Source: Sphingorhabdus sp. Alg239-R122 (GTDB lineage Bacteria > Pseudomonadota > Alphaproteobacteria > Sphingomonadales > Sphingomonadaceae). From it: a stretch of DNA of 64,000 nt. Both the position numbers and the translations under genes were made by a program. Shown piece by piece: positions 1 to 64,000 of this stretch; positions within the stretch are counted from its first letter, which is position 1; each line of letters opens with the position of its first letter. The notes under the pieces are model-generated. The model searched no databases. It was not told where the DNA came from and saw only the letters and a list, made by a program, of their open reading frames with translations. The DNA lies in NCBI RefSeq assembly GCF_900537065.1, contig NZ_UNRC01000001.1, positions 186,001 to 250,000 on the forward strand, read 5' to 3'.

Positions 1-1820
1 CAATGCAACGCCGACACCGCCTGCAGGCAGATCAAACAGATTGCCGGATACGATGGCTTCACCTGAAGTCTGTTCATACCGCGTGTTACCCGTTTCGTTA
101 CTGAACAGGAACGCTCTCTCTTGCGGTGTGAAATCACCACGCAGGACACGAGGGTCCAGGAAGTTGATGTCAATACATGGTGTGTTTGTGACAGGTGTAT
201 TCAACCCTACGCAAGAGCGTGTACGGAAATCCTGGGTAAAGATGGCATCATCAAGGATAACATCCTGGTTATATTCACCATCAGAACGGCTGTAGTGACC
301 GTAAATATCCCAGTTCCATCCTGTCAGTGCGCCGCCAAAGTCACCACGGAAGCCTACGACACCGCGGTAATAGTCAATGTTTGTACCGCTGTCAGATTCA
401 ACAAGAAACAGGGGACGAAGCAGATAATTACCGCTGAAAGCTGTGTTCAGAGGGTCGCCTGCGTCACCCGGATTACAGTTGAAGTCGGAGCTAGGATCGC
501 AGAAGAAATTTGGTAGTATCGAGCTGCCAGTAAACTGGAACACCGAGCCCTGCTGGAAACCGTCCGTATGTGTTTTACGTTTGTTGTAAAGCAGCTCGGT
601 ATAGACTTCGATATCGTCCGTGATGTTAAAGGCAGCATCAACATATGCACTGTAACGTTCAACTTCAGAGAAAACATCAGATGTCTGCTCAAGGGGTTCG
701 AACTGGTTCAGTGCGCCCGTTGAAGGACCATCAAAGTTCAGACCGAAGAAGTTGGCTGGAGCAGTAACACCCGGGAAGCCATTAATTGCAACACCAACCT
801 GGCTCAGGTCTGCGCCGGGTTCTGAATACTGACCGATAAACAACTGACGGCCATTAGGGCCTAGAAGACCGTTTGAAAAGCCAGGGCCCGTAAAGTCGTT
901 GTTTGTAAGAACAAGATTACCAATCGTACCGCCACAGGCAGGCTGACCAGTACGGAAGTCGACGATATCGGCGCGGGTAGTGCCATCGATCCGTGTCAGG
1001 AACTCTTCTTCACAAAACAGGAAGTCACGATCATTGCGTTTCAGGCTATTTGCTTTGAAATAGTCAACTGTTGCAAGAATATGACCGCGATCAAATGTTT
1101 TACCGTAGGTAGCGTTAACGTTGTAAATTTCACGTGCGCCCTCGGTTGGAACCGATGCAAAGCCATTAAATTCAACGCCATCTGTATTCGTTTTCGTAAT
1201 GATGTTGACAACACCGGCGATCGCGTCTGACCCGTAAATGGATGAAGCGCCCGTTTTCAGAATTTCTACTGAACGCACGATTGATGAAGGCAGAACGTTA
1301 AAGTCGAAAGATGTAACAGCACCGCGGACACCCGCAGGACCGGCACGGCGACCGTTCAAGAGAACAAGTGTACGTTCTGCGCCAAGGCCACGGAGCGATA
1401 CAGTCTGGGCATCAGCGCCGCCATTGGTGACGAAGTTCGTTGAAATGGAAGAAATGATCTGGGTTGAACCAGCAGCAATAGGTGAGGATTGAATGATCTC
1501 CGCAAGTTCATTCTGGCCCTGTTTAGCAGCTAGTGCAGGGTCAATGATCGTGATCGGGTCAGAGCTGTTGAATTCGCTCCTGCGAATACGTGAACCGGTA
1601 ATGACAATCGCTCCGCCATCGTCAGAGGCAGCAGGCGTTGACACGTCGCTCTGGACATCGTCACGCCGTGCAATGCATGCAGCGCGATCATCGTCGGTTG
1701 TGAAGACTTCGCAATCTTCCGGATTGTTGGCGCCGGCTTCCTGTGCGGATGCAGGCTGTGAAATAGCAAGCGCGAGCCCGAAAGCGGACGCTGCGCATAA
1801 AAAGCGTGTAGACTTCATCT
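1..1820 (-). CDS. TonB-dependent outer-membrane receptor, C-terminal part beyond the window
   Basis: Outer-membrane receptor that would import a scarce ligand using TonB energy; the ligand cannot be read from sequence. Residues 1-25 form a signal peptide ending ASA before Gln26. A short acidic segment with two Cys follows, then a clear TonB plug domain (about residues 68-170) with the motifs IVITGSRIRR, LRGLG, VLLNGRR and SIYGSDAIAGVVNIITK. The start of the beta-barrel comes after that. About 606 codons are present and the reading frame is open at the window edge, so the C-terminal barrel is missing. The start ATG is preceded by GGGGAG about 10 bases upstream. It is transcribed away from the PHA genes, with a 290-base AT-rich upstream gap. 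Family certain, substrate unknown. Confidence 0.93.
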
Positions 1821-2034
1821 GAAAATAACTCCCCAAGCAGATTTGATAATTAAAAATCAAAGTCGACATTCATAAAATGTTCAGATGAGTCAATGTCCGA
1901 TTGGGCCACAAATATGATTTTACATTGAATCATGCCTGTAAATGTCAGTTTGTGGGCGGGTTGTAACTTATTTGTCACACATATGTGCGCTGTGATACGA
2001 AACTGTGATGCGACATAAAATTACGCTGAAAAAT

Positions 2035-2067
2035 AATAAGTATTTACACACTAGATGTATACTTATT
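2035..2067 (-). terminator. Perfect 9-bp inverted repeat, likely terminator of the PhaC-like gene
   Basis: AATAAGTAT and ATACTTATT are perfect inverted arms separated by 15 bases. Read on the minus strand, the right arm is followed by ATTTTTC, about 40 bases after the PhaC-like stop codon. That fits a weak rho-independent terminator. Because it is AT-only and sits in the long gap upstream of the TonB receptor, it could instead be an operator for a dimeric regulator. The rest of the gap 1821-2110 is AT-rich and shows no gene. Confidence 0.4.
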
Positions 2068-2110
2068 TTGAACAATGCTAATATTCTGAGTATACGATAC
2101 GCATGAAACT

Positions 2111-3202
2111 CTAGTTGGAATTTTTGTCCAACCAGGATTGCATTTCTCTCCTGAGGGTGTTTCTTGCAGTGCTTCCAACCACCATCCCAACATGTCCTGC
2201 ATCTAATACCATACGATTTTTCATATTCGGAGAACTCGCAATAGGCACAATGGAATCAGTGCGTGATGCGAATTCGAGCACTGGCATGTGAATAGCTTCA
2301 GAGGTGATAATCTGCCCTGCAATATGCCATTGGTTCTTACCGGGAATGTTGCGACTGTAAAAATCTTCAAACAATTGCTGGGCAAAGGCAAACGGCAGAG
2401 GTTCACCGCCATTTGCCCAATCCTCAATCGATACAAACCTCCGGAGGCTATTGGATTCAGGATCTTTACCGGCAAGGCGGGCATATTTGTTAAAGAGACT
2501 ACCACCCGACAGTGTCCAGAACCCGCTCTGGATAATTTCCATTGGTACTAGACCGATAGCATCGCATGATGGTTTATTTACGTCCCAAAGCGCGGAAAGA
2601 TCACGGCGGCGTTGATCGCTATATCCATCGAACTTCCATGGCGGTGCAAGGAGCGTGAGGCTTTTGACCGGTGTCATACAGCTTGCGGCCATGGCCAGTA
2701 AGCCTCCCAGGCAATAACCTACGAGATGTATGGGGCGGTTTTGCGATTGCAACAACGGTACGAGATAATCGGTTATATATGTGTCTATGTTTTCATGTGC
2801 ATGTTCCGGCAGCGTCTTGCCCCAATGGAGCAGTACGGGATCAAAACCTTGCTGTGACAGATAACGCATTAACGATGCATCATTATCAATGTCCAATATA
2901 TAGGCTGAATTAATTGGCGAGGGCACGAATATGACCATTTCCTGCCCTTCCAGGGAGGGATAAGGGCGCCTTAACTCCACGCGGCCCTGCACGGCGATAA
3001 GCGTACCGGGGGAAGGTTGATGGTTGCGCGGGGCATGTTGATAAAGCTCGACGCCTTCTAAAACTCGAGTCATTTTTTCAGGCTCATGCCCCATAGTTTC
3101 CCACAGCATTTTCATAAAAAGCGGTAAGGGGCGGGGTCCATGTTGCGGCGCACTATGATTGGATGCTAGGGTCTGTGTAATTTCTTCTGGAGAGCTATGC
3201 AT
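2111..3202 (-). CDS. PhaC-like alpha/beta hydrolase
   Basis: A 363-residue alpha/beta-hydrolase related to poly(3-hydroxyalkanoate) synthases. The nucleophile elbow reads GYCLGG, with Cys (about residue 164) in place of the usual Ser, as in PHA synthases. A later Asp (SRTDSIVPI) and His (DAGHVG) complete a Cys-Asp-His triad. It is much shorter than a class I PhaC (about 600 residues) because the long N-terminal region is missing. It may therefore be a synthase relative acting on PHA or on acyl-thioesters rather than the main polymerase. The start at 3202 was chosen because longer versions would run deep into divergent phaR; the two ATGs share a CATG. GGGA lies about 7 bases upstream. The phaR neighbour supports a PHA role. 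Confidence 0.75.
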   Translation of the reverse strand: MHSSPEEITQTLASNHSAPQHGPRPLPLFMKMLWETMGHEPEKMTRVLEGVELYQHAPRNHQPSPGTLIAVQGRVELRRPYPSLEGQEMVIFVPSPINSAYILDIDNDASLMRYLSQQGFDPVLLHWGKTLPEHAHENIDTYITDYLVPLLQSQNRPIHLVGYCLGGLLAMAASCMTPVKSLTLLAPPWKFDGYSDQRRRDLSALWDVNKPSCDAIGLVPMEIIQSGFWTLSGGSLFNKYARLAGKDPESNSLRRFVSIEDWANGGEPLPFAFAQQLFEDFYSRNIPGKNQWHIAGQIITSEAIHMPVLEFASRTDSIVPIASSPNMKNRMVLDAGHVGMVVGSTARNTLRREMQSWLDKNSN

Positions 3203-3764
3203 GTCCGATTCCCAATCTGCTTCCGATGATGCCATCATCATCAAAAAATACGCCAATCGCAGGCTGTATAATACACAGTCTTCCAGCTATATTACGCTGG
3301 ACTATCTTGCGAAAATGACACGTGACGGAACGGACTTCAAGGTTGTTGATGCCAAGACCGGCGCTGACATCACTCATAATATCCTGACCCAGATCATCAT
3401 GGAAGAAGAAAGCAGCGGGCAGCAGATGTTACCGGTCAGTTTCCTCCGCGAACTGATTTCCATGTATGGCAATTCGATGCAATCGATGATCCCGCAATAT
3501 CTGGAGGCGTCGATGGAATCCTTCCGTGCCAATCAAGAAAAATTTCAAAAAGCAGTTAAAGGGAGCCTCGCTGCCAACCCGTTTACCAAGCTTGCCGAGC
3601 AGAACATGGCGATGATGCGCGGTGCGGCAGATGTTTTGATCCCAGGCTCTTCCAAACGGCGCGGTGATAAATCAGAGGATGCCGATAAGCAGGAAATTGC
3701 AGATCTCAAAGCACAGCTTGCCGAGATGCAGAAGAAAATGGACGCGCTTACCAAGGATAAATAG
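3201..3764 (+). CDS. phaR: Polyhydroxyalkanoate synthesis repressor PhaR
   Basis: A 187-residue transcriptional regulator that binds both DNA and PHA granules in the PhaR family. The N-terminal PHB-accumulation DNA-binding domain is obvious: IIKKYANRRLYNT, then SSYITLDYLAKM and DAKTGADITHNIL, roughly residues 8-70. A second regulatory domain follows with QQMLPVSFLRELISMYGNSMQ. The C-terminus is an Ala/Lys/Gln-rich probable coiled coil (about 155-187). ATG at 3201 has a GGAG 8 bases upstream and matches family N-termini; in-frame codons further upstream would add a non-conserved extension. It is divergent from the PhaC-like hydrolase, which it may regulate. Ending about 58 bases before proS, it could be co-transcribed with it. 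Confidence 0.95.
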   Translation: MSDSQSASDDAIIIKKYANRRLYNTQSSSYITLDYLAKMTRDGTDFKVVDAKTGADITHNILTQIIMEEESSGQQMLPVSFLRELISMYGNSMQSMIPQYLEASMESFRANQEKFQKAVKGSLAANPFTKLAEQNMAMMRGAADVLIPGSSKRRGDKSEDADKQEIADLKAQLAEMQKKMDALTKDK

Positions 3765-3821
3765 GTAGAGCATGAACGCTGCGCCCGAAATGACACCCAC
3801 ACAGAATAGACTGGCGATATA

Positions 3822-5354
3822 TTGTCGAAAAAAAATGCACTGCCAATCACGCGCGAACAGGATTTCGCTGCTTGGTATCAATCCGTCATCACCGAAGCTG
3901 ACCTTGCCGAAGAATCCGGCGTACGCGGCTGCATGGTCATGCGGCCATGGGGCTATGGCATATGGGAACGTGTGCAACAGCTTTTGGATATACGGATCAA
4001 AGAAACGGGGCATGAAAACTGCTATTTCCCGCTCTTCATTCCTCTAAGTTATTTTGCCAAAGAAGCCGAGCATGTGGACGGTTTTGCCAAGGAAATGGCT
4101 GTTGTCACGCATCACAGACTGAAATCTGATGGTGGCGATCTGGTCGTTGATCCCGACGCAAAGCTGGAAGAACCACTTGTGGTGCGTCCGACATCGGAAA
4201 CGGTGATAGGCGCTGCTTTTTCACGCTGGCTGCAAAGCTGGCGCGACCTGCCGATCATGATCAACCAGTGGGCCAATGTGGTGCGCTGGGAAATGCGCAC
4301 GCGTATGTTTCTGCGCACGAGCGAGTTCCTGTGGCAGGAAGGGCATACAGCGCATGCGACGAAGGAAGAAGCGGTTGAAGAAACGCTCACCATCCTGAAA
4401 ATGTACCGCGACTTTTCCGAAGAAGTGCTCTGCATGCCGGTTGTTGCGGGTGAAAAGCCTGAAAATGAACGCTTTCCGGGCGCGGATGCCACTTATTCGA
4501 TTGAAGCGATGATGCAGGATGGCAAGGCGTTACAGGCTGGTACATCGCATTATTTGGGGCAGAATTTCAGTAAGGCGCAAAATATTCGGTATCAGGACCG
4601 CGAAGGTGAGTTTCAGCATGCCTATACCACCAGCTGGGGGGTATCAACGCGCCTGATAGGCGGGGTCATCATGACGCATGGTGATGATGATGGTCTACGT
4701 GTACCGCCGCAAATTGCACCTTATCAGATTGTGATTGTGCCGATGTTGCGTGACAAGCCCGAAGATGATGCATTGGTTGAATATTGCGCGAGTATAGCAA
4801 AAGCTCTGAAGCAGCAGACGGCTTTTGGTGAAAAACTGCGTGTGCAGCTCGACAAGAAACCCGGTAAGGCATCAAATAAACGCTGGTCATGGATTAAAAA
4901 GGGCGCGCCGATCATATTGGAAATTGGCGGACGTGATGCCGCGGGTGAACAGGTGACCGTTATCCGGCGCGATGCACTTTATCAGGAAAATGGTAAACTC
5001 GACGCCAATGCCATAGGTTGGCAGGATTTTGCCGAAGCCGCACCGCAACTGCTTATGGAAATACAGGATAGGCTGCACCGTGAAGCACGGGAAAGGCTCG
5101 AGACGAATATCAATTCGGATATTAAGAGTTTTGATGAATTATCTGAATTCTATAAGAAAGATAAACATGCCGGATGGGTGAAAGTGGCATGGTCGAAACC
5201 TACAGGCAACGGGCTTGAGCAGATTATCGATAAGCTCAAATCGCTGAAACTTACCATGCGCAATACACCTGAAGATGGCGGTCAGCCAGATGAACCATGC
5301 TTCTTCACAGGTGATACGGCAGCCGAATATATTCTTATTGGTCGTGCATATTAA
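3822..5354 (+). CDS. proS: Prolyl-tRNA synthetase, eukaryote/archaeal-like (type 3)
   Basis: Class II aminoacyl-tRNA synthetase that charges tRNA-Pro. The 510 residues include GCMVMRPWGYGIWERVQ, TGHENCYFPLFIP and motif 2 RWEMRTRMFLRTSEFLWQEG. The C-terminus ends in the conserved GRAY, with terminal Tyr, after DEPCFFTGDTA. These are features of the archaeal/eukaryotic-type enzyme, not of the bacterial ProS with an editing insertion, nor of the short enzyme usual in many alphaproteobacteria. The start appears to be TTG: an in-frame stop lies 12-15 bases upstream and there is no upstream ATG in frame. The stop codon abuts the GTG of rnr, so the two are translated from one message. Confidence 0.93.
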   Translation: MSKKNALPITREQDFAAWYQSVITEADLAEESGVRGCMVMRPWGYGIWERVQQLLDIRIKETGHENCYFPLFIPLSYFAKEAEHVDGFAKEMAVVTHHRLKSDGGDLVVDPDAKLEEPLVVRPTSETVIGAAFSRWLQSWRDLPIMINQWANVVRWEMRTRMFLRTSEFLWQEGHTAHATKEEAVEETLTILKMYRDFSEEVLCMPVVAGEKPENERFPGADATYSIEAMMQDGKALQAGTSHYLGQNFSKAQNIRYQDREGEFQHAYTTSWGVSTRLIGGVIMTHGDDDGLRVPPQIAPYQIVIVPMLRDKPEDDALVEYCASIAKALKQQTAFGEKLRVQLDKKPGKASNKRWSWIKKGAPIILEIGGRDAAGEQVTVIRRDALYQENGKLDANAIGWQDFAEAAPQLLMEIQDRLHREARERLETNINSDIKSFDELSEFYKKDKHAGWVKVAWSKPTGNGLEQIIDKLKSLKLTMRNTPEDGGQPDEPCFFTGDTAAEYILIGRAY

Positions 5355-7691
5355 GTGGCGCGCCCTGTAAAACCGAAGCGCAAGGCGGCCAAGGGAAAAG
5401 GGCTTCCCACGGCAAAGCAGGTGATGGAGTTTATCACATCGTCCAGCGAGCCTGCAGGTAAGCGTGAAATTGCCCGCCATTTCGGCTTGAAGGGGCAGCA
5501 GAAGATAGCGCTCAAAGCGCTGCTGAAGGATATGGCGGATGAGGGCCTGATTGATAGTAACAAAGGCAGGGCGTTCCATAAAATGGGCGGCATTCCGCGC
5601 GTCACGGTGCTGAAGATCATTGAAATTGACGGTAATCAACCCATTGCAGTACCGGATAATTGGCAGGCAGATAATGCTGTACCGCCGCGTCTTCGCGTGA
5701 TTGAACGTGGCCGCGGCGCGGCTCTGGCTGTGGGCGATCGCATATTGGCACGCACCGAAGAAGCCGGAAATGGCTGGACTGCGCATCCGATGAAAAAGCT
5801 TTCTCGTGCATCGGAAGCCTTAATGGGCGTGGTTGAAGAACGTGAGGGCGGAAAATTGTGGCTGGCGCCAGTGGACAAGAAAGTCCGCTACAGCACACCG
5901 ATCAAAGACCCGGGCGAAGCACAGCCGGGCGATCTGGTGCTGGCTGAAAAATCAGGTAGCCGCGACCGTGTGACGGCCTCTGTGAGCGAAGTTTTGGGCG
6001 ATCCGCTCGCTCCGCGCTCGTTCAGCCTGATTGCGCTTAACAAATACGATATCCCGATAGAGTTTCCCGGTGCTGTACTGAAAGAAGCGGAAATCTCTGC
6101 CAAATTACCGATTGAAGGCGATTACCGCGAAGATCTGCGTGACCTACCGATCATCGCCATCGACCCTGCCGATGCACGCGATCATGATGATGCAATCTGG
6201 GCTCAACCCGATGACAGTCCCGATAACCCAGGCGGTTTCCGGGCAGTTATCGCCATTGCTGATGTCAGCTTTTATGTCCGCCCGGGCGGTGAGATTGACC
6301 GGTCGGCGCGTAAGCGCGGCAATAGCGTCTATTTCCCCGATCGCGTGGTACCAATGTTGCCTGAAATCCTTTCTGCGGACGTATGTTCGCTGAAACAGGG
6401 GCAGGATAGGGCGGCTATGACCTGCCATATCGTCATCAATGCAAAAGGGCAGGTGACGTCATGGCGTTTCAGCCGTGCAATCGTACAGTTATCCGCCAAT
6501 ATTGCCTATGAAGATGCACAGGCGCAATATGACGCGATGGACAGCGCATTTGCGAAAGAAGTGCTGAAACCACTCTGGGACTGCTGGAAATTACTGTTGA
6601 AAGCACGCCACGCACGCGATCCGCTTGAATTGGATTTGGCCGAACGCCGAGTTGTTCTTGATGAGGATGGCAATATTGAAAGCGTGGCGGCGCGTGAGCG
6701 GCTCGATGCGCACCGGCTTGTCGAAGACTATATGATCGCGGCAAATGTAGCGGCGGCCAAAGCACTGGAAGCAAAGAAAGCTCCGACCGTCTACCGCGTC
6801 CATGAAGTACCAAGCCGTGAAAAGTTGATTGCGCTTAAGGATTTTCTGACCAGCCTTGATATCAAATTTGCGCTGGGGCAGGTTGTGCGACCATCCGTTT
6901 TCAACCACATTATGGACAAAGTGGATGATGAAGAGAAAAAACCGCTGGTAACACAACAGGTGCTGCGCAGTCAGACACAGGCCTATTACACACCGCGTAA
7001 CCAAGGGCATTTTGGTCTTGCCTTGGGCAGCTATGCGCATTTCACCAGCCCGATCCGTCGTTATGCCGACCTGTTGGTGCATCGCGCCCTGGTCGATGCT
7101 TATAGGCTTGAAGGACCGAAGCCGACGAACAGCGATATTCCGGCTAAATCCGGTCTTAGCGAAGCAGACCGCGGTAACCTTGACGGTATTACCGAACGTA
7201 TTAGCGGCTTTGAACGCCGGGCGATGAAGGCTGAGTGGGAGACCATTGACCGTTATGTCGCCGCCTATCTCGCCAAAAGCATTGGTGAAATACACACTGT
7301 ACGTATTACCGGCGTGCAAGATTTCGGCTTTTTTGTAACGGTGGATGATATTGGGGGTGACGGGTTGGTGCCGGCCCGTTCGCTGGGTGATGAATATTTC
7401 ATATATGACGCCGGTGCACAGACGCTGACCGGGGAGCATAGCCGGGAAAGTTATTATGTCGGCCGCAAACTGGACATGCGTCTGGTTGAAGCCAACCCGA
7501 TATCAGGTGCACTGAAATTTGAACTTCCCGAAGGTGGTAGCAGCGGCAATAATGGTGGTAACCGTAGGGACCGGCGCGGGCGCGGTGGCAGACCGCCATC
7601 CGGCAAACATAAGCGCAGCACCAAAAACAAGGGCAAACATCGCACCGGGAAGCGTGGCCGCCCTGCTAATATAAAGCATAAGGGCCGGTAA
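5355..7691 (+). CDS. rnr: Ribonuclease R
   Basis: A 778-residue 3'-to-5' exoribonuclease that degrades structured RNA. In order: an N-terminal winged-helix region (about 15-80, EFITSSSEPAGKREIARHF), cold-shock-like domains, and the RNB catalytic domain with the metal-binding Asp cluster DPADARDHDDA near residues 271-281. The HFTSPIRRYADLLVHRAL block follows, then an S1 domain (about 645-715, VRITGVQDFGFFVTVDDIGGDGLVP). The last 55 residues are a very basic Gly/Arg/Lys tail, typical of RNase R and likely to bind RNA. The start is GTG immediately after the proS stop. An extremely basic N-terminus (KPKRKAAKGKG) is also present. Confidence 0.97.
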   Translation: MARPVKPKRKAAKGKGLPTAKQVMEFITSSSEPAGKREIARHFGLKGQQKIALKALLKDMADEGLIDSNKGRAFHKMGGIPRVTVLKIIEIDGNQPIAVPDNWQADNAVPPRLRVIERGRGAALAVGDRILARTEEAGNGWTAHPMKKLSRASEALMGVVEEREGGKLWLAPVDKKVRYSTPIKDPGEAQPGDLVLAEKSGSRDRVTASVSEVLGDPLAPRSFSLIALNKYDIPIEFPGAVLKEAEISAKLPIEGDYREDLRDLPIIAIDPADARDHDDAIWAQPDDSPDNPGGFRAVIAIADVSFYVRPGGEIDRSARKRGNSVYFPDRVVPMLPEILSADVCSLKQGQDRAAMTCHIVINAKGQVTSWRFSRAIVQLSANIAYEDAQAQYDAMDSAFAKEVLKPLWDCWKLLLKARHARDPLELDLAERRVVLDEDGNIESVAARERLDAHRLVEDYMIAANVAAAKALEAKKAPTVYRVHEVPSREKLIALKDFLTSLDIKFALGQVVRPSVFNHIMDKVDDEEKKPLVTQQVLRSQTQAYYTPRNQGHFGLALGSYAHFTSPIRRYADLLVHRALVDAYRLEGPKPTNSDIPAKSGLSEADRGNLDGITERISGFERRAMKAEWETIDRYVAAYLAKSIGEIHTVRITGVQDFGFFVTVDDIGGDGLVPARSLGDEYFIYDAGAQTLTGEHSRESYYVGRKLDMRLVEANPISGALKFELPEGGSSGNNGGNRRDRRGRGGRPPSGKHKRSTKNKGKHRTGKRGRPANIKHKGR

Positions 7692-7781
7692 AGAATTTGT
7701 TTGTCTTTAAACGACTTGGAAAATTCTGACGGTATCATATCTCTACCATGCGGAGGCGAAAGCTTATCAAGGAGATACAAT

Positions 7782-8306
7782 ATGTCCCATACACTGCCCG
7801 GAACACCTGTTCCTGACCTCAAAATCCCGCTTGTCGGAGGCGGCGCGTTTGATCTGTCACAAAGCAAGCCGGAAAACTTCACGTTACTATTGTTCTATCG
7901 CGGATTACATTGCCCGGTCTGCAAAGGTCAATTGCGTGATTTACAGAATAACCTCGATGCTTTGGCAGAGCGCGGCGTAAATGCGGTTGCAATCAGTATG
8001 GATAACGAAGAACGAGCCACAAAGGCGCAGCAGGACTGGGGTGTGGACAGGCTCGCCATTGGACATAGCCTGAGCGAAGTGGAGGCGCGTAGTTTTGGGC
8101 TGTTCTTGTCAAATGGCATTAATGACAATGAACCCGAGCTATTTTCCGAACCCGGCCTATTTCTTGTACGCCCGGACGGCACTCTCTATTTTGGCAGCAT
8201 TCAGACCATGCCGTTTACGCGGCCATCGCTGAAAGAACTGATGATGGGCATAGATTATGCGCTGGAGCATGATTATCCGGCGCGCGGTGAAGTTGCAGCC
8301 CAATAA
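7782..8306 (+). CDS. Peroxiredoxin-like (AhpC/TSA) protein
   Basis: A 174-residue thioredoxin-fold protein of the AhpC/TSA superfamily, probably a thiol peroxidase or disulfide reductase. The active site reads RGLHCPVCKGQLRDLQ, a CPxC pair where classical peroxiredoxins have a single peroxidatic Cys in PxxxTxxC. This marks the 'peroxiredoxin-like family' rather than AhpC, Bcp or Tpx, and no further resolving Cys is seen. A conserved LVRPDGTLYFGSIQTMPFTRP block near the end fits the fold. The ATG at 7782 has an excellent AAGGAG 8 bases upstream. It is not obviously in an operon: rnr ends 90 bases before it and it converges on the UspA gene with a 12-base gap. Confidence 0.8.
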   Translation: MSHTLPGTPVPDLKIPLVGGGAFDLSQSKPENFTLLLFYRGLHCPVCKGQLRDLQNNLDALAERGVNAVAISMDNEERATKAQQDWGVDRLAIGHSLSEVEARSFGLFLSNGINDNEPELFSEPGLFLVRPDGTLYFGSIQTMPFTRPSLKELMMGIDYALEHDYPARGEVAAQ

Positions 8307-8318
8307 AAAGGCGCTGAC

Positions 8319-8774
8319 TTAACTTAGCCGGTCAATATCCTCGTTCTCAAGTGATCCTGGGATAACCATGACGGGGCAGGGGAGAGCGCCTGCCTCGCTT
8401 CCGGCAAAATGTGCCACCAATGGCCCTGGCGAACCCGTAGCGGCTGCGCCCAGTACCAGCGCGGACACTTCGTTATGTTCAGCTAGAAACTCTTTTACAT
8501 TGGAAACAGCGTCGCCCTGCCGGATAGACATGGCGGGGCGTACGCCTGATTCATCGAATAATGTGCCTGCCGCGCTGGCCACCAGTGCTTCTGCTCTGTC
8601 TTTGGATTCGGCTTCTATGGTCGCCTGTACACCGCCCCAGGCAAGGAAGTCCTCTTTCGGAATCAGTGCCAGCACATGCACCGCGCCGCCGGTTTTTTGT
8701 GCGCGCCGTGATGCGAAACGCAGCGCCTTGCGCGCTTCCGCCGTTTCGTCGACAATCACCAGATAAATACGCAT
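8319..8774 (-). CDS. Universal stress protein (UspA family)
   Basis: A single-domain 151-residue UspA-family cytoplasmic protein. The N-terminus has the family's hydrophobic beta strand and conserved Asp (IYLVIVDETAEARKALRFA). The middle has VREF-like segments, and the C-terminus has a VLGAAATGSPGP loop and PVMVIPGS. The usual ATP-binding signature G-2X-G-9X-G-S/T is not clean, so nucleotide binding is uncertain. It is divergent from pdhC across a 150-base gap. Specific function unknown. Confidence 0.8.
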   Translation of the reverse strand: MRIYLVIVDETAEARKALRFASRRAQKTGGAVHVLALIPKEDFLAWGGVQATIEAESKDRAEALVASAAGTLFDESGVRPAMSIRQGDAVSNVKEFLAEHNEVSALVLGAAATGSPGPLVAHFAGSEAGALPCPVMVIPGSLENEDIDRLS

Positions 8775-8854
8775 ATTATATCCCCATTGCTATGCGAAAT
8801 GCCCTTAAAATGAAGACTGCGCTATTTTTTGGACCTGTGCAAGCCCATTGCCCC

Positions 8855-8881
8855 TTGACCCTACGGCGATAAGGGTATCAA
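8855..8881 (+). promoter_or_regulatory. Possible pdhC promoter
   Basis: TTGACC and TATCAA separated by 15 bases lie 43 bases upstream of the pdhC ATG, in the gap divergent from the UspA gene. The -35 is strong but the spacer is short, so this is a candidate only. Confidence 0.3.
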
Positions 8882-8924
8882 TAGGGATGAAATACGAATT
8901 GCCTTGCAGGAGCACTGTTTTCAC

Positions 8925-10196
8925 ATGCCAATTTCACTGAAAATGCCCGCGCTTTCCCCCACCATGGAAGAAGGAACACTGGCCAAGTGGCTGGTCAAGG
9001 AGGGCGATGAAGTGTCTTCGGGGGATTTGCTAGCGGAAATCGAGACTGACAAAGCCACGATGGAGTTCGAAGCAGTCGATGAAGGTACGATTGCCAAAAT
9101 CCTGATAGCCGAAGGTACAGACAATGTGAAGGTCGGCGAGGTTATAGCCGTTATAGCCGAAGAAGGTGAGAGCGCCGAAGATGCCGCAAATGTGGTCGAT
9201 AGTGACGCCGGTGCAGCATCTGAGCCTGTTACGGCAGAAGAGCCCGCTGCACCTGCAGCCGCGCCAGAACCAACACCGGCTCCAACGCCAGCGCAACCCG
9301 CTGCATCGGGAGGCCGCGTCAAGGCCAGCCCATTGGCGCGGCGGATTGCCGGACAAAATGGTGTAGACCTTTCCGGCATCACTGGCACTGGCCCCGGCGG
9401 ACGGATTATCAAAGCAGATGTTGAAGGCAAAAGTGCAAGCACGCCAGCGCCGAGCGCAGCGGCCGATACATCGGCGCCTGCCGCGACGTCTGCGTTTGAA
9501 ACCACAATCCCGCACGAGATCGAAAAACTCAGCAATATGCGCAAGACAATTGCGCGCCGCCTGACCGAAGCGAAGCAGACTATTCCGCATATTTACCTGA
9601 CCGTCGATATCCAGCTGGATGCACTGCTAAAGCTGCGCAGTGAGCTTAATGCTGCACTTGCACCACGCGAGATCAAACTGTCGGTCAATGATATGCTGAT
9701 CAAAGCACTGGCCATGGCGCTCACACAGACGCCGAAATGCAATGTATCCTTTGCGGGCGATCAGTTGATCAGCTACCAGCGCGCCGATATTTCGGTGGCG
9801 GTCAGCATTCCGAATGGCCTGATTACGCCGATTATCGAAGGCGCTGACAGCAAATCACTTTCTGCCATTGCCGTGGAAATGAAGGAGCTTGCGGGCCGCG
9901 CCAAGGAAGGCAAGCTGCAACCGCATGAATATCAGGGCGGCACGGCGAGCATTTCCAATATGGGTATGTTCGGCATTAAGCAGTTTGACGCGGTCATCAA
10001 TCCGCCGCAAGGCATGATCCTGGCAGTCGGCGCAGGCGAGAAGCGTCCGCATGTGATTGATGACAGCCTGCAGATTGCCACCATCATGAGCGCGACCGGC
10101 AGCTTCGACCACCGCGCCATCGACGGCGCAGACGGTGCCCAGCTCATGAAAACGCTCAAAGAGCTGGTGGAGAACCCTTTGGGGTTGGTAGCTTAA
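8925..10196 (+). CDS. pdhC: Pyruvate dehydrogenase E2, dihydrolipoamide acetyltransferase
   Basis: A 423-residue E2 core subunit of the pyruvate dehydrogenase complex that transfers acetyl groups from lipoyl-lysine to CoA. One N-terminal lipoyl domain (1-77) carries the lipoylated Lys43 in ETDKATMEF. An Ala/Pro-rich flexible linker follows, then the peripheral subunit-binding domain ([20 protein letters not shown], about 130-165), a second Ala/Pro/Ser linker, and the catalytic domain with HRAIDG (His396, Asp400). ATG 8925 has AGGAG 12 bases upstream; a TTG further upstream is less likely. The lpd gene follows after about 30 bases, giving an E2-E3 pair. The E1 genes are not in the window. Confidence 0.95.
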
Positions 10197-10227
10197 ATAT
10201 AATAATTTAATAACTTAAGAGGCGTAT

Positions 10228-11622
10228 ATGGCTAACTCATACGATCTAATCGTTCTTGGCTCCGGCCCTGGCGGCTATGTGGCCGCAATACGCGCGGCGC
10301 AATTGGGCCTTAAAACCGCGATTGTAGAGCGTGAAAATCTGGGCGGGATTTGCCTCAACTGGGGTTGTATTCCGACCAAAGCGCTGCTGCGTTCGGCGGA
10401 GATTTTTCATTTTATGCAGCATGCCAGGGATTATGGCCTTGCTGCAGAGAAGATCAGCGCTGATCTGGAAGCTGTCGTCAAACGCTCGCGCGGGGTGGCG
10501 AAACAGCTCAACCAGGGTGTCACGCACCTGATGAAAAAGAACAAGATTGCTGTGTATATGGGCGATGGCAAGCTTATGGGTAAAGGCAAACTCTCCGTCA
10601 CAAAGGACGGTAAGACAGAGGAGCTGACCGCCAAGGATATCATTATCGCCACGGGCGCGCGGGCCCGTGACCTGCCGTTTGCGCCTGCCGATGGCAAGCG
10701 TATCTGGACATACCGCACAGCCATGACACCGCCGGAAATGCCCAAAAAGCTGCTGGTCATTGGCTCCGGCGCGATCGGTATCGAGTTTGCGAGCTTTTAT
10801 AATGACATGGGCTGCGATGTAACCGTGGTTGAAATGATGGACCGGATTGTGCCCGTTGAGGATGCCGAAGTGTCCGCTTTCCTTGAAAAGTCACTCAAAA
10901 AGCAAGGCATGACCATCCATATTTCTGCAGGTCTTGAGAAGCTGGAAAATACCGGTAAAGGCGTAAAAGCCGCGATCAAGGGCAAGGATGGCAAGGCCAC
11001 ATCTACCGAATTCACCCATGCCATTGTCGCTATCGGCATTGTCCCCAATACCGAAGATATCGGGTTGGAAGCACTCGGCATCAAAACCGATCGCGGGCAT
11101 ATTGTTACCAATGGCATGTGCCAGACGAGTGCCGCGAATATCTATGCGATTGGCGATGTGACGCAGCCACCATGGCTGGCGCACAAGGCAAGCCATGAGG
11201 GCGTGATTGCAGTCGAAGCGATCGCCGGCGGCCATCCGCACGAGATGGACCCTCTCAATATCCCGGGCTGTACCTATTGCCACCCGCAAATCGCCTCTGT
11301 CGGCCTTACGGAGGCCAAAGCGAAAGAAGCGGGCTATGAGCTGAAAGTCGGCAATTTCCCCTTCATTGGCAATGGCAAGGCGATTGCACTTGGCGAAGCG
11401 GAAGGCTTCATCAAGACCGTATTTGACGCTAAGACTGGCGAACTGCTTGGCGCGCATATGATCGGCGCCGAAGTCACCGAACTGATCCAGGGCTACACTG
11501 TTGGCAAAACGCTGGAAACAACTGAGGAAGAACTCGGCAACACCGTCTTCCCGCATCCGACATTAAGCGAAATGATGCACGAAAGCGTACTCAGCGCTTA
11601 CGGGAAGGCATTACATATCTAA
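10228..11622 (+). CDS. lpdA: Dihydrolipoamide dehydrogenase (E3)
   Basis: A 464-residue FAD flavoprotein that reoxidises dihydrolipoyl groups of 2-oxoacid dehydrogenase complexes using NAD+. The FAD-binding loop is GSGPGGYVAA (11-20). The redox disulfide is GGICLNWGCIPTK (Cys42, Cys47). The NAD-binding loop is GSGAIGIEFASFY, and a second FAD motif reads IYAIGDV. The C-terminal dimerisation domain ends with HPTLSE (His443, Glu448, the catalytic dyad). It follows pdhC in a probable operon, with AAGAGGCG upstream of its ATG. The aminotransferase gene follows after 15 bases. Because the E3 sits with pdhC, the pyruvate complex is the expected partner. Confidence 0.96.
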   Translation: MANSYDLIVLGSGPGGYVAAIRAAQLGLKTAIVERENLGGICLNWGCIPTKALLRSAEIFHFMQHARDYGLAAEKISADLEAVVKRSRGVAKQLNQGVTHLMKKNKIAVYMGDGKLMGKGKLSVTKDGKTEELTAKDIIIATGARARDLPFAPADGKRIWTYRTAMTPPEMPKKLLVIGSGAIGIEFASFYNDMGCDVTVVEMMDRIVPVEDAEVSAFLEKSLKKQGMTIHISAGLEKLENTGKGVKAAIKGKDGKATSTEFTHAIVAIGIVPNTEDIGLEALGIKTDRGHIVTNGMCQTSAANIYAIGDVTQPPWLAHKASHEGVIAVEAIAGGHPHEMDPLNIPGCTYCHPQIASVGLTEAKAKEAGYELKVGNFPFIGNGKAIALGEAEGFIKTVFDAKTGELLGAHMIGAEVTELIQGYTVGKTLETTEEELGNTVFPHPTLSEMMHESVLSAYGKALHI

Positions 11623-11637
11623 AAAGAAGGAGGCGAT

Positions 11638-12558
11638 ATGGCCAAAGGCACACATGATTTTACGCCGAATGATCGTAACCAGTCGGTATTAATCAATGTA
11701 AATGGTGATATTGTTCCGCGCGCGGACGCCGTGGTGTCTGTGTTCGACAGTGGATTCATGCTGGGCGACGGTGTGTGGGAAGGGCTGCGCGTCCATAAGG
11801 GCCGCATTGCGTTTCTGGACGCGCATATGGACCGTTTGTGGGAAGGCGCCAAAGCCATCGACATGGATGTCGGCATATCGTGCGCGACGATGGTGAAGCG
11901 GCTATACGATACGCTGACCGCCAATGGTATGGATGGCGATACAGATGGCGTGCACATCCGCTTGATGGTGACGCGCGGCATCCGCTCGACACCCTATCAG
12001 GACCCGCGTGTGGTGATATCGGACGCGACTATTGTCATCATTCCGGAATATAAAGACCCGCTACCCGTCATGATTGAAAGTGGGGTGACGTTGTTCACCG
12101 TGCATGTGCGCCGCGGTGACCCCGCAGTACAGGACCCGAAGCTTAACAGCCATTCCAAGCTCAACTGTATCACTGCCTGTATTCAGGCGGCAAAGGCAGG
12201 CGCGAACGAGGCGTTGATGCTCGACCCACAGGGTTTTGTCGCGACCTGCAACAGTACGCATTTCTTTATAGTCCGTAAGGGCGAAGTATGGACCTCGACA
12301 GGGGATTATTGCCTTGGCGGGATTACGCGGCGCAATGTCATCGAAATCTGCCGTGAAAATGACATTCCAGTGTTTGAGAAGAACTTCTCCCTGACCGATG
12401 TCTATGGCGCGGATGAAGCCTTTATCACCGGCACGTTTGCAGGCGTTGTACCCGCAACTGAAGTTGATGGCAGGGTGCTGACTAAGGGCAGGGGGCCGAT
12501 GGTGGAACGCCTGCAGGAACTGTACAAGGCGCGGATCGAAAAAGACATCGCATCATGA
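11638..12558 (+). CDS. Class IV PLP-dependent aminotransferase (BCAT-like)
   Basis: A 306-residue fold-type IV PLP enzyme related to branched-chain and D-amino-acid aminotransferases. It shows SVFDSGFMLGDGVWEGLRV near the N-terminus. The PLP-binding Lys lies in KLNSHSKLN (about residue 170), followed by NEALMLDPQGFVATCNSTHFF and a late TGTFAGVVPATEVDGR. The substrate cannot be set from sequence; ilvE is possible but should not be assumed. AAGGAGG stands 8 bases before the ATG, 15 bases after lpdA. It overlaps the sulfotransferase-like gene by 4 bases (ATGA), so the two are translationally coupled. A plant family of BCAT-like proteins fuses the same two domains, which supports joint function. 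Confidence 0.85.
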   Translation: MAKGTHDFTPNDRNQSVLINVNGDIVPRADAVVSVFDSGFMLGDGVWEGLRVHKGRIAFLDAHMDRLWEGAKAIDMDVGISCATMVKRLYDTLTANGMDGDTDGVHIRLMVTRGIRSTPYQDPRVVISDATIVIIPEYKDPLPVMIESGVTLFTVHVRRGDPAVQDPKLNSHSKLNCITACIQAAKAGANEALMLDPQGFVATCNSTHFFIVRKGEVWTSTGDYCLGGITRRNVIEICRENDIPVFEKNFSLTDVYGADEAFITGTFAGVVPATEVDGRVLTKGRGPMVERLQELYKARIEKDIAS

Positions 12559-13316
12559 CACAACAGGGCATGACACAAAAAACAGTCCGCATTGCCATGT
12601 GGTCAGGGCCGCGCAATATCTCAACCGCAATGATGCGCAGTTTTGGTGCGCGTAAGGATACCTGTGTCAGCGATGAACCATTTTATGGTGCATACCTGAA
12701 GCAGACTGGCATCAAACAACCCATGTTCCGCGAAATTATTGAGGATATGGATTGCAACTGGCAAACAGTGCATGCCGCCATGAATGGCGCTTTGCCTGAA
12801 GGCGGCAAGTCTATATGGTATCAAAAACACATGCCATTTCAAATGACAGGTCCGTACTCGATCCTTGATTTTCCCAAGCATCGGCACGCTTTCCTGATCC
12901 GTGATCCAGCCTATGTCATTGCCAGCTATGCCGCCAAACGGATTGAGGTCAGTGCATCCGATCTAGGCTATGAAAAGCAGTGGGATTATGTCCAATATTG
13001 CTGTGACAGGGATGGCGAAGTTCCGGCTATTTTTGATTCAGTTGATATACTTGCAGAGCCCGAAGCAATGCTGTGCCTGCTATGCCAGAAACTGGGTATT
13101 CCATGGGATTCAGCCATGCTGAACTGGAAAGCTGGATATCGCGATACGGACGGTATCTGGGCAAGTCACTGGTATAACCAGGTTATCGAGACAACTGGCT
13201 TTTCCCCTGGCGTGAGCAAGCCGCCAGTGCTGGATAGCGCGCAGCAGAAGATCAATGCTGAATGCCAACCTTTCTATGAAAAAATGGCGCTTTTGAAAAT
13301 GGCAGCGGCAGCTTGA
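12555..13316 (+). CDS. Sulfotransferase-like P-loop protein
   Basis: A 253-residue cytosolic protein. Near the N-terminus, RIAMWSGPRNISTAMMRSFGARKDT is shaped like the 5'-phosphosulfate loop of PAPS-dependent sulfotransferases (residues about 11-30). AFLIRDPAYVIASY corresponds to the 3'-phosphate-binding RxP...S region. Two Cys pairs (QYCCDRDGE, MLCLLCQKLGI) are unusual but may be structural. No acceptor can be named, and catalytic activity as a sulfotransferase is an inference from the loop. ATG 12555 overlaps the stop of the aminotransferase; ATG 12570 is an alternative. It is probably the last gene of a pdhC-lpd-aminotransferase-sulfotransferase operon. Confidence 0.75.
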   Translation: MTQQGMTQKTVRIAMWSGPRNISTAMMRSFGARKDTCVSDEPFYGAYLKQTGIKQPMFREIIEDMDCNWQTVHAAMNGALPEGGKSIWYQKHMPFQMTGPYSILDFPKHRHAFLIRDPAYVIASYAAKRIEVSASDLGYEKQWDYVQYCCDRDGEVPAIFDSVDILAEPEAMLCLLCQKLGIPWDSAMLNWKAGYRDTDGIWASHWYNQVIETTGFSPGVSKPPVLDSAQQKINAECQPFYEKMALLKMAAAA

Positions 13317-13326
13317 TCGGTTAGTC

Positions 13327-13355
13327 TTGGCAAATTGTGAAATTGCCGATAATGT
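13327..13355 (+). promoter_or_regulatory. Sigma-70-like promoter for the small secreted protein
   Basis: TTGGCA and TAATGT are separated by exactly 17 bases, about 39 bases before the start codon of the next gene. Spacing and hexamers are close to the vegetative consensus. Confidence 0.5.
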
Positions 13356-13393
13356 GGTAACATCTCTCAGGATATAGTTTGTCTGGGGAACTT

Positions 13394-13738
13394 ATGATGC
13401 ACGTGTCACTGGTTTTGGCTCTTTTACTGACGTTTGTGCAGGGTGATACGTTTGATAAGGCACGCAAAGCCTATTCGAACTGCATAATTGACGCCATGCA
13501 TGCGCAGCTGGAAAGCGAAGGCACCAAGGAAGTGTTTCAGACAGAAGCGAATGCGAAATGTACTGCACAACGCGCGAAATATCGCGAGGCGATCATCACG
13601 GAAGAGCTGAAATATGGAGCAAGCCGCAAGGAAGCTGAGGAATATGCGGACGAAGAAGCCGAAGGTTTGCTTGCTGGCTGGGTGGATGGGTTCAATGACT
13701 ATAAAGCCACGAATACGCGACCCACGAAAGAAAGGTAG
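13394..13738 (+). CDS. Small secreted protein of unknown function
   Basis: 114 residues, not recognised. The start region (MMHVSLVLALLLTFVQGD) looks like a short signal peptide with cleavage near residue 18. The mature part is hydrophilic, helical and Glu/Ala/Lys-rich, with two Cys (SNCIID and NAKCTAQ, about 30 residues apart) that could form a disulfide in the periplasm. GGGGA lies just upstream, giving good spacing to either ATG 13394 or the adjacent ATG 13397. It has its own promoter-like sequence and converges on the PilZ gene. Product and function unknown. Confidence 0.6.
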   Translation: MMHVSLVLALLLTFVQGDTFDKARKAYSNCIIDAMHAQLESEGTKEVFQTEANAKCTAQRAKYREAIITEELKYGASRKEAEEYADEEAEGLLAGWVDGFNDYKATNTRPTKER

Positions 13739-13768
13739 TACCGCCTTCGGCGAGTTTAAGCGTTTCGG

Positions 13769-14113
13769 TTAACAGGCGGCCTTTTGGTGCCTTCCATTCA
13801 CATATTGAATGATATGATCGAAAACGGCCGGGTGCAGTGGGGCTATGAACATGGCTCCATAACGGTCGCCTTCAATCCATTTGATCTCTGCTTCCAGCGC
13901 TTCAAGCCCCGGGATCCTGAGATTAACTCGTGTACCGAGATTGAACTTGAACGGATGTTCCACCCGGAAACCGAGCTGTGAAATATCAGTCAGACGTGTC
14001 TTGTAATAGGAATATCCGAACTGCCTGATTTCCGCAGAAATCTCGACATCCGCACGGATCGCTGCCCGGCGGCTGGTAAATGGATCATCTTTTCGTCTGT
14101 CAATATGCAGCAT
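13769..14113 (-). CDS. PilZ domain protein
   Basis: A 114-residue stand-alone PilZ domain, a family that often binds cyclic di-GMP. An RRAAIRADVEI stretch (about residues 15-25) stands in the place of the RxxxR motif. It is followed by LTDISQLGFRVEHP, matching the D/NxSxxG element. The usual beta-barrel pattern continues (VNLRIPGLEALEAEIKWIEGDRYGAMF). It could therefore act as a c-di-GMP receptor for motility, envelope or exopolysaccharide control, but no target gene is adjacent. It is transcribed away from the AT-rich gap that precedes the radical SAM genes. Confidence 0.8.
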   Translation of the reverse strand: MLHIDRRKDDPFTSRRAAIRADVEISAEIRQFGYSYYKTRLTDISQLGFRVEHPFKFNLGTRVNLRIPGLEALEAEIKWIEGDRYGAMFIAPLHPAVFDHIIQYVNGRHQKAAC

Positions 14114-14487
14114 TACGTGGTTCGTCCTGGAAATCTGGTCAGATTGATCTATGCTACAAAGACCCTAAAAAACTGTTACGCAATATCGATTTTTTATATT
14201 TTAATGTAAATATTGATAAATGGATTTATATATCCATACTGAAATGATTTCATATAAAATAAGTTCAGTTGAACATTTAGATTTTTTATATAATATATTG
14301 TAGAGTTCTCGTTTTTTCAAAAATTAACATGACGTCTATTTTATACAATCATTTCATAAAATTTACATTTATACACTTGTAAATAGAAGATTGGTATCAA
14401 TTAAAAATATTATAATAATACATTGAAGAACCAACATCGGATCGCCGGTCGCATTTAGAGTTAATTTGGATTGCGGGCGATTTGAAC
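14114..14487. other. Very AT-rich gap with inverted repeat and TATAAT
   Basis: 374 bases without a gene. The line 14281-14340 is about 20% GC by hand count, far below its surroundings. It holds an inverted repeat, ATTTACA-N10-TGTAAAT (14361-14384), and a perfect TATAAT at 14411-14416 without a convincing -35. It also has several A/T runs and a GGAT/ATCC palindrome near 14221-14236. It is the upstream region of both the PilZ gene and the radical SAM unit and probably contains their promoters. The composition would suit binding by nucleoid proteins that silence acquired DNA. Confidence 0.5.
14361..14384. repeat. Inverted repeat, possible operator of the radical SAM unit
   Basis: Perfect 7-bp arms ATTTACA and TGTAAAT separated by 10 bases, lying just upstream of a TATAAT box and about 100 bases before the first radical SAM gene. 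Size and position suit a dimeric repressor or activator site. No regulator gene is adjacent. Confidence 0.3.
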
Positions 14488-15555
14488 ATGCATTTATCTG
14501 ACATATTGAAAATACGTTCCCAACCTGGAGCAGGTATTTCCATTGGTTTGACCAGAAAATGCCCTCTGAGCTGTGCTCATTGCTCTACAAATTCATCACT
14601 GCAAAGCGAAGAATATCCGGAAGACAGGTTCGTCCGTTTCGTTGGTACATTTTCTCCGCAGCACCACCCAGAAATCATGGCCCTTTCAGGCGGAGAAGCC
14701 CTTCTTCGGCCAAAACTGATAATGAAACTGGCAAAGATGGCGCGCAGGGCAGGAACAAGCAGCTCTGTATTGTCTGGACTGTTCTTTGCCAGACATCCAA
14801 CAATACCCGCTAATATTGAACGTGCCATTCGTAGTGTTGATCACTTCTCCGTAAGTACGGACGCTTATCATGAGCAGGAAATCCATAGAGACCTGGTTTT
14901 GAAAACACTTGATACGGTGTTGTCTTATGGAACTGATGTCAGCGTACATCTGGTTGGAGCAAATGAAGATGATCCGTTCATTGCGGACGCTACTGCCGAT
15001 ATACAGCAACGTTTTGGGGATGACGTCCCCATTTTAGTCAACCTTCTGGAACCTTTTGGTAGGGCAAGGAAATGGTTTTCCAAAGCCGTACCAGAGGAGC
15101 AGGAGCAGATTAAGGCAAGCCCCTGCCATATGGCTGCATGGCCTGTCATGTCTTATGACGGTACAATCGTGGCTTGCGGTAACGATGATGTGATAGAAAA
15201 ACTTCCTGATCACCTTGTTCTTGGTCATGCGATGACAGACAGCTGGCAAACAATTAGTGAAAGAAGCGCTTCATCATGCACATTACGTGCAATCCGGCTT
15301 TATGGACCGGAATTTACGGTGAACCGGTTTTCGAGCCAAAAACCTGACTGTACAGGATATTGTGACACTTGCATCAACATGCAGCCAACCCGCGACTTTG
15401 GCAAAAACCTGAATAAGCACATGACATCTCCTTCGATCCGTCTTCTGGAGGACACTGTGGCCGTCTTGCGTCTAGAGGCAGGTGCGGAGGCATTTGCTCG
15501 TTCAGAGGGTACAGCCAAATTTTCTGACCTGGTTTCATTGGGAAGGGATGGCTAA
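14488..15555 (+). CDS. Radical SAM protein with SPASM/twitch-like Cys-rich C-terminus (first of pair)
   Basis: A 355-residue radical S-adenosylmethionine enzyme. Cys25, Cys29 and Cys32 (CPLSCAHC) bind the catalytic 4Fe-4S cluster. LSGGEALL (66-73) is the SAM-binding GGE motif, and SVSTDAYH (121-128) follows. The C-terminal part carries Cys213, Cys230, Cys264, Cys288, Cys292 and Cys295, spaced like an auxiliary cluster domain found in peptide-modifying enzymes. No N-terminal leader-peptide recognition (PqqD-like) domain is present. ATG 14488 was chosen over a TTG two codons earlier; there is only a weak GCGGGCG upstream. It overlaps the next gene by one base (TAATG). The two enzymes share YDGxxxACxNxDVI and STDA(Y/F)H, so they are paralogues. 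Substrate inferred, not shown, to be the peptide encoded two genes downstream. Confidence 0.85.
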   Translation: MHLSDILKIRSQPGAGISIGLTRKCPLSCAHCSTNSSLQSEEYPEDRFVRFVGTFSPQHHPEIMALSGGEALLRPKLIMKLAKMARRAGTSSSVLSGLFFARHPTIPANIERAIRSVDHFSVSTDAYHEQEIHRDLVLKTLDTVLSYGTDVSVHLVGANEDDPFIADATADIQQRFGDDVPILVNLLEPFGRARKWFSKAVPEEQEQIKASPCHMAAWPVMSYDGTIVACGNDDVIEKLPDHLVLGHAMTDSWQTISERSASSCTLRAIRLYGPEFTVNRFSSQKPDCTGYCDTCINMQPTRDFGKNLNKHMTSPSIRLLEDTVAVLRLEAGAEAFARSEGTAKFSDLVSLGRDG

Positions 15556-16580
15556 TGCTTATAGAAAAAAATATTCATGGCAGGGCGATTCTCACCCATA
15601 GGGAACTCGAGGAAATCCGTCATACGGCAGACCGTTCGATGTTACTGTTCATTACCGACCGGTGTCCAGTCGGCTGTGCACATTGTTCAGTAGATTCGCG
15701 CATTGACAGCCCCAAAATCACTGACTTTGACCTGTTTGAGAGAATTGTCAGCTGGATAGCCAAAAAAGAACGCCTTGAGGTTGTGGCGATTTCAGGAGGA
15801 GAACCGTTTGTCGAGAAAAGGGCTTTGTTGCATGCCAGTGCCAGATTTCGTGACGCGAACAAGAAAATCGTTGTATTCACAAGTGGGGTATGGGCCAGTG
15901 CAAAACGTATTCCAGACTGGATAGACACAGTGTTGGGACGGGTGGATACAGTCTATCTAAGTACTGACGCATTCCATCAGGATGCAGTAGATGAAACAGC
16001 CTTTGCCCAAGCCGCTCAAACTGTGGTCAGTTCAAATTGCTGGTTAATAATTCAGGCACTGGATCAAGGCGAAGGAGAACAAAAAGCGGTTACATTGCTG
16101 CAGCGTGCTTTGGGGAATGATTACCGGCGCTTTGCTGAAATCAACATTACAAGGCCGCTGGACAATGGTCGCGGTGCAAATGTCTTTCACGTACCAAAAA
16201 GGCTTTCTCCGGAAGATATAGCGCCATGTCACCTGATACGAAATCCAATGATCAGATATGATGGTCGTGTTTCGGCCTGTTGTAACGAAGATGTCATCAT
16301 GGGGTTGGGCCCTGACCAATTGCGGTGCAGTGGCAATGAAGACGTGCAATTTGATCAAGCCATTGCTGATTTCAACTCAAATCCGATGTTAAATGTCGTT
16401 GGTGGTATCGGTCTTGGTCTACTAACCCAACACCCTGCTTTTTCGGCACTTACGGATGGACGGATAGCGTCAACCTGCGATTTATGCTGGAAGGCCCTAG
16501 ATATGTCGAAAACGGTATCGCGTGATGATCCGTTGCTCAACATCCTTGCAGCCTTGCCTGGAAAAGGGGAGGGACAATGA
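15555..16580 (+). CDS. Radical SAM protein (second of pair)
   Basis: A 341-residue radical SAM enzyme, paralogous to its upstream neighbour. The cluster-binding motif is CPVGCAHC (Cys37, Cys41, Cys44), followed by ISGGEPF and VYLSTDAFH. The C-terminal region has APCHLIRNP, then IRYDGRVSACCNEDVIMG and STCDLCW, a shorter set of Cys than in the first protein. This suggests a different auxiliary-cluster content, so the two may do different reactions on one substrate or work as a heterodimer. A 28-residue N-terminal segment precedes the core but does not look like a full peptide-recognition domain. The start overlaps the preceding stop by one base and its end overlaps the oxidase gene by four, implying strict co-expression. 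Confidence 0.85.
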   Translation: MLIEKNIHGRAILTHRELEEIRHTADRSMLLFITDRCPVGCAHCSVDSRIDSPKITDFDLFERIVSWIAKKERLEVVAISGGEPFVEKRALLHASARFRDANKKIVVFTSGVWASAKRIPDWIDTVLGRVDTVYLSTDAFHQDAVDETAFAQAAQTVVSSNCWLIIQALDQGEGEQKAVTLLQRALGNDYRRFAEINITRPLDNGRGANVFHVPKRLSPEDIAPCHLIRNPMIRYDGRVSACCNEDVIMGLGPDQLRCSGNEDVQFDQAIADFNSNPMLNVVGGIGLGLLTQHPAFSALTDGRIASTCDLCWKALDMSKTVSRDDPLLNILAALPGKGEGQ

Positions 16581-17296
16581 AGATGCAAAGCAGGACAAAC
16601 CGCATTTGCAGCAAGCTGGATGTTGTTGCCCCATATATGTTTCAGCAGGCCAGTAAGATTTGGGAACATCCGGATTTTACAGCTGTCTATCTAGGCTATC
16701 TGGAAAAAATGCATTCTGTCGTCCGGTCCGCAGTATCTCTTATGGATTGCGCTATAGATAAGGCTCGGCAAAATTATGAAACCAACCATGCAATTGAATT
16801 ATTTATAGAATATCTACTGCATCACCGCGAAGAAGAAAGAGGACATGATGTCTGGATTCTTGAAGATTACCATGTGGCAGGCGGTGACCCTGAGAACCTG
16901 AAATCCAAAATTCCCTCGGTGGAAGCGGCACATCTTGTTGGAGCCCAGTATTATTGGATCAATCACGCCCACCCCTTCTCAATCCTCGGGCACATGATGG
17001 CGCTTGAAGGATATCATCCTCCGCTCGGCTTTGCTCAGGGTCTGAGTGATAAATCTGGTCTGCCGATAGAAGCTTTTCGCGCCATCAAGCGGCATGAAAA
17101 ACTGGATATTGCGCATAAACGGGAATTGTTCGAATTTATCGATAACCTCGAACTTACAGATAACCATGAAAAACTAATTACCATGAGCGGACTGCATACA
17201 ATGCGCTGTGCTGCCGAACTGCTGGCAACGGTATCTCCGATCTCATGTGGGTCGCATAGCCAGGAAAGTTTCGAAAAGGGTATGCAATCAACATGA
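16577..17296 (+). CDS. Haem-oxygenase-fold iron-containing oxidase
   Basis: A 239-residue all-helical protein resembling the 'iron-containing redox enzyme' / haem-oxygenase-like family (relatives include CADD, TenA and PqqC folds). Candidate metal ligands are arranged as in that family: YLEKMHSVVRSAV (His46), HHREEERGHDVWILEDY (Glu86, His90), MALEGYHPP, and HEKLDIAHKRELFEF. Members use one or two irons, or none in PqqC, for oxidative chemistry on small substrates. The ATG overlaps the stop of the second radical SAM gene by four bases, so it belongs to the same message. Placed beside two radical SAM enzymes and a peptide, an oxidative finishing step comparable with PqqC is a reasonable inference. 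Product not known. Confidence 0.75.
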   Translation: MKMQSRTNRICSKLDVVAPYMFQQASKIWEHPDFTAVYLGYLEKMHSVVRSAVSLMDCAIDKARQNYETNHAIELFIEYLLHHREEERGHDVWILEDYHVAGGDPENLKSKIPSVEAAHLVGAQYYWINHAHPFSILGHMMALEGYHPPLGFAQGLSDKSGLPIEAFRAIKRHEKLDIAHKRELFEFIDNLELTDNHEKLITMSGLHTMRCAAELLATVSPISCGSHSQESFEKGMQST

Positions 17297-17335
17297 TCCG
17301 GCACCCAAATGCCGGTAACATACAGGAGATGAAAA

Positions 17336-17566
17336 ATGGGAAAATCAGCATCAATCAAGAAGGTTGATATGAGCGCGGCAAGGGAGCTGCGCATCAAAAG
17401 CGCCATACCGCAATTTGCGGTGTTGAGCGAAGAGCTCAGGGATCAGGCCTCTCGGCTTGATGCCGATGAGCTGGCAGTCCTGGGCGAGATCAAGAACAAG
17501 CTCAATGAAGGGCTGAGTGCCGATCTTGCAGCTAAGGCTGATACTGTTGGCGGTTTCGTCTGGTAA
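17336..17566 (+). CDS. Candidate RiPP precursor peptide ending GGFVW
   Basis: A 76-residue protein and the last gene of the unit, 39 bases after the oxidase, with a strong AGGAG upstream. The first 60 or so residues are charged, Ala/Leu/Glu/Lys-rich and likely helical (DADELAVLGEIKNKL), like a leader peptide. The end is short and distinct: LAAKADTVGGFVW. A Gly-Gly followed by Phe-Val-Trp at the very C-terminus looks like a core for enzymatic modification. There are no Cys, and the only Trp is the last residue. Mycofactocin precursors similarly end in Val-Tyr, which a radical SAM enzyme modifies. I vaguely recall catalogued radical-SAM-associated small proteins with ELAVL...GG...W ends ('aroma-sacti cluster'), but cannot verify a match. 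A plain small protein remains possible. Confidence 0.65.
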   Translation: MGKSASIKKVDMSAARELRIKSAIPQFAVLSEELRDQASRLDADELAVLGEIKNKLNEGLSADLAAKADTVGGFVW

Positions 17567-17583
17567 AGACGATAGGTAAGCTT

Positions 17584-17625
17584 GGCCGGTATTTTTTTCC
17601 GCATATCCTTTTCGGAAAACCGGTC
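17584..17625 (+). terminator. Strong hairpin after the peptide gene, possible terminator
   Basis: GGCCGGT pairs with ACCGGTC (one G-U), and inside it TTTTCCG pairs with CGGAAAA. It starts 17 bases after the peptide stop codon, where a terminator for the radical SAM unit would be expected. No clear T-run follows the stem, so rho-independent termination is unproven and an mRNA-stabilising hairpin is an alternative. Confidence 0.35.
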
Positions 17626-17707
17626 AGGCTGACCACCTTTCAGGCAAAAGGCATTGCGCCATAATCCGAGGCGGCAAAGTCCATTGTCGATTTACGAAAA
17701 GATTTGC

Positions 17708-17797
17708 TGGCGGACAGGGTGGGATTCGAACCCACGGTACGCTTGCACGCACGCCGGTTTTCAAGACCGGTGCATTCAACCACTCTGCCACCTGTCC
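17708..17797 (-). tRNA. tRNA-Ser (UGA anticodon)
   Basis: A 90-base tRNA with CCA encoded. The acceptor stem GGACAGG pairs with CCTGTCC. The anticodon arm ACCGG-TCTTGAAAA-CCGG places TGA in the loop, and the T-arm reads GTGGGTTCGAATCCCAC. A long variable arm (GTGCGTGCAAGCGTAC region) is typical of serine tRNAs. The D-arm carries GGCAGAGTGGTTGAATGC. It reads UCA and related serine codons. Its 3' end faces the radical SAM unit, the usual orientation for an island integrated at a tRNA, although no repeated 3' tRNA fragment was found on the far side. Confidence 0.97.
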
Positions 17798-17971
17798 CGC
17801 TCAGCGATGCGCTTCTAGCGTTATGTGAAGGTGCATGCCAAGCTAAAAATACACATGAGGCTGCTTAAAATCCGTGAGGCGGCGAAATATGCACAGATTT
17901 TGCGATATAAAGTTGTGATTTAGCGCTGACCGGGATTCCCCATTGCGGTGAAATGTGCCAAAACATATTGC

Positions 17972-19051
17972 ATGACAAAGAAAAGATTCCCCCGCCTTCG
18001 CGCTGCATCGCTTATTGCAACCCTTTTGATGACAGGTTCCGCCTTCACTGGATCGGGCGCTTCTGCGCAAAGCAGTACATACACACCAACCGCCCAACTG
18101 ACCGAACAGGGTTTTCAGCGCTATCTGCGCGAACTCGCCGCACAGGCCCGCCGTGAAGGTGTGAGCGAACGCGCGATTAATTCCGTCATGCCCTCACTGA
18201 CCTATAACCCGCGTGTAGTCGCGCTGGACCGCAAACAGCCCGGTGGCTCGCGCAACTCACCGATTCCGCCATTTGAGCCCTATAAGCGCCGGCATGTCGA
18301 TGCGGCACGCATCAGGGGCGGACGCCGCACCTATCAGGCGAACCTGTCAACATTGGGCCGCATACGCCGTGAAACAGGTGTGCCAGGCTCAGTTATTACA
18401 GCGATCTGGGGGCATGAGACGAATTATGGCAGCTATACCGGTAATTTTGACCTGCCGCGTTCGCTCGCCAGCCTGGCCTATGAAGGTCGACGCCGTGAGT
18501 TGTTCTCGGGTGAATTTGTCGCCACGCTGAAGATGATTGACCGGGGCGTTCCACGCTCGCGGCTTAAAGGCAGTTGGGCCGGCGCGTTTGGCAATCCGCA
18601 ATTCCTCCCGTCCGTGTACCTGCGCCTTGCGAAAGATGGCGATGGCGATGGCGTTGCCAATATCTGGTCGAGCAATCCTGACACGCTAGCCTCGATCGCC
18701 AATTATTTCGTAAACGCGGGGTGGCGTCCCGGTGTGCCATGGGGTGTGGCGGTGCGAGTGCCAGCATCATTCAATGCGAATGCCGTACGCAACCGTACGG
18801 TCAGCCCGCGGTGTCCGCGTGTGCATGCACGGCACAGCGAGTGGAAATCAATGCGTGAATGGCGCGCGCTCGGCGTGGTGCCCATTGGCCGCCGCGCAGA
18901 TGATGATGTATTAGCGACACTGCTGGAGCCGGATGGCCGCGGCAAGACGGCCTATCTGCTGACCAGCAATTACCGCGTCATTCTCGATTATAATTGCTCC
19001 AATTTCTATGCGCTGTCTGTCGGGTTGCTCGCGGACGAAATCCGGCGGTAA
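17972..19051 (+). CDS. Lytic murein transglycosylase (MltB family)
   Basis: A 359-residue periplasmic enzyme that cleaves peptidoglycan glycan strands to give 1,6-anhydro ends. The N-terminus is a signal peptide (about 1-33, ending GASAQ). The SLT_2 catalytic domain has TAIWGHETNYGSYTGNFDLPRSLASLAY with the catalytic Glu in WGHETNYG, then GSWAGAFGNPQFLPSVY and DGDGDGVANIW. The C-terminus ends with YRVILDYNCSNFYALSVGLLADEI, typical of the family. No Cys lipobox is seen, so it is probably soluble. ATG 17972 was preferred to a GTG eight codons earlier because it starts a normal signal peptide; neither has a good ribosome site. dacA follows about 100 bases later. Confidence 0.9.
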   Translation: MTKKRFPRLRAASLIATLLMTGSAFTGSGASAQSSTYTPTAQLTEQGFQRYLRELAAQARREGVSERAINSVMPSLTYNPRVVALDRKQPGGSRNSPIPPFEPYKRRHVDAARIRGGRRTYQANLSTLGRIRRETGVPGSVITAIWGHETNYGSYTGNFDLPRSLASLAYEGRRRELFSGEFVATLKMIDRGVPRSRLKGSWAGAFGNPQFLPSVYLRLAKDGDGDGVANIWSSNPDTLASIANYFVNAGWRPGVPWGVAVRVPASFNANAVRNRTVSPRCPRVHARHSEWKSMREWRALGVVPIGRRADDDVLATLLEPDGRGKTAYLLTSNYRVILDYNCSNFYALSVGLLADEIRR

Positions 19052-19152
19052 TATATTGCATTTGTGATCGCGTGCGGGCTACATGATGGCACATATGCCG
19101 CGCTCGGCATTACGCACGACATCCACTGCTTTTCAGGAATATCAGGAAACGA

Positions 19153-20295
19153 ATGAAACACACTGTATTTGCATCATTAATTGCATTTTCCCTCTCTACA
19201 TCGTCATTGGCACAGGCACCGACCTATAAAACCGATGCACCGATTGCCTATATGACGGACCTGTCATCAGGCGCTGTGCTGTTCGCGAAAGACGCGGACC
19301 GGCAGATACCGCCCGCGTCGATGGCGAAAATCATGACGGTTTATGTCGCGTTCGACATGATCAAAAAGGGCGAGCTCAAACTGGATCAGAAATTTACTGT
19401 CCAACCTGACACGTGGAAAAAATGGAATAACCAGGGTTCTTCCATGTTCCTGCCTGTGGGTGATGAGGTGAGTGTCAGCGACCTACTGCACGGTATTGTA
19501 ACGCTGTCGGGGAATGATTCCTGCGTGGTGCTGGCTGAAGGCATTGCAGGTACCGAGGATGCTTTTGTGCAGTTGATGAACCGCAAGGCCAAGGAAATTG
19601 GCATGAAGAATAGCCGGTTTGGTAACAGCAATGGCTGGCCGGATGAAGGGCAGACCGTTGTGACTGCCCGCGATCTTGGCATTCTCAGCCGCGCGACAAT
19701 CTATAATTTCCCGAAATTGTATGATGAATTTTATGCGCTTGAAGAATTTGTATGGAACAATATCAAGCAATCCAATCGCAATCCCCTGCTTGGCAAGGTG
19801 CGTGGCGCGGATGGGCTTAAAACCGGGCATACTGAGGAAGCAGGCTATGGCTTTGCGGGGTCGGCCGAGCAGTCTGGCCGCCGCTTGGTGATGGTTGTGG
19901 CTGGGCTTGACAGCTATAATGGCCGTATTACGGAATCGGTAAAATTCATGAACTGGGGTTTTGCCAACTGGAAAAGCAAACCGCTGTTCAAGAAAGGCAC
20001 TATTGTTGCCGAGGCACCCGTGCAACTGGGCAGTTCGCGTTATGTGGATCTTGTCGCGCCGCGTGACATGGCGCTGGCGCTCCCGCGTATTGCCGATGAT
20101 GAAAAAATCAGCTTTAGCGTAGTCTATAACGGCCCAATCAAAGCCCCGTTCGAGGCAGGTGATGAAATCGCGCACTTGAAGATATCATCGCCTGATATGG
20201 ACACGCAGATGATACCGCTGGCGGCAGCGGAAACAGTGGAGGAATCCGGGTTTTTCGGGCGGATCTGGTCTGGGTTCATGTCAATATTCAGCTGA
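19153..20295 (+). CDS. dacA: D-alanyl-D-alanine carboxypeptidase (PBP5/6 type)
   Basis: A 380-residue low-molecular-weight penicillin-binding protein that trims the terminal D-Ala from peptidoglycan stem peptides. Signal peptide 1-20 ends SLAQ. The serine-peptidase triad of motifs is complete: PPASMAKIMT (Ser56-x-x-Lys59), LSGNDS (SxN), and LKTGHTEEAGYGF (KTG). The C-terminal PBP5-like beta domain follows. A final amphipathic segment (GFFGRIWSGFMSIFS) probably anchors it to the outer face of the inner membrane. AGGAAA lies upstream of the ATG. In many relatives an rlpA gene is found near here (from memory); none is present in this window. tmk begins 66 bases downstream. Confidence 0.95.
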   Translation: MKHTVFASLIAFSLSTSSLAQAPTYKTDAPIAYMTDLSSGAVLFAKDADRQIPPASMAKIMTVYVAFDMIKKGELKLDQKFTVQPDTWKKWNNQGSSMFLPVGDEVSVSDLLHGIVTLSGNDSCVVLAEGIAGTEDAFVQLMNRKAKEIGMKNSRFGNSNGWPDEGQTVVTARDLGILSRATIYNFPKLYDEFYALEEFVWNNIKQSNRNPLLGKVRGADGLKTGHTEEAGYGFAGSAEQSGRRLVMVVAGLDSYNGRITESVKFMNWGFANWKSKPLFKKGTIVAEAPVQLGSSRYVDLVAPRDMALALPRIADDEKISFSVVYNGPIKAPFEAGDEIAHLKISSPDMDTQMIPLAAAETVEESGFFGRIWSGFMSIFS

Positions 20296-20361
20296 TAACG
20301 GCGGATTTGCCGCCCGTACAAATCATATGGCGGCTGATATAGGGGATTGTAAACAGGCATT

Positions 20362-20988
20362 GTGAGCGGACAGTTTATCTCGATTGAAGGCGGTGAGGGT
20401 GCGGGCAAATCCACACAGATTCGCCTACTCGCTGAATGGCTGGAAAGCCGGGGCATCGAAACCGTCACAACGCGTGAACCTGGCGGTACTCCGGGTGCCG
20501 AGGCTATTCGCGAATTGCTGATGTCTGGCAGTGCGGATCGCTGGAACAGCCGCGCTGAAGCATTGCTGTTCGCTGCGGCGCGTGCAGATCATGTTGATAA
20601 GCTTATCAAACCCGCCCTGGTTGCGGGAAAATGGGTGTTATGCGACCGATTTGTTGACAGCAGCCGCGCTTATCAAAGCGGCGGTAGCGGGCTGGCTGAT
20701 GCGGATATCATGGCATTGCACGCCATTGGCAGCGAAGGACTGCTCCCTGATATGACACTTGTGCTCGAACTGCCGCTTGCAGAGGCCAGTGCCCGGGCCG
20801 CCGCGCGCGATGGTGCAGCAACAGACCGTTTCGGAGCGCGGAACGCCACGTTTCATGAAAATGTTGCAGCTGCTTTTCGCGGTTATGCGCAGCAGGACAA
20901 CAACCGTTTTCGCATAATCGATGCAGCAGGCGATGTTGAAACAGTCCATATGCATATTGTGCAGGCTGTCGGGGCATTGCTGTCATGA
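20362..20988 (+). CDS. tmk: Thymidylate kinase
   Basis: A 208-residue enzyme that phosphorylates dTMP to dTDP. The P-loop is EGGEGAGKSTQ (about 9-18). The DR(Y/F/H) motif appears as CDRFVDSSRAYQSGG, and REPGGTPGAEAIRELLM and LLPDMTLVLELPL fit the family. The start is GTG at 20362, matching family N-termini (SGQFISIEG). It overlaps holB by four bases and forms the head of the tmk-holB-metG-tatD-MBL-protease run. Confidence 0.96.
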   Translation: MSGQFISIEGGEGAGKSTQIRLLAEWLESRGIETVTTREPGGTPGAEAIRELLMSGSADRWNSRAEALLFAAARADHVDKLIKPALVAGKWVLCDRFVDSSRAYQSGGSGLADADIMALHAIGSEGLLPDMTLVLELPLAEASARAAARDGAATDRFGARNATFHENVAAAFRGYAQQDNNRFRIIDAAGDVETVHMHIVQAVGALLS

Positions 20989-21995
20989 CGTCACTTTACG
21001 GACATGATGCTCAGCAACAGGCGGTCTTGCGCGGTTTTTCGAGTGGCAAGATGCACCATGCATGGCTGCTGACCGGCGCGAAAGGCGTCGGTAAGGCGAG
21101 CTTTGCGTGGACCGCGGCGCAGCATATCCTATCACGTGAACCTGCATTTCAGTCGGATATTTTTGTTCCAGATCTGCAAAGGGCGGGGGGACAAATGCTG
21201 GCCGCGCATAACCACCCCGATTGTCATTACCTGGCGCGTGAGCCAAAAGATGACAAGGAGCGCCGCAATAAGGAAAATGGCAAGCCTTATGAACGCCGCC
21301 GCAATATCCCGATCGACCAGGTGCGCGCCATGCAGCAGAGATTGACCACACGGCCCAGCCTAGGGATACGCCGCATCATCATTATCGATTCCGCCGATAA
21401 TCTGGAGCGTGGTGCGGCCAATGCGCTGCTCAAAAGCCTGGAAGAGCCACCGGAAAACACCTGTTTTTTCCTTATTTCACATAATCCGGGTAAATTGCTG
21501 CCCACTATCCGCTCGCGCTGCATGACGCTTTCCTTTCACGGTCTGAATGATGAAACGATGCGCCGTGTTCTGCTTGCACAGGATGAAAGCCTGACATCGC
21601 AGCAACTGGAATCGCTGTCACAGATCGGGCATGGCTCACCGGGCTATGCGCTCAAATTTCTGGAACTGGGTATGGAGGAAATCCATACATTGATGCGCAA
21701 AATTACAGAAACCGGCGACCGTGACCAGAAACTACGCCTGCATCTTGCCAAATTGCTGAGCGTCAAGGCTGCGAAGGAAAAGCTACAGGCCTTTATTGAA
21801 TATGCTCCCGTTTTTGCTGCGCGTATCAGCCGTCAGCGCCAGGGTAGGGCGCTATCGCAGGCCATTGTCGCGTGGGAAGAACTGGTCTCGCTCGCTGAAA
21901 AAGCGCCGACATATAATTTCACGTCCGATGCGCTGGTTTATCAAATTGGCGGCTTGCTGGCACGGCTCGCACCGCCTAGAGAAGCGGCAGCATGA
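20985..21995 (+). CDS. holB: DNA polymerase III delta-prime subunit
   Basis: A 336-residue clamp-loader subunit. The N-terminal AAA+ region shows HHAWLLTGAKGVGKASFAW with a Walker-A-like loop. This is followed by VDQVRAMQ-type sequence (IPIDQVRAMQQRLTTRPSLG), RIIIIDSADNLERGAANALLKSLEEPPENT, and RSRCMTLSF, the SRC motif that contacts neighbouring ATP sites. It carries a polar insertion (EPKDDKERRNKENGKPYERRR) between the beta strand and the helix, as in other alphaproteobacterial HolB proteins. ATG overlaps the tmk stop; metG starts 16 bases after the stop. Confidence 0.93.
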   Translation: MTSLYGHDAQQQAVLRGFSSGKMHHAWLLTGAKGVGKASFAWTAAQHILSREPAFQSDIFVPDLQRAGGQMLAAHNHPDCHYLAREPKDDKERRNKENGKPYERRRNIPIDQVRAMQQRLTTRPSLGIRRIIIIDSADNLERGAANALLKSLEEPPENTCFFLISHNPGKLLPTIRSRCMTLSFHGLNDETMRRVLLAQDESLTSQQLESLSQIGHGSPGYALKFLELGMEEIHTLMRKITETGDRDQKLRLHLAKLLSVKAAKEKLQAFIEYAPVFAARISRQRQGRALSQAIVAWEELVSLAEKAPTYNFTSDALVYQIGGLLARLAPPREAAA

Positions 21996-22011
21996 AATTA
22001 TAAGGCAACAT

Positions 22012-23580
22012 ATGTCCGAACCCTATTACATCACTACCGCGATCAGTTACCCCAATGGCCGCCCGCATATCGGTCATGCCTATGAAGCCATTGCGGCGGA
22101 CGTGATCGCGCGTTTCCACCGGCAGATGGGGCGCGATGTGCGTTTTCAGACAGGGACTGACGAACACGGCCTGAAAATGGCGCAAAAAGCGCGGGAACTG
22201 GGCCAGACCCCGCGTGAACTTTCCGACGAAATGTCGTCCTATTTCATGCAGATGTGCGAGAAGTTGAACATCTCTCATGACCGGTTTATCCGCACGGTAG
22301 AAGATGAACATCATAAAGCGAGCCAGGCTATCTGGAAGGCTATGGAGGCGAATGGCGATTTGTATCTGGATCGTTATGAAGGTTGGTATTCGGTGCGTGA
22401 TGAAGCCTATTATGATGAAAAGGAACTGATTGAGGGCGAGGGCAATGAGAAGCTGTCGCCGCAAGGGACGCCTGTAGAATGGACGGCAGAAGAAACATGG
22501 TTTTTCCGCCTGTCCAAATATCAGGAACCGCTCCTGAAACTCTATAATGAAAAACCCAATTTTTTGCGCCCTGATAGCCGCCGCAATGAAATTATGCGCT
22601 TTGTCGAGGGCGGCCTGAATGATCTCAGTGTTTCACGCACCAGCTTTGACTGGGGCGTAAAAGTGCCAGGCAGTGACGGTCACGTTATGTATGTGTGGGT
22701 CGATGCGCTGACCAATTACCTGACGGGTTTGGGATATCCCGAAAAAACAAAAAATTATAACAAGTTCTGGCCAGCAGACCTGCACCTGATTGGCAAGGAT
22801 ATCGTGCGTTTCCACAGTGTGTACTGGCCCGCATTCCTGATGAGTGCCGGTATTGACTTGCCGAAACAGGTGTTCGGTCATGGCTTCCTGCTCAATAAGG
22901 GTGAGAAAATGTCAAAATCGGTCGGCAATGTCGTTGACCCGGTCGCACTGGCCTATGCTTTTGGTGTGGACCAGATTCGCTATTTCCTGATGCGTGAAGT
23001 GAATTTCGGCAGCGATGGCAGCTATTCCGCCAAAGCGATTGTGACCAAGACTAATGCCGATCTCGCCAACAGTTTCGGCAATTTGGTGCAACGTACATTA
23101 TCCATGATTTTCAAGAATCTGGATGGTGCTATTTCCGCTGACTGGAAAGAAGGTGATGCGGATAAAGCGCTTTACGAAACCGTATCATCTGCATGTGGCA
23201 CAGCGTTTCAGCACGCATTTACCGATCTTGATTTCTCCAAAGCGCTGGATGGCTGGGTGCAGGCAGTATTCGCCTGCAATCAATATGTGGATGAGCAGGC
23301 GCCATGGAAACTTAAAAAAGAAGATCCTGAACGGATGCGTGCAGTGCTGAACAACCTTTTCCGCTGTATCCGTGTGCTCGCCATTGCAGTGCAGCCGGTC
23401 ATACCGAATTCCGCCGGCAAACTGCTCGATCAAATGGGCGTGGCCGCTGATGCGCGCAGTTTCGCAGATGTGCAAGATAGTGACTGGTTGCAGCAGCTTG
23501 CAGATAATGGCTTTACACTTGAAAAACCCGCGCCTCTCTTCCCACGCCTTGAAATGCCGGAAGGAGAAGAAAAAGCATGA
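22012..23580 (+). CDS. metG: Methionyl-tRNA synthetase
   Basis: A 522-residue class I aminoacyl-tRNA synthetase that charges tRNA-Met. The HIGH motif is PNGRPHIGHAYEA (about residues 13-25) and the KMSKS motif is GEKMSKSVGN (about 299-308). FGHGFLLNKGEKMSKS and YVWVDALTNYLTGLGY are typical. The four-Cys zinc knuckles of the E. coli enzyme are missing, and there is no C-terminal tRNA-binding OB domain, so this is the compact zinc-less form. ATG 22012 gives the family N-terminus (SEPYYITTAISYPNGRPHIGHA); the longer frame upstream overlaps holB and is not coding. tatD overlaps its stop. Confidence 0.96.
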   Translation: MSEPYYITTAISYPNGRPHIGHAYEAIAADVIARFHRQMGRDVRFQTGTDEHGLKMAQKARELGQTPRELSDEMSSYFMQMCEKLNISHDRFIRTVEDEHHKASQAIWKAMEANGDLYLDRYEGWYSVRDEAYYDEKELIEGEGNEKLSPQGTPVEWTAEETWFFRLSKYQEPLLKLYNEKPNFLRPDSRRNEIMRFVEGGLNDLSVSRTSFDWGVKVPGSDGHVMYVWVDALTNYLTGLGYPEKTKNYNKFWPADLHLIGKDIVRFHSVYWPAFLMSAGIDLPKQVFGHGFLLNKGEKMSKSVGNVVDPVALAYAFGVDQIRYFLMREVNFGSDGSYSAKAIVTKTNADLANSFGNLVQRTLSMIFKNLDGAISADWKEGDADKALYETVSSACGTAFQHAFTDLDFSKALDGWVQAVFACNQYVDEQAPWKLKKEDPERMRAVLNNLFRCIRVLAIAVQPVIPNSAGKLLDQMGVAADARSFADVQDSDWLQQLADNGFTLEKPAPLFPRLEMPEGEEKA

Positions 23581-24356
23581 TGTTGGTCGATTCCCACTGT
23601 CATCTTAATTATGAGGGACTTGCCGAACGACAGGCAGAAGTGCTGGAAAACGCGCGTAGCCGCGGCGTGACGGCCATGCTTAATATCTCGACACGCGAAA
23701 GCGAATGGGATGATATTGTCAGCACGGCCGAGCGGGAAAGCGATGTCTGGGCTTCTATTGGCATCCACCCGCATGAGGCCGATGCGCATCCCGATATAGA
23801 TACAGCCAAATTGCTGGCACGTGCAGACCATCCGCGTGTGATAGGCATTGGCGAGACTGGCCTTGACTATTATTACGACCATAGCGATCGCACGCGGCAG
23901 CAAACGAGTTTTCGCGCGCATATTGCCGCTGCGCGCGAGACTGGCCTGCCGTTGATCGTGCACACACGTGATGCGGAGGAAGATACGGCTGCTATACTGG
24001 CCGATGAAATGGAGAAGGGGGCTTTTCCGGCGCTTATCCACTGTTTTACTGCCAGCGCAGGTTTTGCCGCCAAAGTGCTCGATATGGGACTCTATGTCTC
24101 GATCAGCGGTATTGTGACATTCAAAAATGCCCGCGAGTTGCAGGATGTGACGAAAGATTTGCCAGTTGACAGATTACTGGTCGAAACCGACGCGCCTTTC
24201 CTTGCGCCCGTACCACACCGAGGAAAGACCGGTGAGCCTGCATTTGTTGCGGATACAGCGCAATTCCTGGCCAAATTACGCGGTGAGGAATATATGCAGT
24301 TTTGTGAGGTAACATCCTCGAACTTTTATACATTATTTAGTAAAGCCGCACCGTGA
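23577..24356 (+). CDS. tatD: TatD family metal-dependent hydrolase
   Basis: A 259-residue TIM-barrel hydrolase with reported DNase activity in the family. It shows the HxH motif in VDSHCHLNYEGL (about residues 5-10), GIGETGLDYYYDHSD, LIVHTRDAEEDT, IHCFTAS, and LVETDAPFLAPVPHRGK. All metal-ligand positions of the family appear present. ATGATG at the start overlaps the metG stop; the next gene overlaps its stop with GTGA. The metG-tatD adjacency is widely conserved in bacteria. Confidence 0.94.
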   Translation: MMLVDSHCHLNYEGLAERQAEVLENARSRGVTAMLNISTRESEWDDIVSTAERESDVWASIGIHPHEADAHPDIDTAKLLARADHPRVIGIGETGLDYYYDHSDRTRQQTSFRAHIAAARETGLPLIVHTRDAEEDTAAILADEMEKGAFPALIHCFTASAGFAAKVLDMGLYVSISGIVTFKNARELQDVTKDLPVDRLLVETDAPFLAPVPHRGKTGEPAFVADTAQFLAKLRGEEYMQFCEVTSSNFYTLFSKAAP

Positions 24357-25120
24357 AGCTAACCATCCTTGGCTGTGGTACATCGGCGGGCGTGCCGCGT
24401 GTCGGCCATGATTGGGGAGATTGCAATCCGGGAGAACCGCGCAATCGCCGCAGCCGTGTGTCGATTGTGGTGGAAAATCGAGCAGGGCAGCGCATATTGG
24501 TCGATACATCGCCCGATTTGCGCATGCAGCTGCTCGACAATCAGGTTGATACCGTCGATGCCGTGTTGTGGACGCATGATCATGCTGATCACTGCCATGG
24601 CATTGATGATCTACGCGCTATTTTCCACCGGCGCCGCGTTCCCTTGCCGGGATATGGCCGTGGTTATACTATGCGCAACCTGAAATCACGATTTTCCTAT
24701 ATATTTAAAGGTAATAAAGGTTATCCCTCGATTATTGAACCACATATACTGCGGCGTGAAGAGGTAATATGTGATATCCGTGTAAGAACTGTGGATCAGC
24801 CACATGGTCCGGTGTCTTCCACCGGTTATCGCTTTGAATCTGACAACTCTTCCATTGTCTATGCAACCGATTTTAGCAAAATCAGCGATGATATGGTGGC
24901 ACTTTATATGGATTGTGACATATTGATTGCCGATTGCTTGCGTAAAGAACCACATCCGACGCATGCGCATCTGGATATGGCGCTGGAATTGGGCAAGCAA
25001 TGCAATGCCCGCAGAACAATATTGACGCATATGGATAAAAGTATGGATTATAAACGTTTGCAAAATGAACTTGCGGACGGAACTGAACCAGCATTTGATG
25101 GCATGCAGGTGGAGCTCTGA
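24353..25120 (+). CDS. MBL-fold metallohydrolase (PhnP-like)
   Basis: A 255-residue metallo-beta-lactamase-fold enzyme. The N-terminus is ILGCGTSAGVPRVG with WGDCNPGEPRNRRSR, typical of PhnP/RNase Z-like phosphodiesterases. The metal site is THDHADHCHGIDDLR (HxHxDH), with later His residues in STGYRF...VYATDF and LDMALELGKQ...LTHMD. The GDCNPGEPRN segment includes a single Cys rather than a full zinc-finger. The likely reaction is hydrolysis of a cyclic nucleotide or phosphodiester; substrate unknown. GTG start overlaps the tatD stop (GTGA), and its own stop overlaps the next ATG (TGATG). Confidence 0.88.
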   Translation: MKLTILGCGTSAGVPRVGHDWGDCNPGEPRNRRSRVSIVVENRAGQRILVDTSPDLRMQLLDNQVDTVDAVLWTHDHADHCHGIDDLRAIFHRRRVPLPGYGRGYTMRNLKSRFSYIFKGNKGYPSIIEPHILRREEVICDIRVRTVDQPHGPVSSTGYRFESDNSSIVYATDFSKISDDMVALYMDCDILIADCLRKEPHPTHAHLDMALELGKQCNARRTILTHMDKSMDYKRLQNELADGTEPAFDGMQVEL

Positions 25121-25749
25121 TGGGCGGTGACAATTATTCACTGGTCTTTAATGCGATTCTGCTGGTGGGCGTTATCGCCATGTTTTTCACATTCCGTGTG
25201 TCAGCCAAAGATACAGTGAAGATGATTGCTGCGTGGATTGGTATATTCGCGCTGGCTTTGCTTGTATTTAGCTTTCGTGGTGAATTTCTAACTGTGTGGG
25301 ACCGGGTCAAGACCGAAACGATAGGTCATGACCGGCAGGATGTAGTTGGTAAAGCATTGGTGCTCCGTCAATCTGAGGGTGGCCATTTCTATGTCACGGG
25401 TAAGGTAAATGGTCAGGAGACACTCTTCATGGTTGATAGTGGCGCGACACAGACGGCCTTTTCGCGCACTGAAGCTGAGAGGCTCGGCCTCGATATAGAC
25501 ACGATGTTTGCCATACCGATCAGCACGGCCAATGGTGAAAGTTCAGCCTGGCGGGCACGAATTGATAAGCTAGAGCTTGAAACACTTGTCACGAACGATC
25601 ATGCCGTGTTGGTGGTTGATACTATGATGGATGAAAACCTGCTAGGCATGAATTTCCTATCACGTCTGGAAAGCTGGCGCGTCGAAGGCGACAGAATGAT
25701 ATTGGTACCCAAAGGTACCAGTGAAACAAGAAGCGATATGACAAAATGA
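25120..25749 (+). CDS. Membrane-anchored retropepsin-like aspartyl protease
   Basis: A 209-residue protein with two N-terminal membrane segments (about 8-25 and 35-52). A single retropepsin-like domain follows, in which GQETLFMVDSGATQTAFSR provides the catalytic DSGA motif and LLGMNFLSRLESW the family's C-terminal signature. It should function as a dimer, like other one-motif aspartyl proteases (clan AA, TIGR02281-like). The catalytic domain would face the periplasm if the N-terminus is out. It is the last gene of the overlapping tmk-to-protease run. After it, 25750-25880 is AT-rich with no gene. Confidence 0.85.
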   Translation: MGGDNYSLVFNAILLVGVIAMFFTFRVSAKDTVKMIAAWIGIFALALLVFSFRGEFLTVWDRVKTETIGHDRQDVVGKALVLRQSEGGHFYVTGKVNGQETLFMVDSGATQTAFSRTEAERLGLDIDTMFAIPISTANGESSAWRARIDKLELETLVTNDHAVLVVDTMMDENLLGMNFLSRLESWRVEGDRMILVPKGTSETRSDMTK

Positions 25750-25880
25750 TTACCGCTGGTTGTGTATCCTGCAGAAGATTAGTGGCAGGAACAATCCGTA
25801 TAAATCCCCATATCAACCTTAATATAATTTAACATAATATATATTATCGGACTTAAATATATATAGAGGCTACTGCTACT

Positions 25881-26618
25881 TTGATTGATCCCCTCGTAAA
25901 GATAATGGCGCAATTGCGTGATCCAGAAAATGGCTGTCCTTGGGACATAGAACAGGATTTCAAGTCCATTGCGCCATATACTGTTGAAGAAGCCTACGAA
26001 GTATCAGATGCGATTGATCGCGGTGATATGGATGATTTGAAGGACGAGCTTGGTGATCTCCTGCTACAGGTCGTCTTTCATAGCCAGATGGCCAAAGAAG
26101 CTGGTTTCTTTACAATTGATGATGTGGCTTCGGCTATTTGCGACAAGATGACCCGACGCCATCCGCATATTTTTGCCGACACAGCTGCTGAAAATTGGGA
26201 TTGGGAAAAGCTGAAAGAAGAGGAGCGCAATGATTCAGGGCAATCAAGCGCGATGGACGGTGTAGCACATACCCTCCCCGCTTTGATGCGGGCGCAAAAA
26301 CTCCAAAAACGCGCCAAAAGAACTGGTTTTGACTGGGATGAAGTCGATGAGTGTATAGCAAAACTGGAAGAAGAAATTGCTGAGCTCAAGAATGCGAAGA
26401 GTGTTGCTGAAAAGCATGAAGAATCAGGAGATTTACTGTTCGCCGCCGTCAATGTTGTACGCCATTACAGCGTTGATGCAGAAATTGCGCTCAAAGACGG
26501 TAACAATAAGTTTGAAAACCGATTCCGTATGATGGAAAAAATTGCAGGTGAAGCTTTTGAAGATTTGCCGCTTCAAACCAAGGAAGAGTTGTGGCAGCGC
26601 GTAAAAAGTGCATCCTAA
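25881..26618 (+). CDS. mazG: Nucleoside triphosphate pyrophosphohydrolase MazG
   Basis: A 245-residue all-alpha enzyme that hydrolyses NTPs or dNTPs to monophosphates. The conserved LRDPENGCPWDIEQ and EEAYEVSDAID...LKDELGDLLLQVVFHSQMA carry the metal-binding Glu/Asp residues. A second MazG-like half appears in the C-terminal part (KLEEEIAELKNA...EESGDLLFAAVNVVRHY). The start is probably TTG at 25881, since family members begin with a short segment before KIMAxLRDP; an internal ATG eight codons later would truncate it. AGAGG lies about 12 bases upstream. Convergent with hflX, 7 bases apart. Confidence 0.93.
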   Translation: MIDPLVKIMAQLRDPENGCPWDIEQDFKSIAPYTVEEAYEVSDAIDRGDMDDLKDELGDLLLQVVFHSQMAKEAGFFTIDDVASAICDKMTRRHPHIFADTAAENWDWEKLKEEERNDSGQSSAMDGVAHTLPALMRAQKLQKRAKRTGFDWDEVDECIAKLEEEIAELKNAKSVAEKHEESGDLLFAAVNVVRHYSVDAEIALKDGNNKFENRFRMMEKIAGEAFEDLPLQTKEELWQRVKSAS

Positions 26619-26625
26619 GTTACGC

Positions 26626-27957
26626 TTATAATGCTAAAAAACGTCCCCAGTCTTTCTCTGATAGGCGAACATCAACAATTTGCGCATCCTCGCCTTCTGT
26701 AACTGACAAAACCTTTCCATGAGCATGCAACCATGCCATTTTCTGGCCATCTGATAAATCCAGAGTGACTGACCGCAAGCTGTTACCGGCTATCAATGTT
26801 TCCGACACCATATGCGCCAGGTTGTCGACACCCTCTCCCTTCAATGCAGATATAGGGCAATGCGGTGTTTCGGAATGTCCGAATTCCAATACGCCTTTCC
26901 GTGCTTCTTCATCGAGCTGGTCCCATTTATTCCATGCCTCAACAACAGCTATTGAAACATCTTCATCTGTCTCCTGCTCAAACGTATTGATGCCGAGCTC
27001 GGCCAGGATATTCTCCACCTCGATTTTCTGTGCCTGTGTGTCAGGGTGAGAGATATCACGCACATGTATAATCAGGTCGGCGGACAGGACTTCTTCCAGT
27101 GTGGCGCGAAATGCGGCAACAAGCTGTGTAGGTAGATCAGAAACAAAGCCCACAGTGTCGGAAAGAATGGCTTTTTCCAGGCCGCCCAGTTCAACCGAAC
27201 GCATGGTCGGGTCAAGAGTGGCAAAAAGCAGGTCTTCCGCCATGACGTCAGACCCGGTTAACCGGTTGAACAAAGTCGATTTCCCTGCATTGGTATATCC
27301 CACGAGCGCAATGACTGGCCATGGTGCTTTCTGACGCCTTTGCCTGTGTAAAGAGCGTGTTTTTTTGACCTGCTCCAGTTCACGGCGGAGCTTGGCCATA
27401 CGGTCGCGTATCATGCGGCGGTCGGATTCAATTTGTGTTTCGCCAGGACCGCCCAGAAAACCAAAGCCGCCCCGTTGCCGCTCAAGGTGCGTCCAACTTC
27501 TCACCAGCCGACCTGCTTGATAATCCAGATGTGCCAATTCCACCTGCAGCCGTCCCTCAGCAGTTGCGGCACGTTCACCGAAAATCTCCAGGATAAGGCC
27601 AGTACGGTCAATAACCTTGATGTTCAGTCTTTCTTCAAGGTTTCTTTGCTGAATTGCGGATAATGGACCATCAACAATCAGCAATTCAGCTTCTTCAGCA
27701 TGGATAGCGGCTGCTATCCTGTCAATCTGTCCGCCACCAAATAATGTTCCAGGCTTAGCTGTACGAATACGCAAGTCCATAGTTTCACAGACATTAATGC
27801 CAATCGCGGCGGCAAGGCCGACTGCTTCATCAAGCCGAGCATCCGCATTCAAATGCTGCTTGTTCCCCAGATCAGGATAAACGATAACAGCGGATGCGCC
27901 TCGTGCAATTTCGCGGCGTTCATCAGTCGGGAAGCTACCCGTCCCCTGCCCGCTCAA
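26626..27957 (-). CDS. hflX: GTPase HflX
   Basis: A 443-residue ribosome-associated GTPase involved in rescuing or splitting stalled ribosomes. An N-terminal glycine-rich HflX domain is followed by a coiled segment ([24 protein letters not shown]). The G domain has [12 protein letters not shown] (G1), [16 protein letters not shown] (G3) and NKWD (G4). The start is TTG at 27957, overlapping the hfq stop (TTGA), because no in-frame ATG exists near the beginning of the conserved region. The hfq-hflX coupling is an old bacterial arrangement. Confidence 0.94.
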
Positions 27958-28442
27958 TCTTCTTCCATTTCGCTGTCACCATATAAGTCCAATGGTCCAC
28001 TAGGCTGGATGGTTGAGACAGCATGCTTGTAAGCCAACTGTATCATGCCTTCGCGCTCAAGCATCATGCAGAACTGGTCATAGGCAACGACCTGTCCTTG
28101 CAGCATTACACCGTTGACAAGGAACATTGTGACCGACGTTTCTGACTCGCGGACGCTGTTCAGGAAAATTTCCTGCAGCGATTTGTTCTTGTGCGTTGCG
28201 GCGTCCATGGCGTCTGTAAATATACCAGTTTCCATGGGCTGAGACGGCATGACTGTCGATATTGCATGCTTGTAAACCAGCTGTGATTGGCCATCACGCC
28301 GAAGCAGGATCGAAAAATTGTCAAACCATGTGACAATACCCTGCAATTTGACACCTTTGACCAAAAACATGGTCACCGGCGTTTTTGACTTTCGCAAGTT
28401 ATTCAGGAACATGTCCTGTAGATTTTGTGCCTTTTCGGTCAT
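27954..28442 (-). CDS. hfq: Tandem double-domain Hfq
   Basis: 162 residues containing two complete Sm/Hfq domains in one chain, about 8-66 and 89-147, joined by a roughly 22-residue linker. Copy 1 has [23 protein letters not shown] and LVYKHAIST. Copy 2 has [23 protein letters not shown] and LAYKHAVST. Both keep the proximal-site Gln and the YKH motif, so a trimer could form a six-domain ring like normal Hfq. The rim basic patch is weaker in copy 2 (RESE versus RKSK), so the copies may have diverged in RNA contact. A normal Hfq is about 80-100 residues with one domain. ATG at 28442; hflX overlaps downstream and ntrX lies about 100 bases upstream. Confidence 0.95.
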
Positions 28443-28484
28443 CGTGACCCCCGGTCTTGGCGGCTTGATTGCCGCTATATTATG

Positions 28485-28496
28485 TTTGAATTCAAA
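28485..28496. repeat. 12-bp palindrome upstream of hfq
   Basis: TTTGAATTCAAA is a perfect palindrome about 43 bases upstream of the hfq start, in the 103-base ntrX-hfq gap. It could be a regulator site or part of a promoter. Confidence 0.25.
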
Positions 28497-28545
28497 TATC
28501 TGTTACTCTGTTTGTGAAGAAAAATCCATTGCTAATCTAGCCACC

Positions 28546-29928
28546 TCAACTGTCATCAGTATTTTTCTGTCCTGCCAACCCAAGCAGTTTCAATTTGCGA
28601 TGCAGGGCTGAACGCTCCATACCGATGAAATTCGCAGTTTTGGATATGTTTCCGGAAAAACGACGGATCTGTATTTTAAGATACTCACGTTCAAAGCTTT
28701 CACGTGCTTCGCGTAACGGAGCCCCCATAAGTGAAGTTATACCTACACTTCTACTGGAATCGCCTTCAATAAGCTCCACGGGCAGCATATCGAGGTCAAT
28801 CCGCTGCAATCGCCCATGCGGAGCCAGGATTATAGTTCTTTCCACGACATTTCTGAGCTGACGCACATTACCCGGCCAATCATAGCCTTGCATAGCGGCC
28901 ATGGCCTCACTGCTTATTTCTGGTGAGTTCAACGATTGCTCTGCTGCAAATCGTGCGGAATAATGTTCTGTAAGTGCAGGGATATCTTCCCGGCGTTCTG
29001 TAAGGGCAGGGATTTCCACCGGCACCACGTTCAATCTGTAAAACAGGTCTTCGCGGAACTTACCTGATGATATCTCCTCCTCCAGATTGCGGGAGGTTGC
29101 AGATACAATACGCACATCCACCTTGATAGGACGCGAACCACCTACACGCGTGAAGCTCTGGTCAGTCAGGACGCGTAGAATTTTAGCCTGTGTGGCCATT
29201 GGCATTTCGGCGACTTCATCAAGGAAGAGTGTGCCTCCATGCGCATTTTCCAAATGCCCGGCTCTTACCAAACGTCCTTGTGTTTCGGTTCCAAAAAGCT
29301 CTTCTTCAAAACGGTCAGACGTCATCCGTGCCGAATTGACAGTAACAAATGCCGCCTGTGCACGCGGGCTCCATGCATGAAGCAGCCGGGCTGCCACTTC
29401 CTTGCCAACTCCTGCTGGTCCCGTGAAAAGAACTCGGCTCCCGGTATTGGCCACACGCTTCAATGTCGCGCGTACATTGTTGATGACAGTTGAATTTCCG
29501 GTAAGTTCTTCGGATACGCCGAGCTGTTCCTTAAGCCGCTTATTTTCGGAACGAAGCCGCTCTGTTTCGGTTGCACGTGCAACGAGTAGCAATAACCGTT
29601 CAGCCTCAAACGGTTTTTCAATAAAGTCGACCGCACCGCGCGAAATTGCCGATACCGCAGTATCTATATTGCCATGCCCTGAAAAAATGATCACTGGCAG
29701 GTTCGGGTCACGTTTCTTGATGACATCCAGCAAGTCAAGCCCGTCAAGCTTGCTCCCCTTCAGCCATACATCCAGAAGCAAGAGAGATGGTCGGCGTGCA
29801 TCTATTTCTTCCAGTGCGCCATCGCTATCCGCGGCCGTACGGCATTCATAGCCTTCGTCCTCGAGAACTCCGGAAACAAGATCACGAATGTCTTTTTCAT
29901 CATCAACGATAAGGACTTCAAGCGCCAT
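28546..29928 (-). CDS. ntrX: Response regulator NtrX
   Basis: A 460-residue NtrC-family response regulator, partner of the NtrY kinase in nitrogen, redox and envelope control. The receiver domain (1-120) has DDEKD, the phosphoacceptor Asp in LLLDVWLKG, and FIEKPF. The AAA+ domain has Walker A GPAGVGKE, Walker B GGTLFLDEVAEMP and PGNVRQLRN. The GAFTGA loop that contacts sigma-54 is missing: the segment after ELFG reads TETQGRLVRAGHLENAHGG. It may thus act without sigma-54, as reported for some alphaproteobacterial NtrX proteins. The C-terminal Fis-type HTH is NISKTANFIGMERSALHRKLKLLG. Begins 45 bases after the ntrY stop. Confidence 0.93.
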   Translation of the reverse strand: MALEVLIVDDEKDIRDLVSGVLEDEGYECRTAADSDGALEEIDARRPSLLLLDVWLKGSKLDGLDLLDVIKKRDPNLPVIIFSGHGNIDTAVSAISRGAVDFIEKPFEAERLLLLVARATETERLRSENKRLKEQLGVSEELTGNSTVINNVRATLKRVANTGSRVLFTGPAGVGKEVAARLLHAWSPRAQAAFVTVNSARMTSDRFEEELFGTETQGRLVRAGHLENAHGGTLFLDEVAEMPMATQAKILRVLTDQSFTRVGGSRPIKVDVRIVSATSRNLEEEISSGKFREDLFYRLNVVPVEIPALTERREDIPALTEHYSARFAAEQSLNSPEISSEAMAAMQGYDWPGNVRQLRNVVERTIILAPHGRLQRIDLDMLPVELIEGDSSRSVGITSLMGAPLREARESFEREYLKIQIRRFSGNISKTANFIGMERSALHRKLKLLGLAGQKNTDDS

Positions 29929-29973
29929 AGGTAGTTAAGTTCCCTTTGTTTTCTTTAATGTTCATATTTTATT

Positions 29974-32220
29974 TCAGGCATTTACCTTGACTTCCGGCTG
30001 CGCCGCTATGCCATCTGCAACGCTTTTCAACATGGTAGCATCAAGTGTAAGAACAACTTCAGCGCCGCCTGTATCAGCATTGTCAAACGCAATTTCCCCA
30101 AAATGCTCTTCAACAATTTTCTTCACGATGGCGAGGCCCAGTCCGGTGCCTTTTTCGCGTGTGGTAACATAAGGTTCGATAAGCCGATCGCTATCGTCTG
30201 GAAGACCAACACCATTATCAGTTATGGACAAGGTGATATCATCGCCTGTCTGCATGAATTGCACGGAAACCTTGCCGCGATAATCATTATCGGCCGATTT
30301 TTTCTTGCTTTCAATCGATTCAACGGCATTTTTGATAATGTTTGTAATAGCCTGCCCAATCTGGCGGCGATCACAATAGAGCATTATTTCATTGGAATCT
30401 GACAGTAGTTCAAATTCAACACCGCCATGCGCAACATCATGCATGAAGACAGCCTGCTTGACGAGGTCGAAATAATTTTCCTCCCGGAAAACAGGTTTTG
30501 GCATTTTAGCAAATGATGAAAATTCATCGACCATATTACGCAAGTCACCTACCTGCCGAATGATGGTTTCGGTAAGATTGGCAAATATTTCAGGGTCAGA
30601 CACGATTTCTTTTGTGTAGCGCCGTTTCAGCCGTTCCGTTGCAAGCTGGATCGGCGTGAGAGGGTTCTTGATTTCATGGGCAATGCGCTGCGCTACATCT
30701 GACCATGCAGCTTGCCGCTGATCCAGTAATTGCTGGGTAATATCCTCAAATGTAATGACATGGCCGATAGGTTCGCGGACAATTTTGACTGCCAGTGTTA
30801 ACAAGCTGCTGCTGGATGCGAACTGAATGACATTTTCGGTGATTTCAGCTTCAATAAGCTTCGCAAATTGGGGGGCTATATCTGTAAGCTTTTCGCCCAG
30901 CAGTTGTTCATTACCTTCCTTGCGCAATATTTGCTGCGCAGAATTGTTCATTAACCGGATATGACCATCCGTATCGACAGATATGATGCCTGCGGTAGCA
31001 GATTCCACAATGGCTTCGATAAATGCACGGCGATTATCAAGCTGTTCATTGGCGCTCATCAATGCTTGGGTTTGCTGTTCCAGCCGCTGGGCCATGCGGT
31101 TAAATGCTCTGCCCAACATGCCCACTTCGTCACGCCTGACAACCGATGTTACCCGGGGTGTAAAATTACCCATGCTGATTTCACGTGCAGCCACTGCCAA
31201 ATCATCAAGCGGCCTTACCATGCGGTCAGCGAGCCGTAGCGCAGCCCATAACGCAATACCTACAATAAGTAGCGAAACAAAAAACAGAGCCAGATTGAAC
31301 CGCAGCTGCAGATTACTGGTCTGCGCGCTGAATTGGTCATAATCATTCAGCACTTCCTGTGCACGCTCACCTTGGCTGAAAGCGAGAAGATCAGACCTGC
31401 GGGCTGTATAAAGATATATTTCCGCCTGCCTGTCGAGTGGCGCCACTGCTTCCACCCTGTTAGCGGAAACCGATACAAGCATTTCTTCACCATTTTTTAG
31501 CTTGGTGATCAGCTCCTTGTTGATGCGCTCGGTGGACACTTCGTCTGGCCCAACAATAACCGCAACACGCGGCTGCCCGTCCTGCCCTATTTGCAAGATC
31601 GCCGATTGACTTAATGATCGGACCAGCACCTGATAGGAATAGGCTTCCGAAAACTCCGGACTGTCAATCCTGGCCTGGGATAGATATTCGCGTAAATCTT
31701 TGGCTAGTGCTTCCGTCTGGTTGCCGACATCGGTTGTGCTTTGCGCATAATAGCCTTTGGCAAGTTCATTTGCATTTTCCAATATGTTCCGCGAACGGTC
31801 CGAAAACCAGAATTCCACACCATACTGGAATAGTAATGACGCAAAAACGACTACCAATAGCGTGGGAATGGCCGCAAGTAATGAAAACAGGCCAACCAGC
31901 CTAATATGCAATTGGCCGTCGCTTCCACTCTCAGATTTGCGTGCCCTCCCCCGCGCTATGCGTCGTCCAAAAAGCACAAGCAGTGCCATAGCGGGTACCA
32001 GATTTGCCACCAGTAAAGTTGCCGCCATGACAGCAGGTAACAATTTATCTTTTTCCTGATAATCCGATATAATTGAATAACTTATTGCCATAATGATAAT
32101 CAGTATGGCTGCGGCAGATATTTCAAGCAGGGAGAAAAAGCGGTCATTCCTAGCCAGAAGTGCGAGCTTCCTTCGCCATACAGGGCGTTCATTCAGGGAT
32201 GCTGTTGGCGAGGATACCAT
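29974..32220 (-). CDS. ntrY: Sensor histidine kinase NtrY
   Basis: A 748-residue inner-membrane kinase. Two membrane segments near the N-terminus (about 33-90) and more at about 110-130 and 300-330 frame a large extracytoplasmic region. A HAMP domain follows (DRMVRPLDDLAVAAREISMGNF), then a PAS domain (about 385-490). The dimerisation helix has AHEIKNPLTPIQLATERLKRR with the phosphorylated His in AHEIKNP. The ATPase domain has NIIKNAVES, DNGVGLPDD and GTGLGLAIVKKI. It phosphorylates NtrX, encoded next. The 60 bases from the ntrC stop to ntrY hold no gene. Confidence 0.94.
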   Translation of the reverse strand: MVSSPTASLNERPVWRRKLALLARNDRFFSLLEISAAAILIIIMAISYSIISDYQEKDKLLPAVMAATLLVANLVPAMALLVLFGRRIARGRARKSESGSDGQLHIRLVGLFSLLAAIPTLLVVVFASLLFQYGVEFWFSDRSRNILENANELAKGYYAQSTTDVGNQTEALAKDLREYLSQARIDSPEFSEAYSYQVLVRSLSQSAILQIGQDGQPRVAVIVGPDEVSTERINKELITKLKNGEEMLVSVSANRVEAVAPLDRQAEIYLYTARRSDLLAFSQGERAQEVLNDYDQFSAQTSNLQLRFNLALFFVSLLIVGIALWAALRLADRMVRPLDDLAVAAREISMGNFTPRVTSVVRRDEVGMLGRAFNRMAQRLEQQTQALMSANEQLDNRRAFIEAIVESATAGIISVDTDGHIRLMNNSAQQILRKEGNEQLLGEKLTDIAPQFAKLIEAEITENVIQFASSSSLLTLAVKIVREPIGHVITFEDITQQLLDQRQAAWSDVAQRIAHEIKNPLTPIQLATERLKRRYTKEIVSDPEIFANLTETIIRQVGDLRNMVDEFSSFAKMPKPVFREENYFDLVKQAVFMHDVAHGGVEFELLSDSNEIMLYCDRRQIGQAITNIIKNAVESIESKKKSADNDYRGKVSVQFMQTGDDITLSITDNGVGLPDDSDRLIEPYVTTREKGTGLGLAIVKKIVEEHFGEIAFDNADTGGAEVVLTLDATMLKSVADGIAAQPEVKVNA

Positions 32221-32280
32221 GTGGCCTTCTTACAACAGTTGGGTTGCAAAAAAACCAGAAAATTACTTTTTATCGCAACA

Positions 32281-33711
32281 TTATCGTATTTTTTGCTCCG
32301 CATGTCGCAATTCATCCGCGTCAATATCATAATTGGTCAGTTTTTTGCGCAGGGTGTTACGGTTGATTCCAAGCGTTTCAGCTGCCTTTAGCTGGTTACC
32401 ACCACATTGTTTCATGATATGACGCAGTAGCGGAACTTCAAATGCCTCAAGTGCGCGAAGATAAACCTGACCATCATCAATTGTATGAGATGACAGGTAA
32501 GTTTTAACCGCCTCGCTTAAATCCGCGGTCTGAACTGCGCTGCTTTTGTCAGAGACGTCATCCAAAAATGGCGCAATCATATCGGCCGTGACCGTTTCAT
32601 CCCTGCTGAATACCGCGATACGGTAAATCAGGTTTTTAAGCTCCCGGACATTACCGCTCCAATATTGCTGCCTGAGCAGGTCACGTGCGGCCTTGTCCAG
32701 TTCACGAAGTGGCAGGCCTTCGGACACTGCCATACGGGCAAAATGTTTCACAAGCGCGTCAATATCTTCGCGTCTCTCGCGTAGTGGCGGCAAGTCAATC
32801 GGCACGACGTTGATGCGGTAATACAGGTCTTCGCGAAAATCACCCTGTTCGATGAGTGTTCGAAAGTCCTTGTTCGTTGCACAGATTATCCTGACATCAA
32901 GCGTAATATCCTGCTTGCCGCCAACACGTGTGATACGCCCAGACTGCAATGCTCGTAGCAACCGTGTTTGTGCCTGCATTGGCATATCACCAATTTCGTC
33001 CAGGAATAGTGTCCCACCATTGGCCTGTTCGAATTTGCCGATATACTGGTTCACAGCACCTGTAAAAGCGCCCTTTTCATGACCGAACAGTTCTGACTCG
33101 ATCAGTTCTGCAGGAATGGCAGCCATGTTGACTGCAACAAACGGTTTTTCCCTGCGATGCCCCAAATTGTGAATCGCATCGGCGACGAGTTCCTTACCGG
33201 TGCCGGACTCGCCCAATAGCAACACTGTCAGGTCATTGCGCAGGACGCGTGTGATCATACGGTACACATCCTGCATTGCGGGACTTCGGCCTACAAGCGG
33301 TAAGTTGTCAGCATCGGATGTGGGTGAAAGGCCTATTGTGTCTGCCTTGGAACTGTTTATGGCCTGTGAAGCGGCATCGACAAGTTCATCAAGATCGAAA
33401 GGTTTTGGAAAGTATTCAAACGCCTCGGTTTCGGAAGCCCTTACCGCTGTATCAAGTGTATTTTGTGCGGATAAAATAATGACCGGCATATCCGGGAAAC
33501 CCTGCTTCACGGTTGTCAGGCTTTTAATACCATCACCATCGCTCAGCATGACATCAGTCAACATTAGCATATACCTGTTTTGCGCTAGTAGAAGGTCGCG
33601 CTGAGCAATGGAGTCACAGCTATCGATAGACCAGCCCTCATCTCGCAATGCAGCCGTAATCACGTGCGATATGGACTTGTCATCTTCAACCAGCAATATG
33701 CGTGTCATCAC
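32281..33711 (-). CDS. ntrC: Nitrogen regulation response regulator NtrC
   Basis: A 476-residue sigma-54-dependent enhancer-binding protein that turns on nitrogen-scavenging genes. Receiver domain: VEDDKS, LMLTDVMLSDGDG with the phosphorylated Asp, and YFPKPFDL. The AAA+ core is complete: LGESGTGKELVA (Walker A), HEKGAFTGAVN (GAFTGA intact), and GGTLFLDEIGDMP. The Fis HTH at the C-terminus is GGNQLKAAETLGINRNTLRKKL. The start has tandem ATGATG; it begins 11 bases after the ntrB stop, so the two are co-transcribed. Confidence 0.96.
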   Translation of the reverse strand: MMTRILLVEDDKSISHVITAALRDEGWSIDSCDSIAQRDLLLAQNRYMLMLTDVMLSDGDGIKSLTTVKQGFPDMPVIILSAQNTLDTAVRASETEAFEYFPKPFDLDELVDAASQAINSSKADTIGLSPTSDADNLPLVGRSPAMQDVYRMITRVLRNDLTVLLLGESGTGKELVADAIHNLGHRREKPFVAVNMAAIPAELIESELFGHEKGAFTGAVNQYIGKFEQANGGTLFLDEIGDMPMQAQTRLLRALQSGRITRVGGKQDITLDVRIICATNKDFRTLIEQGDFREDLYYRINVVPIDLPPLRERREDIDALVKHFARMAVSEGLPLRELDKAARDLLRQQYWSGNVRELKNLIYRIAVFSRDETVTADMIAPFLDDVSDKSSAVQTADLSEAVKTYLSSHTIDDGQVYLRALEAFEVPLLRHIMKQCGGNQLKAAETLGINRNTLRKKLTNYDIDADELRHAEQKIR

Positions 33712-33722
33712 TCGACTTCCTT

Positions 33723-34820
33723 CTAATTTTCGTAGCTGGGTAAAAGCAGTCGAAAGTGGCTTAAACCGCGTATTGCGTCGCGTTCATAATAAACGCGGCC
33801 CTGCATGTCAGTGACAAGTTTTTGCACCAGGGCTAATCCTAGCCCCTGCCCGTTTGTTTTGCTTGTTACAAAAGGTGAAAAAAGATGTTCGGCAATATCT
33901 TCGGAAACGCCGGGGCCATTATCAGAAATCGTGATTTCTATCGGCAATGCCTTGGCTTTATCGCTCCCGGGCAAGCGAAATTTGACACCGCTGGAATAAC
34001 GGGTCGTAATGGTAATTTGCGGTTTCTGTGCATCATGGCACGCTTCGATCGCGTTACTGAACAAGTTTAGGAATATCTGAGCCAGTGCATCACGTACCCC
34101 GCCCACTGTCGGCAATGATGGGTCATATTCTTCATAAAATGTCACGCTAGATACCTGTGCAGCTTCTGCTACAGCGCGGGCATGAGCCAAAATTTCATAT
34201 ATATTGCATGGTTCAGGTGGTTGTACAGTCTGGCTACCCAGTGACTGCATCTGGTCCACGAGTTTGGCGATACGTTCGACTTCCGTGCGGATAAGCTGTG
34301 TAAGCGGTTTATCCTTATCCTGAAGTTTACGCTCCAATAGCTGTGCAGCGCCTTTTATCCCCGCCAGTGGGTTTTTGATTTCATGCGCTAGAATGTCCGG
34401 TGACTGAACACGCAGGCTGGCACCTGTTTCCTTATGCGGCGATCCAAGAAGCAAAGAAGGGCTAGGCTCTGAAAAAGTAACAATTCTCCACCCATGGCTT
34501 TGGGTCACTGAAGCAATTGCAATATCGACATCATATGCCCCGCCAGATTGCGTTTCCAGCGGGGTCATGCGCGCTACCATATCTGCATTTGCATCATGCA
34601 ATGCACGTTCCACACGCTGATCTTTAAATTGCAGAACTGATCCTATATCCCTGCCCTGAAGCGTTTTTGCACTTTGTCGCAGGAAGTTTTCTGCAGCCGG
34701 GTTTGCCACGGATATCAGATTGTCAGGGGAAACAAGAAGATAGGGAAATGGCAGGCATGAAATTTGGGCCGCTAAATCAGGCTGCAAATCATACTCTATC
34801 TGCTTTTCTGGCTGTTTCAC
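33723..34820 (-). CDS. ntrB: Nitrogen regulation histidine kinase NtrB
   Basis: A 365-residue cytoplasmic kinase/phosphatase that controls NtrC phosphorylation and is itself governed by PII in the family. It has no membrane segment. A PAS domain fills about residues 20-110. The phosphoacceptor region is DILAHEIKNPLAGIKGAAQLLERKL with its conserved His. The ATPase domain carries NLFSNAIEAC, DNGPGVSEDIAEHLFSPFVTSK and GQGLGLALVQKL. It follows dusB on the same strand by only 5 bases, the common dusB-ntrB-ntrC order in alphaproteobacteria. Confidence 0.95.
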   Translation of the reverse strand: MKQPEKQIEYDLQPDLAAQISCLPFPYLLVSPDNLISVANPAAENFLRQSAKTLQGRDIGSVLQFKDQRVERALHDANADMVARMTPLETQSGGAYDVDIAIASVTQSHGWRIVTFSEPSPSLLLGSPHKETGASLRVQSPDILAHEIKNPLAGIKGAAQLLERKLQDKDKPLTQLIRTEVERIAKLVDQMQSLGSQTVQPPEPCNIYEILAHARAVAEAAQVSSVTFYEEYDPSLPTVGGVRDALAQIFLNLFSNAIEACHDAQKPQITITTRYSSGVKFRLPGSDKAKALPIEITISDNGPGVSEDIAEHLFSPFVTSKTNGQGLGLALVQKLVTDMQGRVYYERDAIRGLSHFRLLLPSYEN

Positions 34821-34825
34821 CGCTA

Positions 34826-35821
34826 TCAGGCTGCCGCTTTGCAGAGCCAGGGTGCGTAGAACCGTTCAAGCAGTTCCAGTGCTTCCTGCACATTTTCAAT
34901 TCTATTAAACGTATTCCGGAATTCTGCTGAACCAGTCAGGCCTTTTGTATACCAACCAATATGCTTGCGGGCGACGCGTACTCCGATATTGTCGCCATAT
35001 AGCTCCATCATCGCCTTGTAATGTTCAACAATGACTTCATACTGTTCGGCGATATCAGGATCTGCACATTGTTCGCCATGCGCAAACCAGTGCATGACCT
35101 GTCCCAGCAGCCATGGTTTACCATAGGCCCCTCGTCCAATCATAATGCCATCCGCGCCGCTTTGCTCAAGAGCCATTTCAGCATCATTGACATTACAGAT
35201 ATCTCCATTTGCGATGACGGGAACGGAAACTGCGTCTTTCACATTACGGATAAATGACCAGTCTGCCTGCCCCTTGTACATTTGGCAGCGCGTCCGGCCA
35301 TGCACTGTTATCAGCTGTGCACCAAGATCTTCGGCAATATGCGCAAGTTCAGGGGCATTAAGGCTATCATGGTCCCAGCCCATACGCATCTTGACCGTGA
35401 CAGGGACACCTACTGCCTTTACGGTTGCATCGATCAGCCTTGCAGCTAGTGGCAGGTCGCGCATAAGCGCCGAGCCCGCATCGCCATTTACCACTTTTTT
35501 GACAGGGCACCCCATATTTATATCGATAATTTCGGCGCCCCGGTCTTCGTTGAGCTTAGCTGCTTCTGCCATGGCGTTGGGGTCGCATCCTGCCAGCTGC
35601 ATGGACACGGGTTCTTCGACCGAATCCCAGGCTGCTTTTTGCAGCGATTGGCGGGTTTCGCGGATCATGGCCTGACTGGCAATCATTTCGGTGACGTTAA
35701 GGCCTGAGCCATAGCGACGTACAATACGCCGGAACGGCATATCGGTGACGCCCGTCATCGGCGCCAATATAACAGGAGATGCAATTTCAATATTGCCGAT
35801 TTTGACAGGTTTTAGCGTCAT
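34826..35821 (-). CDS. dusB: tRNA-dihydrouridine synthase DusB
   Basis: A 331-residue FMN enzyme that reduces uridine to dihydrouridine in the D-loop of tRNAs. Motifs: [37 protein letters not shown] with the catalytic Cys, [34 protein letters not shown] and [14 protein letters not shown]. The ATG at 35821 was chosen over an in-frame ATG 26 codons upstream because the conserved [10 protein letters not shown] begins right after it. The longer version would also fill the gap to divergent ispDF. First gene of the dusB-ntrBCYX run. Confidence 0.94.
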
Positions 35822-35917
35822 GTCGTCTGGTAACTCGCAAATATGCCTAAAATTTAGGCAGTCATTATCGGTAAACGCGCTGGCGGGCAAGCAAGACATG
35901 TTCTAAAGCTTGTGAAA

Positions 35918-37123
35918 ATGCATAATCCTGAAGAAAAAGAGCCTGCACCTTCCCAAAGCATCAATCGTGTTGCGTTGATTGTAGCTGCCGGTAAGGGTGT
36001 CAGGGCTGGCGGTGTTTTACCCAAACAGTTTCGTGAATATATCGGCAAACCTTTGTTGCGTCATAGCGTGGAAGCATTTCAGAATAGCGGTCTTTTTGAC
36101 CGCTGTGTGGTCGTAATTGCGCATGACCAGAATGATATGGCCGCCGCTGCCTTAAATGGTCTGAAAGATATCAAATTTCTGCATGGCGGGGACACCCGCC
36201 AGAAATCTGTTTACAATGGTCTGGCCAGCATTGCCGAAAAAGGCGGCTGTGATGAAGTGTATATCCATGACGCCGCACGTCCGCGGTTAAGCTTTCGCGT
36301 TATTCAAAAACTGGTATTTGCATTACGCGAAAATAAGGGTGTGGTGCCAGTTTTACCGGTCGTGGACAGTTTATCACGGCGGCAGGATGGTCATCTGGCA
36401 GCTGCAATTAACCGGGATGGCCTGTGCCGTGTACAAACGCCGCAGGCTTTTCATTTTGATGCAATATATAATGCGCACAAAGCATATGAAGCTGAAACAG
36501 AGGCCACGGATGATGCCCGTGTTGCGCAGGCCGCGGCTATTGATATAGCATTGATAGATGGCGATGAAGCCTTGCGCAAAATAACATTTCCAGAAGATTT
36601 CAATGAAGTTGATAGCGAGCAAATTATGTCCAGCCATATAACCCGCACTGGTATGGGGTTTGATGTTCACCGATTGGTCAAAGGTGAGGAATTATGGTTG
36701 TGCGGCCTGCTGATTCCACATGACATGGGCCTAGCGGGGCACAGCGATGCAGACGTTGCGCTTCACGCCATCACTGATGCGTTGCTTGGATCAATAGCGG
36801 ATGGAGATATTGGTGATCATTTCCCACCTTCGGATGAAAGGTGGAAAGGCGCGAGATCTGATGTCTTTGTTGAATTTGCGAGTGAGCGCGTCAGGACGCA
36901 GGGCGGCAGCATCAATAATATTGATCTGACAATTATATGCGAAACCCCTAGAATCGGCCCTTACCGCGATGATATGCGGCAAAGGCTTGCTGATATGCTA
37001 GGCTTGGATATAGGTCAGGTAAGTGTCAAAGCCACCACGACGGAAAGGCTGGGTGCTACGGGTCGCGGGGAAGGTATTGCGGCACAGGCTGTAGTGACAA
37101 TAGCGATAGCGAAACCGGCATGA
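35918..37123 (+). CDS. ispDF: Bifunctional IspD/IspF (MEP pathway)
   Basis: A 401-residue fusion carrying two steps of isoprenoid precursor synthesis. The N-terminal half is IspD (MEP cytidylyltransferase): LIVAAGKGVRAGGVLPKQF, HDAARP and VQTPQAF (about 15-225). The C-terminal half is IspF (MEcPP synthase): GMGFDVHRLVKG with metal-binding Asp/His, GLAGHSDADVALHAITDALLG, DIGDHFPPSD, and ATTTERLGATGRGEGIAAQA. Such fusions are usual in alphaproteobacteria. ATG 35918 was chosen; a GTG two codons earlier is equally possible. It overlaps pncC by four bases. Confidence 0.96.
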   Translation: MHNPEEKEPAPSQSINRVALIVAAGKGVRAGGVLPKQFREYIGKPLLRHSVEAFQNSGLFDRCVVVIAHDQNDMAAAALNGLKDIKFLHGGDTRQKSVYNGLASIAEKGGCDEVYIHDAARPRLSFRVIQKLVFALRENKGVVPVLPVVDSLSRRQDGHLAAAINRDGLCRVQTPQAFHFDAIYNAHKAYEAETEATDDARVAQAAAIDIALIDGDEALRKITFPEDFNEVDSEQIMSSHITRTGMGFDVHRLVKGEELWLCGLLIPHDMGLAGHSDADVALHAITDALLGSIADGDIGDHFPPSDERWKGARSDVFVEFASERVRTQGGSINNIDLTIICETPRIGPYRDDMRQRLADMLGLDIGQVSVKATTTERLGATGRGEGIAAQAVVTIAIAKPA

Positions 37124-37623
37124 ATTATTTACTGCCTGAAGAACTTACTGATTCCGCACGAGATGTAATAGAGCAAAACAGCCCTTTAAAGCGTACAATC
37201 TGCGTTGCGGAGAGTTGTACTGGCGGCCTTGTATCCGCAGCGTTGACAGAAATAACCGGAAGTTCCGATGTCTTCCAACGCAGCTATATTACATATTCCA
37301 ATGCTGCCAAGCAGGAGGATCTGAAAGTAAGCCGCGATATAATCGATACGTTTGGAGCGGTTTCCATTGCCGTGGCATGGGCAATGGCGCGCGGGGCTCT
37401 TGAACAATCGGGTGCAGATGTTGCGGTTGCCATTACCGGAGTGGCGGGGCCAGGCGGCGGGACTGAAAAAAAACCGGTGGGCACCGTGGTTTTTGCCTGT
37501 GCCAAAAAAGGCGAGGATCCAGAGCAGGTTGTTGCAGAACTCAAGCAATTCGGATCGGATAAGAACCGCGCGGAAATCAGGCTTCAGGCGGCATTGTGCG
37601 CGCTTGACTTACTTCTGCCGTAA
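37120..37623 (+). CDS. pncC: CinA C-terminal-type nicotinamide-nucleotide amidase
   Basis: A 167-residue protein matching the stand-alone C-terminal CinA domain, which deamidates nicotinamide mononucleotide in NAD salvage. Motifs: VAESCTGGLVSAALTEITGSSDVFQRSYITYSN, where the catalytic Ser lies in the ESCTGG segment, and VAITGVAGPGGGTEKKPVGTVVFA. The N-terminal molybdopterin-binding-like half of full CinA is absent. ATG overlaps the ispDF stop (ATGA). It converges on and overlaps the 3' end of the coq10-like gene by about 40 bases. Confidence 0.92.
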   Translation: MNYLLPEELTDSARDVIEQNSPLKRTICVAESCTGGLVSAALTEITGSSDVFQRSYITYSNAAKQEDLKVSRDIIDTFGAVSIAVAWAMARGALEQSGADVAVAITGVAGPGGGTEKKPVGTVVFACAKKGEDPEQVVAELKQFGSDKNRAEIRLQAALCALDLLLP

Positions 37624-38042
37624 AGCGCATCTGCCCGCGTTTCAAATGCAGAAACCATCTTGCAAAATGCCCTGTCAAAATATTGCCCGGCAAGTGATTC
37701 AAAGAAACGGTTGTGAAAAGAAAACGAGACGTAAAAGTCGACTTCACAGCCATCGCTAACACTGCGAAATTGCCAATCATTTTCAAGATTCTTAAGCGGC
37801 CCATCAAGATATTCAACGCGTATTTCCTTGCCGGGAACTTTGCTGACACGCGAAGTAAAGCGCTCTCTAAGCTGGTTAAAACCCACAACCATATCGGCGA
37901 CCATCTCGGTTTCGCTGTCACTTTTAATGCGGGTCGCTATTACCCAGGGCAGGAATTCAGGATAGCTGCCGACATCAGCGACCAACGCAAACATCTGCTT
38001 CGCTGTATAAGGCAGCTTACGCGTTTCGTGATGCGATGGCAT
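37584..38042 (-). CDS. Coq10/RatA-like START-domain protein
   Basis: A 152-residue START/polyketide-cyclase-fold protein of the Coq10 family, linked to ubiquinone handling in respiration; bacterial members are also called RatA. It shows PYTAKQMFALVADVGSYPEFLPWV near the N-terminus, VVGFNQLRERFTSRV, and a final WQFRSVSDGCEVDFYVSFSFHNRFFESLAG. ATG 38042 is 10 bases after the lipA stop and begins the conserved sequence; the longer in-frame extension overlaps lipA and is not coding. The lipA-coq10 pair suggests one message. The last 40 bases overlap convergent pncC. Confidence 0.88.
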   Translation of the reverse strand: MPSHHETRKLPYTAKQMFALVADVGSYPEFLPWVIATRIKSDSETEMVADMVVGFNQLRERFTSRVSKVPGKEIRVEYLDGPLKNLENDWQFRSVSDGCEVDFYVSFSFHNRFFESLAGQYFDRAFCKMVSAFETRADALYGRSKSSAHNAA

Positions 38043-38052
38043 AATCTCGACC

Positions 38053-39000
38053 CTAGGCCTTGGAAGATGCCGCTTTAGCAAGTTTTTCCTGCCGTGCGGT
38101 GCGCAGCCGCTCAAAATCATCGCCAGCATGGTAGCTTGAACGCGTAAGCGGACTAGAAGCCACCAACAAAAAACCCTTTGCTCTTGCAATGGCTGCATAG
38201 GCATCAAAAGCTTTAGGTGTCACAAAATCCATGACTTTGGTGTGCTTCGGTGTAGGTTGAAGATATTGCCCCATAGTCATGAAATCGATATCGGCTGAGC
38301 GCATATCATCCATCACCTGATGCACCTCAAGCCGTTCCTCACCCAGGCCAAGCATGATGCCGGATTTTGTGAAAATGGACGGATCATGGCTTTTCACGTC
38401 TTCCAGCAACCTTAGTGATGCATAATAACGTGCGCCCGGGCGTATGGTCGGGTAGAGCCTAGGCACCGTTTCCAGGTTGTGGTTATAGACATCGGGCCGG
38501 GCCGTAACGATCGCTTCAATTGCCGCGCGCGATTTGTTGCGGAAATCAGGTGTTAGAATCTCGATAGTCGTTGACGGCGTAGTGCGGCGGAGCGCTTCAA
38601 TCACTTTCACAAACTGCCCTGCCCCGCCATCGGGAAGATCATCACGGTCCACTGACGTTATAACAATATGCTCCAGCCCCATGGCAGCGGCGGCGTCGGC
38701 TGTATGCTGTGGTTCCAGTTTATCCACTGCACGCGGCATGCCTGTTTTGACATTACAGAATGCACAGGCACGGGTACACACATCGCCAAGTATCATGACG
38801 GTCGCATGTTTTTTGGTCCAGCACTCTCCGATATTGGGGCATGCAGCTTCCTCACACACTGTGTTGAGATTAAGCTCCCGCATCAAACGGCGGGTTTCAT
38901 TGAAGCCCTTGCTGGTAGGTGCTTTTACCCGGATCCAGTCGGGTTTGCGTTGCCGCGGCTCGCGCTTTGACATATCAGGTATTTTTGAAATCTCGTTCAT
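38053..39000 (-). CDS. lipA: Lipoyl synthase
   Basis: A 315-residue radical SAM enzyme that inserts two sulfurs into protein-bound octanoyl groups to make lipoate, needed for the E2 encoded at 8.9 kb. The auxiliary cluster motif is [13 protein letters not shown] (CX4CX5C), and the SAM cluster motif is [10 protein letters not shown] (CX3CX2C). Other conserved pieces are [24 protein letters not shown] and [11 protein letters not shown], whose Ser contacts the auxiliary cluster. Begins 64 bases from the divergent carbonic anhydrase start. Confidence 0.97.
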
Positions 39001-39064
39001 GGAGCCTAGATAACGATGGAAAGGCTGCCATGCCAGCCCTTAATGCACACCAAACGGAGAATAT

Positions 39065-39703
39065 ATGACAAATTTTTCGGACCTTATCGCTGGATATCAC
39101 CGGTTTCGTGAAAACGACTGGAACAATCAACGTGACCGTTGGTGTCAACTGAGTCAGGGCCAGAGCCCGAAAACCATGATTATCGCCTGTTCTGACAGTA
39201 GAGTTGACCCTACCCAGATTTTTGACACCAGTCCGGGAGAGATATTTGTCGTACGCAATGTAGCTGCACTCGTGCCGCCTTATGAGACTGGTGGGGGTTA
39301 CCATGGTGTTTCTGCGGCCCTTGAATTTGCAGTGACACAGCTGAAAGTTGAAGAGATAGTGGTGATGGGTCATGGTGCATGCGGCGGCTGCAAAGCCGCA
39401 CTGGAACGCAGCTTTGACGAAAGCGATTTTGGCGAAGGCGGTTTTATAAAACAGTGGATAGAGTTACTTGAACCTGCCCGGGAGGCTGTGGCAAGCCAAA
39501 CGCATGAAACTGCACATGATGCCGATATCGCCATGGAGCAGGCAGGAGTGCAAGTCAGCCTCGTGAACCTACGCACATTTCCTTTTGTTGCAAAAGCCGA
39601 AGAAACAGGCACATTGAAACTGCATGGCTCTCATTTTGCAATAGAAACTGGCATATTGCACGTTCTGGATCAGGCCAGCGGCAAATTCGCTCCGGCTTCA
39701 TAA
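39065..39703 (+). CDS. can: Beta-class carbonic anhydrase
   Basis: A 212-residue zinc enzyme interconverting CO2 and bicarbonate. Ligands: Cys42-Ser-Asp44-Ser-Arg46 in IIACSDSRVDP, then His103 and Cys106 in VMGHGACGGC. FVVRNVAALVPPYE is also typical. It divides its upstream region with divergent lipA. Its stop overlaps the next ATG by one base (TAATG), so the NYN-domain gene is translationally coupled to it. That pairing has no obvious functional reason. Confidence 0.95.
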   Translation: MTNFSDLIAGYHRFRENDWNNQRDRWCQLSQGQSPKTMIIACSDSRVDPTQIFDTSPGEIFVVRNVAALVPPYETGGGYHGVSAALEFAVTQLKVEEIVVMGHGACGGCKAALERSFDESDFGEGGFIKQWIELLEPAREAVASQTHETAHDADIAMEQAGVQVSLVNLRTFPFVAKAEETGTLKLHGSHFAIETGILHVLDQASGKFAPAS

Positions 39704-40416
39704 TGACAGATCATTCACGGAAAAACCCGAACATCGCGCTTTTGATCGACGCCGATAATGCCTCCCCTGCAGGACTGGATCCGGTCCTGACAGTGCTGGC
39801 GGAACTGGGTACGGTGAATATCCGCCGCGCCTATGGCAACTGGCGCAAGGCGTCGCTCAAGGGTTGGGCGGATATCGTCCATAAATACGGTATCGAGCCG
39901 CAGCAGAAGTTCGACATTACCCGCGGCAAGAACGCAACAGACATGAAAATGACCATTGATGCCATGGACCTGATATTCGGCGGGTGTGTGGATGGCTTTG
40001 GTATCATGTCTTCGGACAGTGATTTCATGCCGCTTGCCATGCGTATCCGCCAGGATGGTCTTCCTGTATACGGATTCGGTGATGCCAAGACGCCTGATGG
40101 CTTTCGCCAGGCTTGTTCGCGCTTTATTGATGTACATGCGCTCATTAAATCCGAAATCGCGAATGGCTCCTCACCTGAGGGGCAAAATGTTGATGAGGAA
40201 CTGTTAAAGCTGCTCATTGATGCCTATCAGGCCAGCAAGCGCGATGATAAAGGTTTTGCCAGTCTGAGTGAGGTCGGCAAGATTGCCGGCAATCGGTCAA
40301 GTTTTGATGTCCGCAACTATGGTTTTGCACGATTGAGCGACATGTTTGAGGCCGCCGCAGAATTCAAGACAGAGCGGCGCGAAAATGGCACGCTCTACGT
40401 TAAACGTTTGAGGTAA
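39703..40416 (+). CDS. NYN-domain (PIN-like) nuclease with C-terminal OST-HTH/LOTUS-like region
   Basis: A 237-residue protein. The N-terminal NYN domain, a PIN-fold nuclease relative, shows LLIDADNASPAG with catalytic Asp residues, ITRGKNATDMKMTIDAMDL and IMSSDSDFMPLAMRIRQDG, then GFGDAKTPDGFRQACSRFI. The C-terminal 80 residues (ELLKLLIDAYQASKRDDKGFASLSEVGKIAG through FARLSDMFEAA) fit an OST-HTH/LOTUS RNA-binding module. It is probably an RNA-targeting nuclease of unknown specificity. It overlaps the carbonic anhydrase stop. Confidence 0.85.
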   Translation: MTDHSRKNPNIALLIDADNASPAGLDPVLTVLAELGTVNIRRAYGNWRKASLKGWADIVHKYGIEPQQKFDITRGKNATDMKMTIDAMDLIFGGCVDGFGIMSSDSDFMPLAMRIRQDGLPVYGFGDAKTPDGFRQACSRFIDVHALIKSEIANGSSPEGQNVDEELLKLLIDAYQASKRDDKGFASLSEVGKIAGNRSSFDVRNYGFARLSDMFEAAAEFKTERRENGTLYVKRLR

Positions 40417-40477
40417 GCGAAGCAGTTTTCCACTGCGAGGCGTGACATTTGTGCGGGAGTTGCTAGAGACGCTTTCC

Positions 40478-41902
40478 ATGCAGACAGGTATTTACATCTC
40501 CCTCGCCCTTTATTTCATCGCCATGCTAGGCATCGGCCTATATGCATGGAAGAAATCCACTGATGATGTCAGCGGCTATATGTTGGGCGGGCGCAATCTT
40601 CCGCCCGCTGTTGCGGCCCTGTCCGCCGGGGCTTCGGATATGTCTGGCTGGCTGATGCTGGGGCTACCCGGGGCCATGTTTGCCAGCGGTATGTCGTCCA
40701 GCTGGATAGCGATCGGACTTTTTATCGGCGCATTCCTCAACTGGATTATCGTTGCACCGCGTTTGCGCCAGCAGACCCAAGATTATGATGATGCCCTCAC
40801 CATCCCCGATTTTTTTGAGAAACGCTTTGCCGATAACAGCCATTTGCTGCGGGTGATCGCTTCCGTCGTCATTATCATATTCTTTACGCTATATACTTCC
40901 TCAGGACTCGTTGCCGGCGGCAAGTTGTTTGAAAGCGCGTTCGGGCAAAGTTATGAAACCGGTCTCTGGGTGACTGCAGGTGTAGTGCTCGCCTACACCA
41001 TGTTTGGCGGTTTTCTGGCTGTCAGCCTGACTGATTTTGTGCAGGGCTGCATCATGTTTGTAGCGCTTATCCTCGTGCCTGTTGTCGCTCTCACCTCATC
41101 TGGCGGATTTGCCGGAACGGTGGACACTATCCGTTCCATCAACCCTGACTTGCTCTCTCTTTTCACCGGCACGACCATAATCGGTATTATCAGCGCGATG
41201 AGTTGGGGTCTCGGTTATTTCGGGCAACCGCACATTATCGTACGGTTTATGGCAGTGCGCTCGGTTGCCGATGTACCGGCGGCGCGCAATATCGGCATGG
41301 GCTGGATGTTTGTGACGCTGTTGGGTGCGCTCGCCATGGGACTGACTGGCCTTGCCTATGCCACGCAGAACAACATTGCCGTGGAAGACCCGGAAACCAT
41401 TTTCATGATTCTGGCTGACTTGCTTTTCCACCCGCTTATCACTGGATTCTTGCTGGCCGCCATATTGGCCGCAATCATGAGCACCATTTCTTCGCAACTG
41501 CTGGTATCGTCCAGCTCGCTGACAGAAGATTTCTACAAACTATTCGTTCACCGTGATGCCAGCCAAAAAGAGCTCGTAACTGTGGGTCGTTTCTCGGTGC
41601 TTGCCGTGGCGCTGTTCGCGATATTCCTTGCCTACAACCCCGAAAACAGCGTGCTGGGCCTGGTTAGCAATGCCTGGGCAGGCTTTGGTGCGGCATTTGG
41701 CCCACTTGTTATCCTGTCGCTGACATGGAAAGGCATGACGCGGGGCGGGGCGCTTGCTGGCATGGTTGTCGGCGCGGTCACGGTTCTGCTCTGGATCAAT
41801 ATGGGCTGGAGTAGCTGGCTCTATGAAATCGTGCCGGGATTCGTGCTCTCGCTGCTGACTATTGTGATCGTAAGCCTAATGAACCACGGTCCAGAAAATT
41901 AG
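40478..41902 (+). CDS. putP: Sodium/proline symporter
   Basis: A 474-residue SSS-family membrane protein expected to import proline with Na+. About 13 membrane helices are visible. YMLGGRNLPPAVAALSAGASDMSGWLMLGLPGAM is the conserved signature of PutP, with TM1 in YISLALYFIAMLGIGLYAW. FGQPHIIVRFMAVRS and SSQLLVSSSSLTEDFY match the Na+/substrate region. ATG 40478 aligns with E. coli PutP's start; a GTG 12 codons upstream would add a non-conserved lead. It converges on the acyl-CoA ligase gene, 31 bases away. Confidence 0.93.
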   Translation: MQTGIYISLALYFIAMLGIGLYAWKKSTDDVSGYMLGGRNLPPAVAALSAGASDMSGWLMLGLPGAMFASGMSSSWIAIGLFIGAFLNWIIVAPRLRQQTQDYDDALTIPDFFEKRFADNSHLLRVIASVVIIIFFTLYTSSGLVAGGKLFESAFGQSYETGLWVTAGVVLAYTMFGGFLAVSLTDFVQGCIMFVALILVPVVALTSSGGFAGTVDTIRSINPDLLSLFTGTTIIGIISAMSWGLGYFGQPHIIVRFMAVRSVADVPAARNIGMGWMFVTLLGALAMGLTGLAYATQNNIAVEDPETIFMILADLLFHPLITGFLLAAILAAIMSTISSQLLVSSSSLTEDFYKLFVHRDASQKELVTVGRFSVLAVALFAIFLAYNPENSVLGLVSNAWAGFGAAFGPLVILSLTWKGMTRGGALAGMVVGAVTVLLWINMGWSSWLYEIVPGFVLSLLTIVIVSLMNHGPEN

Positions 41903-41933
41903 GGAAAGCAGAAACCCGTAATACTCGGAAATA

Positions 41934-43541
41934 TCACGTATCGGCGAAACTGAAATCCTTATACCGCTTACGTAATTCGGTCTTGAGCAGCTTACCTGTT
42001 GCTGTGTGAGGCAGGTCATCGACAAACAGCACCTCGTCCGGCAACCACCATTTGGCGACGTGATCAGTAAGATGCGCAATGACCTCATCCTTGCTGATAT
42101 CCGCCCCCTCATTTTTGACAATCAACAGCAGCGGCCGTTCATCCCATTTCGGGTGCGGCATACCAATGGCCGCGGCTTCCACCACGCCTTCCATACCGAC
42201 AGCGGCATTCTCCAGATCAACCGAGCTAATCCATTCACCGCCCGACTTAATGACATCCTTGGCACGATCCGTAATCTGCATCACACCGTCGGGATGGATA
42301 ACGGCGACATCGCCCGTATCGAACCATCCATCTTTGGTGAGTGCATCTTCTTCGGCCTTGAAATAGCGTTTGATGACCCATGGTCCGCGGATTTGCAGAC
42401 GCCCGCTGCTTTCCCCGTCGCGAGGCTGCAACACGCCTTCATCATTCACTACGCGCAGTTCAACACCAAAAGGTACCCTGCCCTGTTTGACCACCACATC
42501 AACCTGCTCATCGAAGCTCAGGTCATCCCAGTCGGGTGAAGGCGACCCCATGGTGCCAATGGGCGAGGTTTCGGTCATGCCCCAGGCATGATTGACGCGC
42601 GCGCCCATTTTCATAATGCGCTCAATCATCGCGCGCGGCGCAGCCGACCCGCCAATTGTCACAACTTTCAGATATTCGGGCGCTTCACCACTGGCATCCA
42701 TATGCTGGAACATGGCCAGCCAGACTGTCGGTACGCCTGCGCTATGCGTCACTTTTTCCCGGTTCATTAACATAGTGAGGACTGCCGGGTCATTAACGGC
42801 GGCATAGACGAATTTGAGGCCCGCCAGTGCGCCTGCAAATGGCAGACCCCATGCCGCCGCGTGGAACATTGGCACCACCGGCAACGCGACAGAGGTGGTC
42901 GAAAGGTCGAAAATAGCAGGCTGTATCTCGGCCATCGCATGGATTGTCGTGGAACGATGCTCATAAAGCACGCCCTTGGGATTGCCGGTTGTGCCGCTGG
43001 TGTAGCAGAGCATACAAGGTTCGCGTTCGTCGCCATCAACCCACGTGAAATCATCGTCATAACGGTCCAGCAGGTCCTCGAAACCCTGTGCATCGCTACC
43101 CTCTGACGAATCGTAGCAGATATAATGCTTGATGCTGGTCCACTGAGCCTTGAGCTTATCAATAATGGGCTGGAACGCTGCGTCATAGAGCAGCACCTGA
43201 TCCTCGGCATGGTTGGCGATGTAGACCAGTTGATCCTCAAACAGGCGCGGGTTGATGGTGTGGATGACACCGCCCATACCGATTGCGCCATACCAGCTTA
43301 CCAGATGACGGCTATGGTTCATGCCCAGCGTTGCCACGCGATCGCCTTTTTTCAGGCCCATGTCGGTGAGCGCCTTGGCAAGGCGCCGTGCGTCGCGAGA
43401 GATTCCGGCCCAATCGGTACGTGTTTCACTGCCATCGGCCCAATAAGTAACGATTTCCCGGTTTCCATGCTCTTTCGCCGCATGGTCCAGCATGTGCATG
43501 ACACGTAATTTGAAATCCTGCATTCCGCCCAGCATGGTCAT
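41934..43541 (-). CDS. Acyl-CoA ligase (AlkK-like medium/long-chain)
   Basis: A 535-residue ANL-superfamily enzyme that activates fatty acids to acyl-CoA through acyl-AMP. The P-loop is [19 protein letters not shown] (about 184-202). The A5 motif is [13 protein letters not shown], and the C-terminal hinge is [21 protein letters not shown], with the catalytic Lys in [11 protein letters not shown]. The pattern fits the AlkK/medium-chain group more than the E. coli FadD type. Fatty-acid activation could supply PHA precursors or beta-oxidation. dnaE starts its downstream run about 27 bases upstream on the same strand. Confidence 0.9.
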
Positions 43542-43568
43542 TCTCCCGATTATATGTTTTGGTATGTA

Positions 43569-46500
43569 TTATTTTACAGCATGCAGCCCTTTGTCCACGC
43601 TCAGCGCGATATTGGCAAGTCCCTCTATCGGTTCCAGCGCATCGGCAAGTTCTGCGTCCAGACTACGTCCGTTGCACAGTTTCATATGTGCAGCGGCTTC
43701 TCCATCCACCATCAGGCGCGCATATATAACGCCACGGCCTTTGTCTTGTGCTTCCACAGTCATGGCAAGCTGTGGGAAGGCGCTGGCATCATGCACATCA
43801 AGATCAAGCCGCATTCTGGCGGACCCTTTAATGCCTTCCAGTGGCTGTGCGGAGCGGATGGTTACACGCGGTGGCTGATCCTCCGACGGTGTGTCGAGTT
43901 CAACATTGAGCAGCACACAGGCGGAGGCCTTGGCAAAATCCATCATCGGTTCGACCATATGCTCCTCGAAACAGCTGGCCGAGAACTGGCCAGACTGGTC
44001 CGACATATCAGCCATGATGAAGTCCTTGCCACGCTTGGTCTTGCGCCGTTGTACCGATTCCACCAAAGCCGCCATGACAGCGGGACGGCGCGATCCCGGC
44101 TGCCCCCTGCTTTCCATCAGCGCGGCATAGGTGCGTGCGCCGTTGGCGCTTGCAATCGCCTTGTATTGTTCCACCGGGTGCGCGGCGAAGTAAAAACCAA
44201 ATGCGTCTTTCTCATACGCCATTTTCTCACCGATCGACCAGTTTTTATCGCATGACAGCCGCATCGTCTGTCCGGCATTGTCATCTTCCGCACCAAACAG
44301 ACCACCCTGCCCGCTTATCCGTGAGCTGTGCGCGTCAGCCGCCACGGCCAGAATGACATCGGCAGAAGCGTGGATAGCTGCGCGGTCTGTGTTCAGGCTG
44401 TCAAATGCACCTGCCGCAGCCAGGTTTTCAAGGGCGCGCTTGTTGAGCATTGACGGATCAATCCGGTTTGCCATGTCATCCAGCGAGGTGTACCAGCCAT
44501 TTTCCTCCCGCTCTGCCGTAATCTGCGACATGGCCTTCTCACCAACATTTTTCAGGCCTGCCAGCGCATAACGCACGGCATAGCCGTCATCGCTGTGTTC
44601 CACAGAAAATTCAGCCTGACTGCGGTTGACGCAAGGCGGCTCACAGGCAATATCCAGCTTGCGCATGTCATCGACAAAAATGTTGAGCTTGTCAGTCTGG
44701 TGCATGTCAAAACACATAGAAGCCGCGAAAAATTCGTGCGGGTAATGTGTTTTGAGCCAAGCCGTCTGATAAGCGAGTAACGCGTATGCGGCGGCATGGC
44801 TTTTATTGAAGCCATAGCCTGCAAACTTGTCGATCAGGTCGAACAGTTGGTTCGCTTTTTTGCCGTCAATATTATTTTGCGCAGCACCATCGACAAAACG
44901 GTTACGCTGCTTGTCCATTTCGGCCTGGATCTTTTTACCCATCGCGCGGCGCAAAAGATCTGCATCTCCAAGTGAATAACCGGCAAGCACCTGTGCCGCC
45001 TGCATCACCTGTTCCTGGTAGACGATAATGCCATAGGTTTCCGAGAGAATGTCTTTCAACAAAGGGTGCGGATATTCGATATCTTCCTTGCCGTTCTTGC
45101 GTGCGCCAAAGCTTGGAATATTGTCCATCGGACCCGGACGGTAAAGCGAAACAAGTGCGATGATATCGCCAAAATTGGTTGGCTTCACTGCCGCCAGCGT
45201 GCGGCGCATGCCTTCGGATTCGAGCTGGAATACGCCCACCGTGTCACCGCGCTGGAGTAGCTCATAGACTTTGGGATCATCCCAGGCCAGTGCATCCAAA
45301 TCGATATCAATGCCGCGCCTGGCGAGCATCTGCACCGCTTTTTGCAGCACCGAAAGTGTTTTCAGGCCCAGAAAGTCGAATTTCACCAACCCCGCGACCT
45401 CGACAAATTTCATGTCAAACTGCGTCACAGGCATGTCGGAGCGCGGGTCGCGATAAAGAGGGACAAGGCCTGCAAGCGGACGGTCGCCAATCACCACGCC
45501 GGCAGCATGGGTCGAACTGTGCCGTGGCAGGCCTTCAAGCTGCATGGCAAGATCAAATAGCCGCTTTATTTCAGGCACAGTTTCATATTCACGGCGCAGG
45601 TCGGAAATCCCCTCCAGCGCCATTGGCAATGTCCACGGGTCGGTGGGATGGTTGGGTACCAGCTTGCACAGCCTGTCCACTTGTCCATAGGGCATTTGCA
45701 GCACGCGGCCCGTGTCACGCAGGACGGCACGCGCTTTCAGCTTACCGAAAGTGATGATCTGCGCGACATGGTCGTTGCCATATTTCTGCTGCACATAACG
45801 GATGACTTCGCCGCGTCGTGTCTCACAAAAGTCGATATCGAAATCGGGCATCGACACACGTTCGGGATTGAGAAACCGTTCAAAAAGTAACCCGAGTTTG
45901 AGCGGATCAAGGTCGGTGATGGTGAGCGCCCATGCCACGACGCTACCCGCACCTGATCCGCGACCCGGCCCCACCGGAATGTCATTATCCTTGGCCCATT
46001 TGATAAAGTCGGCAACAATCAGGAAATATCCTGGGAAACCCATGCCAACAATCACGTCAATCTCGAAAGCAAGTCGGTCGTAATAGGCATTGCGCTCATC
46101 TTCGCTCAGGTCGGGATAAGCTTTAAGCCGTTCATCAAGCCCAGCCTTGGAATCGCGTTTCAGCTGCTCAACCTCGCCCTGCAAATCACCGGCCAAACTG
46201 GGTAGGATGGGTGCACGTTTTGGCGGCACGATCGCACATCTTTGCGCAATGACCAGTGTGTTTGTGAGTGCTTCGGGAATGTCGCTAAACAATTCCTGCA
46301 TCATCTTGCCCGATTTCACCCAGTTTTCGGGCGCGCCTTTAATCCGGTCTTCGCTTTCAACATATTCCCCATGTGCAATGCACAACATGGCGTCGTGCGC
46401 ATCATGGAATGTCGGATCGGCAAAACAGGACGGATTTGTCGCGACCAATGGCAGGTCACGGGCATAGGCAAGGTCAAGCAACGCGTTCTCTGCCGCCTGT

Positions 46501-47042
46501 TCTGCATCCAGTCCGCGGCGTACAAGTTCAATATAGAGCCGGTCAGGAAAATAAGATTGTAGCCGGTCCAGATAGGCCAGCGCCGTGTCTGCCTGCTCTT
46601 CGGCCAAAAGCCGGGTAACTGCGCCTTCTCCACCCGCAGTCAGGCAGATCAGGCCCTCTGTATGTTCCCCAAGATAGTCGAGAGAAACATGTGGTAGATG
46701 TTCAAGCGGACGGTCAAGGTGCGCTGCGGATACAAGCGCGCAGAGATTGTCATATCCCGTCTCATCCTGTGCATAAAGCGCAAGCCAATCGAATATGGGT
46801 GTATCGCTGCCGCTATCAGGGCGCTTGATGCCGAGCATGGTGCCAACAATCGGTTGCACCCCTTTGGCCTTACACCCATCAGAAAAAGCCATGCCGCCAT
46901 ACAGCCCATTGCGATCAGTCATGGCAATGGCGGGAAAACTGCGTTCCTTTGCAATTTTACCAATTTTTTTGGGCTCTATTGCACCATCGAGCATCGTATA
47001 GGCGGAAAATACACGCAGCGGAACAAAGGGCATGAAAGACAT
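43569..47042 (-). CDS. dnaE: DNA polymerase III alpha subunit
   Basis: The 1157-residue replicative polymerase catalytic subunit. PHP domain at the N-terminus ([32 protein letters not shown]). Palm/catalytic region: [16 protein letters not shown] and [24 protein letters not shown]. Later DNA-contact and helix-hairpin-helix region: [30 protein letters not shown] and [24 protein letters not shown]. A C-terminal OB-fold (about 980-1060) completes it. ATG 47042 was preferred to a TTG two codons upstream; ATG 47033 is also possible. Full length is normal for the family. Confidence 0.97.
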   Translation of the reverse strand: [1157 protein letters not shown]

Positions 47043-47104
47043 ATCCAAACCCTAATCCAGCAGACGCGATTCGCCAAAGCCGAAATCAGTGTCAGTGGAT
47101 AAGT

Positions 47105-47422
47105 TTATTCGGCGATTTTCGCGCGTACATTCCTGACTGTCGACCAGATACCATATAGAATTAGTGCGCCCAGGAAAAACCATACCCAGACAGGAATATT
47201 GCGTCCCACAATTGCAAGATAGACATAGGCTGATACAAAAAAGGTACCCGCACTCAGTACCGGAAGGGCGATTGACTTGCCCGCGCGCCGGTTGCGCACC
47301 AGCCAGGCAATGGACAGCATGAAAAATGGAATGGCACCCACATAGATGCTGCCGAAAATAATCGGATCAACACCATAATTTTCGCCTAGGCTGAAAAACC
47401 AGTCCTGCAATGACTGCCACAT
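47105..47422 (-). CDS. Small three-helix inner-membrane protein
   Basis: 105 residues, not recognised. Three membrane segments are clear, at about 20-42, 52-72 and 76-95. A short basic loop (RNRRAGKSI) between the first two should lie in the cytoplasm by the positive-inside rule. The C-terminus is basic (RNVRAKIAE). The start is a normal ATG, and the gene is in the same orientation as dnaE and gpx. Function unknown. Confidence 0.65.
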   Translation of the reverse strand: MWQSLQDWFFSLGENYGVDPIIFGSIYVGAIPFFMLSIAWLVRNRRAGKSIALPVLSAGTFFVSAYVYLAIVGRNIPVWVWFFLGALILYGIWSTVRNVRAKIAE

Positions 47423-47498
47423 ATTTATTCTCCGCTCGTAAATACCTATATCGCAAGTTCGGCGACAATATGGCCAAAGTTACAGTTATTGCGGATAT

Positions 47499-47975
47499 TC
47501 AAAGCAGTTTGGCAATATCGCTGCGAATCTGTTCGGGTTTGATAATCGAACCATAGCGCGCAACGACTTTTCCATCCTTGTTCACAAGGAACTTGGTGAA
47601 GTTCCACTTGATCTTACGACTCCCCATCAGGCCGGACTGTTGCTTTTTAAGGTGCTCCCAAAGCGGATCTGCATTGGGGCCGTTTACATCGATTTTGGCC
47701 ATAAGCGGGAATTTAACATCATAGTTAAGTGAGCAGAATTCGGCGATTTCCGCTTCACCGCCAGGTTCCTGTCCACCAAACTGATTGCATGGAAAGGCTA
47801 GTATCTCAAAATCCTTATCAGAAAATTCTTCATGCAGGCTTTCCAGTCCCTCATATTGCGGAGTGAATCCACACTTTGAGGCCGTGTTGACAATAAGTAG
47901 CACCTTACCCTTGTGCTTTGACATATCCCGCTCTTTGCCGCCGGGTAATTTCACTTTGAAATCATAAATATCCAT
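47499..47975 (-). CDS. gpx: Glutathione peroxidase-like thiol peroxidase
   Basis: A 158-residue thioredoxin-fold peroxidase. The peroxidatic Cys35 lies in NTASKCGFTPQY, with Gln in FPCNQFGGQEPG (about 65-70) and Trp in IKWNFTKF completing the usual Cys-Gln-Trp site. The extra Cys in FPCNQFG and EFCSLNYD may act as resolving Cys, suggesting thioredoxin-dependent turnover, as in many bacterial GPx proteins. It follows lolD on the same strand, 9 bases after its stop. Confidence 0.93.
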   Translation of the reverse strand: MDIYDFKVKLPGGKERDMSKHKGKVLLIVNTASKCGFTPQYEGLESLHEEFSDKDFEILAFPCNQFGGQEPGGEAEIAEFCSLNYDVKFPLMAKIDVNGPNADPLWEHLKKQQSGLMGSRKIKWNFTKFLVNKDGKVVARYGSIIKPEQIRSDIAKLL

Positions 47976-47984
47976 ATCGTTTTC

Positions 47985-48671
47985 CTATTCCAGACGGCCT
48001 TCATGCAAGCGCACGATGCGGTCCATTTTCTTTGCAAGTCGTTCATTATGTGTGGCGACTAAAGCTGCGCTGCCCTCTTCGCGAACAAGGCGCAGAAATT
48101 CAGCCAGCACTATATCTGCCGTATGTTCGTCCAGATTGCCAGTCGGTTCATCCGCCAGCACCAGCATGGGCCGGTTAGCAAGCGCGCGGCCCACGGCCAC
48201 ACGTTGCTGCTCCCCACCTGAAAGCTGGCTGGGACGATGTTCCAGACGCTCGCCCAATCCCAGAGTGCTCAAAAGATGCTTGGCCCGTTCTCCGGCATCA
48301 TTGCGGGGGGTACCTGTTACCAGTTGCGGCAGGATAACGTTTTCTGAAGCATTGAAGTCGGGCAACAGATGGTGAAATTGATACACAAACCCCAGTGTCG
48401 TTTTGCGCAACCTTGTGCGCCCATCACTCGACAATGCAGCAGCCTCTTCACCATTAATAATTATTGAACCCTCAAATCCGCCTTCCAGCAGGCCAACCGC
48501 CTGAAGCATGGTGGATTTACCGGATCCTGATGGCCCGAGTAGGGCCACAATCTCGCCCGCAGCAATGGTTAAGTTGACACCGCGCAACACTTCGATCGTG
48601 GTACTGCCCTGTGTAAAGCTGCGCCGTACATCGGTCAGCTGGACTATAGTATCGCCGTTCACTTTATTCAT
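47985..48671 (-). CDS. lolD: Lipoprotein-releasing ABC transporter ATPase LolD
   Basis: The 228-residue ATPase of the LolCDE complex that extracts outer-membrane lipoproteins from the inner membrane. Walker A is [11 protein letters not shown] (46-54), the signature is [15 protein letters not shown] (about 149-163), and Walker B is [38 protein letters not shown] is typical of LolD. It overlaps the end of the lolC/E gene by eight bases and precedes gpx. Confidence 0.96.
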
Positions 48672-49902
48672 AACGCAGCACCTGCACAGGATCCGTGCTT
48701 GCCGCTTTCAATGCCGGATAAAGCGTTGCAAGAAAGCTGAACACCAGTGCCATGATCGCAATACCTGCCACTTCGATCGGATCAGTCTTACTGGGCAGTT
48801 CAGTCAAAAAACGGATTTGCGGGTCCCATAGATTCTGCCCAGTCAAAAACTGTATCGCATTAACGATAGACTGGCGGAAGAACAGGAAGACGAAGCCCAG
48901 GACAAGGCCAGCCAATATCCCGAATGATCCGATCACAGTGCCAACGGTCATGAATATTTTCATCAGTGAGCGCCGCGATGCGCCCATGGTGCGCAAAATA
49001 GCGATATCGCGCGTTTTCGCACGGACCAGCATGATCAGTGATGATAGGATATTGAACACAGCTACCAATATGATGATCGACAGCACAATGAACATTGCCA
49101 CACGCTCTACAGCCAGAGCCTCGAACAGGCTGGCATTGATGGTGCGCCAGTCATTGACAATCGCCTGCCCAGTTACCTTGTCGCTGAGCGGTTTCAATAT
49201 TTCACCAACTTTTTCGGCATCACGGGTCGTGACTTCAATCATGCCAACAGCATCACCAATAAGCAGTAATGTCTGCGCATCGGCCATCGGCATGATGACA
49301 AAAGCCTTGTCATAATCATAAATGCCGATTTCAAAAATGGCATCAACTTCATAGCCAATTTCGCGTGGCACCGTACCAAATGGCGTGGAACGTCCTTGCG
49401 GATTGATGATTGTAATCACATCGCCGATCTGCGCGCCCAGATTCTGGGCCAGGCGTGAACCTATCGCTACTTTGGATGCACCATCACGCAGGCCATTCAT
49501 ACTGCCGGCAATTACTTTATCCCGCATTTCCTGCAGGTCTTCATCCACCATGCCGCGCACCAGTATCGCTTCAACACGACCATTGAAATTGACCAGCAAA
49601 GGTTGTTCGATCAGCGGTGATGCCGACACCACGCCATCGGTTGCTTTGGCCTCTTCCAATATATCCCGCCAGTTATCGAGCCTCCCGCCATAACCCTGTA
49701 CTACGGCGTGGCCGTTCAGCCCAACAATCTTGTCGAGCAGTTCGGCACGAAAACCGTTCATGACGCTCATCACCACAATCAACGCAGCCACGCCAAGCAT
49801 TACGGCAACAAGACTGATGCCTGCCACCATGGCAATAAATGCTTCACCCCGTCCGGGCAGCAAATATCGTTTCGCGATGGTCCATTCAAATGGAGAAAGC
49901 AT
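48664..49902 (-). CDS. lolC: Lipoprotein-releasing ABC transporter permease LolC/LolE
   Basis: A 412-residue inner-membrane permease, the single LolC/E-type subunit expected in alphaproteobacteria, where it may pair with itself. Helix 1 is about residues 22-48 ([25 protein letters not shown]). A large periplasmic domain runs to about 260. Three C-terminal helices follow (about 265-290, 320-345 and 375-398). [25 protein letters not shown] is the conserved coupling segment. The stop overlaps lolD, so they form one operon. First gene of the lolC-lolD-gpx run; the 571 bases upstream hold an RNA candidate and the hsp20 control region. Confidence 0.93.
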
Positions 49903-50084
49903 AAATCAGGTCAATTCCAACAGCTGTGAACGAATGTTCCTCTTGAAAACTGCATTAGGCGGCTAACGACTCGCTGACAACAAATGATTGCATGTCAGAG
50001 AATCGCCTGTTGCAGATTCAGCACATAGAGTTGCAAAAAAATATAGACCCTGCACTTTGCGCTGGCATTAACGGCGCAATTAAA

Positions 50085-50297
50085 GCATTGGAGACTCCAT
50101 TGAACGTGCGTCCGGCTCTAGTCGGCGCAATGGTTTTGAGAGAGCCATGTTCAGGGAGACATTTCCGGTGGTTTGGGGAATCCGCCAGGAATGTAAAGGT
50201 CTGTATTTGTCTCGCGAGCTTTGCTTACGCTGAGACACACGAGATGCGGATCGTCACGAGAACGCCTAAGCCTGAAAATGGCTTAGGCGTTTTTCGT
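50085..50297 (+). ncRNA. Candidate structured RNA ending in a rho-independent terminator
   Basis: The lolC-hsp20 gap holds no convincing gene, but it contains several strong hairpins in a row on the + strand. These are CCATT/AATGG (50097-50133), a long imperfect stem at 50157-50202 (AGACATTTCCGGTGG against CCGCCAGGAATGTAAAGGTCT), and GTCTC-GCG/CGC-GAGAC (50209-50236). The terminator at 50262-50290 closes it. No protein-coding gene on the + strand precedes this terminator; lolC is divergent. The 5' end is a guess. It does not match RNase P, tmRNA or SRP RNA patterns I can recall. It may be an uncatalogued small RNA. Confidence 0.4.
50262..50296 (+). terminator. Rho-independent terminator
   Basis: Perfect 11-bp stem ACGCCTAAGCC/GGCTTAGGCGT with a seven-base loop, followed by TTTTCGTTT on the + strand. 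It has no + strand gene before it, so it is the best evidence for an RNA transcript here. Confidence 0.85.
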
Positions 50298-50349
50298 TTA
50301 AGATCACTTAATTAACTGAAAAGCAGCTTTATTTTTTACTGCCAAATCT

Positions 50350-50378
50350 CTTGAAATCATTTTCCGCAAACCATATTT
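50350..50378 (+). promoter_or_regulatory. Heat-shock (RpoH-like) promoter of hsp20
   Basis: CTTGAA and CCATATTT are separated by 15 bases, close to the RpoH consensus (CTTGAA and CCCATnT). It lies about 95 bases upstream of the hsp20 ATG, immediately before the ROSE-like leader. Confidence 0.5.
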
Positions 50379-50385
50379 CATGTGT

Positions 50386-50476
50386 GTGATGGCCTTGTTG
50401 CGTCACATAGTAAGTGCAAAGTGCCGGATAATCGGGCTTTGAAAATGTTAAATTGCTCAATGGAGGATTTATTATG
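50386..50476 (+). promoter_or_regulatory. ROSE-like RNA thermometer in the hsp20 leader
   Basis: The roughly 88-base 5' leader ends in TTGCT (50453-50457) four bases before GGAGGA (50462-50467), with ATG at 50474. That is the TTGCT/AGGA pairing that hides the ribosome site in ROSE thermometers of alphaproteobacterial small heat-shock genes. An upstream hairpin, CAAAG...CTTTG with inner GCC/GGC (about 50416-50440), fits the multi-hairpin layout. At low temperature the leader would block translation of hsp20, and melting would release it. Confidence 0.65.
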
Positions 50477-50947
50477 AACCGTTTTGATTTTACACCTTAT
50501 CGTCGCTCCACCGTCGGTTTCGACCGTCTTTTTGACCTGCTCGAAAATAATGGCCGTGTGCAACAAGGCGATAATTACCCACCATTCAATATTGAACGCA
50601 GCACCGAAGACCAATATCGCATTACACTTGCGGTTGCAGGCTTTAAGGCTGATGAAATTGATATCACAGCGCAGCAAAACCTGCTGACGGTTTCAGGCAA
50701 AAAAGACACGGAAAACAGCGAAAGTCGCGATTTCCTGCATGTAGGCATTGCCAACCGGAATTTTGAGCGCCGCTTTGAGTTGGCTGATTTTGTGCGTGTG
50801 GAAAAAGCTGACCTTGCCGATGGCTTGCTTATCATTGACCTGGTGCGCGAAGTGCCGGAAGCCATGAAGCCGCAGAAAATTGCCATTAATGCCGATCCGA
50901 AACTGGCTGTGGTCGATGGCTCGCAGGATGAGAACGAAGCGGCGTAA
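50474..50947 (+). CDS. hsp20: Small heat-shock protein (Hsp20/IbpA)
   Basis: A 157-residue alpha-crystallin chaperone that holds unfolding proteins in soluble complexes. The start MNRFDFTPYRRSTVGFDRLF matches IbpA-like N-termini. The ACD core has YPPFNIERSTEDQYRITLAVAGFKADEIDI, GKKDTE, FLHVGIANRNFERRFELADFV and ADGLLIIDLVREVPE. ATG 50474 was set by the GGAGGA 7 bases upstream; an ATG seven codons earlier lies inside the control hairpin and is ruled out. Regulation likely combines an RpoH-type promoter with a ROSE thermometer. A terminator follows. Confidence 0.95.
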   Translation: MNRFDFTPYRRSTVGFDRLFDLLENNGRVQQGDNYPPFNIERSTEDQYRITLAVAGFKADEIDITAQQNLLTVSGKKDTENSESRDFLHVGIANRNFERRFELADFVRVEKADLADGLLIIDLVREVPEAMKPQKIAINADPKLAVVDGSQDENEAA

Positions 50948-50975
50948 GCCCGCTTTCCATCACATGAGATATATC

Positions 50976-51004
50976 AGGCGGATGCAGTGCTGTATCCGCC
51001 TTTT
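50976..51004 (+). terminator. Rho-independent terminator of hsp20
   Basis: Stem GGCGGAT/ATCCGCC with a 10-base loop, followed by TTTTAT, about 30 bases after the hsp20 stop. It also sits at the 3' end of the convergent Crp/Fnr gene. Confidence 0.75.
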
Positions 51005-51015
51005 ATGTGCAAAGC

Positions 51016-51699
51016 CTATATGGTTTCAGCGATTTCCAACAAAAGATCACGGTTCAAAATATGGATACGCCCTGTATCCAGTTTGATTAGGCCCGATTCG
51101 ACCCAACTGGAAAGCTGGCGGTTAATCTGTTCGCGTGACAATCCGACAAAATTACCTAATTCACTCTGACTCAGGTCCAGCTTAAGCCGTTCTTCTTCAG
51201 GATCAGACAGCATCAGGCGCAGCAGATAGCGCGCCAGCCTTGGCCCAGACGTAAAAGCGCGATCCGCCTCGATGATGGAATTGGATTGCCTGAGCCGCCG
51301 AGCCATGGATTGCAGCAACCGCATGGCCAATCCCTGATGCTTGCTGACAATTTCATCAAATGCGCTCCGGGTAAGGACAAGTGCAGTCACATTGTCGAGC
51401 GCATGTACGCTGGCGGTCCGTTCACCGCCATCCAGAAACGCGATTTCACCTACTACATGTCCGGCCTCAGCATAATCCAGAACGATTTCACGGCCATTGC
51501 TGGCAATCATACTGGTGCGGGCATAGCCAGTCAGCATGATGAACAGCTTGTCGCCTTCTTCCCCCTGCCCCATGATTTCATGACCCTTGTCATATTTCAT
51601 GTAATTGCCGCGCAATATGATTTCGGCGAGTTCGTCCGGCCCGCAATCGGCGAACAGACTATGTGTGGAAAGCATTTCGGCAAGTTGTTCAGCGTGCAT
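51016..51699 (-). CDS. Crp/Fnr-family transcriptional regulator
   Basis: A 227-residue regulator. The cyclic-nucleotide-binding-like beta roll covers about 20-120 (HEIMGQGEEGDKLFIMLTGYA, GHVVGEIAFLDGGERTASVHA). The winged HTH is at about 165-205 (LSQSELGNFVGLSREQINRQLSSWVESGLI). There is only one Cys near the N-terminus, so it is not an FNR-type 4Fe-4S oxygen sensor. The arginine pattern of true CRP (RSA in the phosphate-binding loop) is replaced by ERTAS, leaving cAMP binding possible but not certain. Converges with hsp20. Confidence 0.88.
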   Translation of the reverse strand: MHAEQLAEMLSTHSLFADCGPDELAEIILRGNYMKYDKGHEIMGQGEEGDKLFIMLTGYARTSMIASNGREIVLDYAEAGHVVGEIAFLDGGERTASVHALDNVTALVLTRSAFDEIVSKHQGLAMRLLQSMARRLRQSNSIIEADRAFTSGPRLARYLLRLMLSDPEEERLKLDLSQSELGNFVGLSREQINRQLSSWVESGLIKLDTGRIHILNRDLLLEIAETI

Positions 51700-51783
51700 A
51701 TATCCCTCCCATAAACCGGTAATGCAGGGTTCTATGCCGCAATTGGAAAGTGCACAAGGGCGTGGCGCAGGATTGACGGGGTT

Positions 51784-53415
51784 TTAAACCAACCTGCTCT
51801 GCTCGACCGCTGCCTTGATAAAGCTGGCAAACAGTGGATGCGGGTCAAATGGCCGGCTTTTGAGCTCGGGGTGGAATTGCACACCGACAAACCAGTTAAG
51901 GTCAGGCCGTTCGACAATTTCAGGAAGCTCGCCATCGGGCGACATGCCAGAGAATATCAGGCCACCATTTTCCAGCGTTTCGACATATTTGGTGTTTACC
52001 TCATACCGGTGGCGGTGGCGTTCGCTAATCTCTTCACTGTCATATATTGCGCGAACATGGCTGTTGCCATCAAGTTTCGCAGGATAGGCGCCAAGCCGCA
52101 TTGTGCCGCCCAGATCACCGTCTTCTGCCCGTTTTTCAAGCCCTTCTGCGCCCATCCATTCAGTAATCAGGCCAACTATCGGTTCATCTGTATCACCAAA
52201 TTCAGTGGTCGATGCGCCTGCAATATGTGACGTATTTCGCGCCGCCTCAACACAGGCCATTTGCATGCCGAGGCAAATACCGAAAAACGGAACATTACGC
52301 TCGCGGGCAAATTTGACCGATGCAATCTTGCCCTCGCTTCCACGTTCACCGAAACCACCCGGTACCAATATGCCATGCAATGGCTCAAGCTGTGCGGCAA
52401 GGTCTTCGGGATTTTCAAACATTTCTGCGTCGAGCCATTCGATATTGACCTTAACCCTATTCGCCATGCCGCCATGCACCAACGCTTCACTGAGTGATTT
52501 ATAGGCGTCTTGCAGGCCGACATATTTGCCAACCACGCCAATAGTTACCTCACCTTCCGGGTTGGTGTAGCGTTCGCTGACATCATCCCAGCGCGCCATA
52601 TCGGGCTTGCCTTTGTTATCTATTCCGAAAGCGCGGAGCACTTCGGTATCCAGGCCTTCTTCATGATATTGCCGCGGAACATCATAAATGCTCTTGGCAT
52701 CAAGCGCTGGAATAACCGCTTCCTTGCGGACATTGCAAAATAGCGCGATCTTGCGGCGCTCGCTTTCCGGCAGTGGTTGTTCACAGCGGCATAGCAGGAG
52801 GTCTGGCTGGATACCGAGCGATGTCAATTCACGTACGCTATGCTGTGTCGGTTTGGTTTTGAGCTCACCGGCAGCAGCAATGTAAGGCACCAGTGTAACA
52901 TGCACCAATACGGTGTTTTCATATCCGATATCATTACGCAATTGCCGGATGGCTTCCATAAATGGCAGGCTTTCAATATCGCCTACGGTGCCGCCAATTT
53001 CACACAACACAAAATCCAGATCTTCGGTATCCGCCTGTGCAAACGCCTTGATTGCATCGGTCACATGCGGAATCACCTGCACTGTCGCGCCCAAATAATC
53101 GCCGCGGCGTTCTTTTTGAATAATCGTCTGGTAGATCCGTCCAGATGTCACATTGTCGGATTGCCGCGCAGACACACCTGTGAACCGTTCATAATGCCCC
53201 AGGTCCAGATCCGTCTCTGCGCCGTCATCAGTCACATAGACTTCGCCATGCTGGTATGGGGACATGGTGCCCGGATCAACATTTAGATAGGGGTCGAATT
53301 TCCTTATGCGCACACGGTATCCGCGCGCTTGCAGCAATGCTGCAAGGCTTGCTGCCATAAGACCTTTGCCGAGCGAGGAGACCACGCCGCCTGTGATAAA
53401 TATATATCGCGCCAT
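51784..53415 (-). CDS. pyrG: CTP synthase
   Basis: A 543-residue amidoligase making CTP from UTP, ATP and glutamine. Synthetase domain: [53 protein letters not shown] and [10 protein letters not shown]. Glutaminase domain: [16 protein letters not shown] and [17 protein letters not shown] with the nucleophile Cys, then [12 protein letters not shown] with His/Glu. Full family length. Its 110-base upstream gap to secG contains a set of CCGGT inverted repeats. Confidence 0.97.
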
Positions 53416-53461
53416 GGGAGGAAAGCGTTAGACGTAAACTATGGGGTCTGACAAGCACCCG

Positions 53462-53511
53462 AATCCGGTCAAGCGTATATTTTTTTTATAACCGGATTTT
53501 TTAATACCGGT
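53462..53511. repeat. Competing CCGGT inverted repeats between secG and pyrG
   Basis: Three related arms, AATCCGGT (53462-53469), ACCGGATT (53491-53498) and ACCGGT (53506-53511), allow alternative hairpins: 1+2 or 2+3. Read on the + strand, the first hairpin would be followed by TTTT; on the minus strand, where both neighbouring genes lie, there is no T-run. It might act as an attenuator or a processing site in the secG-pyrG message. Confidence 0.3.
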
Positions 53512-53525
53512 TTTGGCAAGAAATA

Positions 53526-53918
53526 TTATTCGCCAGCCGCGTCCAATGGATCAGTGCTGTCACCACTTTCGGCAGGTGCAGGTACCGCGGCGCCATCGCT
53601 AGAACCGGCAGCATCCAACGGATCATCACTAGCTGGTGCAGCCACTTCAGCGCCGCCGCTACGGTCCAGCGTCTGATCGATACTGTCGCCCGAATTTTCA
53701 CCCACAGCAATAATCGCCAGAGCAATGCTGAGCCCGACAAAAACAACCGCGAGAACCGCTGTTGCGCGTGTCAGGATATCTGCAGCACCGCGCGCTGACA
53801 TAAGGCCGGATGGATTGCCGCCCACACCAAGACCGCCGCCTTCGCTGCGCTGCATCAGGATAACGCCAACAAGGGCAGCTGCGATAATCGCCTGTAAAAC
53901 GGTGAGAAAAAGAAACAT
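53526..53918 (-). CDS. secG: Preprotein translocase subunit SecG
   Basis: A 130-residue inner-membrane subunit of SecYEG. Two membrane helices (about 3-22 and 48-72) flank the conserved LMQRSEGGGLGVGGNPSGLMSARGAADILTRAT. The start ATG 53918 gives the family N-terminus; a longer in-frame start upstream adds 15 non-conserved residues. The C-terminal 50 residues are acidic and Ala/Pro/Ser-rich with DPLDAAG written twice, a low-complexity tail typical of alphaproteobacterial SecG. Confidence 0.93.
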   Translation of the reverse strand: MFLFLTVLQAIIAAALVGVILMQRSEGGGLGVGGNPSGLMSARGAADILTRATAVLAVVFVGLSIALAIIAVGENSGDSIDQTLDRSGGAEVAAPASDDPLDAAGSSDGAAVPAPAESGDSTDPLDAAGE

Positions 53919-54041
53919 GGGCCTGTATATCCAATTAAACTGTTCAAAATGTTGCTGGCACATAGCGAGTCACCCCGCCATATTCAACAACCATGGTAAA
54001 AATAGCAGTTGCCTGCCATATGTGCAATCAGCACCAAACCA

Positions 54042-54782
54042 TCAGGCCACAGCTTCCAATATCGGAAGGAATTTATCCGCCGTAAGGCTGGCGCCGCCAA
54101 CAAGTGCGCCATCTACATTGTCCAGCGTCAGTATTTCAGAAGCATTGCCGCCATTGACTGACCCGCCGTACAGGATGCGCATATTATCACCATCACTACC
54201 AATCCGATCTGTCAGCGCAGCACGCAGCGCTGCATGCATATCGGCTATATCCGCGCTTTGCGGCACGCGACCTGTGCCAATTGCCCAGACAGGCTCATAG
54301 GCAACTGTAAGCCATTTGGAAGACGCTTCCTCTGGCAATGAGGCCAGTAACTGCGCAGTGACAAAATCAATCGCATTGCCTGCGTCACGTGTTTCCAGTG
54401 TTTCGCCCACACATAATATCGCGTTCATGCCGGCGGTTTTAAGCGCTTTCGCCTTAGCCGCCACCAATGCATCTGTCTCACCCTGGTCAGCGCGGCGTTC
54501 GCTATGACCAACAATCGAAAAACGTGCTCCCGCTTCCTTTAGCATTGCGGCAGAAAGACAGCCTGTATGTGCGCCCGCTTCATTATGGTGTACATCCTGC
54601 GCACCGATCGTGATATCCGTATTCACCTGCGCTGCCCCGGAAATAAGCGTTACGGGCGGACATATTGCCGAATCCACACTGTCATTACGCCCGCAAAAGG
54701 TGTTGATTTCGCCAATCTGTTGCAGGTCTTGCGCAAGACCATTCATCTTCCAGTTTCCGATGATATACTTCTTGCGGCGCAT
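54042..54782 (-). CDS. tpiA: Triosephosphate isomerase
   Basis: A 246-residue TIM-barrel glycolytic enzyme interconverting DHAP and glyceraldehyde-3-phosphate. Catalytic Lys in GNWKMNG, electrophilic His in IVGHSERR, and Glu in VAYEPVWAIGTG. The flexible loop and the phosphate-binding SVNGGNA and GALVGGASL are present. Complete. Divergent from ppiD across 230 bases that include a hairpin ACAGGC/GCCTGT (54933-54951) in the ppiD leader, with no gene in the gap. Confidence 0.97.
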   Translation of the reverse strand: MRRKKYIIGNWKMNGLAQDLQQIGEINTFCGRNDSVDSAICPPVTLISGAAQVNTDITIGAQDVHHNEAGAHTGCLSAAMLKEAGARFSIVGHSERRADQGETDALVAAKAKALKTAGMNAILCVGETLETRDAGNAIDFVTAQLLASLPEEASSKWLTVAYEPVWAIGTGRVPQSADIADMHAALRAALTDRIGSDGDNMRILYGGSVNGGNASEILTLDNVDGALVGGASLTADKFLPILEAVA

Positions 54783-55012
54783 GCTTCTTCTCCAAATTGT
54801 GCGGTTGCTGAATTTGGTGCAGGCGCTAACAGATATTTACATTGCTTTCCAGTATAGTCGCTTCCATGCAATTCTGGTCTGCTTCCCCTAGTTTTTCATC
54901 CACTCAGGCAATATTTTCGACCAAAACCCGATACAGGCGCTTGATGCCTGTTTCGAAGCCGCCTAAGGCACAGTCCTATCTGTAAACATGCAAAATTTCG
55001 GAAACCGTCCAC

Positions 55013-56953
55013 ATGATCAGTTTTTTTCGCTCCATCTTTCAGTCGAAAATCGGCCTGTTCTTCACCTTTGCCTTTGTCGGCCTGATTGCCATTGCCTTTG
55101 CCAGCAGTGATATTACCGGCAGCACATTTGGCGGTGTCGGCGGCGGCAATGTCGCTAGCGTCGGAAGCGAAGATATTGCGGCCGGTGATCTTTCACGCTC
55201 TGTCACATCCGCTTTTGAGGGCGCGCGTGCAGAGAACCCAACATTGGATCTTGCCACATTTGTGGATCAGGGCGGGCTGGAAAGCATTCTGGACCAGATG
55301 ATCAATAACCATGCCCTGCAGGTATTCGCCCGTGATAACGGCATGGCCGCAAGTAAAAGACTGATCGATAGCGAAATATCATCCATTGGCGCTTTCCGTG
55401 GACCAGATGGCCAGTTCAGCGAACAGGTATTTCGCCAGGTTCTGCAATCACAGGGGCTGACTGAACGTATTGTACGCGGTGACCTGGAACGGGCATTGGT
55501 GGGTGAGCAAATACTCTTGCCCGTCACTTATGGGGTACGCGCGCCTGATGATCTGATTCTGCCATATGCCTCATTGATTCTTGAAGGACGCAAGGGCCGC
55601 ATTGCCCTTATTCCTTCGGCAGCATATGCGCCCAAAGATACCCCTGGTGACAAGGCTTTGACAACATTCTATTCCGCCAACAGTGAGCGTTACAGACTGC
55701 CAGAGCAGCGAACTATTCGCTACGCCGTGTTTACCACTGAGACACTGGGTGATTCCATCAACCCTACCGAAGAGGAAATTCAGGCGGAATATGGCCGCCG
55801 TGCACAGGAATTTGCCGCAAGTGAAACGCGCAGTATCACACAGGTTGTTACAACCACCGAAGCTGCCGCAAATACACTGGCTGCACAGATCCGCAGCGGC
55901 AAGAACCTGGAACAAGCTGCGCAAGATGTTGGCCTTTCGGCAAGCGAGGTAAACAATGTCGGCAAGGAAAAATTCGCACGTGATTTTTCCAATGCATATG
56001 CGGACGCTGTTTTTGGAGCTTCGAACGGGGAAATTACAAAGCCGGCGCAAAGCCCGCTTGGCTGGCACGTTGCGCGGGTCACTGACACAAATAAACAGGC
56101 CGCACGTAGCCTTGAGCAGGTACGCGGAGTACTGACTGCTGAACTCAAGGAGACCAAAACATTGGAAGCACTCGCTGATTTGACCGAAAAGTTCGAAGAT
56201 GAATTTGCCGGTGGTGCCAGCCTTGCCGAAGTTGCCGGCAGCTATGACCTGGAAATAAAAAGCACACCTTCGCTGCGTTCAAATGGGCAAACCCCGGATC
56301 AAGCTGGATATAGCCCTGATAATGTCGTGCAACGTGTCATTGGCAACGCCTTTGCCATGGAACAGGATAGCAGCCCGCAACTCGCCGAACTTATCGCAGG
56401 GCAGCGTTATGCCATGTATGATGTCGCCGATATTAAGGAAGCTACCCCGCCGCCGCTTGCGGAAATCAAAGATAACGTCATACGCGACTACAAGCTTGAA
56501 CAAGGCGCTAAAAAAGCCAAGGAAACATCGGAAACAATCAAGAAACAGGTTGCCTCTGGTACCGCGTTGGACACAGCGATATCGGGCCTTGATGTGCGTA
56601 TTCCCCCTGCTCAACGTGTCGGCACAACCCGTGCGAACCTGATCCGGCCCGATAGTAACGTACCGCCACCACTGGCATTGATGTTCAGCATGGCCGAAAA
56701 AACAGTCAAGACAATTGAAGCGCCGGGCAATCAGGGGTGGTACGTTGTATATCTGGAAGAAATTGAAAAAGGCGATGCCAGCAAGCAGCCACAACTCGTC
56801 GCGCAGACAAAGCAGCAATTTGGCGGTTTGTTATCGGGCGAATATACCCAGCAATTCATTAATGCCGTCAAAAATGCTGTGGACATCGACAAGGATGAAG
56901 GCGCTATCAAGGCCGTGAATGACCAGATTACAGGTCGGAACCGGATCAATTAA
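55013..56953 (+). CDS. ppiD: Periplasmic peptidyl-prolyl isomerase PpiD-like chaperone
   Basis: A 646-residue membrane-anchored folding factor of the Sec exit site. One N-terminal membrane helix (about 10-32, FFTFAFVGLIAIAFASSDI), then a SurA_N/PpiD N-terminal chaperone region (VASVGSEDIAAGDLSRSV, MINNHALQVFARDNGMAASKRLID). A parvulin-type domain lies around 265-365 (SAS-ETRSITQVVTT, FGASNGEITKPAQSPLGWHVARV). A second, degenerate chaperone-like part follows. The trpE gene begins 5 bases after the stop, so trpE is probably co-transcribed. Confidence 0.9.
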   Translation: MISFFRSIFQSKIGLFFTFAFVGLIAIAFASSDITGSTFGGVGGGNVASVGSEDIAAGDLSRSVTSAFEGARAENPTLDLATFVDQGGLESILDQMINNHALQVFARDNGMAASKRLIDSEISSIGAFRGPDGQFSEQVFRQVLQSQGLTERIVRGDLERALVGEQILLPVTYGVRAPDDLILPYASLILEGRKGRIALIPSAAYAPKDTPGDKALTTFYSANSERYRLPEQRTIRYAVFTTETLGDSINPTEEEIQAEYGRRAQEFAASETRSITQVVTTTEAAANTLAAQIRSGKNLEQAAQDVGLSASEVNNVGKEKFARDFSNAYADAVFGASNGEITKPAQSPLGWHVARVTDTNKQAARSLEQVRGVLTAELKETKTLEALADLTEKFEDEFAGGASLAEVAGSYDLEIKSTPSLRSNGQTPDQAGYSPDNVVQRVIGNAFAMEQDSSPQLAELIAGQRYAMYDVADIKEATPPPLAEIKDNVIRDYKLEQGAKKAKETSETIKKQVASGTALDTAISGLDVRIPPAQRVGTTRANLIRPDSNVPPPLALMFSMAEKTVKTIEAPGNQGWYVVYLEEIEKGDASKQPQLVAQTKQQFGGLLSGEYTQQFINAVKNAVDIDKDEGAIKAVNDQITGRNRIN

Positions 56954-56958
56954 TCACG

Positions 56959-58482
56959 ATGGCGCGAACGGAAAACCGGCCTGATGCGCTTGCTGCGCTT
57001 GAGAAAGGCGGTTCCGCGCTCATTTACAGGCGTCTTGTCGCTGACACGGAAACACCCGTGTCCGCTGCGCTCAAGCTCATGGAGAATGATCGCGGGGATT
57101 TCCTGTTGGAATCCGTTGATGGCGGGGAAACACGCGGCCGCCATAGCCTGATCGGGTTGGAGCCTGACTTGCTGTTTCGGGCCGCTGGCGACAATTGCGA
57201 AATCAATCGCAGCTGGATGAATGACCGGCAGGATTTTACGTCACTGGATGCACCTCCGCTGGATGCTTTGCGTAACCTCGTCACCGAATGCCTTATGCCT
57301 GTACCGGACGCGCTTCCCGAAGCGCTTGCCTGCCTGGTAGGCTATTTTGGCTATGAAACAATCGGCCTGATCGAAAAACTGCCGCGTGCGCCGCAATCCT
57401 CCCTCGAAGTGCCTGACATGGTATTTGTGCGGCCGACCGTGATCATCATATTCGACCGGCTAAAAGATGAAATGTTCCTGGTTGCACCGATATGGGCGAG
57501 TTCCCACGGCACGGGAGAACAGAAGATTGAGCGTGCGGAAGATCTTCTGGATGCTGCGGAGCGCAAATTGTCTGCTACAGCAGCATCTCCTCAAGCTGCC
57601 CGTGATGTGCAAGTTATGAGCGAACTGCCCGTGCTTGAACCGGTCGTGCCCGCTTCGCGCTACAGCCAGATGGTCCGGGCAGCCAAGGATTATATCAGGG
57701 CGGGCGATATTTTTCAGGTCGTACTTGCACAGCGTTTCACCCTGCCCTTCACATTGCCGCCCTTTGAACTTTACCGTGCGCTGCGCAGGATCAACCCCTC
57801 CCCCTTCCTCTATTTCCTTGACCTGCCGGGCTTTGCACTGATTGGTTCCAGTCCGGAAATACTGGTGCGCGCGCGCGATGGTGAAGTCACCATACGTCCG
57901 ATTGCCGGAACACGTCCGCGCGGGGCGAATGCAACGGAGGATCAGGCTAATAAAGCTAGCCTGCTCGCCGATGCAAAGGAACGTGCCGAGCATCTGATGT
58001 TGTTGGATCTGGGCCGCAATGATGTGGGCCGTATTGCCGAGCGCGGCAGTGTGGAAGTGACAGACAGTTATATGGTGGAACTGTACAGCCATGTGATGCA
58101 TATCGTTTCCAACGTCACAGGTCGCCTCGCAAAAGGCAAGGATGCAATTGATGCGCTGTTCGCAGGTTTCCCGGCAGGTACGGTCAGTGGCGCGCCCAAA
58201 GTGCGTGCCTGTGAGATTATTGCCGAGCTAGAGGGAGAAACACGCGGAGCCTATGCCGGCGGTGTCGGTTATTTCGGGCCTGGTGGCAATATGGACAGCT
58301 GCATCGTCCTGCGCACCGCTGTGGTCAAGGATGGCACCATGCACGTGCAGGCAGGTGCCGGGATAGTTGCCGATAGCGATCCTGCTTATGAACAACGTGA
58401 ATGTGAAGCCAAAGCCGGAGCGCTGGGTTCAGCAGCGCGCGAAGCCATAAGGCAGGCGCAGATGCCTGAATTCGGGCAGTGA
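56959..58482 (+). CDS. trpE: Anthranilate synthase component I
   Basis: A 507-residue enzyme that turns chorismate into anthranilate with TrpG. The N-terminal half has LESVDGGETRGRHSLIGLEPDLL, containing the tryptophan-feedback region. The chorismate-binding half has RAAKDYIRAGDIFQVVLAQRF, PSPFLYFLDL, IGSSPEILVR, IAGTRPRGANATEDQ, LDLGRNDVGRIA and GTVSGAPKVRACEIIAELE. Complete family motifs. The distance to ppiD is 5 bases and the downstream glycosidase overlaps by GTGA. No leader peptide or Trp codon run is seen because it follows ppiD directly. Confidence 0.96.
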   Translation: MARTENRPDALAALEKGGSALIYRRLVADTETPVSAALKLMENDRGDFLLESVDGGETRGRHSLIGLEPDLLFRAAGDNCEINRSWMNDRQDFTSLDAPPLDALRNLVTECLMPVPDALPEALACLVGYFGYETIGLIEKLPRAPQSSLEVPDMVFVRPTVIIIFDRLKDEMFLVAPIWASSHGTGEQKIERAEDLLDAAERKLSATAASPQAARDVQVMSELPVLEPVVPASRYSQMVRAAKDYIRAGDIFQVVLAQRFTLPFTLPPFELYRALRRINPSPFLYFLDLPGFALIGSSPEILVRARDGEVTIRPIAGTRPRGANATEDQANKASLLADAKERAEHLMLLDLGRNDVGRIAERGSVEVTDSYMVELYSHVMHIVSNVTGRLAKGKDAIDALFAGFPAGTVSGAPKVRACEIIAELEGETRGAYAGGVGYFGPGGNMDSCIVLRTAVVKDGTMHVQAGAGIVADSDPAYEQRECEAKAGALGSAAREAIRQAQMPEFGQ

Positions 58483-59252
58483 GAAAAGCTCTTCTCGTTT
58501 GCATATTATTAGCTGCTGTCGGGGTAGGCTTTACTTATGGCATGGGCAGCGACGAGGATGCCGTCAAAACGGCAAAAAACGATGCATGCAAGGCCGTTAC
58601 GTTTGAAAATGACGCTTTCACCCATTGTGTAGCGTCCCCTGAACGTCACTTCATCCAAACCATCGTGCATAATGCGGATGCGGAACCACTACGTACTTTC
58701 GAAGCCCTGGAAAAAGAACTTGGCGAGAAAGTAAAAAGTGCCGCCTTTGCGGTAAATGGCGGTATGTATGATGCAGATGGTAACGCCATAGGACTACTCA
58801 TAGTAGATGGGGCAGAAATCAAGTCGTTGAATCAAAACAAGGGACCTGGTAACTTTCACTTGCTGCCCAACGGTGTTTTTTACGGTGACAGCAAAGGATG
58901 GCATGTCGCCACTTCCGCAGTATATGCCGAATTACAAACAGGCGAAGTTGATTTTGCCACGCAGTCAGGGCCGATGCTGGTTATCGATGGCGCTCTGCAT
59001 CCTGATATTGCCCATAATGGAGAGTCCCGCAAAATCCGTAATGGTGTGGGGATTGATCCACACGGCAAAGCGCATATGCTAATCAGTGATAGCCCAGTTT
59101 CTTTTGGGCGTATGGCACGGCTTTATCAGAAACTTGGGGTGCAAAATGCCCTGTTTCTTGACGGTACAGTATCTGCTCTTTGGCGGCCCGCTATTGGCTA
59201 TAGCCATAGAAAGCATGAACTCGGACCAATGATACTGGTTTCAAAACACTAG
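58479..59252 (+). CDS. Phosphodiester glycosidase-like (NAGPA) secreted protein
   Basis: A 257-residue protein with an N-terminal signal peptide or anchor (about 1-20). A NAGPA-type phosphodiester glycosidase domain follows: FAVNGGMYDADGNAIGLLI, GNFHLLPNGVFY, ATQSGPMLVIDGALHP, RKIRNGVGIDPHGKAHMLIS and ALFLDGTVSALWRP. Members remove sugar-phosphate phosphodiester caps; the substrate here is unknown and may be in the cell envelope. GTG overlaps the trpE stop, so it is translated from the ppiD-trpE message. That placement has no link to tryptophan synthesis that I can see. Confidence 0.85.
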   Translation: MRKALLVCILLAAVGVGFTYGMGSDEDAVKTAKNDACKAVTFENDAFTHCVASPERHFIQTIVHNADAEPLRTFEALEKELGEKVKSAAFAVNGGMYDADGNAIGLLIVDGAEIKSLNQNKGPGNFHLLPNGVFYGDSKGWHVATSAVYAELQTGEVDFATQSGPMLVIDGALHPDIAHNGESRKIRNGVGIDPHGKAHMLISDSPVSFGRMARLYQKLGVQNALFLDGTVSALWRPAIGYSHRKHELGPMILVSKH

Positions 59253-59264
59253 CTTTTTGAAACA

Positions 59265-59567
59265 TTACTCTAGTAGCTTGGGCGCTTCTTTTTGCATTTT
59301 TTCACGGAATTTATCGGCAAACATGGCGAGCAGCGGCGGCAGGTGAAACACGGCATCCACTGCATCATCCTTGATATCAAGATTGCAGCTGACACGCTGC
59401 CCCATTGCCTCCAACGTAAAATCAAGAGCATCTTCATCCCAATGGTGTTCCGCCATTTTGGCTCCCGGCAAGGCTTCTTCCAGCTTGTAAATACCGCCCG
59501 CAATACGTTTTTTTGCTTCTGCACGGCCCAGTTTATGCAGGATCGTCATGGCTACGGGTTCTGACAT
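59265..59567 (-). CDS. PHA-system regulatory protein (PHA_gran_rgn family)
   Basis: A 100-residue protein matching the polyhydroxyalkanoic acid system family (PF09650-like), thought to act in PHA granule formation or control. It shows LGRAEAKKRI, HHWDEDALDFTLEAMGQRVSCNLDI and VFHLPPLLAMFADKFREKMQ. It is on the opposite strand, between the glycosidase gene and trpG, and shares an upstream gap with trpG. Together with phaR and the PhaC-like gene at 2-3.8 kb it is evidence for PHA storage in this organism. Confidence 0.85.
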   Translation of the reverse strand: MSEPVAMTILHKLGRAEAKKRIAGGIYKLEEALPGAKMAEHHWDEDALDFTLEAMGQRVSCNLDIKDDAVDAVFHLPPLLAMFADKFREKMQKEAPKLLE

Positions 59568-59651
59568 ACTAATATACTACCTTTCTAAAAATATGCGTAC
59601 GGGCTGTCTTGGCACTTGGCCTTGTGCTCGATTTTGACTAGGCACTACCAC

Positions 59652-60257
59652 ATGATACTCGTCATCGACAATTATGACAGCTTTACCTTCAATCTCGTCC
59701 ACTACCTTATGGAGTTGGGCGCTGAAGTCCGTGTGGAGCGCAATGATGCCATCAGCGTCAAAGATGCAATGGACAGCGGTGCGACTGCTTTTTTGATCTC
59801 TCCGGGGCCGTGCACACCCAATGAAGCGGGCATTAGCCTGGATTTAGTAGCAGCCTGCGCAGATGCCAGAAAACCGTTGCTGGGTGTCTGCCTGGGTCAC
59901 CAGGCGATTGGCCAGCATTTTGGCGGTAAAGTCGTACAAGGCGGGTTGATGCATGGGAAAACATCACCGGTAGTACATGATAATAGCGGTGTTTTCGGTG
60001 GATTACCCTCGCCCTATACCGCCACGCGCTATCACTCGCTTATTGTTGAGGACGCACCCGATTGCCTGATCGTCAATGCAACTTCAGATGATGGTTCCGT
60101 GATGGGTTTTCGCCATGAAAGCCTGCCTATACACGGCGTACAGTTCCATCCTGAGAGTATTGCCACGGAATATGGGCATGCACTGCTCGCCAATTTCATG
60201 CGCATGGCGGGGTTGGAAACCGCGAATATTCCCGAAAATACCGTGCCCATCGCATAA
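59652..60257 (+). CDS. trpG: Anthranilate synthase component II (glutamine amidotransferase)
   Basis: A 201-residue class I glutaminase that supplies ammonia to Trp[20 protein letters not shown] carries the nucleophile Cys. [23 protein letters not shown] carries the His-Glu dyad. [21 protein letters not shown] opens the protein. ATG 59652 was chosen because the family begins [11 protein letters not shown]; the 12 residues encoded upstream are not conserved. It begins a trpG-trpD-trpC operon, separated from trpE by two unrelated genes. Confidence 0.95.
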
Positions 60258-60298
60258 ATTGTGGTCATGCCATGCATTATATGCTTCACACCAGCCTT

Positions 60299-61288
60299 AT
60301 GACACAGCTTCCCGATCCCCAATCGCTCCTTTCAAGAGAAGATGCAGGCACAGCTTTTGCAGCTATTCTGGACGGTACAGTCAGTGATGACGCCATCGCA
60401 GCTTTCCTTGTCGCACTTTCCGAACGCGGAGAGACTGCTACGGAAATTGCTGCCGCGGCCGCCGCTTTGCGTGAACGCCTGATTCCCATCGAAGCGCCGG
60501 ACAATGCTATTGATGTGTGCGGTACGGGCGGTGATGGGCATCATACACTCAATGTATCCACGGCAGTATCACTTGTTGTGGCTGCTTGTGAAGTTCCTGT
60601 TGCAAAGCATGGAAATCGTGCAGCTTCTTCTAAAGCAGGTGCCGCTGATACTCTGGAAGCGCTTGGCCTCGACATGCAAGTGGCGGGAGACAAGGCGCAA
60701 GAGACATTGGCAGATTTGGGTATCTGCTTTCTGTTTGCCGCCAACCACCATCCAGCGATGCGCCGTATCCAGCCCATTCGCAAGGAAATCGGGCGGCGTA
60801 CGATATTTAACCTGATGGGACCGCTTGCCAATCCGGCAGGCGTAAAGCGGCAGCTTATAGGCATTGCCCGTCCAGGCTATGTGCATGTCTATGCAAAGGC
60901 ACTCGCTGAACTGGGTACGGAGCGAGCCATGATTGTATCGGGTGATGAAGGGCTGGATGAACTTTCGCTGGCTGGCGGCAATGAAGTTGCCGATATTACA
61001 GCGGACGCAGTCCTGATGCGGCGCCTCTATCCTGCCGAAGCGGGGCTGGCTGAATATCCGGTATCTGCCATTCGCGGTGGTGACGCAGAATATAATGCGG
61101 CGGCGCTCAGACGGCTTTTACAGGGAGAAAAAGGGCCATATCGTGACGCCGTGCTGTTCAACTCAGCTGCGTCGCTAATGGTAGCAGGCGAAGTGGACAA
61201 TCTACGCGACGGTGTCGAAGAAGCCGCAGAAGCGCTTGATAAAGGTCTTGCCAATGCATTGCTCGACTGCTGGATTGCCTATACATGA
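60299..61288 (+). CDS. trpD: Anthranilate phosphoribosyltransferase
   Basis: A 329-residue enzyme adding phosphoribose to anthranilate. Motifs: [68 protein letters not shown], and [19 protein letters not shown] 60299 is placed where the family N-terminus begins; ATG 60272 or 60281 cannot be excluded, and no start has a good ribosome site. It lies 41 bases after trpG and overlaps trpC by four bases. Confidence 0.95.
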
Positions 61289-62085
61289 CAGATATCCCCG
61301 ACAAACTCGCGGAAATTTGTGAAGCCAAGCGCCATGAAGTTGCGAAGCGCAAGGCCCGCGACAGCCTATCCGCATTGGAAGGGCGCGCGCAGGAACAGAG
61401 TGCACCGCGCGGTTTTGAGGCCGCTTTACGGCGCAAATCGCTGAACAGTTTTGGCCTGATCGCCGAAATTAAGCGCGCAAGCCCTTCCAAAGGTTTGATC
61501 CGTGCTGATTTTGATCCACCCTCCCATGCCAGAGCCTATGAGGCTGGCGGTGCGGCCTGCCTGTCTGTGCTGACTGATACACCCTATTTCCAGGGGGATG
61601 ACAGCTACCTTGTCCAGGCACGGGCATCGGGCACCCTGCCCTGTCTACGCAAGGACTTCATGGTCGACCCTTGGCAGGTTGTCGAAGCGCGCAGTTTGGG
61701 CGCAGATGCCATTCTTATTATTATGGCCGCACTTGATGACGTCATGGCAGCAGAGATTGAAAAAACCGCGGTTTCACTTGGCATGGACGCATTGGTTGAG
61801 GTGCATGACAGCGCGGAAATGGAGCGTGCATTCAAATTACAGTCACGTCTTATAGGCGTAAATAATCGTGACCTGCGCAGTTTCACCACCGACCTGTCAG
61901 TAACAAAAACGCTGGCCGATAGGGTTCCAGATGATGTCCTGCTGGTATCAGAAAGCGGAATAAACAGCCATTCTGATTGCCAGCGCCTGGCTAGACATGG
62001 CGTGCGCACCTTCCTTGTAGGCGAATCGCTCATGCGACAAAACGACGTTGAAACGGCGACGCGGCAGCTACTAAGCGGTACATAA
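61285..62085 (+). CDS. trpC: Indole-3-glycerol phosphate synthase
   Basis: A 266-residue TIM-barrel enzyme that closes the indole ring. [21 protein letters not shown] carries the catalytic Lys and Ser. Other typical parts are [64 protein letters not shown] and [19 protein letters not shown] overlaps the trpD stop. In related genomes moaC and moeA often separate trpC from lexA (from memory); here lexA follows directly after 69 bases. Confidence 0.96.
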
Positions 62086-62094
62086 GTAGAACAC

Positions 62095-62123
62095 TTGACA
62101 TAACCTGTTTTGTTTCGTAATTG
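62095..62123 (+). promoter_or_regulatory. lexA promoter
   Basis: TTGACA (62095-62100) and TAATTG (62118-62123) with a 17-base spacer, between trpC and lexA. The -35 is perfect. The SOS box starts at the last base of the -10, so LexA binding would block RNA polymerase. Confidence 0.7.
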
Positions 62124-62137
62124 TTCCGTATTCGTTC
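62123..62137 (+). promoter_or_regulatory. SOS box GTTC-N7-GTTC upstream of lexA
   Basis: GTTC-CGTATTC-GTTC matches the direct-repeat LexA operator of alphaproteobacteria exactly. It lies just downstream of the lexA -10 element and 18 bases before the start codon, so LexA should repress its own gene. Confidence 0.85.
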
Positions 62138-62154
62138 ACTAACGGAGCACTGAT

Positions 62155-62862
62155 ATGCTTACAAAAAAACAGCATGAGCTTATTTCTTTTATTCAGCATC
62201 GGTTGGAGGAAACGGGTATTTCCCCTTCTTTTGAAGAAATGAAGGATGCCCTGGACCTGAAATCCAAATCGGGTGTGCACCGTCTTGTCAGTGCGCTGGA
62301 AGAGCGCGGGTTTATCCGTCGTCTGCCAAATCGTGCGCGGGCGCTGGAAGTTTTGAAATTACCTGATGCGATCGTAAAACCTGCTGACACAGTGAAAATG
62401 CCGTCATCTGGGGCCTCTGCTGCGAGCATATCCAATATTGCAGATGCCAAAGCACCCACAAATATGAATGCCGATAATGATGTGATGGAAATTCCCCTGC
62501 ATGGCCGCATCGCCGCAGGTGTTCCGATTGAGGCTATTGAAGGTCAATCTGCATTGTCTGTACCATCTGCCCTGTTGGGTTCGGGTGAACATTATGCGCT
62601 TGAAGTTTCCGGTGATTCCATGGTCGAAGCGGGCATATTGGACGGTGATTTCGCACTTATCAAACGTGCAAACACCGCGCGTGACGGTGAAATCATAGTC
62701 GCGCTTGTACGCGGTGAAGAGGCCACACTTAAATATCTGCGCCGTGAAGATCAGATGGTTCGCCTGGATCCGGCCAATTCGGCCTATGAACCACAAACAT
62801 ACCGCTCCGATGAAGTTGAGGTACAGGGAAAACTGGCAGGGTTGCTCCGCCGTTACCACTGA
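62155..62862 (+). CDS. lexA: SOS repressor LexA
   Basis: A 235-residue self-cleaving repressor of the DNA-damage response. N-terminal winged [34 protein letters not shown]. The variable linker is about residues 70-110. The C-terminal peptidase has the Ala121-Gly122 cleavage site (RIAAGVPIE), Ser155 in SGDSMVEAG and Lys193 in EATLKYL. Complete. Its promoter carries a perfect SOS box, so it should repress itself. It converges on comEC, 54 bases apart. Confidence 0.97.
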
Positions 62863-62916
62863 TTTTCACTAATACAGGCTTGTTGGTTAAAGCAGGAAGG
62901 TCAGATTCTCAGTAAG

Positions 62917-64000
62917 TCAGGGTCTGAACCAACCATGTTCGCCTTCCTGCGCCGCAACGGTCCTGAGCTTTGGCGGGCTATCTAACCATATTGACAAACC
63001 ACCTGTTTGCGAAAGCATAACGCGATCAGCCTTGAGCCATCTGGGATGGCAACTACGTGGCAACCAGCGGTCACTCACAACAATGTCGACGCGCTTACAG
63101 GCCGCGGCAAGGCTGCGCTCTGGTACAATATAGCTGCTCCTGCTGGCGAGCACTGTCCAGATACGATCAACCCCTTGCAGCTTGATAGTACAGAAATCAG
63201 GGCTGCACTGCGCATTTCTCCAATCCTTCATCGCCCGGATATCAGTTTCTTTGACGCCTGCATTTTCGGTTAATGTATCAATAGTATAATCTCCTGCCCG
63301 ATCACGCAGCAGGATAATTTCTCCCTGTTTACCTGTTATGGCCAAGTGCTTACCTGAAGAATGTACCAATATGTCGGGCGAGCGCATCTGCGTTAGTGAT
63401 ATGGCTGCAAAACCCAAAGGCATTAACGCCAGCAAGCGTGCTCTGCCTTTAACAAGTGCGAACCATAATCCGCCCATTACAAACATTGCGAACAGGCGCA
63501 CGTCCATAGAAGGAAGCCGTGTAACTGAACCGGGCTGCGCCTCAACAAAATGCGCCAGTGACAAAAGCAGTGAAAGCGCCTCACCGCATAATAGCCATAT
63601 TGGTGCCCCCAGCCCCACAATATCCAACAACAACGCCAGTGCTTCTAGCGGCATGATGATGAATGTGGTGAGCGGTATGGCAAAAATATTGGCCAATGCG
63701 CCATATATGCCTGCTTTATGGAAATGATATAATGCAATAGGCATCAATGCGATTTCAATAGCTAGCCCCGTCAAGAATAACATACCTGTGAATCGCATAA
63801 TTCGATATAGTACTGGCTCGTCACGCCGCTGGAAAATGCGTTGCACCCAGGGCAGTTGATGCAAAGCGATAATTGTAATTACCGCCGCAAAACTAAGCTG
63901 AAAACTCGGCCCCGCGAGCGCCTCTGGCCAAAATATGAGGACAAAAGCTGCGCCTGCCGCAACAAGGCGCATGGATAACGGATCCCTACCCATGGCAAGC
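62917..64000 (-). CDS. comEC: ComEC/Rec2-like protein, N-terminal part beyond the window
   Basis: The C-terminal 360 or so residues of a ComEC/Rec2 family protein, the inner-membrane DNA-uptake channel. Several membrane helices of the competence domain are seen (about 10-30, 70-100 and 105-130 of this part), with LAGPSFQLSFAAVI and HFHKAGIYGALANIFAIPLTTFIIMPLEALAL typical of it. The C-terminal domain (about 205 onward) is MBL-like but lacks a clear HxHxDH motif, so it may be non-catalytic. The frame is open at the right edge; the first ATG seen (63993) is internal. Confidence 0.85.
   Translation of the reverse strand, partial: LAMGRDPLSMRLVAAGAAFVLIFWPEALAGPSFQLSFAAVITIIALHQLPWVQRIFQRRDEPVLYRIMRFTGMLFLTGLAIEIALMPIALYHFHKAGIYGALANIFAIPLTTFIIMPLEALALLLDIVGLGAPIWLLCGEALSLLLSLAHFVEAQPGSVTRLPSMDVRLFAMFVMGGLWFALVKGRARLLALMPLGFAAISLTQMRSPDILVHSSGKHLAITGKQGEIILLRDRAGDYTIDTLTENAGVKETDIRAMKDWRNAQCSPDFCTIKLQGVDRIWTVLASRSSYIVPERSLAAACKRVDIVVSDRWLPRSCHPRWLKADRVMLSQTGGLSIWLDSPPKLRTVAAQEGEHGWFRP

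Follow-up and report, generated by a model that had tools for sequence, protein, structure and literature searches.

The epipeptide system of Bacillus subtilis (EpeX/EpeE, or YydF/YydG) also includes the protease EpeP and the exporter EpeAB. Its operon is given as epeXEPAB (PMC12871923), and the account of EpeE in PMC8326336 names Val and Ile as targets, Cys223 as the proposed hydrogen donor, and an apparent independence of the leader. A heme-oxygenase-like dehydrogenase in a RiPP pathway has a precedent in VarO (PMC6511847, PMC8120280), which belongs to the thiovarsolin pathway; the loss of varO abolishes the desaturated products, and the product of VarO is an Arg Cβ=Cγ double bond (PMC6511847). 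As described in PMC13108848, the HDO motif consists of three His and three carboxylate ligands and is present in AetD, MboA, CADD, and UndA. Their substrates are fatty acids, amino acids in free form, or the enzymes themselves, and none belongs to a two-rSAM peptide cassette.

The window analyzed in this study, a stretch of 64,000 nucleotides from Sphingorhabdus sp. Alg239-R122, contains a 3.1-kb cassette encoding two radical SAM proteins (rSAM1 and rSAM2), an HO-fold protein, and a short peptide (Table 1). The layout given by an earlier sequence-only reading is exact: the genes lie head to tail in this order, and the coordinates, strand, and spacing (overlaps of 1 and 4 bases, followed by a gap of 39 bases before the peptide gene) check out. 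In Pfam, the two rSAMs score 36.1 and 42.0 bits with Radical_SAM (PF04055; cut-off, 29.5), and the HO-fold protein scores 34.3 bits with Haem_oxygenas_2 (PF14518; cut-off, 28.9). The ATG of the peptide gene is preceded by AGGAG, a good ribosome-binding site. Scanning the whole stretch for promoter-like sites gave 10, versus 6.9 (SD 2.7) in shuffled sequences, and there is thus no evidence for a particular promoter.

Table 1. Features of the cassette and its flanks in the window
Feature	Position	Strand	Basis
AT-rich intergenic stretch, likely promoter region, upstream of the operon	14114-14487	.	GC 0.273
rSAM1, 355 aa, Cys 25/29/32	14488-15555	+	PF04055, TIGR04078, PDB best 8AI3, orthologue
rSAM2, 341 aa, Cys 37/41/44	15555-16580	+	Pfam/NCBIfam, PDB profile, model fold, invariant Cys
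HO-fold protein, 239 aa, predicted HDO	16577-17296	+	PF14518, 3H/3C dimetal ligand pattern
Cys-free putative precursor peptide, 76 aa; leader ~1-67, core residues 68-76	17336-17566	+	
ADTVGGFVW core coding sequence	17537-17563	+	Codon comparison with Endobugula
tRNA-Ser(tga), 3' side abutting the cassette-bearing variable site	17708-17797	-	

The same four-gene order is kept in the gammaproteobacterium Ca. Endobugula sertula, which makes the four genes a real unit, beyond chance. The identities to the window in the best tblastn segments are 58% (rSAM1), 53% (rSAM2), 58% (HO), and 51% (peptide). An in-frame TAA interrupts the Endobugula rSAM1, and rSAM1 may therefore be dispensable there, or the assembly may be wrong. 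A sodium:solute-symporter-like frame (PF00474, 32.9 bits), of a family without peptide exporters, lies approximately 1 kb upstream of the Endobugula cassette. The full set was found at these two loci only, and none of the 297 other family genomes sampled carries it (0/297). The window looks sphingomonad, its genes being closest to sphingomonads in a comparison among plasmid records, and the cassette site next to the tRNA-Ser varies within the genus; the match to a congener runs out at about position 14180, upstream of the operon. This compact, sporadically distributed cassette was probably acquired horizontally. The peptide gene is not GC-poor (GC3 0.584), a point against the overall explanation given below. 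The five window neighbors scanned are a sulfotransferase-like protein, an unnamed 119-aa protein, PilZ, a transglycosylase, and a D-Ala-D-Ala carboxypeptidase. As had been claimed for the unit, it has no transporter gene; nor do these neighbors include one, and neither YcaO nor TfuA was found in the four cassette proteins or the same neighbors. The four-gene unit itself also encodes no dedicated protease and no RRE.

The peptide has no match in Pfam, contains neither Cys nor Tyr, and ends in Val-Trp. Its similarity to the Endobugula peptide was equaled by 0 of 5000 shuffles; the aligned leaders are 45% identical, and the C-terminal ADTVGGFVW is identical at 9/9 residues, so that both peptides end in Phe-Val-Trp with both aromatic residues of the core invariant. 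Six of the nine codons for this segment differ between the two species, and every change is silent, which indicates selection since the two lineages split; outside the core, 28 of the 51 aligned codons are non-synonymous. The hypergeometric P for the core conservation is 0.0019, with a core boundary that was picked after viewing the alignment. The gene order and the peptide C-terminus kept in so distant a genome support the claim of a single common peptide-modifying pathway.

rSAM1 and rSAM2 are paralogues, and both are closest to EpeE by NCBIfam and PDB sequence comparison. The scores with TIGR04078 (EpeE/YydG) are 51.7 bits for rSAM1, 49.7 bits for rSAM2, and 53.6 bits for the rSAM2 orthologue, all of which miss the cut-off of 300. 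EpeE is the nearest solved relative of rSAM2, whose best PDB profile matches are 8AI6/8AI1 (E = 9e-11), and the best PDB match of rSAM1 is 8AI3 (E = 1e-4). With a modest model of rSAM2 (pLDDT 61, 3 sequences), the nine best rows of Foldseek are all EpeE chains (E = 1.3e-8 to 7.3e-8), and the five best rows of VIA are EpeE (Z = 14.9-15.2), followed by viperin as the next family (Z = 13.3); the identity between rSAM2 and EpeE in the structural alignments is just 14-18%. In the PDB profile, C242-C243 of rSAM2 aligns to C222-C223 of EpeE, and the Cys pair is kept in both rSAM2 orthologues. The corresponding residues of rSAM1 are C230-G231, and since C-G is found in both rSAM1 orthologues, the donor Cys of EpeE has a counterpart in rSAM2 only. 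rSAM1 carries the auxiliary-cluster Cys set, and C225, C242, C308, and C311 of rSAM2 are likely ligands of the auxiliary cluster. Depending on the aligned chain, D210 of EpeE, a residue probed by a D210A structure, corresponds to Asn230 or Pro231 of rSAM2 and is thus not conserved. The cassette resembles EpeX/EpeE in its nearest rSAM family, in the donor Cys beside a cluster Cys in rSAM2, and in the Val of the core. It differs in its pair of rSAM paralogues, of which rSAM1 lacks the donor Cys, in the additional HDO, and in the absence of D210; the other genes of the epe operon have no counterpart in it.

E87, H90, E144, H173, D177, and H180 of the HO-fold protein are invariant in 39/39 homologues, and this 3His/3carboxylate motif predicts that it is an HDO, with the metal site assigned from the pattern. 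A profile of 16 sequences matched 3DDE, an uncharacterized HO fold, best in the PDB (7.2e-30), as well as CADD (3.5e-9), MboA (4.8e-6), and, weakly, AetD (0.012 over 36 positions); UndA gave no match in this search. The AlphaFold2 model is all helical but of low confidence (pLDDT 48). The nearest HO detected outside the two cassettes occurs in four Sinorhizobium fredii records (32.5-32.7% over 95%, E = 1e-30); it groups with the cassette HOs with a support of 100/99, joining by a long branch that was flagged by the tree program. Its neighbors are TfuA, YcaO, and a 67-aa peptide, and Sinorhizobium clusters of the HO/TfuA/YcaO type are noted in PMC8120280. The S. fredii peptide shares a VRDxxxxLxxDEmAVL pattern with that of the window, a weak leader resemblance (38/5000 shuffles; hhalign P = 6.6e-4, probability 27%; NF045560, 12.5 bits). 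In contrast to the cassette, thioamidation enzymes replace the rSAM pair there, the different C-terminus bears Cys, and the HO is divergently transcribed. VarO, compared by description, serves a RiPP pathway, but works with YcaO/TfuA on a repeated APR core, whereas in the cassette the partner enzymes are two rSAMs and the core is C-terminal. As to the refuting conditions set by the sequence-only reading, the peptide is present and not frameshifted in the sole relative found; HO-fold homologues without the peptide are widespread. The latter fall outside the group of cassette HO proteins in the tree.

The sequence-only reading had likened the unit to the PQQ and mycofactocin pathways, with which it shares a peptide, a radical SAM enzyme, and an aromatic residue that is C-terminal or nearly so. 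The PQQ pathway also includes an HO-fold oxidase, and the core of PqqA is of a Glu...Tyr type that is missing from the Tyr-free window peptide. The data do not support the specific analogy: the rSAMs are EpeE-like, with PqqE scores (TIGR02109; 20.9 and 23.5 bits) far below the cut-off of 381.35, the HO-fold protein has HDO-type ligands, the peptide ends in Val-Trp, the unit lacks an RRE gene, and the distribution is patchy. We consider it unlikely that the product is a mycofactocin-like redox cofactor, for which Trp76 would undergo oxidative decarboxylation and become linked to Val or Phe, after which a house-keeping peptidase would free a small Val-Trp or Phe-Val-Trp compound. The Gly-Gly-Phe-Val-Trp end would suit such a product, as MftA ends in Val-Tyr after Gly and MftE is replaceable by another peptidase (both from PMC7491314), and so would the invariant aromatic residues and the lack of a transporter. 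However, the rSAMs are closest to EpeE and not PqqE, and no mycofactocin model is among their best 25 of 37 and best 25 of 38 NCBIfam rows. The four proteins contain no MftB-like RRE and, as previously stated, no PqqD-like domain in Pfam; the one PqqD-like match in the genome (E <= 1) lies at a distance of approximately 100 kb, within a block shared with a cassette-less congener. No dehydrogenase, peptidase, or glycosyltransferase was found among the four proteins by Pfam, the distribution is very patchy, unlike that of an established cofactor, and the conserved stretch is nine residues and not two. A released cofactor is a possible product, though not indicated.

That the peptide is a small helper, i.e., a leader-binding or scaffold protein, and the target of the enzymes a small molecule is quite unlikely: the characterized HDOs covered in PMC13108848 mostly have a free amino acid or a fatty acid as substrate, and the unit has no protease, but the conserved part of the peptide is its extreme C-terminus, the usual position of a core, while the rest drifts, and the closest non-cassette HO found adjoins a peptide and thioamide-RiPP enzymes. 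Residues 27-64 of the peptide match NF045560 (aroma_sacti_dom), a domain named for sactipeptide clusters, with 28.4 and also 29.1 bits, just below the curated cut-off of 30, which speaks against a mere helper. This match and a weak StsA-related sactipeptide match of the Endobugula peptide (17.7 bits) would point to an "aroma-sacti" type of pathway with Cys thioethers, as in sactipeptides or ranthipeptides. Such a pathway is extremely improbable, as both family scores are below their cut-offs and the Endobugula peptide has just a single Cys, unshared and outside the core; Cys thioethers were ruled out for the window peptide, which, being free of Cys, is neither a sactipeptide nor a ranthipeptide. 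The rarity of the cassette, its place beside a tRNA-Ser at a genus-variable site, and the interrupted Endobugula rSAM1 would fit a recently acquired, decaying island without present function, yet such a relic is very unlikely given the four open genes with tight overlaps, the good ribosome-binding site, and the selection evident in the silent-only core changes.

The observed gene unit, conserved core, homologies, and ligand and Cys patterns thus probably, on balance, reflect a new RiPP variant with a 76-aa precursor, Cα-H abstraction by rSAM2, other radical chemistry by rSAM1, and oxidation of the core by the HDO. From sequence, we infer that the peptide, as leader and Cys-free core, is the substrate, and the target residues, order of steps, and product are predicted likewise. 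The core residue that would lose a Cα hydrogen to rSAM2 is most likely Val71 and/or Val75; Cys243 would return hydrogen to give D-Val, a probable Val epimerization. As rSAM1 has no donor thiol, its radical, at Cα or nearby, must end in another way, which may be desaturation, a Phe74/Trp76 cross-link, or cleavage. The HDO, as an O2-dependent dimetal oxidase, would oxidize the core, most likely by desaturation, like VarO in thiovarsolin. A bolder and rather unlikely form of this proposal is that rSAM1, as a donor-less EpeE counterpart, leaves its Cα radical in the core unquenched for a cross-link to Phe/Trp, desaturation, or backbone break, and that the HDO then oxidizes the C-terminal Val-Trp part to yield an undescribed peptide-derived small molecule; cleavage of the backbone by rSAM1, freeing a C-terminal fragment, would explain the missing protease. 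In the literature searched, we found no description of a combination like that of the cassette, in which an iron enzyme and a pair of radical enzymes appear to remodel the last few residues of a small peptide. If true, this form would define a RiPP class that pairs two epimerase-type rSAMs of opposite fate with a dimetal oxidase.

If the new RiPP variant is right, the cassette is a minimal, transferable kit that applies the chemistries of EpeE-type radical SAM enzymes and HDOs to a nine-residue core free of Cys. It would also be a second type of RiPP pathway in which HDOs act, next to the one ribosomal-peptide case cited in the review PMC13108848. At 3.1 kb, it is small enough for whole-cassette reconstitution, and its two paralogous rSAMs, of which one has the donor Cys and the other does not, form a natural pair for testing what decides the fate of a peptide Cα radical.

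The cassette consists of two radical SAM enzymes (rSAM1 and rSAM2), an HO-fold protein, and a 76-residue precursor-like peptide, and the gene set, order, and spacing described in the sequence-only reading were confirmed: all four genes are on the plus strand; the first three overlap by 1 and 4 bases, and 39 bases separate the HO-fold gene from the peptide gene. rSAM1 and rSAM2 are distant paralogues (~27% identity, E ~1e-25). The upstream neighbors scanned with Pfam encode a sulfotransferase-like protein, a PilZ protein, and a 119-aa protein without a name, and those downstream encode a lytic-transglycosylase-type protein and a D-Ala-D-Ala carboxypeptidase; by appearance, none of these five proteins is a pathway member.

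Genes of the cassette, with positions in the window
Gene	Position	Strand	Pfam result
rSAM1	14488-15555	+	Radical_SAM, over curated cut-off
rSAM2	15555-16580	+	Radical_SAM, over curated cut-off
HO-fold gene	16577-17296	+	Haem_oxygenas_2, over curated cut-off
Peptide gene	17336-17566	+	no match

A pattern scan for rSAM2 in the GTDB species collection matched 47 stretches, from which one relative was confirmed, that of Candidatus Endobugula sertula (Gammaproteobacteria, Cellvibrionales); the scan picks up a sequence only if it carries at least one of six rSAM2 octapeptides unchanged, and thus distant members can escape it. Ca. Endobugula sertula is a bryozoan symbiont. Two neighboring genes of the window have their closest matches among plasmid records in sphingomonads (lipoamide dehydrogenase, 74 to 79%; carboxypeptidase, 61% versus 42% for the next genus), and the window host is thus very likely of another class than Endobugula. 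The Endobugula cassette has the identical four-gene order, with best-segment identities to the window of 58% (rSAM1), 53% (rSAM2), 58% (HO-fold protein), and 51% (peptide). All nine residues of the peptide C-terminus, ADTVGGFVW (residues 68 to 76), are identical. When the last 60 codons are aligned, the codons of this end comprise 3 identical and 6 silent positions (9/9 residues kept), whereas the remaining 51 comprise 8 identical, 15 silent, and 28 residue-changing positions. By chance, the 32 identical residues would include all nine positions with a probability of 0.0019, with the boundary fixed after viewing the alignment, and the whole-peptide match was attained by 0/5000 shuffles. A conserved end with a drifting remainder is what would be seen in a RiPP precursor whose core is constrained. 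What speaks against this is that the Endobugula rSAM1 orthologue is interrupted by one in-frame TAA (L005:5788-5790; MDLC01000008.1), which is either an assembly error or the onset of decay; the cassette is otherwise complete. A sodium:solute-symporter-like sequence (L005:3646-5150; PF00474, 32.9 bits in the first frame), apparently broken into several frames, lies ~0.5 to 1 kb upstream of the Endobugula cassette, and the further flanks are of house-keeping types (HisF-like, HAD hydrolase, and LysR regulator).

The best NCBIfam model for both radical SAM enzymes is that of the peptide epimerase YydG/EpeE (51.7 bits for rSAM1 and 49.7 bits for rSAM2; cut-off 300). EpeE is also the first PDB match of the rSAM2 profile (8.8e-11) and of rSAM1 (1e-4). 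The AlphaFold2 model of rSAM2 (pLDDT 61, pTM 0.67) returned EpeE in all nine best rows of Foldseek and in VIA (Z = 15.2 over 260 residues at 4.4 Å), in which viperin was next (Z = 13.3). According to passages of PMC8326336, EpeE acts on Val36 and Ile44 by removing their Cα hydrogen, contains two clusters, and is apparently leader independent; Cys223 is the proposed hydrogen donor, and its mutation results in peptide breakage. C242-C243 of rSAM2 align with C222-C223 of EpeE, and C225, C242, C308, and C311 (rSAM2 numbering) are shared without exception by rSAM2, its orthologue, and rSAM1, which is what one would expect of an auxiliary cluster. The donor Cys is present in both rSAM2 orthologues, whereas both rSAM1 orthologues have Gly at this position, which would equip rSAM2, and not rSAM1, for the role of a Cα epimerase. 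A real difference from EpeE is that its Asp210 has no counterpart in rSAM2, in which Asn230 or Pro231 is found. Because the SAM motif begins as early as residue 25 or 37, there is no room for an N-terminal leader recognition domain.

E87, H90, E144, H173, D177, and H180 are invariant in 39/39 HO-fold homologues. A ligand set of three His and three carboxylates is described for heme-oxygenase-like dimetal oxidases (HDOs) in passages of PMC13108848, and, judged by sequence, the six invariant residues appear to be a set of this kind. In a PDB search with a 16-sequence profile, the uncharacterised HO-fold structure 3DDE was first (7e-30), followed by CADD (3.5e-9), MboA (4.8e-6), and, weakly, AetD (0.012); the AlphaFold2 model of the HO-fold protein, made from two sequences, has a pLDDT of 48. 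Generic HO-fold homologues are common (71/299 phylum genomes including the window's own, E ≤ 1e-3), and radical SAM enzymes, peptides, YcaO, or TfuA were found near 0/20 other HO loci (tblastn, E ≤ 0.01; some contigs were short).

The closest HO homologue found beyond both cassettes is on Sinorhizobium fredii megaplasmids (32.5 to 32.7% over 95%, four records), and it clusters with both cassette HO proteins at 100/99 support, with its long branch as a caveat. In megaplasmid psfSMH12a (L073:5132-8687), the HO-fold gene is divergent from genes for a 67-aa peptide, YcaO, and TfuA. The end of this peptide, GTHIYLNNNHQVICGL, contains one Cys. The pattern RDxxxxLxxDEmAVL is common to this peptide and the window peptide at weak significance (38/5000 shuffles); the S. 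fredii peptide scores only 12.5 bits with the aroma-sacti domain family NF045560 (cut-off 30 bits), and hhalign gave a P value of 6.6e-4 and a probability of 27%. Clusters of this type in Sinorhizobium are already reported to contain HO-like genes (passages of PMC8120280), and passages of PMC6511847 describe desaturated thiovarsolins as dependent on VarO, an HO-like protein; the use of an HO-like enzyme in a RiPP pathway is therefore known. The pairing of an HO-like enzyme with an EpeE-like radical SAM pair was not found among the matches listed in the open-licence literature.

The alignment of the congener G002 ends at window position 14180 and restarts at 17706, and the intervening 1116 bases of G002 (L114:6396-7511) have no match here and carry a 192-aa ORF without a Pfam match. 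The alignment of the congener G001 ends at 13512 and restarts at 17704, with 245 bases between. Window 14180-17706 is a variable site within the genus. The restart point is on the 3' side of tRNA-Ser(tga) (17708-17797); foreign DNA commonly inserts at tRNA genes. No integrase was evident by eye among the neighboring ORFs, and a direct-repeat search found no att repeat or attachment-site duplication. GC3 is 0.42 to 0.44 in the three enzyme genes versus 0.59 to 0.64 in five flanking genes, and among 32 long open frames of the window rSAM1 is the lowest and rSAM2 the third lowest. GC is nevertheless a weak argument for acquisition, because other frames are close (0.44 to 0.48) and the peptide gene (0.58) is at the level of the flanks. 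The cassette was probably acquired, which is clearer from the site and the distribution than from GC. Elsewhere in the window, 26629-37120 is possibly another acquired stretch, as the GC3 of its seven long open frames is rather low (0.44 to 0.52).

rSAM2 was found in 1/298 family genomes, the window's own (two-sequence profile, E ≤ 1e-10), and the same search found it in 0/2 congeners. In the Endobugula family, 2/144 genomes matched (E ≤ 1e-8), namely, Endobugula itself and G984, with a partial, weak radical SAM match (4e-10). The P0002 query matched 37/289 class genomes including the window's own (E ≤ 1e-3), and the best other match (1.1e-6 over ~100 residues) reads as a generic radical SAM protein. 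NF045560 matched 11 of 249 phylum genomes including the window's own at E ≤ 0.01, with 0 above the cut-off; the only plausible peptide looks to be the window's own, the others sitting within longer frames. The peptide profile matched 3 of 329 phylum genomes, and the two besides the window's own (E = 0.006 to 0.009) have an internal stop each. Among plasmid records, rSAM2 matched 1 and rSAM1 matched 5, all distant, and the peptide was not found; no HO-fold gene was annotated near the radical SAM matches in the two records examined (Mycetohabitans and Halocatena).

A mycofactocin-like product derived from Val-Trp, the two residues with which the peptide ends, is possible and is the main rival explanation. 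Membership in the PQQ or mycofactocin pathways was rejected, as the PqqE model scores below EpeE for both enzymes (20.9 bits for rSAM1 and 23.5 bits for rSAM2) and Pfam found no PqqD domain in the cassette proteins, in agreement with the earlier statement that no PqqD-like recognition domain is seen. The window peptide has no Cys, which excludes the Cys thioether chemistry of a sactipeptide or ranthipeptide; the term "aroma-sacti" was not found in the open-licence literature searched. A defense system was rejected because PADLOC gave only viperin-type pVip matches (26.2 and 17.4 bits for rSAM1, 26.2 bits for rSAM2). Phage cargo was likewise rejected: rSAM2 was not found in phage records, scans of IMG/VR gave no confirmed relative, and PHROGs matches were generic only. 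An RNA-linked feature was also rejected, with nothing but the tRNA detected.

A PqqD-like gene (67.4 bits) is located outside the window, ~100 kb downstream of the cassette (L117:5779-9964; G000:C1), where its neighbors are genes for a sulfotransferase, an asparagine synthase, and a P-loop protein that resembles HPr kinase on reading (Pfam inconclusive). This block, which is also kept in G002, is reminiscent of a set for lasso-type maturation, with no precursor evident. Two similar tandem proteins of ~200 to 220 aa, the first with a match to the phage tail collar family PF07484 (77 bits), are encoded at L117:4515-5754, also outside the window.

Our preferred reading, a RiPP pathway, builds on the observed unit, conserved core, homologies, and Cys and ligand patterns. 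The C-terminal ADTVGGFVW would be the core, in which rSAM2 would epimerise Val71 and/or Val75, and the radical generated by rSAM1, unquenched by a thiol, may give rise to a double bond or a break or may cross-link to Phe74/Trp76. The HDO under air may desaturate the core or oxidise it otherwise, and the leader would be cut off by a house-keeping protease or by the rSAM1 break step. The cassette would work like the epipeptide pathway of EpeE, plus an added VarO-like step. Because of the curated scores and the lack of several defining features, we do not count it as a member of the epipeptide or VarO-type systems and place it among RiPP pathways as a new variant.
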